DNA from: an uncultured Alphaproteobacteria bacterium
GTDB taxonomy: Bacteria > Pseudomonadota > Alphaproteobacteria > HIMB59 > GCA-002718135
Length of the DNA stretch: 43,803 nt
Direction of reading: 5' to 3'
NCBI GenBank assembly: GCA_902518985.1
Contig: CABYIF010000010.1
Coordinates: 1-43,803, forward strand
The notes below the pieces were generated by a model. It was not told the DNA's origin, did no database searches, and worked only from the letters and a program-made list of their open reading frames with translations. The translations under genes and the position numbers were made by a program. Each line of letters begins with the position of its first letter. The first letter of the stretch is position 1. This document shows positions 1-43,803 of this stretch, piece after piece.

Positions 1-743
1 AGCATTTAGAAAGTTTATTAAAAGAGGTAAATATTGATACTCCTAAAATGATAGTATTTGAAAGTTTATACTCTATGGAAGGTATAAGATCTCCGATACT
101 TAAGATTGTTGAACTTGCTAAGAAATATAATTGTATGACCTACTTAGATGAAGTTCACTCAGTTGGGCTTTATGGAGAAGAAGGCAAAGGTATTGCTGTA
201 GAAATGGGAGTTGAAAATAAAATAGATATAATTAATGGCACACTTGCAAAAGCCTATGGTCAAATGGGTGGCTATATTGCTGCCAGCTCAGAAGTTATTG
301 ATTATATAAGAACCTTTTCTCCAGGATTTATATTTACAACTTCAATATGTCCTTCAATTGCAGCTGGTTCATTAAAAGCAATTGAAATAGTGTCAATGGC
401 TGAACAATTAAGAATAAGAATTAAAGAAAATTCATCATATATAAGACAACTATTGGACTCAGTAGCCATCCCTTATATTGATACAAACTCACATATAGTT
501 GCAGTATTAGTTAATGACCCATTTTTATGTAAACAAGTGTCACAAGACTTAATAGATGATCACAAGATCTATGCTCAACCAATTTTTTATCCTACAGTCC
601 CAAAAGGCCTAGAAAGACTAAGAATAACTGTTACTCCAAAGCATAGAAAAGAACATATTGAAAAAATGGTCAAAGCATTAGATAAAGTTTGGACTAAAAA
701 TAAACTACCAAGACGGAATATTAATAAAGTTTCTACGATTTAA
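1..743 (+). CDS. hemA: 5-aminolevulinate synthase, 3' part (5' end outside window)
   Basis: This PLP enzyme condenses glycine and succinyl-CoA to 5-aminolevulinate, the first step of the C4 heme pathway, in the cytoplasm. The reading frame is open from base 3, and about 246 C-terminal residues of a protein usually near 400 are visible. Counting from the first visible Met (base 48), the strand carrying the PLP-contacting Asp and His ([10 protein letters not shown]) is at 34-43 and the Schiff-base lysine motif [13 protein letters not shown] has its Lys at 68. That motif separates ALAS from the related KBL and BioF enzymes. The Met at 48 is internal, not the start. The 3' end overlaps the convergent EamA gene by 4 bp, with no terminator hairpin between them. 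ALAS is the alphaproteobacterial route to heme and helps place the organism. Confidence 0.95.
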
Positions 744-1642
744 GTTTTTAAACCAATTTCTGACTGTCGGGCAGCAAATCCATAATAAATCACTGCTAAA
801 GTAATTATAACTCCACCTACTATAACGGTTAAACTTGGTACTTCGTTTATGCCAAATATAGGAATCCAAACCCACAAAACTCCACCAACAACTTCCATTA
901 ACGAAAGTAGAGCAAGCTCCGCTGAAGGAAGATATTTTGCACCTAGACTATAAAGTATTAATCCTGAAGCAACTATTATTCCGTGAAGTAAGCTTAAATA
1001 TGAATTTATTTTTGGCATTGTTATAAAAGGTTCTAATGAAAAATCTAAAATAAAAAAAGCAAAAATTGCACAAAAAATACCCGCTAAAACTACTGTTGTA
1101 AATTTTGGTGTCTCTGGCTTCCATCTTATCGTAACTGTATATAATGCAAACCCTGTTGCTGAGACAAATCCAATTATAGCTCCTAAAGCAGTTCCAGATA
1201 TACTATCATTTATAATCATTGTGCAAACGCCAATAAAAGCAATTACCATAGCAATTAATGTAGATTTTTTAAGTATCTCTCCTAAAACAAAGTAACCTAC
1301 AATAGCAGCTATAAAAGGCATTGCTGCTAGCATAAAAAGAGTTACAGCAGCTGACGTCATGGTAATTGAGAATATAAAACCAGTAAAAGCAGTAGCTAAA
1401 AAAATTCCTCCTAAGACTGATGATATACCTATTTTTAAAAAATTTTTATAGAATGAAAATCCTTCTTTAAAAAATAAATAAATTAATAAAATGAATGAAA
1501 TTGTAAAGCCGCGATAAAACAAATATTGAAAAACATACTCGTGACTATTAATCATATATCTAACAGTCAATGCCCCAAAGCTCCAAATAGTACCCGCAAG
1601 AAAAACAACAGTAAAAGCGTATAAATATGTATTTTTAATCAT
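740..1642 (-). CDS. EamA/DMT-family membrane transporter
   Basis: This is a polytopic inner-membrane protein of about 300 residues with ten hydrophobic segments in two repeated halves, the drug/metabolite transporter (EamA) layout. Such proteins usually export small metabolites or amino acids, and the substrate cannot be read from sequence. I chose the ATG at 1642 ([10 protein letters not shown]). An in-frame TTG three codons upstream (1651) would also be possible, but neither start has a clear Shine-Dalgarno. It is the first of three EamA transporters in the window (others at 12159 and 25587), each from a different subfamily. It is convergent with hemA, overlapping by 4 bp. Confidence 0.85.
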
Positions 1643-1688
1643 TAATGGCAATTCAAACCATTAAATTAGTTAAATGTAAATTGATATT

Positions 1689-1850
1689 TTAATTATTTAA
1701 TTGAATACCTGTATCTTTACTGCCATATAATTTAAATTTAACTTTATCATTGTTATTTTGATTAATTTTTGAGGTTGTAGCTATTTTACAGCTTATAATC
1801 ATCAAAGTGATTGTTATTACTGACAAATACCTACAGATCCTAATGAACAT
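1689..1850 (-). CDS. small lipoprotein candidate (53 aa)
   Basis: This short ATG-initiated frame of 53 codons ends in TAA. The N-terminus is Arg-rich (MFIRICRY), followed by a hydrophobic stretch (LSVITITLMII) and a lipobox-like IISC with Cys at residue 21. That is the classic order for a signal peptidase II substrate. The mature part would be about 33 residues, hydrophilic and rich in Asn and Lys. It overlaps the 3' end of the pentapeptide-repeat gene by 34 bp in another frame and fills an otherwise empty gap before the EamA gene, on the same strand. No ribosome site stands out. Function is unknown, and conservation across relatives would decide whether it is real. Confidence 0.45.
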   Translation of the reverse strand: MFIRICRYLSVITITLMIISCKIATTSKINQNNNDKVKFKLYGSKDTGIQLNN

Positions 1851-2320
1851 TTTTTTCCGTCAATCCATATAGCATTTGATAAATTAGCTTCTTCAAATAT
1901 TGCTCCTGAAATATTTGCTCCCAATAAGTTAGCTTCATATAAGTTTGCGCCTTTAAAGGAAGCAGCAAATAAGTTAGAACCCTCAAAATTTACTTTTGCC
2001 AAATTAGCGTTATCAAAATTTGCATTATTACAATTGGCACCTTGTAAATTTGAAGCATATAAATTTGAATTACTAAAATTAGAGAAAATAAAATTTCCAA
2101 TAGATAAATTGGAATTATTTATTTGAGATTTTTCAAAATTAGACAGAGATAAATTAACTCCTGACATTTGTGCATTTGCTAAAGCAGTGCCAGAAAGATC
2201 TAAATTTTCGACAAAATTACAATTAGTCCAATCCACTTCATTTGCTGGTTGATCACTACATGCAGCCAATACAGCATATGGAGTAAAAAAAACTAAAAAC
2301 AATAAAATTAAAAATCTCAT
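1817..2320 (-). CDS. secreted pentapeptide-repeat protein
   Basis: The protein has about 167 residues and an N-terminal signal peptide (MRFLILLFLVFF, likely cleaved after AVLAA), so it should be periplasmic or envelope-bound. The mature part holds roughly 16-18 consecutive A(N/D)LXX-type pentapeptides, with L, F or N at the central turn position. These fold into a right-handed quadrilateral beta helix. An unrepeated tail holds two Cys (KKCSLGSVGICQ), and another Cys follows the signal peptide. The ATG at 2320 was chosen over an in-frame TTG at 2338, which would add a Lys-containing n-region and cannot be excluded. Pentapeptide proteins have varied roles (DNA mimicry, scaffolding, envelope); the specific role here is unknown. 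Confidence 0.8.
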   Translation of the reverse strand: MRFLILLFLVFFTPYAVLAACSDQPANEVDWTNCNFVENLDLSGTALANAQMSGVNLSLSNFEKSQINNSNLSIGNFIFSNFSNSNLYASNLQGANCNNANFDNANLAKVNFEGSNLFAASFKGANLYEANLLGANISGAIFEEANLSNAIWIDGKKCSLGSVGICQ

Positions 2321-2360
2321 ATTTTTTTTTATTACCAATTTATGTTAAATTTAAGGCAAA

Positions 2361-4127
2361 TTATCGAGAAGTTAATTTTAACTCAATTCTTCTATTTTGT
2401 TGATAATCAATATCAGTTTCACCTTCACTGATAGGATAAAATTCTCCGTATCCCGCTGATGCTAATCTATTTGATGGGAAACCCAGATCGAGCAAAAGTT
2501 TTAATACTGTATTAGCTCTAGCTGTAGATAATTCCCAATTGGATGGATATCTTATTGTTTTTATAGGTCTTTTATCTGTGTGGCCTTCCACCATTATAAT
2601 CCAGTCAATATCTGATGGGATATCATTAGTAGTCTCTTTTAAAGTAAGACCTATTTCACTTAACTTTTCTTTGCCAGCAAGCTGTAAATCTGCTGACGCT
2701 GAGTCAAATAGTAGTTCCGATTCAAAAATGAATCTATCTCCTACAATTTTAATGTCATTTCTATTTCCTAAAATAGATTGTAATTTTCCAAAAAACTCAG
2801 ATCTATATTTTTGCAGTTCAAATACTTTAGATGTAAGAGCTTTATTTAATTTTTCTCCAAGTACTTCTATTTCTAAATCTTTTATCAAAGCTTGGTTCTC
2901 ACTTGCCTCTAAAGCACTATTAAGAACAGCTATTTCTTTTTGCAGAGTATCAATTTGAATTGAAAGAATTTCTACTTGTTCTAATGTTTTTGATGCTTGT
3001 TTTTGCATTTCTTTAATTTCTTCTAGTGACGTTTCTTTTTGTATTTGATTTTCTTCTCCTAATAAAACTATTTGATTCTCGAGTAGTTCAAGTTGTTCGA
3101 GTTGTAGTTCTTGTTTATCTTCAGACAAAGAAAGTATATTATTTAATTCAGATATTTTTCCACGTAGACTGAAGATAGTGCTATCTTTTTGAATCAAGTC
3201 TTTATTTAATCTTGCCAATTCTTCATTTTTAAACCTAATTGCATCAAGCTGTTCAGTAAGAGATGCATCTTTTAATCCAAGACTATTATTAATTTCTAAA
3301 AGATCATTCATTAATTCTTGATATTGAGATATTTGACTTTGCAATTCTTCATCTCTTAATGATAATTCAAGATTTGTGCTTTCTAATTTCTGATTTAAAC
3401 TTAAAAGTTTTTCGTTTTTATTTTTAATTGCCAATAACTGCTCTTCAATCCCCCCTTCCTCTAAACCCAAACTTTCATTAATTGACATCAGATTTTTATT
3501 CTTTTCATTTAATTCTGCAATTGTGGATTTAAGAGATTTTTCACTTTCTATTAGTTTAAAATTAGCATTATCTAATTCTTGATTAAGTATTTTTAGTTGA
3601 TCAATTCTTGATGCAAGTGCTTTATTAATTCTTTCTCCCAAACCTTCAGTTTCAAGTAAAATAATCTCTTGTCCCTCATAAGTTTCTAGTGCATTTGCAA
3701 CTATTCTTAATTCTTTTAAAAGAGTGCTAATTTGTTCTGTTAAAGCAATAATATTTTGTTCCTGAACGAATATTTCTGATCTTTTTTTGGCTATATCTGT
3801 TTGTAATTGTTCACTTAACAATTGCTCACTTTGTAAATTTTGTTGGGTATCTTTAAGTTGATTTTCAGTCTGTAAAAGTGTCGAAAGAGCTTTTTCTTTA
3901 TCTTCAGTTTCAATAACAAGTATTTTGGATAATTCATTAATTTGTGTTCTTAAATTTTCAAGTGCCTTATCTCGTCCAGATATAGCATCACTAAGATATA
4001 TTTGTGAAACTGTAAAAACCATTAATACAAATATAATTACTATTAAAAGGGTTGCTAATACATCTACAAAACCTGGCCAAATGTTTGTTGTATCAGCAAG
4101 TCTATTTCTTTCAGACCTAATAGACAT
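2361..4127 (-). CDS. MotB/OmpA-like stator protein with long coiled coil
   Basis: This 588-residue protein starts with a MotB-type transmembrane segment (about 18-45). Asp22 in PGFVDVLATLL sits where MotB, TolR and ExbD carry the ion-binding aspartate. A very long heptad-rich coiled coil of about 390 residues follows. The C-terminus is an OmpA/MotB peptidoglycan-binding domain (about 450-588) with VEGHTDKRPI and the closing NRRIEL motif. It lies 2 bp downstream of a MotA/ExbB-like gene, and together they should form an ion-driven inner-membrane motor anchored to peptidoglycan. There is no flagellar gene nearby. The coiled coil is far longer than in flagellar MotB. Related pairs annotated as MotA/TolQ/ExbB plus OmpA-family protein occur in Alphaproteobacteria; what the motor drives is unknown. 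Confidence 0.85.
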   Translation of the reverse strand: MSIRSERNRLADTTNIWPGFVDVLATLLIVIIFVLMVFTVSQIYLSDAISGRDKALENLRTQINELSKILVIETEDKEKALSTLLQTENQLKDTQQNLQSEQLLSEQLQTDIAKKRSEIFVQEQNIIALTEQISTLLKELRIVANALETYEGQEIILLETEGLGERINKALASRIDQLKILNQELDNANFKLIESEKSLKSTIAELNEKNKNLMSINESLGLEEGGIEEQLLAIKNKNEKLLSLNQKLESTNLELSLRDEELQSQISQYQELMNDLLEINNSLGLKDASLTEQLDAIRFKNEELARLNKDLIQKDSTIFSLRGKISELNNILSLSEDKQELQLEQLELLENQIVLLGEENQIQKETSLEEIKEMQKQASKTLEQVEILSIQIDTLQKEIAVLNSALEASENQALIKDLEIEVLGEKLNKALTSKVFELQKYRSEFFGKLQSILGNRNDIKIVGDRFIFESELLFDSASADLQLAGKEKLSEIGLTLKETTNDIPSDIDWIIMVEGHTDKRPIKTIRYPSNWELSTARANTVLKLLLDLGFPSNRLASAGYGEFYPISEGETDIDYQQNRRIELKLTSR

Positions 4128-4129
4128 TA

Positions 4130-5155
4130 TTATTTTTTTAATTTCTTAAGTTCTTTTTCAATATTTTGAAAATATTCTTTTATTTTTTTTGCCTCTAGTA
4201 TACCATTTTTACTTATCTGATCAGTTAAATTAATCAATGATGATTGAGTATTCAATTGAGTAGATAAAAAATTTGAGAGTTTTTTATCTAAATTTAATGA
4301 ATTCTTATTAATTTTATCTAAAATTTCATTAAATTTTTTTAAATTACTTGATATTTCACTTTGATTATTTGAAGTTTTTTTTATTGTATTTACAAGAATA
4401 TCTAAGTTATCATAAATTTTTTGAAGTGCTTGAATAGTTGGTTTATCTTCCTTATTATTAAATTCTGGTGATGCATTAGATGAAAGTGTTTTTTCAAAAA
4501 ATATACTATACCTATTTTGAGCTTGTCCTAAATTTAAATCTAGTAAACCTAAGATTAATGAACCTGCAAGACCTAAGAGAGAACTACTGAAAGCAATACT
4601 CATACCTTCGAGTGGTGCGTTCAATCCATCTTTTAATGAATTAAAAAAACCAGCAACATTTGTATCGTCTATACCTAATCCACTAATAACATTTCCAACC
4701 GAACCAATTGTTTTAAGCAAACCCCAAAAAGTTCCAAGCAAACCTAAAAAAACTAAGAGACCTACAAGATATCTTGAAGTTTCTCGAATATTTACCAACG
4801 CCATGTCTGAATTTTCAATAAGTCTATTTATTGAAGAACTCTTAAAAACAAACCTGCCATCAATATTTTTTAACTCTAAAGAAATATTTTTTTCAGACCC
4901 TCTTAAATTTACAAAGGACTCTATTGAATTAGTAATATTGAAGTTAGAAAATGAGATAAATTTATAATTTAGATTAATAAGATGATAGAAATTAAAAGTT
5001 ATACCAAATACTAAAGCCAAAAGAATAATAATATTTATAAATATATTAGATAAAAAAGCATTTTGTAATACAGGGTACAATAAAACTACAATAATAAATA
5101 CTAAAACTAAGAATATAGATGATCTAATTATATAGTTGTTTAAACTTTGCGTCAT
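4130..5155 (-). CDS. MotA/TolQ/ExbB-like proton-channel protein
   Basis: This 341-residue membrane protein has two N-terminal hydrophobic segments (about 12-30 and 38-58), a cytoplasmic stretch, then the MotA_ExbB core. In the core one segment reads [21 protein letters not shown] and a second contains AFSSSLLGLAGSLILG. Gly- and Ala-rich helices with a small cytoplasmic loop are the family hallmark. A hydrophilic Asn/Lys-rich tail of about 110 residues with heptad character follows. It is the first gene of a two-gene unit, and the partner at 2361 begins 2 bp after its stop. By analogy with MotAB, ExbBD and ZorAB, five copies would surround two of the partner. A 51-bp gap without clear signals separates it from cfa upstream. 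Confidence 0.85.
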   Translation of the reverse strand: MTQSLNNYIIRSSIFLVLVFIIVVLLYPVLQNAFLSNIFINIIILLALVFGITFNFYHLINLNYKFISFSNFNITNSIESFVNLRGSEKNISLELKNIDGRFVFKSSSINRLIENSDMALVNIRETSRYLVGLLVFLGLLGTFWGLLKTIGSVGNVISGLGIDDTNVAGFFNSLKDGLNAPLEGMSIAFSSSLLGLAGSLILGLLDLNLGQAQNRYSIFFEKTLSSNASPEFNNKEDKPTIQALQKIYDNLDILVNTIKKTSNNQSEISSNLKKFNEILDKINKNSLNLDKKLSNFLSTQLNTQSSLINLTDQISKNGILEAKKIKEYFQNIEKELKKLKK

Positions 5156-5206
5156 TATTAAGAAAAGTACATTACCATCATAGCATTTGCAATAGATATA
5201 AATGTA

Positions 5207-6391
5207 TTAGTTATAAATATAATTTCTTGTTAGAGGTAAATTGTTAATATTTTTTGCGATTTGTATTTGAAATACTACATTACCCATATTCATAAAAGAG
5301 TATTTACTAGCAAGGAGATAGAATTCCCACATCCTAAAAAACTTCTCATCAAACATTTTGATAATTTTATCTTTATTTTCTATGACATTTTTATACCAAT
5401 GTGAAATGGTGTGAGCATAGTGCAATCTTAAAACTTCAATATCAGTAACATTAATATTAAGTTTTTGGGTTTCTTTCATTATTTCAGATAATGATGGTAT
5501 GTAACCACCAGGAAAAATATATTTTCGAATCCAAGGACTGGTAGCTGTTGGATTACCTCTTTGACCGATTGTATGTAAAAGGAATACACCATTATCCTTT
5601 AATAAATCATTAGCTTTTTTAAGATAAGTTTTAAAATATTTAACACCAACATGTTCAAACATACCAATAGAAACTATTCTATCATATGACTCTTTTTCGT
5701 TTCGATAATCTTGAAGAGCAAAAGTTACTTTGTCTGCTAATCCTTCTTTTTGAGCTCTAGATGAAGCAGTTTTAAATTGATTTTCAGACAGTGTTATACC
5801 TTTTACTTTAGCTCCAGTTGTTTTTGCAATCTCTATTGCCATACCGCCCCATCCACAACCAATATCTAGAACTTGCATATTTTGACTAATTTGTAACTTA
5901 TTAATAATATGTTGTTTTTTATCTTTTTGCGCTTGGTCTAAACTAATATTGGAATTATGAAAATATGCACAAGAATATTGCATATCTTTATCAAGAAATA
6001 ATTTGTAAAGTTTTTCATCAATATCATAGTGATGAGCCACATTTTTTTTTGATCTAACATGTCGATTTATTTGATGAAAAGGCTTAAAAAGAGATGATAG
6101 ATATTCATAATATTTATAAAAATTGTTATTAGATACAAATTCATCGTAACATTTTGTGACAAGGTCTATAAAATCTTCTATTGAACCTTTTTCAACAATA
6201 AGCTCCTTGTCCATATACGCTTCACCGATGTAAAGGCCTGGGTTTAAAAATATTTTTCTTTCAATAGACTTATTAGTTAATTTTATCCTTATTGTAGGAT
6301 TAGTTTTACCAAACTCATGTTTGTAATTATTAGAATCTACTATTTGAAGCGTGCCTTCAAAATTTAATTTATTTAAAGCGTTATAAAGCAT
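5207..6391 (-). CDS. cfa: cyclopropane-fatty-acyl-phospholipid synthase
   Basis: This SAM-dependent enzyme adds a methylene bridge to unsaturated acyl chains of membrane phospholipids, making membranes more stress-resistant. The 394-residue length matches the family (about 380-420). An N-terminal lipid-binding domain precedes the conserved NVAHHYDIDEKLYKLFLD block (about 117-134). The SAM-binding loop VLDIGCGWGG is at 174-183, and the SIGMFEHVG motif supplies an active-site Glu. The start ATG lies inside one arm of a perfect 9-bp inverted repeat (6389-6425), suggesting translational control. The SD-like element UAGG sits in the same arm. The gene stands alone between the motor pair and the GcrA-like gene, all on the same strand. 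Confidence 0.93.
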   Translation of the reverse strand: MLYNALNKLNFEGTLQIVDSNNYKHEFGKTNPTIRIKLTNKSIERKIFLNPGLYIGEAYMDKELIVEKGSIEDFIDLVTKCYDEFVSNNNFYKYYEYLSSLFKPFHQINRHVRSKKNVAHHYDIDEKLYKLFLDKDMQYSCAYFHNSNISLDQAQKDKKQHIINKLQISQNMQVLDIGCGWGGMAIEIAKTTGAKVKGITLSENQFKTASSRAQKEGLADKVTFALQDYRNEKESYDRIVSIGMFEHVGVKYFKTYLKKANDLLKDNGVFLLHTIGQRGNPTATSPWIRKYIFPGGYIPSLSEIMKETQKLNINVTDIEVLRLHYAHTISHWYKNVIENKDKIIKMFDEKFFRMWEFYLLASKYSFMNMGNVVFQIQIAKNINNLPLTRNYIYN

Positions 6392-6425
6392 TACCTAAAA
6401 TATATTAAAAATATACTAGGTAATG
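6389..6425 (-). promoter_or_regulatory. hairpin sequestering the cfa start codon
   Basis: Two perfect 9-bp arms, CATTACCTA (6389-6397) and TAGGTAATG (6417-6425), are separated by 19 bases. In the minus-strand mRNA the downstream arm reads UAGGUAAUG, so it pairs both the weak SD-like UAGG and the AUG of cfa. Inner bases (TATATT/AATATA) could extend the stem. This would keep cfa translation low unless opened. The pairing is seen; the regulatory role is inference. Confidence 0.45.
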
Positions 6426-6485
6426 TCAATATAATGAGATTACTTTTTGTAAAAGTAAAAAAAATTGGATAGTTTTAGTTTAAAC

Positions 6486-6710
6486 TTAAGCAGCAATACG
6501 TCGATTTTTTTGAGCCTCTTTTTCTTTTTTAAGCTCTTTTTCATCGATATAAGCGACATCACAATGACTTTGGCAATAAGGTTTACCTGCAACTGTATCA
6601 GCTTCGCAAAAGTGAAATTCCTTTTCTTGAGGATCACCTATTGGCCATTGGCAGTTAGAGAAACTATGCATAACACTGTTTTGTTTAAAATAATTTTTTA
6701 AAATTGACAT
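6486..6710 (-). CDS. short GcrA-like zinc-site protein
   Basis: This 74-residue protein carries the C-terminal signature of GcrA, the alphaproteobacterial cell-cycle regulator that works with sigma-70 at CcrM-methylated promoters. Residues 20-27 read CQWPIGDP, FHFC ends at 35 and KPYCQSH is at 43-49. Cys20, Cys35, Cys46 and His49 form a likely CCCH metal site. The N-terminal helix-turn-helix that binds DNA in full GcrA (about 170 residues) is absent: only about 19 residues precede the motif. The protein may act by contacting sigma-70 or as a small partner; the name rests on motif resemblance. The last 20 residues are charged and Lys/Glu-rich. It is monocistronic, with a 142-bp gap upstream. 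Confidence 0.75.
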   Translation of the reverse strand: MSILKNYFKQNSVMHSFSNCQWPIGDPQEKEFHFCEADTVAGKPYCQSHCDVAYIDEKELKKEKEAQKNRRIAA

Positions 6711-6808
6711 TATGTTTTTTCCGTTAGTTTAATTTCGAGGTAGTTTATATTTATGAAAAAACTAGTGTTCAACATAAATATTTAAAAAGTTGTTAATTAT
6801 CAATATGT

Positions 6809-6828
6809 TAGTATTAAAGGCAATACTA
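6809..6828 (-). terminator. weak hairpin downstream of the 67-aa membrane protein gene
   Basis: TAGTATT (6809-6815) and AATACTA (6822-6828) form a 7-bp stem with a 6-base loop. It lies 24 bases past the stop of the gene at 6853, in the 142-bp gap 6711-6852. On the minus strand only scattered T runs follow, so termination is uncertain. Nothing else in this gap is recognisable. Confidence 0.2.
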
Positions 6829-6852
6829 CCTACTATATGTAGATGCGAATTT

Positions 6853-7056
6853 TTATAAAAAAACGAATCGAAAATATCTAATAAAGAATATTAGTAAAAG
6901 TAATAATGAAAAAAATATTACTGAATTTAATATTAACTTATTATTTAATCTAGATTTGGGTGGTTTTCTGATGATTATAAAAACGATAATTGTGCTCCAG
7001 AATACTGCTAATATTATCCATCCAGTAATGAAAGCGTAGAAAAAGTCTTCACTCAT
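6853..7056 (-). CDS. small two-helix membrane protein, unknown function
   Basis: The protein has 67 residues with two hydrophobic segments, about 8-29 (FITGWIILAVFWSTIIVFII) and 45-62, joined by a basic loop (RKPPKSRLNNK). By the positive-inside rule the loop is cytoplasmic. The C-terminus is aromatic and basic. No family is recognised. The ATG at 7056 is the only reasonable start. It sits 27 bp downstream of the msrA stop region on the same strand and could be cotranscribed with msrA. Its size and composition fit a genuine small inner-membrane protein, but it could also be a spurious AT-rich frame. Confidence 0.55.
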   Translation of the reverse strand: MSEDFFYAFITGWIILAVFWSTIIVFIIIRKPPKSRLNNKLILNSVIFFSLLLLLIFFIRYFRFVFL

Positions 7057-7083
7057 AATTACAAATCAAATTAAGCTTAATTA

Positions 7084-7545
7084 TTAAATACCACAATATG
7101 TACCAGTTTTTTGAATATACTTTTGATGATATTCTTCAGCTTTATAATATTCTTTTACTTGACTAATTTCAGTTACAATGTTTAATTTCGTCTTTTCAGA
7201 ATACCTATTCTTTGACTGTAATGATAATTTTTTTTGATTTTCATTAAAATAGAATATTACAGATCTATATTGTGTTCCTATATCTGGTCCTTGGCGATTA
7301 AGAGTTGTTGGGTCATGACATTTCCAAAAATGCTCAACTAAATCTTCATAGGATATATTACTTTCATCATACTCAACTAAAACAACTTCTGCATGATTTG
7401 TATCACCAGCACATATTGTTTCATAAGTAGGGTTCATTGTATGTCCACCTGAGTATCCAACTTCAGTATTTACTACACCATTTAATTTTCTAAACGATTC
7501 TTCCACACCCCAAAAACATCCTGCACCAAATAAAGCTTTTTCCAT
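7084..7545 (-). CDS. msrA: peptide methionine-(S)-sulfoxide reductase
   Basis: This cytoplasmic enzyme repairs oxidised methionine (S-epimer) in proteins. Its 153 residues make a short but complete MsrA. The catalytic motif GCFWG begins at residue 9 (Cys10), and the family blocks VGYSGGHTMNPTYETIC, HAEVVLVEYD and FWKCHDPTTLNRQGPDIGTQYRS are all present. The C-terminal GTYCGI supplies a likely resolving Cys (Cys151). It is divergent from the Nudix gene at 7589 across a 43-bp AT-only gap and is followed by a small membrane-protein gene. A peroxiredoxin lies about 1 kb away, making a small oxidative-stress neighbourhood. Confidence 0.95.
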   Translation of the reverse strand: MEKALFGAGCFWGVEESFRKLNGVVNTEVGYSGGHTMNPTYETICAGDTNHAEVVLVEYDESNISYEDLVEHFWKCHDPTTLNRQGPDIGTQYRSVIFYFNENQKKLSLQSKNRYSEKTKLNIVTEISQVKEYYKAEEYHQKYIQKTGTYCGI

Positions 7546-7588
7546 ATTAAATTAAATATATATTTATTTTTAATATTTTCAATTTTTT

Positions 7589-8164
7589 ATGAAATCTAAA
7601 TTTAAAATTATTAATAAGAAAAATATCTATAGTGGATTTTTTACAATGAATGAAATTACTCTTAAATATTTAAAGTATGATGGTTCTTGGAGCAATAGTG
7701 TTAAAAGAGAATTATTTAGTGGTGCACAAGTAGCTGCAGTTTTACCATACGATCCGGTAAAAAAAGAAATTGTATTAATAAAACAATTTAGGCCAGGGAC
7801 AATTTCAAAAGATGTAGATAATTATCTTGAGGAAATTGTTGCGGGAATTATTGACCCGGGCGAGAATCCTGAGACAGCTGCAAAAAGAGAGTGTTTAGAA
7901 GAAACTGGTTGCGAAGTAAAAAAATTAATACCTATACAAAATTATTTTCCAGCACCTGGTTCATCGGAGTCATTTTATCATCTTTTTTTAGCTGAAATAG
8001 AAACATTTGATGGTGAAAAAATCATGGGCCTCAAAACTGAAAACGAAGATATACTTGCAAAAAGTTATAATATTGATGATATAAAAAGAAAATTACACAA
8101 TAAAGAAATTCTTAATGGTTTAGCATTAATAGCTCTACAATGGTTTTTTTTAAATATTAATTAA
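7589..8164 (+). CDS. nudF: Nudix hydrolase, ADP-ribose pyrophosphatase type
   Basis: The protein should hydrolyse ADP-ribose to AMP and ribose 5-phosphate in the cytoplasm, preventing nonspecific ADP-ribosylation and recycling NAD fragments. The 191-residue length fits. A complete Nudix box is at 86-108: Gly86, then Glu92, then RECLEETG, matching GX5EX7REUXEEXGU. The preceding EEIVAG motif is typical of the ADP-ribose subgroup (E-x-P-A-G), with Val replacing the usual Pro. An upstream strand (VLIKQFRPG) matches the QxR substrate-binding segment. The gene abuts the convergent 8165 gene with no gap. The symbol is tentative, because substrate range within the family varies (NudE, NudF, GDP-mannose). 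Confidence 0.82.
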   Translation: MKSKFKIINKKNIYSGFFTMNEITLKYLKYDGSWSNSVKRELFSGAQVAAVLPYDPVKKEIVLIKQFRPGTISKDVDNYLEEIVAGIIDPGENPETAAKRECLEETGCEVKKLIPIQNYFPAPGSSESFYHLFLAEIETFDGEKIMGLKTENEDILAKSYNIDDIKRKLHNKEILNGLALIALQWFFLNIN

Positions 8165-8500
8165 TTAAGTTCCAACGCCTCTTTGATAGGGTTGCACTAA
8201 TTGTTTACAAATTAAATTCATATCTAAAGTTTCGAGATTTTGATCCATGGTTTGATACTCCTGACATTCGTATAAATCATTTTCATTTTGTAAAACAGTA
8301 ACAAATAGTATTAGCATTAATCCATTTCCTATTTGAATATCACTAATAGAGTAGCTTTTTACTTCGTACCCTTCATCAATTAGATCTTTATATGTCTTTT
8401 CAGTATCTAACCACTGATCAAGATTTGGATTAGCAAATACTGAACTTGATATAATTATTAAACTAACAATTATTAATTTTATCAGTTTTGATTTAACCAT
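8165..8500 (-). CDS. small secreted protein of unknown function
   Basis: The protein has 111 residues with a clear Sec signal peptide: a KSKLIKL n-region, a hydrophobic core IIVSLIIISSSVF, and likely cleavage after VFA before NPNLDQW. The mature domain is about 87 residues with two Cys (CQEYQT and LICKQL) that could form a periplasmic disulfide, and a hydrophobic strand GLMLILFVTVLQ. I do not recognise the family. Its start overlaps the end of the peroxiredoxin gene by 19 bp, so the two are probably translationally coupled and may share an oxidative-stress role, but that is inference from position only. Confidence 0.65.
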   Translation of the reverse strand: MVKSKLIKLIIVSLIIISSSVFANPNLDQWLDTEKTYKDLIDEGYEVKSYSISDIQIGNGLMLILFVTVLQNENDLYECQEYQTMDQNLETLDMNLICKQLVQPYQRGVGT

Positions 8501-9036
8501 ATAATTATATTATCTACATGTTTCTTTATAGAAACTACAGGATAGAATACTTTTTTTATAATATTGTTTTCCACAATAATTGTCATTCTTCTTATATAAG
8601 TTTTTTTATCGACTGAGAATGTTGGTAATTCAAGTTTATTTGTAAATAATAAATTTGAGTCACTTAATATGTCATATTTTATATTTAATCTAAGTGTCAT
8701 TTCTTTAATATCATCTATACTTTGTGTAGAAATTCCTATTGGCAAAGCATTTAATTTTATAAATTGTTCGTAATTATCCCTAAAACAACAATTTTCCAAT
8801 GTACATCCAGAGGCGCCATTAATTTGATGCCAGTTTTTTGGAAGTTTTTTATCAGGATTGCCTGTCATTGAATAAAAATAAATCACTATTCGAAAAGTAT
8901 CATATCTGTTTAATTTCAGTAAATTTCCATCTTGATTAGGTAAAGAAATTGATGGTAATGTTCTATTAATAAATCTCTTATAAATTGTCTCAACCTCAGG
9001 TATGGGTTGATCTTTCTTTAAATTAGTGTCATCCAT
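8482..9036 (-). CDS. peroxiredoxin (PrxQ/AhpC-TSA-like)
   Basis: This thioredoxin-fold peroxidase of 184 residues should reduce peroxides in the cytoplasm. The active-site segment reads NGASGCTLENCCFRD: Cys78 aligns with the peroxidatic Cys and Cys83 (with Cys84 next to it) with the resolving Cys five residues on, as in PrxQ/BCP. The usual TPGC is replaced by ASGC, so the conserved Thr three residues before the Cys is Ala. The active site follows an insertion (TGNPDKKLPKNWHQI). I recall a similar GARGC-type active site in a bacterial Prx subgroup, so this is probably lineage-typical, not a decayed site. No signal peptide is seen. It leads a two-gene unit with the secreted protein at 8165 and is divergent from the ureohydrolase across 38 bp. 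Confidence 0.8.
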   Translation of the reverse strand: MDDTNLKKDQPIPEVETIYKRFINRTLPSISLPNQDGNLLKLNRYDTFRIVIYFYSMTGNPDKKLPKNWHQINGASGCTLENCCFRDNYEQFIKLNALPIGISTQSIDDIKEMTLRLNIKYDILSDSNLLFTNKLELPTFSVDKKTYIRRMTIIVENNIIKKVFYPVVSIKKHVDNIIIWLNQN

Positions 9037-9074
9037 AACTTTAATATATTAAGCTTATAACATAAGATTTATAA

Positions 9075-10013
9075 ATGACTAAAATCAAACCAGTTTCTAG
9101 TATGACTACACCAAGATTTGCAGATGTAGCAACTTTTTTTCGACTACCAATAGAAAAAAATTATACAAAACTTGATTATTGTATATGTGGAGTACCTTGG
9201 GATGGTGGAACAACCAACAGACCTGGTGCAAGACATGGTCCAAGGGAAATAAGGAATGCATCATCACTAGTAAGGCTATATCATCCAGTGTCACTTAAAA
9301 GTCCATATGATAAATTTAATGTAGCTGATATTGGTGATTGTCCAGTCAACCCTGCAGATCTAATGGATTCACTTTACAAAATTGAGAATTTTTATAAGAA
9401 TATAAATCAAAGCAAAACTATACCAATATCAATCGGAGGGGATCATCTTATAAGCCTTCCTATATTAAGGGGCATAAAAAAAGATAGACCTATTGGACTA
9501 TTTCAATTTGATTCTCACTCCGATACTTGGGATAGCTACTTTGGAGGTTATAAATATACTCATGGAACACCTTTTAGAAGAGCTATTGAGGAGAACCTCA
9601 TAGATCCAAAAAAATATGTCATTCTTGGTCTAAGAGGATCTCTCTACGATCCTAATGATTTAAAATGGGCGCGAGATCAAGGAGTTACGTTGATAACAAT
9701 AGATGAATATTATGAAATGGGATTTGTCAAATGTATAGAAAAAATTTATGAGGTCTTAAAAAATACTGATACTTATTTTACTTTTGATATTGATGGAATA
9801 GATCCAACATTTGCTCCTGGTACCGGAACTCCTGAGGTTGGTGGTTTTACAGTTAGAGAGGCACAATTGATAATAAGGGCTTTAAATGATTTAAATTTTG
9901 TTGGAGGGGATGTTGTTGAGGTATCTCCACCTTTTGATGTAAATAACTTAACCTCTCATGTAGCAGCAACAATTGCATTTGAAATGCTCTGTACAATGAC
10001 AAAAACTAACTAA
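9075..10013 (+). CDS. speB: agmatinase-type ureohydrolase
   Basis: This is a binuclear Mn(II) or Ni(II) enzyme of the arginase/agmatinase family that releases urea from a guanidino compound. All metal-binding blocks are present in the 312 residues: GGDHLISL (about 120-127), FDSHSDTWD (about 144-152) and FDIDGIDPTFAPGTGTP (about 236-252). The segment YTHGTPFRRAIEE resembles agmatinase, guanidinobutyrase and guanidinopropionase more than arginase. Choosing among these, or the nickel guanidine hydrolases, needs phylogeny, so the symbol is provisional. It is a single plus-strand gene between two minus-strand units, with only 38 bp upstream. There is no visible partner of the putrescine pathway in the window. 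Confidence 0.85.
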   Translation: MTKIKPVSSMTTPRFADVATFFRLPIEKNYTKLDYCICGVPWDGGTTNRPGARHGPREIRNASSLVRLYHPVSLKSPYDKFNVADIGDCPVNPADLMDSLYKIENFYKNINQSKTIPISIGGDHLISLPILRGIKKDRPIGLFQFDSHSDTWDSYFGGYKYTHGTPFRRAIEENLIDPKKYVILGLRGSLYDPNDLKWARDQGVTLITIDEYYEMGFVKCIEKIYEVLKNTDTYFTFDIDGIDPTFAPGTGTPEVGGFTVREAQLIIRALNDLNFVGGDVVEVSPPFDVNNLTSHVAATIAFEMLCTMTKTN

Positions 10014-10032
10014 ATATAAATTTAAAAGATAT

Positions 10033-10602
10033 TTACAAATATGATACTAAGCCTAAAAATTTTCTAAACCTATCTCTAATAGTAATTGGGTTCAGAGGTA
10101 TAGGTTTGACATTTACATTCCCGGGTTTAATTTTAGAAATAATTATATAAGAATTTTTTTTATCTTTGATTGCATTGCGAAGATTATCAGAAGTTTCTGT
10201 AGCATCACATTCAATTACTTTTTTACAACCACATCCAATAGCTACTTCTTTTAATGAAGTTTTTTCACCTGTAAAACTATTTTGATCTCCAGTTGATCCA
10301 TAAGACTCATTATCAAGAATAAGTAATGTATAATTATTAGGTGCTCTATTTCCAATAGTGGCAAGGGTATTCATGTTCATCAAGACTGAACCATCTCCAT
10401 CTATACTTATAACATCTTTTTTTTGTGATAGTGCTAACCCTAATCCTATAGAGGAAGCAAGACCCATACTTCCCAGCATATAAAAGTAATTTGTTTGATC
10501 TTTAATTTTATATAATTCTTGAGATGGCAGTCCAATGTTACATATAACAAGCCTATCTTTTAGATCAGCTTGTATAGTTTTTAATAGCTTAAATCTATTC
10601 AT
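10033..10602 (-). CDS. comE: sulfopyruvate/phosphonopyruvate decarboxylase, beta (ThDP) subunit
   Basis: This is the small catalytic subunit of a split thiamine-diphosphate decarboxylase. Its 189 residues hold the cofactor motif GDGS at 69-72 with the second Mg ligand Asn near 98 (LDNESYG), plus the MLGSMGLASSIGLGLAL block. In methanogens ComDE converts sulfopyruvate to sulfoacetaldehyde. Bacterial homologs act on sulfopyruvate or on 3-phosphonopyruvate, and the sequence does not settle which. Its ATG overlaps the end of the alpha subunit by 8 bp, a typical translational coupling. The window also holds an HpsN-like dehydrogenase and taurine-type transaminase genes, which favours the sulfonate reading. 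The phosphonate-hydrolase homolog at 19500 keeps the other option open. Confidence 0.8.
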   Translation of the reverse strand: MNRFKLLKTIQADLKDRLVICNIGLPSQELYKIKDQTNYFYMLGSMGLASSIGLGLALSQKKDVISIDGDGSVLMNMNTLATIGNRAPNNYTLLILDNESYGSTGDQNSFTGEKTSLKEVAIGCGCKKVIECDATETSDNLRNAIKDKKNSYIIISKIKPGNVNVKPIPLNPITIRDRFRKFLGLVSYL

Positions 10603-11098
10603 GGTCTTCTTTCATTAAATCAAAATCACATAAAATAGCGATTGGAGACTCTATAATTTTAGCATGATCAGTATAAATTTTTATTTTATCTAAATCATGT
10701 ATGGAAGAGCAATGTAATGTAGGTATTTTAAGTGTTTGAAGAATATCTTTTGTTATTTTAGCCATACCACCTTGTGCTCCAACTGGTTCTCCAGGAGTGC
10801 CTCTATAACTAATTAGGAAAACAATAGGTATATTATATAATTGCAATAAAGAAACGATTGCATTAACAGAATTACCAATTCCTGTGTTCTGCATCAAAAT
10901 ACATGGAAATTTATTACCTAAATAAGCGCCTGCACATATACCCATTCCTTCTTCTTCTCTTGGAACAGATGAATAGAAAATATCCTTATCTTTTTCTAAA
11001 ATTTTTATCATATTTGCTAATAATTTGCATGGAACGCTGAGATAAAAATTAACACCACCCATTTTAAGATTTTTTATTATTTTTTTACTTATTTTCAT
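10595..11098 (-). CDS. comD: sulfopyruvate/phosphonopyruvate decarboxylase, alpha subunit
   Basis: This 167-residue subunit supplies the PYR domain of the split ThDP decarboxylase, including the proton-relay Glu in PREEEGMGICAGAYLG (about 46-61). It also has the family block PCILMQNTGIGNSVNAIVSL and a GEPVGAQGG loop. It forms the active site together with the beta subunit encoded immediately downstream. It is preceded by aldose 1-epimerase after only 8 bp, so the order galM-comD-comE may be one transcript starting upstream. No ribosome site stands out in that short gap. Fused single-chain versions of this enzyme exist elsewhere; here it is split as in methanogens and many marine bacteria. Confidence 0.8.
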   Translation of the reverse strand: MKISKKIIKNLKMGGVNFYLSVPCKLLANMIKILEKDKDIFYSSVPREEEGMGICAGAYLGNKFPCILMQNTGIGNSVNAIVSLLQLYNIPIVFLISYRGTPGEPVGAQGGMAKITKDILQTLKIPTLHCSSIHDLDKIKIYTDHAKIIESPIAILCDFDLMKEDHE

Positions 11099-11106
11099 TT
11101 TTAAAT

Positions 11107-12159
11107 TTAAATAAAATCATTTCTTAACTTAATTTTAGTTAATGATTTATAAATATCACCCTTTTTTAATATTGGGGATGGAAAATTAGGATTATTAATT
11201 GCATCTGGAAAATTTTGAGTCTCTAGACACATACCAAATTGAATACCATAAGTTTTGTTATATTTTCCATTATATTTTTTTTTCATCATATTACCTGTAT
11301 AAAATTGAATACCTGGTTGGTTCGTAAAATACTCAACTCCCATTCCTGTTTTATTGCTATAAATTTGAGCCACGGGATTATTATATTTTATATCTAATAA
11401 TGAAAAGTTGTTATCAATTCCTCCAGAATTTAAAAATTCATCATCTATTAAAAAAAAATTATTCAAATCAAATTTAGTACCAATTACTTCCAATAACTTT
11501 CCAGTTGGAATAGAATTTACATCATTTTCGCATATATATTTTGAGTCTATTTTTACAAAATGGTTAGTTATATTTTGATAAAAATTTTTGTGCCCGTGAA
11601 AATTCCAATAATTGTGATTGGTTAAATTAATTATTGTATCCTCATCTGTAGTAGCTTCAAATGTAATTAATATTTCATTATTATTATTTAATTCATAAGT
11701 TGTTTTACATTGTAGATTTCCCGGATAATTTTCTTCTAAATGTTTAGAAAAATAATTAAGGGTACATCTTATAAAGTTTTTATCTTTAATTATTTCATCT
11801 AGCTTCCATATTTTTTTGTTAAAACCCTCTTTCCCCCCATGAAGATGATCTGGAGGAGTATTTGGAAATAAATTATACTCTTTATTTTTAATAGTAAATT
11901 TACTATTTCCTATCCTGTTACAGACTCTGCCAATGATTGAATTGAAGTAACCATCTGCTTCAAGAATTTCATCAACTGAACCATAACCAAGAAGCACATC
12001 TTCAAGGTGGTTAGGATCGCTAAAAGTTGGAATAAGTACTTCATGCATATATCCACCATAAGTAATGAAGCTAATTTTATAATTGTTAGAGTTTTCAATT
12101 TCAATATTATCAATTTCAAGATCATGATTATTACTAAATTTTGAAATTTTATATTCCAT
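11107..12159 (-). CDS. galM: aldose 1-epimerase (mutarotase)
   Basis: This enzyme interconverts alpha and beta anomers of free aldoses, typically galactose or glucose, after uptake. The 350-residue length is standard. The catalytic pieces are visible: HLHGG with His107, NHNYWNFHG with His182 as the general acid, and MCLETQNFPDA with Glu313 as the base. There is no signal peptide, so it is cytoplasmic. Its ATG overlaps by one base the stop of the EamA gene at 12159, which in turn follows a complete Opp-type importer 12 bp away. This suggests that the imported compound is, or yields, a reducing sugar. Confidence 0.9.
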   Translation of the reverse strand: MEYKISKFSNNHDLEIDNIEIENSNNYKISFITYGGYMHEVLIPTFSDPNHLEDVLLGYGSVDEILEADGYFNSIIGRVCNRIGNSKFTIKNKEYNLFPNTPPDHLHGGKEGFNKKIWKLDEIIKDKNFIRCTLNYFSKHLEENYPGNLQCKTTYELNNNNEILITFEATTDEDTIINLTNHNYWNFHGHKNFYQNITNHFVKIDSKYICENDVNSIPTGKLLEVIGTKFDLNNFFLIDDEFLNSGGIDNNFSLLDIKYNNPVAQIYSNKTGMGVEYFTNQPGIQFYTGNMMKKKYNGKYNKTYGIQFGMCLETQNFPDAINNPNFPSPILKKGDIYKSLTKIKLRNDFI

Positions 12160-13058
12160 TATAATTTTCTCTCTCTTTGTTTTTTATAATAGTTTTGCCT
12201 AAGATAAATAATAATTCCTCCAATAATAATAAAAAAAGCACCAGGAAATAATTGATCAACTGGCCATTCTTTGAAGAAAATCCAACCTAAGATTAAAGCA
12301 AAGAAAATTTCAATATAATCAAAAGGCATGATTTTACTTAATTCTGCTCTTCTAGATCCATAAATTAAAAGTAAAGTGCCAGTCCCTCCAGCAAGGCCCA
12401 TGATTAGTAAGATAAAAATATCATAAAAACTCCTAAAATTTTCCCACATACTAAAGATAATTACAAGTAATAATGAGCAAACCATAGTTCCAACTTGACC
12501 ATACAAATTGATAAGTGGTGTTGGTGTATCAATTGTAAAATTTAGAGCTGTCACTCTAGCGAGTGAATATCCAAGAGCCGCTAATATTGGTAATAAAATT
12601 ATTATATTAAAATCTTCAGACCAAGGTTCCATAATAAATAAAATACCTACAAAGCCAGATAAAACTGCTAATGATTTATATAATCCGAATTTTTCTCCCA
12701 GTAGAGGTATTGCTAGAAGCGTTACCATCATTGGTCCAGTATATTCCATTGTAGCAACAAGTGCGAAGGGAATATATAAATAAGATGTATATAGGCACAA
12801 TTGAGCTACTGATACAAAGACTCCTCTAAATAACCCTAGTCTCCACTGTTTTATAATAACTTTTTTTCCATTGTCGTGCCAATCTTGAGAAAAGTAAAGA
12901 GCAATAAAACATGGTATCATTCCAAAAAGATTTCTAAAAACAGATAACTGCGCTGCAGGATAATCATTTCTTAAATATTTTATAGCTATACCCATACAAT
13001 CTAATAGGAATAAACCAGAGAGTGAAAGAATTACTGCAAGAAAAAGATTGTTTTTCAA
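12159..13058 (-). CDS. EamA/DMT-family transporter with TTG start
   Basis: This is a ten-segment inner-membrane transporter of the drug/metabolite superfamily with two EamA repeats. It is about 299 residues, and the substrate is unknown. No ATG precedes the first membrane segment. The frame is closed upstream by TAA, and the earliest ATG (codon 22) would remove most of helix 1. The start is therefore most likely the TTG at 13058 (an ATT just upstream is less likely). It sits at the end of the Opp-like operon, 12 bp after the second ATPase gene, and overlaps galM by one base. It could export a by-product of the imported sugar, but that is guesswork from position. Confidence 0.8.
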   Translation of the reverse strand: MKNNLFLAVILSLSGLFLLDCMGIAIKYLRNDYPAAQLSVFRNLFGMIPCFIALYFSQDWHDNGKKVIIKQWRLGLFRGVFVSVAQLCLYTSYLYIPFALVATMEYTGPMMVTLLAIPLLGEKFGLYKSLAVLSGFVGILFIMEPWSEDFNIIILLPILAALGYSLARVTALNFTIDTPTPLINLYGQVGTMVCSLLLVIIFSMWENFRSFYDIFILLIMGLAGGTGTLLLIYGSRRAELSKIMPFDYIEIFFALILGWIFFKEWPVDQLFPGAFFIIIGGIIIYLRQNYYKKQRERKL

Positions 13059-13069
13059 AATTTTTAATT

Positions 13070-14062
13070 TTAATTACAATTTACACAACATTGATCAACC
13101 CAATGATCAGGCTCTACTTCAATTAATCCCATCGCAATATTTCCTTCCTTACAATCGTGAGTAGGATTTGGACATCTTGTTCTAAATACACAGCCAGATG
13201 GGGGATTTAAAGCACTTGGTATTTCTCCTTTAAGCTCTATTGCCTGAGATTGATTTTCTGGATCAATAGAGGGAATAGAAGATAATAAAGCTTTTGTATA
13301 AGAATGTTTTGGATTTCTAAATAGTTGTCTAGATGGTGCCATTTCAACTATATGACCTAAGTACATGACTGCAACAATATCACAAACGTGTGCTACAACA
13401 CTTAAATCATGGCTTATAAATAAATAGGTTAAATTTAGTTCGTTTTGTAATTGCTTTAAAAGATTAAGAATGTCAGCTTGAATAGAAACATCTAACGCAG
13501 CAACACTTTCATCTGCAACAATAAATTTTGGATTACTTACTAAGGCTCTTGCTATAGAAATTCTTTGTCTCTGACCACCAGAAAAGGCATGAGGAAATCG
13601 TCTTAGATGTTCAAGATTTAATCTACATTTTGCAGCAATATCTCTAACTCTATCATCAGTTTCTTCCCGCGAATTCGTAATTTTCATTACTTCTAATGGC
13701 TCTGCAATAATATCTCTTACAGTCATTCTTGGGCTTAAAGCCGCATAAGGATCTTGAAAAATTAATTGAGCCTTTTTTCTATACTCTTTAAATTCTTGTT
13801 TATTAATATTAGTTAAATCAAAGTCTCTGTTATCATCATGAAAAATTACATTTCCTGAACTAATCTTATTAGCTCCAAGTATAGCTCTACCAAGAGTAGT
13901 TTTTCCAGACCCAGACTCGCCCACTAAACCAAAAAAAGATCCTTTTTTAATCTTTATATTAATATTATTTACTGCATGTATTTTTTGTTTTTTTGATAAA
14001 AAATTTTCTTGATAATCAAAATTTACCGAAACATTATTTACTGAAATTAAATTTTCACTCAT
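13070..14062 (-). CDS. Opp-family ABC importer, ATPase 2 (OppF/DppF-like)
   Basis: This is a cytoplasmic ATP-binding subunit of an oligopeptide/oligosaccharide-type importer. Walker A GESGSGKTT, signature SGGQRQR, Walker B FIVADESVAALD and the switch His in SHDLSVV are all intact. The oligo_HPY C-terminal domain contains GCVFRTRCPNPTHDC and ends in a Cys-rich tail (HWVDQCCVNC) nearly identical to that of the neighbouring ATPase. Two starts are possible: a GTG at 14071 overlapping the upstream gene, or the ATG at 14062 one base after the upstream stop. I prefer the ATG, giving MSENLISVNN. It partners with the ATPase at 14064, permeases at 15046 and 16196 and the binding protein at 17295. Confidence 0.92.
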   Translation of the reverse strand: MSENLISVNNVSVNFDYQENFLSKKQKIHAVNNINIKIKKGSFFGLVGESGSGKTTLGRAILGANKISSGNVIFHDDNRDFDLTNINKQEFKEYRKKAQLIFQDPYAALSPRMTVRDIIAEPLEVMKITNSREETDDRVRDIAAKCRLNLEHLRRFPHAFSGGQRQRISIARALVSNPKFIVADESVAALDVSIQADILNLLKQLQNELNLTYLFISHDLSVVAHVCDIVAVMYLGHIVEMAPSRQLFRNPKHSYTKALLSSIPSIDPENQSQAIELKGEIPSALNPPSGCVFRTRCPNPTHDCKEGNIAMGLIEVEPDHWVDQCCVNCN

Positions 14063-14063
14063 A

Positions 14064-15044
14064 TTAACCACAATTTATACAACATTGATCTACCCAATGT
14101 CCTGGTTCAACTTCAATTAATCCCATCTCAATATTTCCTTCTTTACAATCATGTGTTGGATTAGGGCACCTAGTTCTAAAAACACATCCTGTTGGTCTAT
14201 CAAGCGGACTGGGAATATTACCAGGTATGGGTCTTAGAGGTGCATCTAAATTATTTACATCAGGCAGCGCCTCCAACAGTCCTTTTGTATATGGATGTTT
14301 GGGATTTTTTAAAATTTTATTTACTGGTCCCTTTTCTACTATACTTCCAAGATACATTACTGCAACCTGATTTGCAACTTGAGCAATTACACCTAAATCA
14401 TGAGTAATAAAGATAACGCCCATTTGATATTCTTTAATAATATCTTTTATTAAATTTATAACCTGAGCCTGTATTGTAACATCTAATGCAGTTGTTGGTT
14501 CATCGGCTAATAATAATTTAGGCATTGTAGAAAGTGCCATTGCAATCATTGCTCTTTGACGCATACCACCAGAGAGTTCAAATGCATATTGATTGAATCT
14601 TTTTTCTGCATCTGCAATACCAACTCTATTTAACATATTTATAGATATTGATTTAGCTTCACTTTTATCAATATTCTTATGTATTAATAGTTGTTCAACC
14701 ATTTGGTTTCCTATTTTTATTGCTGGTGCAAAGCTAGCCATCGGTTCTTGAAATATCATTGATACTTTTCCACCTCTAATTTTTTTTAAATCTTGTTTGG
14801 ATGTAAATCGTAAGACGTTTTCATTATCTAATATTATTTCTGCATTTTCATTATATTTTGTATTTCCCGGATTTAACTGCATTATTGCTTTAGCAGTAAC
14901 TGATTTCCCAGATCCAGACTCTCCAACAATACCTAGAACTTCACCTTCATCTACAGAAAGAGATATATTTTCAACCGCAGTAATTCTTCCTTCATCAGTG
15001 TCAAATTTAACATCTAAATTTTTTACTTCTAATAAATGACTCAT
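14064..15044 (-). CDS. Opp-family ABC importer, ATPase 1 (OppD/DppD-like)
   Basis: This 326-residue ATPase subunit has Walker A GESGSGKSV at 41-49, signature LSGGMRQR, Walker B LLLADEPTTALD and the switch-region His in THDLGVI. The C-terminal oligo_HPY module carries GCVFRTRCPNPTHDC and ends HWVDQCCINCG. The last 40 or so residues match the second ATPase almost exactly although the rest is clearly diverged. It is tightly packed: 1 bp separates it from the permease gene upstream and one base from the next ATG downstream. It would energise uptake through the two permeases of the same operon. With the sugar-type neighbours (galM), oligosaccharides are as likely as peptides. Confidence 0.92.
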   Translation of the reverse strand: MSHLLEVKNLDVKFDTDEGRITAVENISLSVDEGEVLGIVGESGSGKSVTAKAIMQLNPGNTKYNENAEIILDNENVLRFTSKQDLKKIRGGKVSMIFQEPMASFAPAIKIGNQMVEQLLIHKNIDKSEAKSISINMLNRVGIADAEKRFNQYAFELSGGMRQRAMIAMALSTMPKLLLADEPTTALDVTIQAQVINLIKDIIKEYQMGVIFITHDLGVIAQVANQVAVMYLGSIVEKGPVNKILKNPKHPYTKGLLEALPDVNNLDAPLRPIPGNIPSPLDRPTGCVFRTRCPNPTHDCKEGNIEMGLIEVEPGHWVDQCCINCG

Positions 15045-15045
15045 A

Positions 15046-16206
15046 CTATTTTATTTTGTGAGGATCAGCTGCATCTCTTAAGCCATCACCCACATACACA
15101 AAGGTTAAAATTAAAACTACTAAGAAAAATACTGGTATAAAATACCATTGATAATTGAGTAGAACATCTGCTTTTGTTGCATTTTGCAATAGTACACCCA
15201 AAGAATTAACAGGCTCTCTTAAGCCTAATCCTATAAAACTCAGTGCTGTTTCAGATAGCAACATGTATGGAAAACTAATTACTAAATCTACAATTATATA
15301 ACTTGTAAAACTTGGCAATAAATGTCTAATAATTATGTGTGTAGAAGATGCACCACATAATTTTGCAGCTAATATATATTCTTGACTTCTTTCACTAAGA
15401 AGATGAGTTCTTACTCTTCTTGCTAATGTAGGCCATGAGATTAATCCAAGTAAACATGATATAAAGAAAAAACGTAGTTCAGAACTCCATTCTAAAGGCG
15501 CAAATGCAGCAAGACACATAAATAGTGGTATTGGTGGAACAGTTCTAATTGCATCAGTGAACATTTGAAGCAAACTATCTATCCAACCACCATAGTAACC
15601 TGATATTCCTCCAATAATTAGCGATAGTACGAATGATATAAAAACACCAAGTGTGCCTACAGCTAATGAAATATAAATTGCACTTAAAGTTCTACTAAAT
15701 AAATCTTTTCCTGCCTTATCTGTTCCAAATATATGAATACCGCCCTCTTCTACTCCAAATAAATGAGTGTTAAATGTAAAACCTGGAATTTTAAAATCAA
15801 AAAATTTACCAGGAAGATTTATATTAAAATCAAAAACTTTATATTCCCAACCTTCTACAAAAAAATAAACATACCTTCTTTTTTCTGTATCTGTTTTATA
15901 AACCCATCTAAAATTTGTATCTGCTCCTCTGTATTTAGTAAGTGTATGAAGAAAAGGTCTTGGTGAAAAGCCATTCTCATCCCAAAACATTGGAACTTGT
16001 GGCGCCCCATTTTCATATTCTTTATCTCTTCCATTAATTGTTGGGTCATATGGTGAGAGGAAATCAGAAAACAAACTACAAATTATCATAAATAGTAGAA
16101 TAGAACCCGCAATCATTGCAGATCTGTTTCCAAAGAAACGAGTTCTTACTAATTGCATTTGAGTTGCAGTATAATAAGCTTCTTTTTTTGTTGAACTAAC
16201 CTCCAC
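15046..16206 (-). CDS. Opp-family ABC importer, permease 2 (OppC-like)
   Basis: This inner-membrane permease of 386 residues is longer than usual OppC (about 300). The extra length is a periplasmic stretch of about 100 residues between helix 1 and the core (ending near GIHIFGTDKAGKDLFSRT). Six helices follow, with the coupling EAA-type loop YILAAKLCGASSTHIIIRHL and the family end AADPHKIK. The start is a GTG at 16206, supported by a GGGAG Shine-Dalgarno six bases upstream, and it overlaps the OppB-like gene by 11 bp. The long insertion recalls Agp-type alpha-galactoside importers of rhizobia and Thermotoga sugar Opp systems, consistent with an oligosaccharide substrate (inference). Confidence 0.9.
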   Translation of the reverse strand: MEVSSTKKEAYYTATQMQLVRTRFFGNRSAMIAGSILLFMIICSLFSDFLSPYDPTINGRDKEYENGAPQVPMFWDENGFSPRPFLHTLTKYRGADTNFRWVYKTDTEKRRYVYFFVEGWEYKVFDFNINLPGKFFDFKIPGFTFNTHLFGVEEGGIHIFGTDKAGKDLFSRTLSAIYISLAVGTLGVFISFVLSLIIGGISGYYGGWIDSLLQMFTDAIRTVPPIPLFMCLAAFAPLEWSSELRFFFISCLLGLISWPTLARRVRTHLLSERSQEYILAAKLCGASSTHIIIRHLLPSFTSYIIVDLVISFPYMLLSETALSFIGLGLREPVNSLGVLLQNATKADVLLNYQWYFIPVFFLVVLILTFVYVGDGLRDAADPHKIK

Positions 16207-17209
16207 CCAAAACTCCCTTTCTTATTCTTGGATCAATAATTGCCAAAATAATATCTGTTACAAAGTTTACAAAAACAATTGTTGCAGTAAGTAAAAAAAT
16301 AATTGCCCCAGCTAGTTGTTGATCATTTGAACGTGCTAGGGCTTCTATTAACAGTGCGCCCGCTTCAGTTAGAATTAAAATAAGTGCTACAATTGGTAAT
16401 GCACTAAAAATTCTATTAAGATCAAAACCAATAGAGTTGATTACTGGTCCCAAAGAATGTTTAGCAGGATATCTCCACAACAGACTCATTCCTGAAATCC
16501 CTCTCGCTCTTGCAGCCATTACATAAAGTTTGTCATTTTCATCAAGCATGAGCGCTCTAACTGTTTGTAAAGCAAAAGCTGTAGCATTCCATCCTAGAAC
16601 AAATATCGGTAACCATGCTCGACTTAAGAAATCCATCATTTTTGCCGATGACCAAGGTTCATTTTCAAATTCTTGTGAAAATAATCCGGTCATAGTATCA
16701 CCGTAATAAACTGTCATGAATAACATAATACATAAAGCAACTAAAAAATTTGGTAAAGCTATGCCAAGATAACTTATAAACTTTAAAGTATTATCTAAAG
16801 TAGCATATTTAGTCGTGGCTGATATTATGCCTACAGGAATTGCTATTAAATATGAAAATATAAGTGCCACTAAGCAAATGGTCAGTGATAATGCAAATCT
16901 TCCACTTAAGAGTTCATTAATATTCATTCTCAAAATGCAACTGTTACCAAAATCTCTATTTACAACTATGTTTGAAACCCACTTTCCATATCTGTATAAA
17001 AAAGGTTTATCTAATCCTAGGCGAATCTTTTCTTTCTCAATATCCTCAAATGTTATTTGAGATCCTTGTGTATTTTTAAATGCAAGATATCTTTCTGCAC
17101 ATGTTCCTGGGACCATTTCCATTAGGGAAAAAACTATAAAACAAACTAATAGCAAAGTAATTATCGCAAGTCCTGCTCTTGTAAGTGTGAATTGTATAAA
17201 ATTGATCAT
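16196..17209 (-). CDS. Opp-family ABC importer, permease 1 (OppB-like)
   Basis: This six-helix permease of 337 residues has the OppB-type N-terminal helix (AGLAIITLLLVCFIVFSLME) followed by the diagnostic MVPG and a periplasmic domain. The coupling loop YVMAARARGISGMSLLWRYP precedes the last helices. It heads the permease-ATPase part of the operon, separated from the binding-protein gene by an 85-bp gap that contains a strong hairpin (17246-17274). That hairpin probably lowers its expression relative to the binding protein. Its end overlaps the OppC-like start by 11 bp. Confidence 0.92.
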   Translation of the reverse strand: MINFIQFTLTRAGLAIITLLLVCFIVFSLMEMVPGTCAERYLAFKNTQGSQITFEDIEKEKIRLGLDKPFLYRYGKWVSNIVVNRDFGNSCILRMNINELLSGRFALSLTICLVALIFSYLIAIPVGIISATTKYATLDNTLKFISYLGIALPNFLVALCIMLFMTVYYGDTMTGLFSQEFENEPWSSAKMMDFLSRAWLPIFVLGWNATAFALQTVRALMLDENDKLYVMAARARGISGMSLLWRYPAKHSLGPVINSIGFDLNRIFSALPIVALILILTEAGALLIEALARSNDQQLAGAIIFLLTATIVFVNFVTDIILAIIDPRIRKGVLGGG

Positions 17210-17245
17210 TTTAAATAATTAGATACTCAGAATAGATAAAATAAG

Positions 17246-17274
17246 AAAAGCGGCAATACATAATTGCCGCTTTT
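17246..17274 (-). terminator. hairpin between binding-protein and permease genes
   Basis: GCGGCAAT (17250-17257) pairs with ATTGCCGC (17263-17270) around a 5-base loop, and flanking AAAA/TTTT extends it to 12 bp. The GC-rich stem is conspicuous in this AT-rich DNA. On the minus strand a T-rich run follows, so it should act as a partial terminator or 3' stabiliser of the binding-protein mRNA, a common way to make more binding protein than permease. Confidence 0.75.
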
Positions 17275-17294
17275 TTTCTAAGTTTTAAATAAAA

Positions 17295-19349
17295 TTACTC
17301 GTCTAACCACCATTGAGTCGCTAGATATGGGTAAGTTCTATAATACTCATAAGAAGTTGTTTTGAATTGCGTAAAGTTTTTCAAAGCATTTCTATGATAT
17401 GTTGGGAAAGGTGCCTTTACCATTCCAATCAAAAGACTTTGATCTGTCAACATTTTAGTAATTTTTGCTCCCCATTCATTTGACTCAGCAGTACCTAAAG
17501 CATAAGATTGGAATTGATCAATTCCATCACTTAAGTCATAGACCCATTGAGGTGGTTCAACACCCTCTGATCCGTTACTATCAATATAAGCTGCCCATTC
17601 TAATCCATTTGTATGGTTAAAGTAGTTACCAAACGGTGGTTTGAATGTTTCAGGATCACCAGCAACAATCGCTAGAGGTTGACCTTTATCCCAAAGATGA
17701 ACATCAAGTTGGTTAGAAGCCTGAGAACCACGATACTCATCAGGAGTTACTTCTTTGAAAGAAGTTTTTATTCCTGCTTCATTGAAATATCTTGCGATAA
17801 GCTCTACTTCAACTCCTCCAAATCCCTGAGTTGCATAATCAAGATTGATTGCTAGAGGTGCTCCACTTGGAAGTTCTCTAAAACCATCACCATCAACATC
17901 TTTCAATCCTACTTCATCAAGTAAGGCACTTGCACCATCAGGATCATACTGAGTCATATACATTTTAACATCCTCAGTAACAAAGTCAGGTGCTGGTGAG
18001 ATACCAACAAACTGCTCAACTTTACCTAGACCGTAATACGCAACATCATTAATTTCATCTCTGTTTATTGAAATAGACATTGCTTGACGAAAACGAATAT
18101 CACCAAAAACTGAACGTTTTTCAGGATCTGCATGATTTACGTTAAAGCTTAAAATATTAGATCCACAACCTGGATTAATCTGAAGGCTATAACCTCCTGC
18201 ATCTGCACCATCTAGTAACTGTGGAGCTGACTCAAGTTGTACAGATTGAGATTTGTAATCTACTTCTCCATTAACAAGTTTCAATAACCTTATTTCATTT
18301 TCATTAATGTATCTTTCATTTTGATAATTAATGTAAGGTAATTGATTTCCAGCTGTGTCAACTTGGAAAAAGTATGGATTAGCAGCGTAAACTCTACCCT
18401 CTGTTGTATCTTCAATAGTCATAAATGCTTCCAATGAAGGATAAGCAGCATAAGGTAAGCCATCAACTAATTCTGGATTTCTTAGTAATGGAGTTGGAGT
18501 ATCAGTCCAACCTGAGTTACCATAATAAGCAGCTAGTGCATCCCAACCATCTGCAAATCCTAGTGCTTGCGCATTAGCGTCTGCATTTGAATCAATTTCT
18601 GGATGAAACTGTTCTAAGAAATGTGAAGGCATGAAGAACTGATTATAAGACCAAGCTATTGTTGCCGTTAAACCAGGGAATGGAGATGGTAAATTGAATC
18701 TTACTGTTTGATCATCAATTACATCAACTGTCATTGGTTCACCACCAACTAATAGATATGGATATGGTTTCTCACGAATCTTTGGGTTCATCATTAAATC
18801 TTCGTACCAAAACTCTACATCCCTAGCTACAAATGGCTCACCATTTGACCACTTATGACCTTTACGTAACATAAAAGTTAAAGTTGTAAAATCATCACTC
18901 CATTCATAATCTTTTGCAACATTTGGTACGATAGTTGATAAATCATCAGCAAAACGTAATAAGTTCACGTGTCTTGTTGACAACATATCTGAAGTACCAG
19001 CTTCAGTTGCATTGGATAAAAAGTTAATTGTTCCTCCATAAGATCCAACTGAATCGTATGGAACTATTACTAGTGGCTCATCTGGTAATCTATCTGCTAC
19101 TGCAGGTAAACTACTTGGGTTACCTTGTATAGTTGCATTGATACTTGCTACATCTGGATTATCTGAGAATTTCATAGTGCAATCAGCAGCACTTTCATAT
19201 TCAGATAATTCATATTGCTGAGGATATTTTCCGCCTGTCTGAGAGTCGTTCATTGTAGAACCTTGACAATGTCCATCTGCAAAAGAGCTTCCACTCCATA
19301 CAAAAGTTGCGGAAGAAAATATCAAAGCTATGAATAGTTTTTTTAACAT
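17295..19349 (-). CDS. periplasmic binding protein of Opp/Agp-type importer
   Basis: This large extracellular solute-binding protein (family 5, 684 residues) has a Sec signal peptide (KKLFIALIFSSATFVW, likely cleaved after SFA before DGHCQGS). Mature features include the family motif RKGHKWSNGEPFVARDVEFW and RFRQAMSISINRDEIN. It is longer than typical OppA (about 540) and close in size to rhizobial AgpA, an alpha-galactoside-binding protein. Together with galM in the same gene run this suggests a sugar or glycoside cargo, but family 5 proteins also bind peptides, nickel and heme. A strong SD (AGGAG, seven bases before ATG) fits high expression. It is divergent from the phosphonate hydrolase/sulfatase gene. 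Confidence 0.92.
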   Translation of the reverse strand: MLKKLFIALIFSSATFVWSGSSFADGHCQGSTMNDSQTGGKYPQQYELSEYESAADCTMKFSDNPDVASINATIQGNPSSLPAVADRLPDEPLVIVPYDSVGSYGGTINFLSNATEAGTSDMLSTRHVNLLRFADDLSTIVPNVAKDYEWSDDFTTLTFMLRKGHKWSNGEPFVARDVEFWYEDLMMNPKIREKPYPYLLVGGEPMTVDVIDDQTVRFNLPSPFPGLTATIAWSYNQFFMPSHFLEQFHPEIDSNADANAQALGFADGWDALAAYYGNSGWTDTPTPLLRNPELVDGLPYAAYPSLEAFMTIEDTTEGRVYAANPYFFQVDTAGNQLPYINYQNERYINENEIRLLKLVNGEVDYKSQSVQLESAPQLLDGADAGGYSLQINPGCGSNILSFNVNHADPEKRSVFGDIRFRQAMSISINRDEINDVAYYGLGKVEQFVGISPAPDFVTEDVKMYMTQYDPDGASALLDEVGLKDVDGDGFRELPSGAPLAINLDYATQGFGGVEVELIARYFNEAGIKTSFKEVTPDEYRGSQASNQLDVHLWDKGQPLAIVAGDPETFKPPFGNYFNHTNGLEWAAYIDSNGSEGVEPPQWVYDLSDGIDQFQSYALGTAESNEWGAKITKMLTDQSLLIGMVKAPFPTYHRNALKNFTQFKTTSYEYYRTYPYLATQWWLDE

Positions 19350-19375
19350 ATATTTTCTCCTATTAAGATAAATTT

Positions 19376-19394
19376 ATCGTATGATTAATCGTAT
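19376..19394 (-). promoter_or_regulatory. direct repeats upstream of the Opp-type binding-protein gene
   Basis: ATCGTAT occurs twice (19376-19382 and 19388-19394) with a 12-bp period. Between the copies the octamer GATTAATC (19383-19390) is palindromic. The element lies 27-45 bp before the binding-protein start in the 150-bp divergent gap 19350-19499. It is a possible operator or promoter part, with weak support because the region is AT-rich. Nothing else in the gap is convincing. Confidence 0.25.
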
Positions 19395-19499
19395 ACAATT
19401 TGAGGTTTTAAGTAAAAAAAATTTAACGAATTTGTTACATTTTTTTAAAAAAATTGTGTATTTCTTATTGACGAAATACTTTAAATTACAGCTAAAATT

Positions 19500-21035
19500 A
19501 TGAAAAAACATAAAAAATCTGTGCTTTTTATATGTGCTGATCAATGGCGTTTTGATTGCTTTAGCTTTTTAAACCATCAACATGTTCTAACACCAAATTT
19601 AGATAAGCTTGCAAAAAAAAGTGTTATATTTAAATCACATTTTGCAGGAATTGTGCCTTGTGGTCCATCAAGGACAACCATGTTAACTGGTTTATATCCA
19701 TTTATTCACCGCTCAGTATTTAATGGAGCACCACTTGATAAAAGATTTACAAATATTGCTAAAGAGGTTCGTAAACTAGATTATAATCCAATTCTTTATG
19801 GATATACAGATACTTCATGGGATCCAAGATACTTAGATCCAAAAGATAAAAAAAATTTTACTTACGAATCACCAATGGAAGGTTTTGATGATGGATGCGT
19901 GTTACCAGGTGGAAAACCTGAAGCATGGGCAGAGTATCTTAATCAAAATGGTTTTAAAATTAGCAAAGCTGAAGATTTATACAAAGGAAGAAAGCCTAAA
20001 GATGATCAAGCATATATTTATGAACCATATTATATTCCAACTGAATTTTCAGACACCACATTTTTAGCAGACAAAGTTGTTAATGATTTAAAAAAAATCA
20101 AAGATCCATTTTTTATGCATGTATCTTTTTTGAAACCACATCCACCCTTTCATGTTGCTGATCCATGGTTTAGTAAATTTAATCCAGATAATATTAATTT
20201 ATTTAAAAATGATATTTCATTAAAAGAATTATCAAAAAAACATCCTCTACTTGAAGAGTTGTGTAAAAAATTTTTATTAAAAGAAAATTTCTCTGAGATT
20301 AATTATGATCTTTTAAAAGATCAAGATGTTAAAAATATTATGAGTGTCTATTTTGCTATGTGCGCTGAAGTTGATTTTAATATTGGTAAAGTTTTGAATG
20401 CACTTAGAGAATCAGGGCAAGAAGAGAATACAATGATAATTTTTACTAGTGATCATGGAGAGATGCTTAATGAAAATAATTTATGGGGAAAGTTAGGTTG
20501 GTGGGACTCCTCTTATAGAATTCCATTATTTATTTACCTGCCTCAAAACAAACCAAAAGAAATTAACCATCTAACAGAATCTGTAGATGTTGCTCCTACA
20601 ATTTTAGAATGGCTTGGTGGTGAAATCCCAATTGATTGGAATGGTCAATCACTAATGCATAATATTAATGATCAATATGAAAAATCACTTAATAAAGAAT
20701 ATGTTGTTTTTGATTATGATTTTAGGGAAAGTACTTCATTTGTTAAAGATAAAAAATTAGCACCTGAACAATGTAATCTATCAGTCATTAGAAATAGTAA
20801 ATGGAAATATGTTCATTTTCCTTCATTGCCATGTTTATTATTTGATTTAGAAAATGATCCTCAGGAAATAAATGATCTATCAAACCTGAGAGAATTTCAA
20901 GACATAAAAAATAAACTAGTATCAACATTATTAAGTCACCGCATGATTCATCAGGAGAGACAATTATCAAACACTAAACTTTCTAGTTCAGGTGTTAATA
21001 CAAATTCTGGACCTTCTAGCAGAAAAATGGAATAA
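19500..21035 (+). CDS. formylglycine-dependent phosphonate monoester hydrolase / sulfatase
   Basis: This alkaline-phosphatase-superfamily hydrolase of 511 residues should cleave phosphonate or phosphate esters or sulfate esters. The metal site begins at Asp14 (CADQWR), and Cys54 in PCGPSRTTMLTG is the residue matured to formylglycine. A second metal motif reads TSDHGE. From memory, the overall length and the C-terminal blocks (ESVDVAPTILEWLGGE, KYVHFPSLPCLLFDL, HRMIHQERQL) resemble Rhizobium/Burkholderia PMH more than classical arylsulfatases. PMHs are promiscuous, so the natural substrate is open. No signal peptide is seen, so it is cytoplasmic. It needs a formylglycine-generating enzyme, not seen here. 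It is divergent from the Opp importer and 6 bp upstream of a core-MetE gene, suggesting the imported ester is hydrolysed inside. Confidence 0.85.
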   Translation: MKKHKKSVLFICADQWRFDCFSFLNHQHVLTPNLDKLAKKSVIFKSHFAGIVPCGPSRTTMLTGLYPFIHRSVFNGAPLDKRFTNIAKEVRKLDYNPILYGYTDTSWDPRYLDPKDKKNFTYESPMEGFDDGCVLPGGKPEAWAEYLNQNGFKISKAEDLYKGRKPKDDQAYIYEPYYIPTEFSDTTFLADKVVNDLKKIKDPFFMHVSFLKPHPPFHVADPWFSKFNPDNINLFKNDISLKELSKKHPLLEELCKKFLLKENFSEINYDLLKDQDVKNIMSVYFAMCAEVDFNIGKVLNALRESGQEENTMIIFTSDHGEMLNENNLWGKLGWWDSSYRIPLFIYLPQNKPKEINHLTESVDVAPTILEWLGGEIPIDWNGQSLMHNINDQYEKSLNKEYVVFDYDFRESTSFVKDKKLAPEQCNLSVIRNSKWKYVHFPSLPCLLFDLENDPQEINDLSNLREFQDIKNKLVSTLLSHRMIHQERQLSNTKLSSSGVNTNSGPSSRKME

Positions 21036-21041
21036 TAAAAT

Positions 21042-22091
21042 ATGTTAACGACTGTTATAGGAGCCTATCCAAAACCAAGATATTTAAAAATAACTGATTG
21101 GTTTAATGCTACTGGTGGTACAGATACTGAATATCCAACTAAATTTTATGAAGATGAAATAAAAAAATTAGGTGATAATGTTGAAGAGTTATTTAATAGA
21201 GCTACTGAAGAAATAATTAATGATCAGGAGGAATGTGGGATTGATATCCTCACCGATGGTGAAGTTAGAAGAGAAAATTATATTCACTATCATTGTAGGT
21301 ATTTAGATGGAATTGATTTTACAAATCTCACAGAAAAAGTTGCTAGAACAGGAAATTATAAATGCTGGTTACCAACAATAACTTCAAAAGTTAAAGCAAA
21401 GGAACCTTTTTTAGTTGAAGAGTGGAAAAAAAATCAAAGTTTAACCAATAAGAACTTGAAAATTACTATTCCTGGACCAATGACTATAACAGATACTATA
21501 GCAAATACATTTTATGACTCAGATGAACATATGGGTGAAGACTTAGCTGATTCCATTAATGTAGAAATTAAAAGATTAGTTGATGCAGGATGTAAATATG
21601 TTCAAGTCGATGAACCTTTGTTTGCGAGAAAACCTGAAAAAGCCCTAAAATTTGGAATCAAAAATTTAGAAAGATGTTTTAAGGATATAAATAATCAAAG
21701 TATTGAAAAAATAACTCATATTTGTTGCGGCTATCCTGATAAATTAGATGCAGTAGATTATCCAAAGGCCCCCTTAGATTCTTACAGTAAAATCAGTAAA
21801 GCTTTAAATGAATCAATTATAGATACAGTTTCTATAGAAGATGCTCATAGATATAATGATCTAGATTTTTTAAAAGATTTTAATCAAACAAAAGTTATTT
21901 TTGGTTTAGTGAAAATTGCAAGCTCTCAAGTTGAGACTAAAGAAGAAATTGTCTCAAGAATAAATGATGCATTAAAGTTTATCGATAAAGAGCAATTAAT
22001 TGTTGCTCCTGATTGCGGACTCGGTCACCTACCTAGAGATTTAGCAAAAATAAAATTAAAGATAATGGTAGAAGCTTCAAATAATTTCTAG
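21042..22091 (+). CDS. core-MetE family zinc methyltransferase
   Basis: This 349-residue protein corresponds to only the C-terminal catalytic barrel of cobalamin-independent methionine synthase. Zinc ligands are visible: His and Cys in THICCG, and Cys in APDCGLGHLPRD. A conserved substrate-side motif reads VQVDEPLF. The folate-binding N-terminal half is absent. Short proteins of this kind include core-MetE enzymes that use methylcobalamin-type donors, archaeal MetE and zinc thiol transferases such as epoxyalkane:coenzyme M transferase. The methyl donor here is therefore unknown. It is cotranscribed with the hydrolase at 19500 (6-bp gap), and a diverged paralog lies at 36968. Its end overlaps the convergent alanine dehydrogenase gene by 4 bp. 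Confidence 0.82.
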   Translation: MLTTVIGAYPKPRYLKITDWFNATGGTDTEYPTKFYEDEIKKLGDNVEELFNRATEEIINDQEECGIDILTDGEVRRENYIHYHCRYLDGIDFTNLTEKVARTGNYKCWLPTITSKVKAKEPFLVEEWKKNQSLTNKNLKITIPGPMTITDTIANTFYDSDEHMGEDLADSINVEIKRLVDAGCKYVQVDEPLFARKPEKALKFGIKNLERCFKDINNQSIEKITHICCGYPDKLDAVDYPKAPLDSYSKISKALNESIIDTVSIEDAHRYNDLDFLKDFNQTKVIFGLVKIASSQVETKEEIVSRINDALKFIDKEQLIVAPDCGLGHLPRDLAKIKLKIMVEASNNF

Positions 22092-23203
22092 TGTAGTAAA
22101 GTATCTGGATTAGCATAATCATAATTTAAATCATCAGCAATAGCTTTATATGTAACGGCTCCTTTAAAAATATTTAAACCATTCATAAAATTTTTATCAT
22201 TTTTTAGAGCATCTTTAAAACCGTTAGAAGCTAACTTTTGAATAAATGGTAACGTGACTGCATTTAAAGCAAGTGTAGAAGTTCTAGGAACACCCCCTGG
22301 CATATTTGCAACACAATAATGAACAACATCATCAACAACATATGTGGGGTTTGCATGAGTTGTTGGTTTACTAGTTTCAACACAACCACCTTGATCAATT
22401 GCAACATCAACAATTACAGATCCACTTTTCATCTCTTTGATCATGTCCTTAGTTATAATTTTAGGAGCATTAGAGCCTGGAACAAGTACACCTCCAATTA
22501 GTAAATCACATTCAGAAATATAATCTTTTAGATTTATTTTATCACTGTGTAGTTGTTCTATTTTATCACCAAATTGTTCTTTTAATTCCTCTAATCTTTT
22601 TTCTGACTTATCCACGATGAAAACTTTTGCTTGCATACCAGTAGCAATTATTGCTGCATTTTCACCTACAACACCTCCACCTAAAATTAAGACATTTGCA
22701 GGCTGAACTCCAGGTGCACCACCTAACAGCAAACCACTTCCACCTTTGTGTTTTTCAAGTGAATACGCACCTGCTTGAATCGACATTCTGCCGGCTACAG
22801 CACTCATTGGTGCGAGAAGTGGCAATTTATTATTATGATCACTCACTGTTTCATAAGCTATACAAATTGAATTTGAATCAATCAGACCCTTTGTCAATTC
22901 TGGAGCTGCTGAAAGATGTAAATAAGTAAATAAAATTTGGTTTTCTCTTATCATTGCAACTTCATTCATTAGAGGTTCTTTTACTTTTACAATCATTTCA
23001 GAATCATTGAAAATATCCTCAGCTGAGTTTACAATTTTTGCACCTAATAATTCATAGTCACTATTTGAAAATCCAGCGCCAATACCAGCATCTTTCTGAA
23101 TTAGTACTGTATGTTTATCCTTTATTAATTCTTTTACACTTTGTGGAGTAAGTCCAACTCTAGACTCTTGAGCCTTAATCTCAGAAGGAACACCTATTTT
23201 CAT
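22088..23203 (-). CDS. ald: alanine dehydrogenase
   Basis: This NAD-dependent enzyme interconverts alanine and pyruvate plus ammonia. The 371 residues match the family. The N-terminal MKIGVPSEIK and RVGLTPQSV are diagnostic. The catalytic Lys is in IVKVKEPL, the catalytic His in YLHLSA, and the dinucleotide loop is LGGGVVGENAA. Its ATG overlaps the stop of the aminotransferase gene by one base, so the pair forms one unit. In taurine and related amine catabolism an omega-aminotransferase passes the amino group to pyruvate, and Ald regenerates pyruvate and frees ammonium; this arrangement fits that role. It could also serve general alanine use. Confidence 0.95.
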   Translation of the reverse strand: MKIGVPSEIKAQESRVGLTPQSVKELIKDKHTVLIQKDAGIGAGFSNSDYELLGAKIVNSAEDIFNDSEMIVKVKEPLMNEVAMIRENQILFTYLHLSAAPELTKGLIDSNSICIAYETVSDHNNKLPLLAPMSAVAGRMSIQAGAYSLEKHKGGSGLLLGGAPGVQPANVLILGGGVVGENAAIIATGMQAKVFIVDKSEKRLEELKEQFGDKIEQLHSDKINLKDYISECDLLIGGVLVPGSNAPKIITKDMIKEMKSGSVIVDVAIDQGGCVETSKPTTHANPTYVVDDVVHYCVANMPGGVPRTSTLALNAVTLPFIQKLASNGFKDALKNDKNFMNGLNIFKGAVTYKAIADDLNYDYANPDTLLH

Positions 23204-24543
23204 TATTTATCATTCATATAATTTGAGATACCAGTTCTTAATTTTTCAATTATCTCATCAATATGTTTTTTTTCACAAATAAATGGAGGTGCTACAATTA
23301 AACAATCGCCAGTCGCTTTAAGACTTAAACCTGCATCAAATAACTTTTTGAAACAAGCATAACCAGCCTTTCCTAAGCGCTCATCCGTCTTGATATCTAT
23401 TCCACCCATCATTCCATACCCTCTTATGTCTGTAATGATATCTAAATCTTTTAAAGAAAATAGACCATCTAAGAAATATGGAGACATTTCTTTAGCTCTA
23501 TTAAACAAATCTTCTTTTTCAATGATATCTTGCATTGCTAATCCTGCTGCCATTGATACGGGAATAGCAGAATAAGTATAACCGTGGAAAAATTCTATAG
23601 CACCAGTAGGTGAAGCATCGACAATGGTATCATAAATATGATCTCTAGAAGCTACTGCACCTAATGGCACGACTCCATTTGTAATCGCTTTAGCCATTGT
23701 CATAATATCTGGACAAACTCCAAATGCTTGTGCTCCAAATGGAGCTCCCATTCTTCCCCATCCTGTTATTACTTCATCAAAAATTAAAAGTATTCCATGT
23801 TTGTCACATATTTCTCTTAGTCTTTTTAAATAACCTTTTGGTGGAACTAAAGTCCCAGTTGACCCAGCTACAGGTTCCACAATACAAGCAGCAATATTTT
23901 CTGCACCAATATTTCCTGCTATTCTCTCTAAGTCATTTGCAAGATCAGCCCCATGCTCTGGCTCACCTTTAACATATAGATTTTCGGGTAAATGAGTGTG
24001 GCGCAAATGATGAACATTTGGCATTAATATATTTGAGAAAGTTTTTCTATTAGCAATCATACCGCCAACAGATATTCCTCCTATATTCATACCATGATAA
24101 CCTCTTTCTCTTCCAACAATATGAGATCGATGCCCTTCCCCCTTAGCTTTAAAATATGCTATCGCTGTTTTGATTGCTGTTTCAACAGCAGATGATCCAC
24201 AGATTGTAAAAAATATTTTATTTAAATCTTCAGGTGTATGTTTTGAAACTTTTCTTGCAAGATCGAATGAGCCTCCAAATCCTTGTTGAAATGGTTGAAC
24301 GTAGTCTAATTGTTCTAATTGATTTGAAACTGCTTCACGGATTTCTGGTCTTGAATGACCTGCAGGACTACAAAATAATCCAGAACTGGCATCTATAAGT
24401 TTGTTGCCATAATGATCAGTATAGTAAACGCCTTCTGCTTTAACCATTAATCTTGGACTATTTTTATAATCTCTATTAGACGTAAATGGCATCCAATGCT
24501 CTTCTAAAGAATTAGGTATTTCTGTTCTTTTTTCTAAATCCAT
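23203..24543 (-). CDS. omega-aminotransferase (beta-alanine/taurine:pyruvate type)
   Basis: This class III PLP aminotransferase of 446 residues carries HWMPFTSNRDYK at the N-terminus, as in beta-alanine:pyruvate aminotransferases. Other motifs are GSSAVETAIK, the PLP-contact strand IFDEVITGWGRMG, and the Schiff-base Lys in MAKAITNGVVPLG. It would transfer the amino group of a terminal amine (beta-alanine, taurine, GABA-like) to pyruvate, making alanine for the downstream alanine dehydrogenase, with which it overlaps by one base. The Pta-type gene divergent from it is reminiscent of taurine clusters (tpa, ald, xsc, pta), but xsc is not present here, so I leave the symbol blank. A 13-bp inverted repeat lies just upstream. 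Confidence 0.9.
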   Translation of the reverse strand: MDLEKRTEIPNSLEEHWMPFTSNRDYKNSPRLMVKAEGVYYTDHYGNKLIDASSGLFCSPAGHSRPEIREAVSNQLEQLDYVQPFQQGFGGSFDLARKVSKHTPEDLNKIFFTICGSSAVETAIKTAIAYFKAKGEGHRSHIVGRERGYHGMNIGGISVGGMIANRKTFSNILMPNVHHLRHTHLPENLYVKGEPEHGADLANDLERIAGNIGAENIAACIVEPVAGSTGTLVPPKGYLKRLREICDKHGILLIFDEVITGWGRMGAPFGAQAFGVCPDIMTMAKAITNGVVPLGAVASRDHIYDTIVDASPTGAIEFFHGYTYSAIPVSMAAGLAMQDIIEKEDLFNRAKEMSPYFLDGLFSLKDLDIITDIRGYGMMGGIDIKTDERLGKAGYACFKKLFDAGLSLKATGDCLIVAPPFICEKKHIDEIIEKLRTGISNYMNDK

Positions 24544-24550
24544 AAAGTTC

Positions 24551-24594
24551 CTTTGATTTGATATGACTACATGAGAAAATCTATCAAATCAAAG
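24551..24594. promoter_or_regulatory. 13-bp perfect inverted repeat before the aminotransferase
   Basis: CTTTGATTTGATA (24551-24563) and TATCAAATCAAAG (24582-24594) are exact reverse complements around an 18-base spacer. Each arm contains two TTGAT/ATCAA copies. The element begins 8 bp before the aminotransferase start, in the 119-bp divergent gap shared with the Pta-type gene. A second dyad, GATATT/AATATC, is at 24608-24622. It could be an operator or a 5' leader hairpin. Confidence 0.45.
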
Positions 24595-24662
24595 AATATT
24601 TCATATAGATATTAGAAATATCATAGGAAAAAATGTAGCAGTGGTGTACAGATACAAAAAAA

Positions 24663-25562
24663 ATGAACTCGATACCTGCAGATCTTAAATCTAAAGCATT
24701 AGAAACCCCTCACTTAGCTGCTGGAGTTGTTTGTGCAGATCAAATAAGTATTTTAGACGCTGTAAAAGAGGGAGTTGGTATAAATCTAATAGATCCTATG
24801 CTTATTGGAAATAAAAATCTTATCATAGACAAAGCTAATGAAGTTGGTCTTAATATAGAAAATTTTGAGATTATTAATACAAAAGATGACCAAGAAGCTG
24901 CTAGTGTTGCTTGCAGTTTAGCAAATGATAATAAAATAAAAATTATAATAAAAGGTAATCTTCATACCGATGTTTTAATGAGATCTTATTTAAAAAAAGA
25001 ATATAATCTTATTGAAGGGAGGAGACTTAGTCATATTTGGCACATGACATCTCCTAAATTAAATAAACCTTTATATATAACCGATGGTGCTCTTAACGTT
25101 TTGCCAAGAGTTGAAATTAAGTTACAAATTCTTAAAAATGCGGTAGAGTTTTTTAAAAAATTGCACAGTTCGAAACCAAAAGTAGCACTACTTTCAGGAA
25201 CTGAAGATCCAATTGAAAGTATGCCAAGTTCAATAGATTCAAAAAAAGTAATGGAACTAGCTAATAAAGAAAATGTAGATGCTTTAGTGTTTGGTCCACT
25301 TGCTTTTGATAATGCAGTATCATCTGAAGCTGCAAAAATAAAAGGTATAACAAACGAAGTAGCAGGAAATGTAGACATACTCCTAGTGCCAAATTTAGAA
25401 ACCGGAAATTCTCTTTCTAAAATTATGGTTTATTACATGGATGCATGTGCAGCTGGCATTGTTATTGGGGGCAAAACTCCAGTTGTGGTTCCTAGTAGGG
25501 CAGATAATGAAGTATCGAAATTAGCATCAATCATGGCTGCAGTTGTAGCATCACAAAAGTAA
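24663..25562 (+). CDS. phosphate acetyl/butyryltransferase family enzyme
   Basis: This 299-residue PTA/PTB-family protein should interconvert an acyl-CoA and the acyl phosphate in the cytoplasm. Family traits seen are IIIKGNLHTDVLMR, ALLSGTEDP and the C-terminal YYMDACAAGIVIGGKTPVVVPSRAD, which matches the phosphate-site region. The length fits stand-alone Pta/Ptb of Alphaproteobacteria. In sulfonate catabolism Pta turns the acetyl phosphate made by sulfoacetaldehyde acetyltransferase into acetyl-CoA. Its position divergent from an aminotransferase-ald pair makes that plausible, but no acetate kinase or xsc is visible. The ATG at 24663 has no clear SD. An EamA transporter follows after 24 bp. 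Confidence 0.85.
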   Translation: MNSIPADLKSKALETPHLAAGVVCADQISILDAVKEGVGINLIDPMLIGNKNLIIDKANEVGLNIENFEIINTKDDQEAASVACSLANDNKIKIIIKGNLHTDVLMRSYLKKEYNLIEGRRLSHIWHMTSPKLNKPLYITDGALNVLPRVEIKLQILKNAVEFFKKLHSSKPKVALLSGTEDPIESMPSSIDSKKVMELANKENVDALVFGPLAFDNAVSSEAAKIKGITNEVAGNVDILLVPNLETGNSLSKIMVYYMDACAAGIVIGGKTPVVVPSRADNEVSKLASIMAAVVASQK

Positions 25563-25586
25563 ACATTCTTAAATATTTATTATTAT

Positions 25587-26444
25587 ATGATCTTAAGGCA
25601 CTATTTTTTAATATTAATAATTGTTGTTTTGTTTGGCAGTGCTTATCCTCTACAAAAAATTATTTTCAATGAAAATGTTCCCCCTATCCTGATGGGTAGC
25701 TTGAGAATGTTAGTTGTATTTATATGCTTAGTACCATTTTGGAAATTTAAAATACCTAATAAAAAATATTGGTTACCTCTTTTTCTTTTTTCATTGTGTA
25801 TGGGATTTCTCGTTAATTTTTTTATGAATTTATCTTTAAGTGAATCTGCAATTGTATCACCTATAATTATTGGCTCACAATTAGCTATACCATTTGCAAT
25901 TTTGCTTAGTTCATTATTCCTTAAAGAAAAAGTTACATATAAAAAATGGATATTAATATTTATTTCATTTTTTGGCGTTATATTACTTGGATTTGATCCA
26001 TTGATAAGAAATGAGCTATTTGCATTATTTCTGATTAGTTTTATGGCATTTTTTTATGGCTCTGCTCAAGTATTTTCACGTTATCTTAAAGAACTAGAAG
26101 TAACACAGACAAATGCAATAATGGGACTATTTGGATTTATATTTTTAATAATTACTTCATATTTCTTTGAAGGAGATACTATTAATAATATTTCAAATAT
26201 TAGTTTTCAGTCATGGATATTGATATTACATTCTGGAATACTTGTTTCAATAGGTGCTCATATGTCAATGTTTTATCTTTATAGAATTTACCCAGTTAAT
26301 AAGATCTTTCCATTTTACGCACTTTTTCCAGTTGTAGGCATTATCTTAACATTTATGATTTTTTATGAAATCCCAACTTTAATTACAATAACTGGCGGAT
26401 TGATTGTTATAATTGCCACTTATTTAATAAACAAAGAAGATTAA
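25587..26444 (+). CDS. EamA/DMT-family membrane transporter
   Basis: This inner-membrane protein of 285 residues has ten hydrophobic segments and the duplicated EamA layout. Internal features include the repeat-1 motif SLRMLVVFICLVPF and a Lys-rich loop (LKEKVTYKKW) typical of the end of repeat 1. It lies 24 bp after the Pta-type gene on the same strand and may be cotranscribed, so it could move a metabolite of that pathway. The direction and substrate cannot be determined. It overlaps the convergent metalloprotease gene by 4 bp. Confidence 0.82.
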   Translation: MILRHYFLILIIVVLFGSAYPLQKIIFNENVPPILMGSLRMLVVFICLVPFWKFKIPNKKYWLPLFLFSLCMGFLVNFFMNLSLSESAIVSPIIIGSQLAIPFAILLSSLFLKEKVTYKKWILIFISFFGVILLGFDPLIRNELFALFLISFMAFFYGSAQVFSRYLKELEVTQTNAIMGLFGFIFLIITSYFFEGDTINNISNISFQSWILILHSGILVSIGAHMSMFYLYRIYPVNKIFPFYALFPVVGIILTFMIFYEIPTLITITGGLIVIIATYLINKED

Positions 26445-27373
26445 TAATCTTTTAGGTACCTACTATTCATTAAGTCATCACAATTTTTATTATTATGATC
26501 GTAATAATCATCATTATTATAATCTAGATAAATACCACCTGAAAATTTATTCATAATATCATCATCTGAATCATTAACATGAAAAGAGTTTTCAGTATCT
26601 TTATTAGGAGAACATTTTTTTGGAAAACCTAATAAGTGAATTAGCTCATGCAGAATTGTTTGTTCCTCACTTCCTAATTGTATCGATTTTTCAATATCAA
26701 TCTCAACACAAGATCCAGTCTTGAGATATTTATTATTAGTATAAAAAATAGATACTTGGCCATTAAATCTTGCCCTACCACATGTTGTAGTGAATAAACT
26801 CTTTCTTTTTTCCCAACCTTCAAAGAAAATAATAAATTTTTTATTATTAAAATTATTAAATATATTTTTATTAGATAAAATAATCTTTTCAACTCTTGAA
26901 GCTGTATCTTCTTTTCGATTTTGAAGAGAAGAGTACTCATTAAACCAATTAAGAGTTTTATTAACTCGTATAAATGTTATGTCTAAAGAATCTGAATATT
27001 GATCAAATTTGAATTTTTGTTTATTACTTTTTTTGTAGAGCCATTCGTTGATATTATTTATTATCTTCATTATTTTTCCATTAATATCAAAATCTCTACT
27101 AGAAACTTCACATGGAACAAAATAAATTAAATGAATATTATTTTTTTCAATATCTACTTTATCTTCAAAACTTCTGTTAGGTTTTAAATCTTGATCAATT
27201 TTAATTATAGTGTTTTTATAGTTTTCGTTTTTATCGTCACAGTATTCAGGAATTATTTTTTCTTCAGCTTTATAAAAATATTTCCATTCGTCATCTATAA
27301 TTTGAAAATAGAGAACGAGAAGAATAATAAATATAAAAAATATAAAGACTGGAACTATAAAATATCGATGCAT
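26441..27373 (-). CDS. membrane-anchored zinc metalloprotease candidate
   Basis: This 310-residue protein has an uncleaved-looking N-terminal membrane anchor (about 4-24) and a large extracytoplasmic domain. A gluzincin/metzincin-like active site HELIHLLGF has its zinc ligands at His242 and His246 and catalytic Glu243. It is followed by a Cys-containing segment (PKKCSPN), then His265 in HVNDSDDDIM, where His265 or a nearby Asp could be the third ligand and Met274 a Met-turn. The canonical metzincin third His (HExxHxxGxxH) is absent, so the site is atypical. I recall comparable HEL-x-H...CAPN...H-x-x-D...LM patterns in secreted bacterial proteins of unknown role. It is a single gene, convergent with the EamA gene. 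Base composition is especially Asn/Lys/AT-rich. Confidence 0.55.
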   Translation of the reverse strand: MHRYFIVPVFIFFIFIILLVLYFQIIDDEWKYFYKAEEKIIPEYCDDKNENYKNTIIKIDQDLKPNRSFEDKVDIEKNNIHLIYFVPCEVSSRDFDINGKIMKIINNINEWLYKKSNKQKFKFDQYSDSLDITFIRVNKTLNWFNEYSSLQNRKEDTASRVEKIILSNKNIFNNFNNKKFIIFFEGWEKRKSLFTTTCGRARFNGQVSIFYTNNKYLKTGSCVEIDIEKSIQLGSEEQTILHELIHLLGFPKKCSPNKDTENSFHVNDSDDDIMNKFSGGIYLDYNNDDYYDHNNKNCDDLMNSRYLKDY

Positions 27374-27391
27374 TATTTGAATTAAATTTTT

Positions 27392-28465
27392 TTAAATTAA
27401 TTTATCTAAACCATCAGATAGTTTAATCTCACCTGTTTGTTTGGCTTTATTAAATTCTTTGATTCTATCAAAAATATTAATTCCAATTTGGCTATAAATA
27501 TCAAGCAGGTCTATTAAGACCCAATTTTCTCTTATAAGGCCATTTTCTAGTCTCCAAAAATCTAAACTTCTCATTTCGAGTGGCTGATCCGATGGTGCTA
27601 TACCCATCCAACCATCATTTGTTATAGTTAATCTCATATTTGGCCAACCTGTTTCACAGACATAATTTCCTTCATGTATCCAGTGTGTTTGGAGATCTTC
27701 CATACCATCAATTGCTAACTTTTCATTTGAGGAGCCCCCTTTTCGATCCGGCATTGCTCTTAAAAAAGGTATTTGGTGCCAGTGTCTAAATCCAGCTATT
27801 CCTCTTCCTGTGCCAATACCTGCGGGCCCGTACCAATTTAGATTTGGATGCCAATATTTTTCTAGTTTCATAATCTTTGGATCTGGATTTTTAGGATGCA
27901 AACATAAATCATGGAGCATATCAATTACATGATCAAAGTTTTTAGAATTTTCCCCACTAATTGTTAAACCGTCACTAGTCATTGGTGCTGGTGTACATAA
28001 AAAAGCCCCTAATTGAGGCGCCATTGGCCATGCGTTGGCTTGCATCATAAGTTCAGGCAAATCCCAAATACTCTGAATCTCAGTAATTTTATCATCTTCA
28101 ATTTGAAAGAATTCATGATAACGCATGTGAACTAAATTACCAGTTGGTTGAATATGTAAATATGGTTTTAAAAATGTTCCCATATAATTTCCCATAGTAC
28201 AAATCCAATTTTTACCCTCCGGTGTTGAACCAGCCATAACAATCATATCTCTTCTTTCTAAATCAGGTAAACTTTCTATCAATGGAAATAAACATTTAGA
28301 AAGAAAATTATTCAAACCTTTAAAAGTCCCAAAAGGATGACAAAAGTGAATCAAAGTATCTGTATTAAAATATTTATTTAATGATGATTCAATTTTATCT
28401 TTTTTACATGTTTGAGTTGCAATTTGATAATCAACAAAATATTTTTTTAGTTCAGTTGAATTCAT
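27392..28465 (-). CDS. two-domain SnoaL-like (NTF2-fold) protein, subtype b
   Basis: This 357-residue protein has two SnoaL/NTF2-like domains. The first (about 1-165) contains HPFGTFKGL, LPDLERRDM and the family PTG loop (IQPTGNLVHMRYHEF). The second (about 200-350) contains the WYGPAGIGTGRG motif and the block EMRSLDFWRL...ENWVLID. The family includes polyketide cyclases, epoxide hydrolases and ketosteroid isomerases, and no specific reaction can be assigned. It shares these motifs with the proteins at 35963 and 40171 (subtype b). It is the last gene of the six-gene transporter operon and overlaps the SDR gene by one base. It may act on the keto product of that dehydrogenase (inference). Confidence 0.85.
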   Translation of the reverse strand: MNSTELKKYFVDYQIATQTCKKDKIESSLNKYFNTDTLIHFCHPFGTFKGLNNFLSKCLFPLIESLPDLERRDMIVMAGSTPEGKNWICTMGNYMGTFLKPYLHIQPTGNLVHMRYHEFFQIEDDKITEIQSIWDLPELMMQANAWPMAPQLGAFLCTPAPMTSDGLTISGENSKNFDHVIDMLHDLCLHPKNPDPKIMKLEKYWHPNLNWYGPAGIGTGRGIAGFRHWHQIPFLRAMPDRKGGSSNEKLAIDGMEDLQTHWIHEGNYVCETGWPNMRLTITNDGWMGIAPSDQPLEMRSLDFWRLENGLIRENWVLIDLLDIYSQIGINIFDRIKEFNKAKQTGEIKLSDGLDKLI

Positions 28466-29232
28466 TATTTCGCAGTCCAGCCCCCATCAATAACTAATGA
28501 AGAACCAGTCATCATAGAAGAAGCATTTGATGCAAGATAAACTACAGCAGTCGCTATATCACTCTCTGTTGCTACTTTACCTAAAGGTATATTTTGAATT
28601 ACAGATTTTTTAAAATTTTTATCTTTAAAGAATTTTTTTACCATTGGTGTTTCTACAAATGTTGGACATACAGAGTTAACGCGGATGTTATGTTTTGCTA
28701 AATCTACAGCCATACCTTTTGTTAAACCCTCAATACCAAATTTAGTCATATTATAAACACTTCTTAATGGAGCCCCAACCTTACCTAGTTGTGATGAAAT
28801 ATTGATAATTGATCCACCAATTTTCTTTCTATCTTTAGATTTTAACATTATACGAGTTGCAAGTTGAGCAATATCAAACGAAGCTTTGATATTTAAATCA
28901 ACTACCTCACTCATATCTTTTCTATTTATTTTAGTAAAATATTCTGGTCTGTTAGTACCTGCATTATTGACTAAGATATCTAATTTAGAAATTTTAGAAA
29001 ATATTTTTTTTATATCTATTAAGTTTGTGACATCACAAACATAATAAGTACATTTCTTTTTTAATTTTTTAATTTCTTTTTGAACCTGTATTAGATCTTT
29101 CTCTGTTCGACTTATTATTATTAGGTTTGCTCCAGCCTCAGCCAATGCTATAGCGCATGCTTTGCCAATACCTTTGCCTGAACCAGTGACAAGAGCTGTT
29201 TTATTTTTAACACTTAAATTTTTTAGAAACAT
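28465..29232 (-). CDS. short-chain dehydrogenase/reductase
   Basis: This classical SDR of 255 residues has the NAD(P) loop VTGSGKGIGKA near the N-terminus, NNAG, catalytic Ser in INISSQLG, YxxxK as YNMTKFG, and the C-terminal SLVIDGGWTAK. It resembles the FabG-like or gluconate-5-dehydrogenase-like group that oxidises sugars, polyols and hydroxy acids. In this operon (sugar ABC importer, HAD-like protein, SnoaL protein) it most likely oxidises or reduces the imported compound. It is 12 bp downstream of the HAD-like gene and overlaps the SnoaL gene by one base. Confidence 0.9.
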   Translation of the reverse strand: MFLKNLSVKNKTALVTGSGKGIGKACAIALAEAGANLIIISRTEKDLIQVQKEIKKLKKKCTYYVCDVTNLIDIKKIFSKISKLDILVNNAGTNRPEYFTKINRKDMSEVVDLNIKASFDIAQLATRIMLKSKDRKKIGGSIINISSQLGKVGAPLRSVYNMTKFGIEGLTKGMAVDLAKHNIRVNSVCPTFVETPMVKKFFKDKNFKKSVIQNIPLGKVATESDIATAVVYLASNASSMMTGSSLVIDGGWTAK

Positions 29233-29244
29233 TTCTATAATTAT

Positions 29245-29904
29245 TTACAATGAAAAGATGGATTGATCTAATAAATTTATTTTTTTGATACACATCTTAA
29301 ATTGATCATCTACATGAAATTCACCAGGAAAAGCTATACATTTAATGCCTGCTCTAACTGCAGAGTTACTACTTTCCTCGGTATCTTCAATGGCTAAGCA
29401 TTCCTCTTTTTGTAAATTTAGTTTTTCAAGAATTACATTATATATTTCAGGATGAGGTTTCTCATTTTTAACAAAAGATTTATTTCCAATAAAATCAAAA
29501 TCTTCTTTTGATATTTGTCCAGAAAGACTTTGAAATACCGCGTTTACATTATTAATTGTTGTAGATGTTGCAAATCCCAACCTAATATTATTTTTTTTTG
29601 TATATTGTATTATTTCATGAACACTAGTTCTTAATTTTTGTTTATTTTGAATTATAAAAGAACTAAAAATTTCAGTTTTCCTGTTTCTAATTTTTGCAGC
29701 ATTGACATTAACATTATTTTTTTCAGCAAAATCTTCGACCCTTTTTGTACCCCCTGATTTTTTTAATAAAATCTTGTAATCTTGTTCATCCCAATACCAC
29801 TCTAAACCTGCTTCTTTAAAAGCTTCGTTAAAAGAATTTCGTTGAATATTTGAAGACTCTATAAGTGTGCCTATTGAACCTAACAGTAATGCCTTATATT
29901 TCAT
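29245..29904 (-). CDS. HAD-superfamily protein lacking the catalytic Asp motif
   Basis: This protein of about 219 residues has the beta-phosphoglucomutase/CbbY-like HAD fold. The first motif, normally DxDGT, reads GSIGT: Gly9 replaces the nucleophile Asp and Ile11 the general-acid Asp. The other motifs remain: FATSTT (motif II), KPHPEIY with the motif III Lys just before (KNEKPHP), and AIEDTEES (motif IV). The loss is therefore selective, not general decay. I recall a group of alphaproteobacterial proteins beginning LLFGSIG-, so it may be a conserved non-hydrolytic subfamily, perhaps a binding or regulatory protein. The ATG at 29904 was chosen over a TTG at 29910. It lies between the permease and SDR genes of the operon. 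Confidence 0.85.
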   Translation of the reverse strand: MKYKALLLGSIGTLIESSNIQRNSFNEAFKEAGLEWYWDEQDYKILLKKSGGTKRVEDFAEKNNVNVNAAKIRNRKTEIFSSFIIQNKQKLRTSVHEIIQYTKKNNIRLGFATSTTINNVNAVFQSLSGQISKEDFDFIGNKSFVKNEKPHPEIYNVILEKLNLQKEECLAIEDTEESSNSAVRAGIKCIAFPGEFHVDDQFKMCIKKINLLDQSIFSL

Positions 29905-29931
29905 ATACAACCTTTTTTAATAAATATTGAA

Positions 29932-30813
29932 TTAACCTTTTACTGCACCAGCGGTTAAGCCACTTATTAATTGTCGTTGAAAAAACATTATTATCATAAA
30001 TAATGGTGCAGTTGCCGATACAACACTAGAAACAGCCCACATATAATTTCCACTATGTTCGATAGTGCCAAGATATGCATTTATTTTTGGAACCATTGTA
30101 TAATTTTGCTGATTAAGAAGAAGTGATGTGACTGTAAAGTCATTATAAGCTAACATCATACTAAATAATCCTGCCGTTACAACTCCAGGCCACATAACTG
30201 GCATAATAACATAACGAAATGCTTGGAAATAACTGCAACCATCAATCAACGCACTTTCATCAAGTTCTTTAGGTACAGTTTTAAAAAACGAATAAAGTAG
30301 CCATAATGTAAAAGGTTGATTTATTGCAACTAACACTATTATTGTAGTTGGAAGTATTCCCCACACATTCAGTTGAAAGAAAGGAAATAAATAACCAGAC
30401 ACTAAAGTTATATGAGGCATCGCTCTAAATATTAGAGCGGCTATCAAAATCCAAAAGGTATATTTATATGTTGATCTAGACAATGCATAAGCACCTAAAG
30501 TTCCGAGAAATAAAGAGATGGTTACAACAGATACAGTTATTATAATTGTATTCATTGTAGCTTTCCAAAACTCACCTTCAGTCCAAGACTCTACATATGC
30601 TTTTACAGTTGAAGTATCTCCTGTTTCAATTAAGGTGTTAACCCCTGTTACAGCAAACATCCAATCAGCTCTTGAAAAAAAGTCTGCTTTTACCTTAAAA
30701 GATCCCCAGAAGGTCCATATAAAAGGAAAAACAGAAACTACTAACCAAAGTATTATAAATAAACTATTTATTAAAATTAGTTGTTTTGAGTATCTGTTAA
30801 TTTTTGATTCCAT
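29932..30813 (-). CDS. CUT1 sugar ABC importer, permease 2 (MalG-like)
   Basis: This inner-membrane permease of 293 residues has six helices and the coupling loop DESALIDGCSYFQAFRYVIMP, the EAA motif of binding-protein-dependent importers. A periplasmic stretch of about 50 residues between helices 1 and 2 is longer than in MalG. It pairs with the permease at 30815 (1-bp gap) and the binding protein at 31910. No ATP-binding subunit is encoded in the operon, so it must borrow one (an MsmX/UgpC-like ATPase elsewhere). Confidence 0.9.
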   Translation of the reverse strand: MESKINRYSKQLILINSLFIILWLVVSVFPFIWTFWGSFKVKADFFSRADWMFAVTGVNTLIETGDTSTVKAYVESWTEGEFWKATMNTIIITVSVVTISLFLGTLGAYALSRSTYKYTFWILIAALIFRAMPHITLVSGYLFPFFQLNVWGILPTTIIVLVAINQPFTLWLLYSFFKTVPKELDESALIDGCSYFQAFRYVIMPVMWPGVVTAGLFSMMLAYNDFTVTSLLLNQQNYTMVPKINAYLGTIEHSGNYMWAVSSVVSATAPLFMIIMFFQRQLISGLTAGAVKG

Positions 30814-30814
30814 T

Positions 30815-31843
30815 TTATCTCTCTGTTCTAAATTCTTTCCAAGTTCTAATTAGAACTGGTGTTAATAAAAAGGCTACACCAATAATAGTTAACATAGATG
30901 TTGCACCAGCTGACCCAAATAACATTTTGTTTTCACTTCTCAAGTCATTGTAAATCATCCACGAAAGTGATTGAGCAACTCCTTCAGCAGCAAAACCTAT
31001 TATAGGTTCAAGAACTCTAAAATTATCCATCAGACAAATAAGTATTATGAATGTTGCAACTGGATAAAGATGTGGAATAACTATATGTCTTACCCTATCA
31101 TATCTTGAGGCTCCATCTATGATTGCTGCTTCAATTGGATCTTGTGGCACAGTTTGTAATGCTGCATAAAATACAACGAAAGCAAAAGGTGTATTATGCC
31201 AAATCCCGTAAATAATTAATGTAATCCATGTTAGTTGACTTGATGATTTTAATGATAAATTGGGATCATCAAATAAATATTGAATTGTTGCTCCTAATAT
31301 TCCTTTTGCATCAATCATCCAAAATAAAACGAGTGATCCAATTAATGGTGTGACAATCATTGGTAGAATAACTCCAAAAATAGTCGGGCCCTTTAAACTT
31401 TTTGTAAGAGTATTAATACTCAAGGCGACTATAAAACCTAAAATTACAACTGGAGGTGTCACGGCAAAACAAAATGTGAGAGTAAATAAAAGTGCTTTAT
31501 AAAATGGTAAATTAAGTAAGATATCTATAAAATTAGACATTGAGGAAGAATTATTCCAAGCTTCTTTAATTTGATCAAAGGCTAAATGATTTCTATCTCC
31601 GTAGGTTCCTAAACCATTAAATCTTCCAAGAGGTTGTTCTTCTTGTAATTTTGTAGTGGCTTCAATATCTACTTTGGTTTCAGTTTTACATCCAAATGGA
31701 TCACATTTTTCTACTTCCATCAAAATTTGCTCGGGTTCAATATGGAGAGATTGAAAAAAACTTGAGATTATCGGGAGGCCTATAAACAATACCATGGCCA
31801 GACCACTTGGAAAAAAGAACCAGAAAAATGTTTTGTGAGGCAT
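30815..31843 (-). CDS. CUT1 sugar ABC importer, permease 1 (MalF-like)
   Basis: This 342-residue permease starts with a helix at about 6-28. A periplasmic insertion of about 75 residues follows and includes two Cys close together (KCDPFGCKTE), able to form a disulfide. Five further helices follow, with the EAA loop IEAAIIDGASRYDRVRHIVIPHL recognisable by its AAIIDGAS core. Such an insertion may help dock the binding protein. It is separated from the binding-protein gene by 66 bp containing a 12-bp hairpin, and from the second permease by one base. Substrates of this family are mono- or oligosaccharides, polyols or glycerol phosphates. Confidence 0.9.
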   Translation of the reverse strand: MPHKTFFWFFFPSGLAMVLFIGLPIISSFFQSLHIEPEQILMEVEKCDPFGCKTETKVDIEATTKLQEEQPLGRFNGLGTYGDRNHLAFDQIKEAWNNSSSMSNFIDILLNLPFYKALLFTLTFCFAVTPPVVILGFIVALSINTLTKSLKGPTIFGVILPMIVTPLIGSLVLFWMIDAKGILGATIQYLFDDPNLSLKSSSQLTWITLIIYGIWHNTPFAFVVFYAALQTVPQDPIEAAIIDGASRYDRVRHIVIPHLYPVATFIILICLMDNFRVLEPIIGFAAEGVAQSLSWMIYNDLRSENKMLFGSAGATSMLTIIGVAFLLTPVLIRTWKEFRTER

Positions 31844-31860
31844 TTAAATTTTATCTAAAA

Positions 31861-31889
31861 AAAGTGGAACAGTAAGACTGTTCCACTTT
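31861..31889 (-). terminator. hairpin between CUT1 binding-protein and permease genes
   Basis: AAAGTGGAACAG (31861-31872) pairs perfectly with CTGTTCCACTTT (31878-31889), a 12-bp stem with a 5-base loop, followed on the minus strand by a T-rich run. It lies 21 bp after the binding-protein stop. It mirrors the hairpin at 17246 in the other importer and probably gives partial termination or mRNA protection. Confidence 0.75.
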
Positions 31890-31909
31890 ATTATATTTAC
31901 TTATAAGGC

Positions 31910-33145
31910 TTATAGAAAACCTTGCTCAGTAGCTTTTGCTACATAAGCAGCTTCTACATCAGCCAATGCTTTTTCAGCAGATTCATTACCTTGAAGAAAT
32001 TCAACAATTTCTGTACTTAAAGCACCATGCAATAGAGACATGTATGGTAAGCTTGGATAAGGTGCTGCACCTCTGTTAGCTGCATCAACAACTGGACCAG
32101 CAGTATCACCAGGAGAGTAACCATCAATTAACCAAATTGTTGCATTAGGGTTAGCGTTTGCCATCTCTGTTGAAGTTGCTGCACCAAGAAGAGCTCTAAA
32201 TGATGCTTCTGCGTTCTCATCAGAAGTATTTGTTGCAATTCCAAATCCATCCCACCAAAGAGTTGTTGCAGGTACACTTCCTCCACCAACTGATGGTGAA
32301 TTTGCAAGTCTTGTGTCTGCTTTAATCATTTGATCGCCTTCATCATCTAATAATGATGCTGCGCCAGAGTTCCACACATGCATTAATGCAACATTGCCTG
32401 ACTCCCATTCCTCTTTAACTGCATTTGTATCTTGAGTTAAGAAATCTGGATTACTAACTTCTGTTAATCTTTTCATCATATTAAGAGCAGCTACACCTTT
32501 ATCATTATTGATGCTTACTTCTGCTGTTCCAGCTTTGAAGAATTCACCACCATGACCAAGGTACATATTTACGAACTCTTGAGCGACATTCCATCCTGAT
32601 TTGAATGCTCCAGCATATGGATTAGCCATTTTTCCAGAAGCCTTAATTTTTTCAGCAGCTGCGATTACTTCTTCATATGTTGAAGGAACAGCTATACCTA
32701 AATCATTAAGAATACTTTCTCTGTACCAAAGATGCTGCGCGTTAGCCATGAAAGCTATTGCATATATCTTTCCATCAATCACAATCTTTTGATTATCTTG
32801 TAATGCACTTCCGTATTTTGCAACTAAATCATCAAGTGGACGAATTAAATTATCATTCATTAATGTTGTAATTGAACCGTTAGTTACAAGTTTTGCAGAA
32901 AACTCTGCTGGGTTAGCTGATAAAGCTGCAACTTGTAGTTTATTATGATCAACGGAGTGTGTTACAGAAAAATCTGCTCCATCTCCTGCACAACTTTTTA
33001 CCTCATCCATGAAAATTCTGTATGTTGTAAATTCGTTTGCTAGAATCTTTATTGATCCATCTGTTACTCCACAAGGTGAATGCCCATCAGCAAACGCGCT
33101 TGTGCTAACAAAAGAGAATAATAAAGCTATTAATAGTTTTTTCAT
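31910..33145 (-). CDS. periplasmic sugar-binding protein of CUT1 importer
   Basis: This family 1 extracellular solute-binding protein has 411 residues and a signal peptide (KKLLIALLFSFVSTSAFA, cleaved before DGHSPCG). Mature features include the aromatic-containing segment AQHLWYRESILNDLGI, which matches the sugar-binding hinge region of MalE-like proteins, and GGSVPATTLWWDGFGIATNTS. A strong SD (GGGGA) precedes the ATG. It is the first gene of the operon 33145-27392 and is divergent from the LacI regulator. The intergenic region holds a four-half-site operator array. The ligand is unknown; the operon partners suggest a sugar or polyol derivative. Confidence 0.93.
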   Translation of the reverse strand: MKKLLIALLFSFVSTSAFADGHSPCGVTDGSIKILANEFTTYRIFMDEVKSCAGDGADFSVTHSVDHNKLQVAALSANPAEFSAKLVTNGSITTLMNDNLIRPLDDLVAKYGSALQDNQKIVIDGKIYAIAFMANAQHLWYRESILNDLGIAVPSTYEEVIAAAEKIKASGKMANPYAGAFKSGWNVAQEFVNMYLGHGGEFFKAGTAEVSINNDKGVAALNMMKRLTEVSNPDFLTQDTNAVKEEWESGNVALMHVWNSGAASLLDDEGDQMIKADTRLANSPSVGGGSVPATTLWWDGFGIATNTSDENAEASFRALLGAATSTEMANANPNATIWLIDGYSPGDTAGPVVDAANRGAAPYPSLPYMSLLHGALSTEIVEFLQGNESAEKALADVEAAYVAKATEQGFL

Positions 33146-33168
33146 ATATTTCCCCTTATTAATTAAAG

Positions 33169-33181
33169 TGTGAAATTCACA
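33169..33181. promoter_or_regulatory. 13-bp palindrome near the CUT1 binding-protein start
   Basis: TGTGAA and TTCACA flank a single central A, a perfect dyad 24-36 bp upstream of the binding-protein ATG. Its half-sites contain TGAA/TTCA as in the larger array at 33221 but with a different spacing. It is a plausible operator or catabolite-regulator site. Confidence 0.35.
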
Positions 33182-33220
33182 TTTATCTATAAATGCTTTA
33201 TATTAGGATTATAAAAATAT

Positions 33221-33254
33221 TGCAATAATATGAATTAATATTCAATGAATTGCA
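33221..33254. promoter_or_regulatory. phased operator array A (LacI / binding-protein divergent promoter)
   Basis: Four half-sites begin exactly every 10 bp: TGCA at 33221, TGAA at 33231, TTCA at 33241 and TGCA at 33251. The 34-bp unit is a dyad as a whole (TGCA/TGCA outside, TGAAT/ATTCA inside). The same 34-bp layout recurs at 35891 and 40095. It ends 23 bp before the regulator's ATG and lies 76 bp from the binding-protein start. Confidence 0.6.
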
Positions 33255-33277
33255 TAATTTAAATGGGGGATAAAACA

Positions 33278-34282
33278 ATGAATTTTACTAAGACTGCGAC
33301 ATCACAAGACGTAGCAAAACTGGCTGGAGTGTCCCAATCTGCTGTTTCACGATGTTTTACTAAAGGAGCAAGTATTTCAAGTAGAACAAAATTAAGAGTA
33401 TTAGAAGCTGCAAAAAAATTAAAATACAAAGCTCCTAATATTTCTAATGGTATAGTAACAAATGAAGATAGTGGCTTGGTGGCTGTTATACTTCCATACG
33501 TAACAAGCAGATATTATCCTGAAGTGCTTACTGAGTTACACGAAGCTTTAAGATTAGGAGGTTTTAGAATTCTTTTAATTACAACTGATGACGGAGAAGA
33601 ATTAGATGAAAAGTTAATTCAACCTTATCTAAAAGATAAATTGATTGCGATTGTTTCTGCTACTAAGCCTACTGATAGTTTTGTTGAGAGCTGCAATGAA
33701 AAAAGAATACAGTTTATTGCGTATAATAGATCTTGGAATATACCAATGTTAAGTTCAGTTGCGTGTGATCACAGAAATGGAGGTCAGATGGTGGCTGAAT
33801 ATTTTATAAAAAATAAACATCAAGCCATTGGATTAATTGAAGGTCCTAAGGGATCATTTGTAAGCGATGAAAGATCAAAAGGTTTTAAACAATATTTAAA
33901 GAGTTTAAAAAAAATAAAACTAAACATTGAAAAGGGTTTTTTTACTTATGATGGAGGTTATCAAGCTACAGAAAAAATTTTGAAAAACAAAAACGTTACA
34001 GCTATTTTTTGTGCTGATGATACAATGGCCTTTGGAAGTATGGATTATATTAGGCAAAATACAAATTTAAAAATACCAAAAGAAATTGAGTTAATAGGCT
34101 ATGACGATATTTCTATGTCAAATTGGAAATCTTACGATCTTACAACTGTTAGACAGCCAATTAGACAAATGTCCAAATTGGTAACTCAGTTAATTGATGA
34201 ATACTTAAGAGACCCTGATTACGAGGCCATTAACCATATTGTTCAAGGAAGATTAATAAAAAGAAAAACAACAAATAATTAA
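33278..34282 (+). CDS. LacI-family transcriptional regulator
   Basis: This 334-residue repressor-type protein has an N-terminal helix-turn-helix (about 9-28, SQDVAKLAGVSQSAVSRCF) and a periplasmic-binding-like effector domain from about residue 55. The domain shows the family blocks VACDHRNGGQMVAEYF, AIFCADDTMAFG and IGYDDI. The start is the ATG at 33278, seven bases after a clear GGGGGA SD; an ATG at 33263 lies on top of that SD. The hinge segment (APNISNGIVTN) lacks the usual N-x-x-A-x-x-L pattern whose Leu inserts at a central CpG, which suits operators without CpG. It is divergent from the sugar importer and is probably the regulator of the island, responding to the imported compound (inference). 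Confidence 0.9.
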   Translation: MNFTKTATSQDVAKLAGVSQSAVSRCFTKGASISSRTKLRVLEAAKKLKYKAPNISNGIVTNEDSGLVAVILPYVTSRYYPEVLTELHEALRLGGFRILLITTDDGEELDEKLIQPYLKDKLIAIVSATKPTDSFVESCNEKRIQFIAYNRSWNIPMLSSVACDHRNGGQMVAEYFIKNKHQAIGLIEGPKGSFVSDERSKGFKQYLKSLKKIKLNIEKGFFTYDGGYQATEKILKNKNVTAIFCADDTMAFGSMDYIRQNTNLKIPKEIELIGYDDISMSNWKSYDLTTVRQPIRQMSKLVTQLIDEYLRDPDYEAINHIVQGRLIKRKTTNN

Positions 34283-34299
34283 TTTAATTAAGATCAATT

Positions 34300-34719
34300 T
34301 TATTTAAATTTTAAACCCATTTGTTCAAACACACCGTGGTTATCAACCATGACGTAATTATCTAAAAACTTTCCTTCTTTAATTGTCCAAAAATCTGAAA
34401 ATTGCATTTTAATTGCTTTGCCAGTAGGTTCCACTCCTAAGTATGTTCCGCTATGTGTCCCTGTTAGAAAACCTGTTGCACTTATCCACTCACCTTCAGC
34501 AACCACAATATCATTTTTAACATGATAATCTGGAAATGCATCATAGAAAGGTTTTAGAACTTTATATTTAAAATTTTCTATACCATGGATATCACCAAAA
34601 CCCGGAGGACCATGCCAAATCATATTATCATGCCAATATTTATGTTGAGCTTCTAGATCTTGCGCGTTAAGTGCATCATACATATCAGCTAATAATTTTT
34701 TACTTTCATCTAAAGTCAT
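34300..34719 (-). CDS. single-domain SnoaL-like protein
   Basis: This 139-residue NTF2-fold protein of the SnoaL/ester cyclase type contains MIWHGPPGFGDIHG, FPDYHVKNDIVV, THSGTYLGVEPTGKAI and MVDNHGVFEQMG, the usual order of SnoaL motifs. Single-domain members form dimers and include cyclases and isomerases; the reaction here is unknown. It follows the two-domain protein at 34716 with an ATGA overlap and a strong AGGAG SD inside that gene, so the two are made together, possibly as partners. The WHGPPG motif aligns with the second domain of the larger SnoaL proteins in the island. Confidence 0.87.
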   Translation of the reverse strand: MTLDESKKLLADMYDALNAQDLEAQHKYWHDNMIWHGPPGFGDIHGIENFKYKVLKPFYDAFPDYHVKNDIVVAEGEWISATGFLTGTHSGTYLGVEPTGKAIKMQFSDFWTIKEGKFLDNYVMVDNHGVFEQMGLKFK

Positions 34720-35855
34720 TTTTTATCTCCTAATATTTGCATCAAAATTGCTAGCTCATTAAAACCAGTCCATTCTTTGACAATTTTATTATTTTTAATT
34801 TGCCATTGAGTAATTCCCCACAAATACACTTCTCTATTAGTTGGCTGGCCATATGAGCCATTTCCTTTATGCGTTCCTACTGCGCCCCAACGCACCGATA
34901 CTAAGAAACCATCTTTTGTATTTCCCATCCAGTATAAATCTTCGATACTTAATGCAAGATCAGGAAATGAAGCTAACATTGATATTATAAATTTTCTTAA
35001 TTGCAAAGTTCCTTTAAATTTACGACCAGTTGAGCCTTCAAATTCTACATTACTAGAGTATGCTTTATTTATTGCAGAAAAGTTTCGTCTATTCCAAATT
35101 GTATCATAAACTGCATGAACAAATTCTCTTACATTTGTAATTTTATCCGGAATATCAAAACTAACTGGTTTTAATTTAGTAATATTTCTAGTTGGCTTAG
35201 AGTTTTTAAAATTAGGTGCAAAGGGCCCTGCAACTCCTTCATCAACAAGTTGTTTAGCAACTTGATTTAAATCTAAACCGAGTTGTTTAATTAAGCCTGC
35301 TGTATCATAGACAACGTTTTCGTAGTAAATTTCATTATCTTTTGCTACACAATTTGCAATACAAAATAATCTTACTTTTTTCCCAGTTGGTTTGGAAAAT
35401 TTACTAAATCCAGTGTTGGTTCCAGTAATAATTGTTCTATGCGATGTATGAAAACTTGCATTTTCATCTCCTGCCCAAATAACTTCATCAGCGAATAATC
35501 TAATATCTGGGAACGCATTATTAGTGTGTACAGTATCAGCAACTATTTTTTCAGATCCAGATTGCAAACCAAATTCATCCCAAACTCTACAATCTTTACT
35601 GTAGGTATCATAAATGTATCCAATATTTTTTTCTTCCCATATTTGGTAAGTAATCCTCACTATGTAATCGATTATATTTTTATATTGATCCTCAAACCCC
35701 TTCATTGATTGATGTTTAAGTTTTTTTGGTTTTGAATTTAGGGATTTTGCTGATCCTCCACCTCCATATGCTTTTAATGAAATATCATAACTCTTTGGCA
35801 TATGATGGTCTTCAAGAGGTTGTGGTCTTTTATCAATAATTTTTTTAAATTTCAT
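34716..35855 (-). CDS. two-domain SnoaL-like protein, subtype a
   Basis: This 379-residue protein has a 50-residue N-terminal extension, then two SnoaL/NTF2-like domains. Domain 1 starts MKGFEDQYKN (residue 51) and contains ITYQIWEE and SKPTGKKVRLF. Domain 2 (about 240-379) contains FPDLALSIED and THKGNGSYGQPTN. From MKGF on it matches the protein at 38105 (MKGFDNQFKN, GQPSN), defining subtype a. The extension is Lys/Gly-rich with a GGGG run and has no parallel in that paralog; the true start might be Met51 (base 35705). The upstream operator array at 35891 supports a transcript beginning close to 35855. It is divergent from a subtype b protein at 35963 and coupled to the gene at 34300. Confidence 0.82.
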   Translation of the reverse strand: MKFKKIIDKRPQPLEDHHMPKSYDISLKAYGGGGSAKSLNSKPKKLKHQSMKGFEDQYKNIIDYIVRITYQIWEEKNIGYIYDTYSKDCRVWDEFGLQSGSEKIVADTVHTNNAFPDIRLFADEVIWAGDENASFHTSHRTIITGTNTGFSKFSKPTGKKVRLFCIANCVAKDNEIYYENVVYDTAGLIKQLGLDLNQVAKQLVDEGVAGPFAPNFKNSKPTRNITKLKPVSFDIPDKITNVREFVHAVYDTIWNRRNFSAINKAYSSNVEFEGSTGRKFKGTLQLRKFIISMLASFPDLALSIEDLYWMGNTKDGFLVSVRWGAVGTHKGNGSYGQPTNREVYLWGITQWQIKNNKIVKEWTGFNELAILMQILGDKK

Positions 35856-35888
35856 AATTTGTATTTATTATGAAATACATTTAAAAAT

Positions 35889-35926
35889 ATTTCAAAGCAA
35901 TGAAATTCTATTCAAAAAATTGAATA
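35889..35926. promoter_or_regulatory. phased operator array B (divergent SnoaL promoter)
   Basis: Two perfect palindromes lie in tandem: ATTTCA-N6-TGAAAT (35889-35906) and TATTCA-N6-TGAATA (35909-35926). Their centres are exactly 20 bp apart. The cores TTCA/TGAA start at 35891, 35901, 35911 and 35921. The array is midway between the divergent genes at 35855 and 35963, about 35 bp from each start. Confidence 0.65.
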
Positions 35927-35962
35927 TTGTTTTTTTTTGTTTATTGATATAATCAAAATGAA

Positions 35963-36967
35963 ATGACTGATCTACAAGTAGAAAAAAAGTTGGTATTAAA
36001 TTATTTCAATGAAATAGACAGTTGTAACATTGAATCTTTATCAGAAGTCATATCCAAATATACATCAGAAGATTTTAGTATGAAGTGCACTCATCCTTTC
36101 AACGAACTAGATAGCACAGATCTTGTAGCAAAAAATCTTTGGAAACCAATCAAAGATTCATTTTCACCTATACAACGTCGATTAGATATATTTTATGCTG
36201 GGATAAATGCACTTGATAAAAATAAAGGGAAGTGGGTCTCAAGTATGGGTCATTTTATGGGTGTTTTCCATAAACCGTTTGTAGGCCTTAAACCAAATTA
36301 TAAATCTATTTTATTAAGATTTGCAGAATTTTATAAAGTGGAAAATAATAAAATTACTGAAGGAGCTATTTTTTTAGATGTAATGAATTTAATGCAGCAA
36401 CTAGGTCTTTCTATAATTCCTGAGTCTACAGGTCTCGTTTGTGTAACGCCAGGACCAATGAATCACAAAGGGTTGAAATTTGATGTTTCTAATCAAACTG
36501 AAAGTCAAAAAACATTAGATTTAATTCACAGAATGCGCGATCGACTTGTTAAAGGATCCAAAATGCAATCTTATAAAGAAGAGTTAGAATTAGATTGGCA
36601 TAATGATATGATTTGGTGGGGACCAGGAGGTATTGGTGCTTCATACACTATTGATGGTTATCAAAAAGGTCACACAAAACCATTTCAAGATGGCTTAGAG
36701 TTTGTACGTTTCAATGGACATATACTTAGCAGTTCTGAAGATGATCTAGGTGGTTGGTTTGGTTGGCCAAATTTAATTATGAAACCTAAAGGAGATTATT
36801 TGGGTTTAACAAATGCCAGTGATATTGAATCAGAAATGAGAGTTGTAGATTTATATCGAAGAGACGGAAATAAATTAGCTGAAAATTGGATCTTTATCGA
36901 TCATTTACATTTTTTAAAAAAACTAGGAGTGGATCTTTTAGAAAGAGCAAAATTTTTAAATCAGTAA
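35963..36967 (+). CDS. two-domain SnoaL-like protein, subtype b
   Basis: This 334-residue protein with two NTF2-fold domains resembles those at 27392 and 40171. Domain 1 has THPFNELDS, a short SPIQRRLDIF segment and a KPNYKSILLRFAEFY strand where others carry PTGK. Domain 2 has IWWGPGGIGASY and the closing block EMRVVDLYRRDG...ENWIFIDHL. The reaction is unknown. It forms a divergent pair with the subtype a protein at 34716 under operator array B. The same a/b pairing recurs at 38105 and 40171, which suggests that the a and b proteins act in one pathway or complex. The end abuts the convergent core-MetE gene with no gap. Confidence 0.85.
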   Translation: MTDLQVEKKLVLNYFNEIDSCNIESLSEVISKYTSEDFSMKCTHPFNELDSTDLVAKNLWKPIKDSFSPIQRRLDIFYAGINALDKNKGKWVSSMGHFMGVFHKPFVGLKPNYKSILLRFAEFYKVENNKITEGAIFLDVMNLMQQLGLSIIPESTGLVCVTPGPMNHKGLKFDVSNQTESQKTLDLIHRMRDRLVKGSKMQSYKEELELDWHNDMIWWGPGGIGASYTIDGYQKGHTKPFQDGLEFVRFNGHILSSSEDDLGGWFGWPNLIMKPKGDYLGLTNASDIESEMRVVDLYRRDGNKLAENWIFIDHLHFLKKLGVDLLERAKFLNQ

Positions 36968-38095
36968 CTAAATAACTTTTGAGGCAAGTTTAGTTCCTGT
37001 AACTAAAGCATGAAGTTTTTCATAACATATATTTTCATCGATCTTACCGAAGCCAGCAAAAGTGCTAAAACCACAATCAGTTCCAGCCATTAATTGATCT
37101 TTTGGGATAACAGTTGAAAATTGGATTAACCTATCAGCAACAACTTCAGGGTGTTCAACAAAGTTTGATGTTGAATCGATTACACCAGGTACTAAAACTT
37201 TATCTTTGGGTAATTTTATTTCTTCAAAAACTTTCCACTCATGTGCGTGACGAGGATTTGATGACTCAATAAGAAAATATTTAATTTTTGATTTCAAAAT
37301 TATTGGTAGAATTTTCTCAAGGGCAATATCATGTGTGTGAGGACCTTCATAATTACCCCAGCAAATATGCATTCTTGTCTTTTCACTATCAACATTTTCT
37401 AAAGCGGTATTTAAACATTCAATTTGAATTTCTGCTCTTTTTAAAAACTCGTCTTCTGTAAGATTTTTAAAATTCATATGTCTAGCTAGTGCCAAATCTG
37501 GACAATCTAATTGTACTTGAATATTAGCCGCAGTAATCTTTTCATATTCAAGAGCCATTATACTTGATAGCTTATTTAAATAATCATCATCACTATTATA
37601 ATATTTATTTGGCATAAAAACGTTTATCACCCCTGGTGATGCTGCATTCATAAATGCTTTTGTATGATTAAATTTTTTCAATGAAGTATTAAAATTATTA
37701 ATGTCATTTAGTAGAGATATTTCATCTTTAATTTTTAGCTCATGTGTACAGCAAGGTCTTGAATACGTTGGGGTCCCACCACTTTTAGCTATTTTTTCTT
37801 TATACTCCGGAAAATCATCTAGATCAGCTGGTGCTCTTCTTTCACTTTCACCTGAAAAACCGTCAATCCTATCTTTGATATAAGTTGCATAACTTATTTT
37901 ACTCATCTCTCCATCGCTAATAAAATCAATCCCTACTTCGAGTTGCCTTTTTACAATTTGATCAACATTTAAAGATAAAACTTCATCAAATTTTTCTTTA
38001 CTATACTCTTCACCTTTATCTTTAGCAAAAAGCAATTCTGATAATTCTTTTGATCGAGGGAGACTTCCTACATGGGTTGTTAAGATAGATGTCAT
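36968..38095 (-). CDS. core-MetE family zinc transferase, paralog 2
   Basis: This 375-residue UROD/MetE-like barrel has zinc-ligand motifs MHICWGNYEGPHTHD (His, Cys) and TDCGFSTFAG (Cys), the N-terminal TTHVGSLPRS and a VQLDCPDLALARH segment. It lacks the folate-binding N-terminal half of MetE. Length and motifs fit the broad group that includes short methionine synthase-like enzymes and epoxyalkane:coenzyme M transferases. A zinc-activated thiol should therefore attack a methyl or alkyl donor. It is well diverged from the copy at 21042. It is the last gene of the minus-strand unit cupin-SnoaL-MetE (gaps of 8 and 9 bp), so its job is probably catabolic, not methionine synthesis (inference). 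Confidence 0.82.
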   Translation of the reverse strand: MTSILTTHVGSLPRSKELSELLFAKDKGEEYSKEKFDEVLSLNVDQIVKRQLEVGIDFISDGEMSKISYATYIKDRIDGFSGESERRAPADLDDFPEYKEKIAKSGGTPTYSRPCCTHELKIKDEISLLNDINNFNTSLKKFNHTKAFMNAASPGVINVFMPNKYYNSDDDYLNKLSSIMALEYEKITAANIQVQLDCPDLALARHMNFKNLTEDEFLKRAEIQIECLNTALENVDSEKTRMHICWGNYEGPHTHDIALEKILPIILKSKIKYFLIESSNPRHAHEWKVFEEIKLPKDKVLVPGVIDSTSNFVEHPEVVADRLIQFSTVIPKDQLMAGTDCGFSTFAGFGKIDENICYEKLHALVTGTKLASKVI

Positions 38096-38104
38096 TTTTT
38101 AATA

Positions 38105-39097
38105 TTATCCAGTCTTTAATAAAATTTGTTTCCAAATCATAGTTTCATCATAAAGAACCCATTCATTCTTAATCCCCATAGATCCAAATTCAACATGATT
38201 AATTCCCATAACATAAATTTTTGCGTTAGATGGCTGTCCAAAAATTCCATTTCCTTCATGTTTCCCATTCAGCGACCATCTAATGGCTGCTTTTTTAGCT
38301 TGAGATTCCTCCTCAATAAAAGCAACATGTTCTATTGTAAATAATGCATCGGGAAAAGATGACCGAAGTTGTTTCCAAAATTTAATACATTCATCTCGTC
38401 CATAGTGAAGTTGACCGCCAGGTTGAAATTGTTGAATTGACCTATCATAATTATCATTAATTGTCTTTTCAGCAGTTACATTCATTATTGAAGTTAAAAT
38501 ATTTGCATATTTGTCTCCAATATTTCCTGATGGAAGAATTGGCGATGTATAAATTGATTTAACTGGGGTATTTTCATCAAATGGTTTTGAGGATTTCTCT
38601 GGCCCACCTTCTTGTGAAATTAAATTATTAGCAAATACTTTTGGATCGATACCAATTTGCCTCACTATTGCTCCCTGATCTCTAACGAGCCATTCATCGT
38701 ACACTTGGTTATTCATACAAGCACAATCTGCTATTGTTCTATAATATAACTTTTTACCAGTAGGTTCTCCGTATAAGCCATCATTATTGTGAGTAGAGGT
38801 TGATAATATCCGATGTGAAGAAAAGTATCCCTCTTTATCATTGCCAGTCCATATTACATCTTCCCCAAGTAGGGTACGATCTGGAAAAAGTTTCTTACTT
38901 TCTTTTGTACTTTTTATTACCGGATCTGCACCGTAAATTACTCCCCCAGGTGATCTTGTTGGAGTTGGTAAACTTACCTGAGGTGTATCAGCATAATATT
39001 TCTTTATTGATTCAACATCATTATTTTCCCAAATCTGATAGGTTATTTTTAAAATATAATCGGGTAAGTTTTTGAATTGATTATCAAAACCTTTCAT
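38105..39097 (-). CDS. two-domain SnoaL-like protein, subtype a
   Basis: This 330-residue protein begins directly at MKGFDNQFKN, the point where the paralog at 34716 starts after its extension. Domain 1 contains ITYQIWEN, LFPDRTLLGEDVIW and GEPTGKKLYYRTIADC. Domain 2 contains FPDALFTIEHVAF, KHEGNGIFGQPSN and NEWVLYDETMIWKQIL. Both domains are SnoaL/NTF2-like and the catalysed reaction is unknown. It sits in the unit cupin (8 bp upstream), SnoaL-a, core-MetE (9 bp downstream), read from operator array C. It is opposite the subtype b protein and HpsN-like dehydrogenase on the other side of that array. Confidence 0.85.
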   Translation of the reverse strand: MKGFDNQFKNLPDYILKITYQIWENNDVESIKKYYADTPQVSLPTPTRSPGGVIYGADPVIKSTKESKKLFPDRTLLGEDVIWTGNDKEGYFSSHRILSTSTHNNDGLYGEPTGKKLYYRTIADCACMNNQVYDEWLVRDQGAIVRQIGIDPKVFANNLISQEGGPEKSSKPFDENTPVKSIYTSPILPSGNIGDKYANILTSIMNVTAEKTINDNYDRSIQQFQPGGQLHYGRDECIKFWKQLRSSFPDALFTIEHVAFIEEESQAKKAAIRWSLNGKHEGNGIFGQPSNAKIYVMGINHVEFGSMGIKNEWVLYDETMIWKQILLKTG

Positions 39098-39105
39098 GAA
39101 GTTTT

Positions 39106-40077
39106 TTAATTTGTCTGTCTAATGATAAATAATTTACCAGAGGTATCGCTTATCTGCTTGATTGAGCGCACAGAATTTTTTGGCACTGAAAAAGTATCTC
39201 TTTCGCCAATTATTACTTTTTCTCCATCACATTGAATTTCCCATTCACCATCTAAACAATTAAACACTTCAGATTTTTCTAGTGCATATTCATGAATATG
39301 AGCATTTTTCCCTTGCAAAAGAGATAAATTGAAACCAGTTTTATGGGGAATATAAGGTTCAAATGTTTTGTTGTGAATATTAAGATGATCTATGTAATTA
39401 ATAATTTTATTAGAATTATAATGCTCGTCATCAACAAAATATTTTTCAGAATCATTTAATCTTATCACATATTTTTCAATTTCAGATGAATTGTAATGAT
39501 CAAATGTTTCAAGCTCTTGTTCTTTTAAGGGTTGAATTATTTTGTCTTCATCAGGAATTTGTTGCTTTGCAGTATCAATTAGAGAATTATCATTCATTAA
39601 TACCATACCTGAGTCTTTAGCATCTTTTAACAATTTGGGTGTCCACGTAATAACACCAGGATCATTTTCACCAAGTACTACAAACATTAATGCTTCATCC
39701 TTGCCTACATTTTGGAAACCTCTAAACATATTAGTGGGAAAAGAAGCTACATCACCACGATTAAGAATTACTTCACCTTCAGTTCCATCTACTCCCCAGT
39801 AAAATCTCCATGATCCAGCATGAATAACAAAAACTTCTGCTGTTGTATGACTGTGTAATCCTGAACCATTCATTGGTGCAGCACTAACAGCCCCAATATT
39901 AAATCCATGTTCTTCTGCAATTTTCACATTTTGCTTTGCATCTTCACTTACTCCTGGTCCAATAACTGAATAGTTTTTTCTATCTTGATGGCCTTTTAGT
40001 TTACCCTCAACGAAAGGTATATTACTTGGAACAAGTTCATCAAATTTAGCTAATCTTGAATTAATATTAGTTGACAT
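39106..40077 (-). CDS. double-cupin domain protein
   Basis: This 323-residue protein has two cupin barrels. The first (about 65-150) shows GLHSHTTAEVFVI, matching the HxHx4E metal motif, followed by GDVASFPTNMFRGFQNVG. The second (about 240-320) shows AHIHEYALEKSEVF and GERDTFSVPKNSVRSI. Bicupins include quercetin/gentisate dioxygenases, oxalate decarboxylases and sugar isomerases, so the exact reaction is open. The first domain appears metal-competent; the second retains two His and a Glu at looser spacing. It is the first gene of the minus-strand unit downstream of operator array C, 18 bp from the last half-site, so binding there would probably block its promoter. Confidence 0.85.
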   Translation of the reverse strand: MSTNINSRLAKFDELVPSNIPFVEGKLKGHQDRKNYSVIGPGVSEDAKQNVKIAEEHGFNIGAVSAAPMNGSGLHSHTTAEVFVIHAGSWRFYWGVDGTEGEVILNRGDVASFPTNMFRGFQNVGKDEALMFVVLGENDPGVITWTPKLLKDAKDSGMVLMNDNSLIDTAKQQIPDEDKIIQPLKEQELETFDHYNSSEIEKYVIRLNDSEKYFVDDEHYNSNKIINYIDHLNIHNKTFEPYIPHKTGFNLSLLQGKNAHIHEYALEKSEVFNCLDGEWEIQCDGEKVIIGERDTFSVPKNSVRSIKQISDTSGKLFIIRQTN

Positions 40078-40092
40078 ATTGCAGTGATATTT

Positions 40093-40130
40093 TATTCATT
40101 TTTTTTGAATAATATTCATATTATTGAATA
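40093..40130. promoter_or_regulatory. phased operator array C (cupin / SnoaL-HpsN divergent promoter)
   Basis: TATTCA-N7-TGAATA (40093-40111) and TATTCA-N6-TGAATA (40113-40130) are tandem palindromes. TTCA/TGAA cores begin at 40095, 40106, 40115 and 40125, giving the same 34-bp core span as arrays A and B. The second palindrome shares both 6-bp arms with the one at 35909. The array lies between divergent genes at 40077 and 40171. Confidence 0.65.
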
Positions 40131-40170
40131 AATCAAATACTATTTAATATATTGATGTGTGTATATTTAG

Positions 40171-41268
40171 ATGACAGATATAAATAATGATTTTAAAACA
40201 ATGCAAAAAAATAATACTAACTTTATTCATATAGACTTAGATCCGAAACAAAATATTAAGAATAAGAAATATTTTAAGAATCTTTTAAATAAAATTGCTG
40301 AAACATCCTTAGAAAATTTAGATGAACTGTTAGCTAATTTTTACCATAATGAAGCTGAGCTTAATGCTTTTTATCCCATAAATGAAATAAAGGGAATTGA
40401 TGAAATTAAAAATAAATTATGGGTACCTTTAAAGAAATCTTTTCCTGATTTAGAAAGAAGAAATAATTTAGTCATTGGAGGTTCGTTTCAGGATAAAGTG
40501 TTTGTTTCTTTTATTAGTCATTTAACTGGTACATTTGTGAATCAATGGCTTGGAGTACCTCCAACACACAAAACAATTTATTTAAGAACCTGTGAAGCTC
40601 ATCAAATAACTAATAATAAAATTATAAAATCATATATTTTAATTGATACTATTGATTTTATTCGTCAAGCTGGTCATTGGCCTATAAATAAATCTATAGG
40701 AGCAGAAGGAATGTGGCCAAGTCCAATTACTGGAGATGGTGAAAATAATGAAAACCTAGATAAAGATTTATCATTAAAATCACTCCATTTAGATTTAACA
40801 ATGCAAAAAAGTCTTGATATCAAACCTGAAAAAGAACCGGGTCTTAACAAAGATCAAATAAGAGAAAAACTCATGAACCATCCTCAAAAAAAATATTGGC
40901 ATCCAAAAATGATGTGGTACGGACCGTCAGGTATTGGAACTGCAAGAGGATTATCTGGTTTTGTTGATCATCATCAACTTCCGTTTAGACTAACTTTTAA
41001 AGAAAGAGATTATAATACTATCGGACACTATATCAGAATTGGGGATGGTAAATTTTCAATGACTGGGGGCTGGCATAGTATCAAAAGCAAATATGAGACT
41101 AATGATTGGTTAGGCTTTGAAGCAAAAGATAAAATGGTTGAAATGAGAGTTATGGATTTTTATTTAAATCATGAGGGTTTAATTAGGGAAAATTGGGTAC
41201 CTATTGATATTGCTCATATTTTACACCAATTAGGTATTGATATATTTAAATTAATTCATAAAAAATAA
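40171..41268 (+). CDS. two-domain SnoaL-like protein, subtype b
   Basis: This 365-residue protein has a hydrophilic N-terminal extension of about 50 residues before domain 1. Domain 1 contains NAFYPINEIKG, SFPDLERRNN and GVPPTHKTIYLR. Domain 2 contains KMMWYGPSGIGTARGLSG and the subtype b end block EMRVMDFYLN...ENWVPIDIAHILHQLGIDIF. It is closest in motifs to the protein at 27392 (WYGPxGIGTxRG). The reaction is unknown. It is 2 bp upstream of the HpsN/HisD-like dehydrogenase and surely cotranscribed, so it likely acts on the same substrate series. It is divergent from cupin-SnoaL-a-MetE across operator array C. Confidence 0.85.
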   Translation: MTDINNDFKTMQKNNTNFIHIDLDPKQNIKNKKYFKNLLNKIAETSLENLDELLANFYHNEAELNAFYPINEIKGIDEIKNKLWVPLKKSFPDLERRNNLVIGGSFQDKVFVSFISHLTGTFVNQWLGVPPTHKTIYLRTCEAHQITNNKIIKSYILIDTIDFIRQAGHWPINKSIGAEGMWPSPITGDGENNENLDKDLSLKSLHLDLTMQKSLDIKPEKEPGLNKDQIREKLMNHPQKKYWHPKMMWYGPSGIGTARGLSGFVDHHQLPFRLTFKERDYNTIGHYIRIGDGKFSMTGGWHSIKSKYETNDWLGFEAKDKMVEMRVMDFYLNHEGLIRENWVPIDIAHILHQLGIDIFKLIHKK

Positions 41269-41270
41269 TT

Positions 41271-42593
41271 ATGGCTATAGAATATTTAAAAAAAGGAATT
41301 GATGAACAGCAAAGATCTGAGGATAACGAGAAAGTAAAAAAAATTGTTGAAGATACTTTGTATAGAATTGAAACAGAGGGAGATAAATACATAAGAGAAT
41401 TATCTAATAAATTTGATAATTATTCACCACCAAGTTTTAAATTGTCTGAAAATGAAATCACGCAACTGATGAGTGAAGTTAAAGATGAAGATATAGAAGA
41501 TATTAAATTTGCTCAAAAACAAGTTAGATCGTTTGCTGAGGCACAGCTAAAAACATTAAAAGAACTCGAAGTAGAAACACATCCTGGTGTGATCCTAGGT
41601 CATAAAAATATTCCTGTTCAAGCAGTAGGTTGTTATGTTCCAGCTGGAAAATTTCCTATGGTAGCATCTGCACATATGTCTGTTGTTACTGCATCAGTTG
41701 CTGGGGTACCTAGAATAGTTGCAACAACACCTCCATTTCAAGGAAAACCAAATCCAGCTGTTGTCACAGCAATGAAACTAGGTGGAGCTCATGAGATATA
41801 CGTATTAGGAGGTATGCAAGGTGTTGGTGCAATGGCAATAGGAACTGAAACTATAAAACCTGTTGATATGTTAGTTGGTCCAGGTAATGCATTTGTAGCT
41901 GAAGCTAAAAGACAATTATATGGAAAAGTAGGCATTGATCTTTTTGCTGGACCTACTGAAACCATGGTAATTGCAGATGAAACTGTGGATGGTGAAATTT
42001 GTGCGACAGACTTATTAGGTCAAGCAGAACATGGATATAACTCACCTGCGGTAATGATTACAAATTCAAGAAAACTTGCTGATGAAACAATTAATGAAAT
42101 TAAAAGAATATTAGAAATTTTACCAACAAAAGATACTGCGAGTATTAGTTGGAAAGATTATGGTGAAATAATCTTATGTGATACTTATGAAGAAATCTTG
42201 GATAAAGCTAATGAAATTGCCTCCGAGCATGTCCAAGTGATGACAGATAGAGATGATTGGTTTTTGAATAATATGACTGCCTATGGCGCTCTCTTTTTAG
42301 GGGCTCGAACAAATGTAGCTAATGGTGATAAAGTAATTGGAACTAATCACACGTTACCAACAAAAAAGGCTGGGCGATATACCGGAGGTCTCTGGGTAGG
42401 TAAATTTATTAAAACACATACTTACCAAAAAATAACTACTGACGAAGCGGCAACAAAAATTGGAGAGTATGGATCAAGACTTTCATACCTTGAGGGATTT
42501 ATTGGTCATGCTGAACAATGTAATGTTCGAGTTAGAAGATTTGGTGGTGTTAATGTTGAGTATGGCAAACCTGCTGCTAAATTGAAGAATTAG
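41271..42593 (+). CDS. histidinol dehydrogenase-family, sulfopropanediol dehydrogenase (HpsN)-like
   Basis: This zinc- and NAD-dependent four-electron alcohol-to-acid dehydrogenase has 440 residues. HisD-type residues are all present: Gln251 and His254 (GQAEHG), Glu319-His320 (ASEH), Asp353 and His360 (GDKVIGTNH), and His413. From memory, the N-terminus (MAIEYLKK) and the blocks [11 protein letters not shown] and [19 protein letters not shown] resemble HpsN, which oxidises 2,3-dihydroxypropane-1-sulfonate to sulfolactate, more than biosynthetic HisD. There are no his genes nearby, and it is coupled to a SnoaL gene in a catabolic island. The substrate could be a sulfonated or plain polyol; the exact one is unproven. 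It overlaps the convergent cysNC gene by 4 bp. Confidence 0.85.
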
Positions 42594-43803
42594 ATTTTAT
42601 TATTACTTTTTAAATACTGTAAAACTTGCTCAGCTAAATCTTCTGCATTGTTATTTTCTGTTTTTAAAATAATTTCTGGAGATACAGGTTTTTCATAATT
42701 TGAATCAATACCAGTAAAATTTTTTAATTGTCCAGCTCTTGCCTTTTTATATAATCCTTTTGGGTCTCTTTTTTCACATTCATCAATTGGTGTATCGACA
42801 AAAATTTCAATAAACTCATTTTCTTCTACTAATTCGCGTGCCATTTTTCTTTCAGATTTAAATGGTGATATAAAAGAAACAATTGTAATTAATCCAGCAT
42901 CAACCATTAATTTAGATACCTCTGAAATACGTCGAATATTTTCAACACGATCTGTATCAGTAAAACCAAGATCTTTATTTAATCCATGTCTTACATTATC
43001 ACCATCTAACAAATAAGTGTGTTTACCTGACTGATGCAATTTTTGCTCAATAATATTTGCTATGGTTGATTTTCCTGATCCTGAAAGTCCTGTAAACCAT
43101 AATATACAGGGTTGTTGACCGTTTATAGAAGATCTTAAATTTTTGTTTACAGACATATCTTGCCATAAAATATTTGAGGCTCTTCTAAGTTCGTGATCTA
43201 TAACACCTGCTCCTAAAGTCAAATTATTGAATTGATCAATTATAACAAAACTGCCCAATCTTTTATTATTTTTATAGGAATTAAAAATTGTATTTTTATT
43301 TAATGCAACTTTACAGTAACCAATTTCATTTAAACTTAATGATTTGGAGGCAATTTTATCAAATGTATTAATGTTTACTTTATGAACAAGATCTGTAATT
43401 TTTCCATTTGTTTGTGAATTTATAAATCTAAAAATATAATTTCTTTCAGGAAGCATTTTTTCTTTATTCATCCAAATAATGTGGCATGCAAATTGATCTG
43501 AAGAAAAATAATTATTTTTTTCATTTGAACATATCAAATCTCCTCTAGAAATATCTACTTCTTTATTAAATGTTAAAGTTACTGCCTGACCTTTGACCGC
43601 AAAGTCTTGATCTCCTCTTGGTGTTATTATTTTTTTTATTATATTCTTTTGTTTACTAGGCAATATTTGAACTTCATCATCAATTTTAATTTTTCCTGAA
43701 GAAATCGTACCGCTATATCCTCTAAAATTTGAACTCAATCTATTTACCCATTGAACAGGCATAGAAAAAATATTTTCTTCTACATCAACTAAACTTATCT
43801 GTT
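42590..43803 (-). CDS. cysNC: bifunctional CysN/CysC, 3' part (5' end outside window)
   Basis: This is the C-terminal part of a fused sulfate adenylyltransferase large subunit (CysN) and APS kinase (CysC). The frame stays open to the window edge; Met at 43762 is internal, in the conserved SMPVQWVNR segment. The CysN part shows elongation-factor-like domains 2 and 3 ([18 protein letters not shown]). The CysC part starts near residue 215 counted from that Met, with Walker [10 protein letters not shown] at 225-233, [19 protein letters not shown] and the APS kinase end KPVSPEIIL. It makes APS and then PAPS for sulfate assimilation or sulfation. CysD should lie just upstream, outside the window. 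Confidence 0.93.

Follow-up and report, generated by a model that had tools for sequence, protein, structure and literature searches.

A LacI-associated alphaproteobacterial gene cluster with six SnoaL proteins and an optional cassette that follows the importer type

The window analyzed here is a stretch of 43,803 nucleotides from an uncultured alphaproteobacterium, and six SnoaL proteins were found within it. The five tandem genes that the earlier note had recognized (a1, a2, b1, b2, and b3) were all confirmed at their positions. On the reverse strand lies a transporter operon with genes for an ABC solute-binding protein (SBP, 31910 to 33145), two ABC sugar-type permeases, F (30815 to 31843) and G (29932 to 30813), whose homologues are annotated as sugar or carbohydrate ABC permeases, a HAD-like hydrolase (29245 to 29910, PF13419), an SDR oxidoreductase (28465 to 29232, PF13561), and, as the terminal gene, b3 (27392 to 28465), a tandem SnoaL protein assigned to the b subtype by PF07366, pairwise comparison, and a tree. 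The gap between this operon and the forward-strand gene for a LacI-family regulator (33263 to 34282, PF00356 and PF13377) contains a weak, degenerate operator-like palindrome, TGAA-N6-TTCA (33231 to 33244). The regulator gene is followed by s1 (34300 to 34719, reverse strand), encoding a single-domain SnoaL protein (PF07366), a1 (34716 to 35855, reverse strand), encoding a tandem SnoaL protein of the a subtype, and b1 (35963 to 36967, forward strand), encoding a tandem protein of the b subtype according to PF07366 and the tree. As judged from sequence comparisons (see below), these three genes form an optional cassette of 2.7 kb, s1-a1|b1.

The core genes to the right of the cassette comprise, on the reverse strand, a MetE-like gene (metE, 36968 to 38095; profile match to the C-terminal family of cobalamin-independent methionine synthase), a2 (38105 to 39097), the second tandem gene of the a subtype, and a gene for a double-cupin protein (39106 to 40077, PF07883 in two stretches). 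They are followed on the forward strand by b2 (40171 to 41268; b subtype by PF07366 and the tree), which is core in this bacterial order, and by a gene for a HisD-like Zn/NAD dehydrogenase (hisD, 41271 to 42593). Two operator arrays were located. Array 1 (35891 to 35924), in the a1|b1 gap, has two TTCA-N6-TGAA palindromes at a spacing of 20 bp; array 2 (40095 to 40128), in the cupin|b2 gap, combines TTCA-N7-TGAA (40095 to 40109) with TTCA-N6-TGAA (40115 to 40128). It had been proposed that an a gene and a b gene diverge from an array in both places. This is true of a1|b1, but the second array adjoins the cupin gene and not a2, which is the second gene of cupin-a2-metE.

All six SnoaL proteins scored above the Pfam gathering cutoff for PF07366, and no match to PF13577 was found in the same genome. 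The two a proteins are 30% identical across 331 amino acids (E = 4e-53), and the b proteins are 29% (b1/b2), 27% (b1/b3), and 31% (b2/b3) identical (E = 3e-43 to 7e-56). Smith-Waterman z scores, with 100 shuffles each, were 57 to 75 for the a-a and b-b pairs and only 1 to 9 for the six a-b pairs. The a and b profiles aligned N domain to N domain and C domain to C domain (probability, 97.1; 274 columns). The two subtypes thus appear to be long-separated tandem SnoaL (NTF2-fold) subfamilies descended from a common two-domain ancestor. The motifs suggested for them did not fare equally. WxGPxGIG together with ENW is a wide marker of b: in 29 aligned rows, W, G, G, E, and W were invariant, and P, G, and N were each at least 90% conserved. 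GQPxN does not identify the a subtype, since GxPTG, GKASN, and other variants occur in its place in other a proteins, and an MKGF start was only partly conserved (26 aligned rows). The reading frame of a1 begins 50 codons upstream of MKGFEDQ, and the resulting 50-amino-acid N-terminal extension is kept in the order-level orthologues and absent from the aligned a2-type rows. An Asp near the C-terminal end was aligned in the N domain of the a proteins, in both b domains, and in s1, with Asp or Asn at this position in the C domain of the a proteins; this residue may correspond to the catalytic D121 of SnoaL/AknH.

Both the a2 model (mean pLDDT, 92.1) and the b2 model (89.3) displayed tandem NTF2 folds. 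Structural comparison was made mostly with one domain per protein, and the best matches of the single domains were SnoaL-like proteins, with Z scores of 12.7 to 18.2 among the matches listed. PF07366 is what the six proteins have in common with the SnoaL/AknH/IdmH polyketide cyclase family. The named characterized relatives (SnoaL, SnoaL2, AknH, IdmH, and AclR) are single-domain, biosynthetic proteins, many other matches being uncharacterized, whereas the a and b proteins of the window are tandem, lie in an import and catabolic locus, and share no more than 21% identity with the Foldseek matches listed. With the whole chains, the NTF2-fold epoxide hydrolase Lsd19 (3rga, 4rzm) was the top Foldseek match for each model, covering most of the chain, and MonBI-MonBII, which are also NTF2-fold epoxide hydrolases, matched b2 as well. 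The identity to these enzymes was about 10%, however, and the superposition was poor (TM score by query, 0.29 to 0.35; rmsd, 15 to 18). The domains are therefore packed differently, and these enzymes were dropped as functional leads.

Both a/b gaps contain the same type of operator, as had been claimed, but the motif is not clearly enriched across the window, where TTCA-N6-TGAA occurs 6 times against 2.98 expected (6 or more in 5 of 100 shuffles). Three of the six copies fall within the 200 bases that make up the two a/b gaps, a number reached in none of 5,000 shuffles, a figure that is flattering because the motif was picked from the same sequences. Stronger support comes from its conservation across related loci and its concordance with the presence of LacI. 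The palindrome was present in the cupin|b2 gap of 17/17 loci with a LacI gene and of 0/3 loci in which none was found; for the a1|b1 gap, the counts were 11/11 and 0/3, respectively. An exact copy was found in the SBP|LacI gap of only 2 of 10 loci. The shared palindrome thus follows the LacI gene, pointing to a putative LacI regulon.

One genome scan yielded at least 565 relatives of a2 among the 593 pattern matches listed, and 80 loci were kept, many of them from the marine genera Ruegeria, Roseibium, Sulfitobacter, and Tateyamaria. Since relatives of a2 are so common and often marine, the substrate may be a common metabolite. Most of the 80 kept relatives sit in the same cluster, and each of the 80 loci has exactly one a gene. 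Clusters of other genomes typically hold one a gene, one s gene, and one or two b genes. Gene content was tallied in the 61 loci from other genomes longer than 20 kb. All 61 had a2, a b gene nearest to b3, and the permeases with an SBP; LacI and hisD were each present in 58, the cupin gene in 57, metE in 56, and a b1-type gene in 34. Because s, b1, cupin, or metE is missing from some clusters, the pathway is not fixed. The cupin, MetE-like, and HisD-like genes had been regarded as gains of one module copy. They accompany the single a gene in most loci of other genomes and are therefore better viewed as core genes than as late gains. Among viral contigs, none of 62 pattern matches was a relative. 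A description of the cluster was not found in the titles and abstracts among the literature matches listed, in which subscription papers are thinly covered; two SnoaL proteins are mentioned in PMC12337268.

The cassette is present in some relatives and absent from others. In one genome lacking it, the LacI gene directly adjoins metE, and among 19 further hand-picked loci, 13 had both a1 and b1 and 6 had neither. Its presence follows the type of SBP (window type, A, or B): all 38 genomes with a1 had a window-type SBP, and all 28 without a1 had an SBP of type A or B. Cassette and ABC-transporter type thus matched in all 66 scorable genomes out of 72 with an a gene, the other 6 having no SBP match. 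These genomes represent only three independent switches, concordant in 3/3 cases (sign test, P = 0.25), so cassette and importer may have been co-inherited by chance. Between the window and one related locus (L122), synonymous differences were 0.27 to 0.39 for s1, a1, and b1, 0.40 to 0.54 for the importer, and 0.58 to 0.72 for eight other genes, in line with a joint exchange of cassette and importer; no such reduction was seen in comparisons with two further loci (L132 and L133). Separate exchange also occurred within the window-type group, as locus L123 has a close importer but not close a1 and b1 genes, and in L130 only b1 is foreign.

These data allow a history in which the cassette and the window-type importer were acquired together as a pathway variant, became part of a regulon already in place, and then spread through homologous exchange. 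The sharply defined site between LacI and metE at which the cassette is present or absent, the synonymous divergence of both blocks below that of their flanks in some pairs, and the wider kin of a1 in other orders and phyla would fit such a gain. However, a1 and b1 are found in each of the order's two families, so ancestral presence with repeated loss fits equally well, and three changes on the tree cannot separate gain from loss. Moreover, LacI and metE flank the block directly in the window, with no extra open reading frame of at least 80 amino acids in between. We consider joint acquisition rather unlikely.

The earlier note had explained the locus by duplication of an ancestral a|b pair along with its operators, one copy having then gained cupin, metE, and hisD, with a and b as an obligate complex. 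The divergent layout and the operators common to both arrangements are in its favor, and in 13 a1-bearing loci, a1 accompanies b1 and a2 accompanies b2. The distances of a1 and b1 are also correlated (0.83, 11 loci), but the correlation of a1 with hisD is equally high. The trees argue against it, giving the outcome that the earlier note itself had named as a refutation. In the a tree, a branch with support of 100/98 separates a1 from a2 and places other phyla on the a1 side; the kin of a1 are proteins of other orders and phyla, and those of a2 are roseobacter-type proteins. In the b tree, b1, b2, and b3 each cluster with genes from other families, and b3 groups with a roseobacter-cluster b gene positioned between hisD and the SDR gene. 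An order-level clade was rejected by the AU test both for a1 and a2 (P = 0.003) and for b1 and b2 (P = 6e-36), which speaks against a module duplication inside the order. A clade of all b1 and b2 proteins at any depth was not rejected (P = 0.098), which leaves room for a joint duplication of a and b in the very distant past. The best b tree has instead a b2-b3 clade (22 rows) with weak support (57/53). In addition, clusters elsewhere combine a lone a gene with genes of the b1 and b3 types, and cupin, metE, and hisD belong to the core.

The idea that a and b are obligate partners was not borne out either, although they co-occur well beyond chance. In a class sample of 190 genomes, both were found in 14, a alone in 1, and b alone in none. 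In a phylum sample of 299 genomes (threshold, E = 1e-30; best 6 or 7 candidates scored per genome), both were found in 13, a alone in 2, and b alone in 2. The four genomes that had only one of the two at this threshold and number of candidates were rated 100% complete, and a was found without b in 25- to 29-kb stretches of Sinorhizobium, Priestia, Novosphingobium, Roseibium, and Deinococcus clusters. Such genomes, and the exchange of b1 without a1 in the close relative L130, indicate an association that is strong rather than obligate. Taken with the trees, they make the duplicated module highly improbable.

Just as improbable is that the cluster degrades dihydroxypropanesulfonate (DHPS) or a derivative, with the HisD-like protein as an HpsN-type dehydrogenase. 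The protein scored above the cutoff of TIGR00069 (hisD), but among proteins of solved structure it came closest to DHPS dehydrogenases (396 and 351 bits), the best true HisD reaching 256 bits. Like the DHPS 3-dehydrogenase HpsN (8v35, 8wwe), it keeps the Zn ligands and the catalytic residues (Glu-His and Asp), with SEH, GDK, GQAEHG, and GHA aligned. The core SDR belongs to PF13561, the family of hpsO according to PMC11382572, and the window also has sulfopyruvate decarboxylase genes at another site. However, the GSAPL motif of histidinol dehydrogenases is absent, and at its position the protein has GKFPM, which replaces the GRY[AS]H of DHPS dehydrogenases. GKFPM was found in the window protein and 95/113 homologues, and GRYSH was found in 1/113. 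His126 of GRY[AS]H, which recognizes the sulfonate according to PMC11382572, is thereby replaced with Met. Most PDB relatives of the SBP bind sugars, one of the relatives being the sulfoquinovosyl-glycerol binder SmoF. DHPS catabolism is thus disfavored by the lack of the diagnostic His.

We favor, with a probability of roughly 60%, a single LacI-controlled catabolic regulon with an importer-linked, add-on SnoaL cassette over a duplicated a/b module. The locus resembles alphaproteobacterial LacI-regulated sugar ABC loci in its LacI, sugar-type SBP, permeases, and oxidoreductases. Unlike them, it has six SnoaL proteins, and no sugar kinase or glycosidase was found among the core genes run against Pfam. 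The substrate is most likely a sugar-like compound. The ABC importer would bring in this carbohydrate-like compound, and the core set (HisD-like, SDR, cupin, MetE-like, a2, b2, and b3) would degrade it. LacI is predicted to control the regulon through the common operators, with s1-a1|b1 under the same operators. Each a or b protein probably performs a separate nonredox step, for example, isomerization, dehydration, or ring opening; SnoaL-fold proteins may also be noncatalytic binders. Because the cassette was found only with one type of importer, the two may act jointly to suit the pathway to a chemically different version of its substrate.

It is possible, though we hold this only tentatively, that the cluster represents a new, widespread catabolic pathway with tandem-SnoaL carbon chemistry, retargeted by swapping the importer and the cassette around a constant core. 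If so, a fold best known for polyketide cyclization would be used for degradation, and the core would be directed at different chemical forms of a single abundant metabolite of algae. The natural presence or absence of the cassette, together with the matching importer, offers a ready comparison for finding the substrate, and the same comparison may inform the role of tandem SnoaL proteins beyond antibiotic biosynthesis.

Our analysis replaces the module duplication proposed in the earlier note with a single regulon that includes an importer-linked SnoaL cassette. The SnoaL genes listed in that note were real and correctly placed. All of them scored above the PF07366 cut-off, namely the tandem genes of the a subtype, a1 (34716-35855) and a2 (38105-39097), and those of the b subtype, b1 (35963-36967), b2 (40171-41268) and b3 (27392-28465), as did the single-domain gene s1 (34300-34719). 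A profile scan of the whole genome gave 10 PF07366 matches, all within 27485-41232 of the window contig. Identity was low yet clear between a1 and a2 (30%) and between b pairs (27-31%), and the similarity of a-b pairs was far weaker than that within a subtype. Because the a and b profiles aligned across their two domains without a change in domain order (probability 97.1, E 7e-11, 274 columns), the two subtypes most likely come from a common two-domain ancestor. Confident tandem NTF2 folds were predicted for a2 (pLDDT 92.1, pTM 0.90) and b2 (pLDDT 89.3, pTM 0.89; residues 1-19 low). The top Foldseek match of both models was the two-domain epoxide hydrolase Lsd19, but it superposed poorly; the matches that did superpose well were single-domain SnoaL-like proteins.

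According to the module duplication, a regulated a/b pair was copied and one copy then gained cupin, MetE-like and dehydrogenase genes. The trees did not bear this out. In the a tree (58 rows, picked among 136 a-like reading frames plus the two of the window), a1 grouped, along with its orthologues from the order, with proteins of Deinococcus, Priestia, Sinorhizobium, Roseibium and Novosphingobium, and a2 grouped with those from Roseobacteraceae, Granulosicoccaceae, Oceanospirillaceae and others. A branch with a support of 100/98 separated the two sides, in a tree where long branches were flagged. In the b tree (60 rows, picked among 169 plus the three of the window), b1, b2 and b3 were each placed with genes of other families, and a b2+b3 clade appeared in the best tree with a support of 57/53. 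Trees constrained to join the order's a1 with its a2 were rejected (p 0.003), as were those joining its b1 with its b2 (p 6e-36); judged from these trees, a duplication inside the window's order is therefore excluded. A very ancient duplication is still compatible with the data, as a clade of all b1 and b2 was not rejected (p 0.098).

We then compared the cluster across genomes. Species genomes were scanned with a2-type sequences, which yielded at least 593 pattern matches, 565 of these being relatives; 80 loci were kept. Each of the 80 had exactly one a gene; two b genes were found in 50, one in 27, three in 1 and none in 2. Gene counts come from the 61 loci that exceeded 20 kb, each reading frame being assigned to its best-scoring seed with a minimum of 80 bits. 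The a2 gene, the solute-binding protein (SBP), both permeases and a b gene closest to b3 (in some loci at just 26-32% identity) were present in 61/61, LacI and hisD in 58 each, the ATPase and cupin in 57 each, SDR, metE and s in 56 each, RraA in 53, the a/b hydrolase in 40 and a b1-type gene in 34. A frequent order was b1, pointing away from ABC, s, hisD, b3, SDR, LacI, a2, cupin, metE, hydrolase and RraA. Since most of these loci carry cupin, metE and hisD, the three are core genes rather than late additions to one copy of the module. At the related loci L124, L125, L137 and L138, the place of the usual hisD was taken by a different type of HisD-like gene, which was 45-47% identical and had GRYNN or GRNNY as its motif. 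A hydrolase gene absent from the window lay between LacI or b1 and metE at L127, L133, L134, L137 and L138; the two tested (L127 and L138) had an alpha/beta fold by Pfam.

The a and b genes were strongly partnered at the level of the cluster but were not the obligate partners that had been suggested. In a class sample of 190 genomes, a was found in 15, b in 14 and both in 14. In a phylum sample of 299, with scoring confined to the 6 or 7 best first-look candidates of each genome, 15 had a, 15 had b and 13 had both, leaving 2 with a only and 2 with b only (Fisher p about 6e-19, a statistic that ignores the relatedness of genomes). In the order's second family, an a gene was present in 31/31 b-positive genomes and in 0/4 of the added b-negative ones. 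A Deinococcus plasmid (L080:10174-14065) carried a row of four a1-like genes, three of them full and one short, with no b within the stretch read.

The sharing of operators by the two a/b loci held up in the comparison with related loci. The a1-b1 gap contains two TTCA-N6-TGAA palindromes 20 bp apart, and the cupin-b2 gap contains one, 20 bp after a version one base longer. Three exact copies in 200 bases of both gaps were matched by 0/5000 shuffles, the motif having been chosen from these very sequences. Among LacI-bearing related loci, the window counted, at least one palindrome was found in 11/11 a1-b1 gaps and 17/17 cupin-b2 gaps. It was absent from both gaps at L125, L132 and L135, where no LacI was found in 19.5 kb; these represent at most two separate losses, and L132 and L135 start inside or just ahead of the importer genes, so that LacI may lie further off. 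Control of the importer by the same operator is less certain because the exact motif was found in just 2/10 SBP/LacI gaps, with a degenerate form in others.

The s1-a1-b1 block (34283-36967) behaved as an optional cassette. In G161, from the same genus, it is absent and LacI directly adjoins metE. Identity between G161 and the window was 91% for hisD, 89% for SDR, 85% for metE, 84% for b3, 83% for HAD and cupin, 72% for LacI, 71% for b2 and 64% for a2, and just 40-53% for the importer. Among 100 family genomes, 72 had an a gene, 40 of these with a1. Of the 72, 66 also gave an SBP match (on the same contig as the a gene in 64), and in these 66 the cassette and the SBP type agreed without exception: all 38 a1-bearing genomes had the window-type SBP (77-100%), and all 28 without a1 were divided between type A (16 genomes, 48-49%) and type B (12 genomes, 39-41%). 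Outside the 66, six genomes with an a gene gave no SBP match (a1 present in G271 and G273, absent from G198, G208, G248 and G287), and four with an SBP lacked an a gene (window type in G267 and G285, type A in G275, type B in G244). A tree of 21 loci, built from five core proteins, showed 3 changes of the cassette and 4 of the importer type; the independent switch pairs were concordant in 3/3 cases (p 0.25, with n=3 too few for significance).

Recombination of the cassette and importer as blocks fits the synonymous differences, which in some pairs were fewer there than in the flanks. Between the window and L122 they were 0.39 for s1, 0.31 for a1, 0.27 for b1 and 0.40-0.54 for the importer, against 0.58-0.72 in eight other compared genes; no such contrast was seen between the window and L132 or L133. 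The two blocks are not locked together, because at L123 the importer was close to that of the window and the cassette was not, and at L130 b1 alone was foreign (pS 0.61, against 0.13-0.36 in other genes). This b1 (L130:10918-11934) was 75% identical to that of the window, compared with 93-99% for 14 other genes, which points to a single-gene replacement.

Several other genes of the window were recorded. A 310-aa protein (26441-27373, minus strand) carries HELIH, a motif like that of zinc proteases, and matched nothing in Pfam at 1e-3. Sulfopyruvate decarboxylase beta and alpha subunits (10033-11098, minus strand) each scored above the NCBIfam cut-off. A second MetE-like gene (21042-22091, plus strand), well outside the cluster, adjoins a sulfatase/phosphodiesterase-like gene (19500-21035). 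For a CysN/CysC-type gene (42590-43762, minus strand), the matches covered just the later portion of the models, from position 244 of 632; the gene is probably cut by the end of the window, which lies 41 bases beyond the start given for it.

As for function, the relatives of the window SBP were mostly sugar binders, with weak matches (best E 3.5e-11). The HisD-like protein was closest to DHPS 3-dehydrogenases and keeps their catalytic Glu-His, Asp and Zn ligands, but the His that recognizes the sulfonate in those enzymes, according to PMC11382572, is replaced by Met; its motif GKFPM was found in 95/113 homologues. We infer that it carries out a four-electron oxidation of an alcohol that would not be a sulfonate. 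The MetE-like protein and the double cupin would be compatible with demethylation or ring chemistry, and the SnoaL proteins, judged from their fold and context, probably catalyze non-redox steps between import and oxidation.
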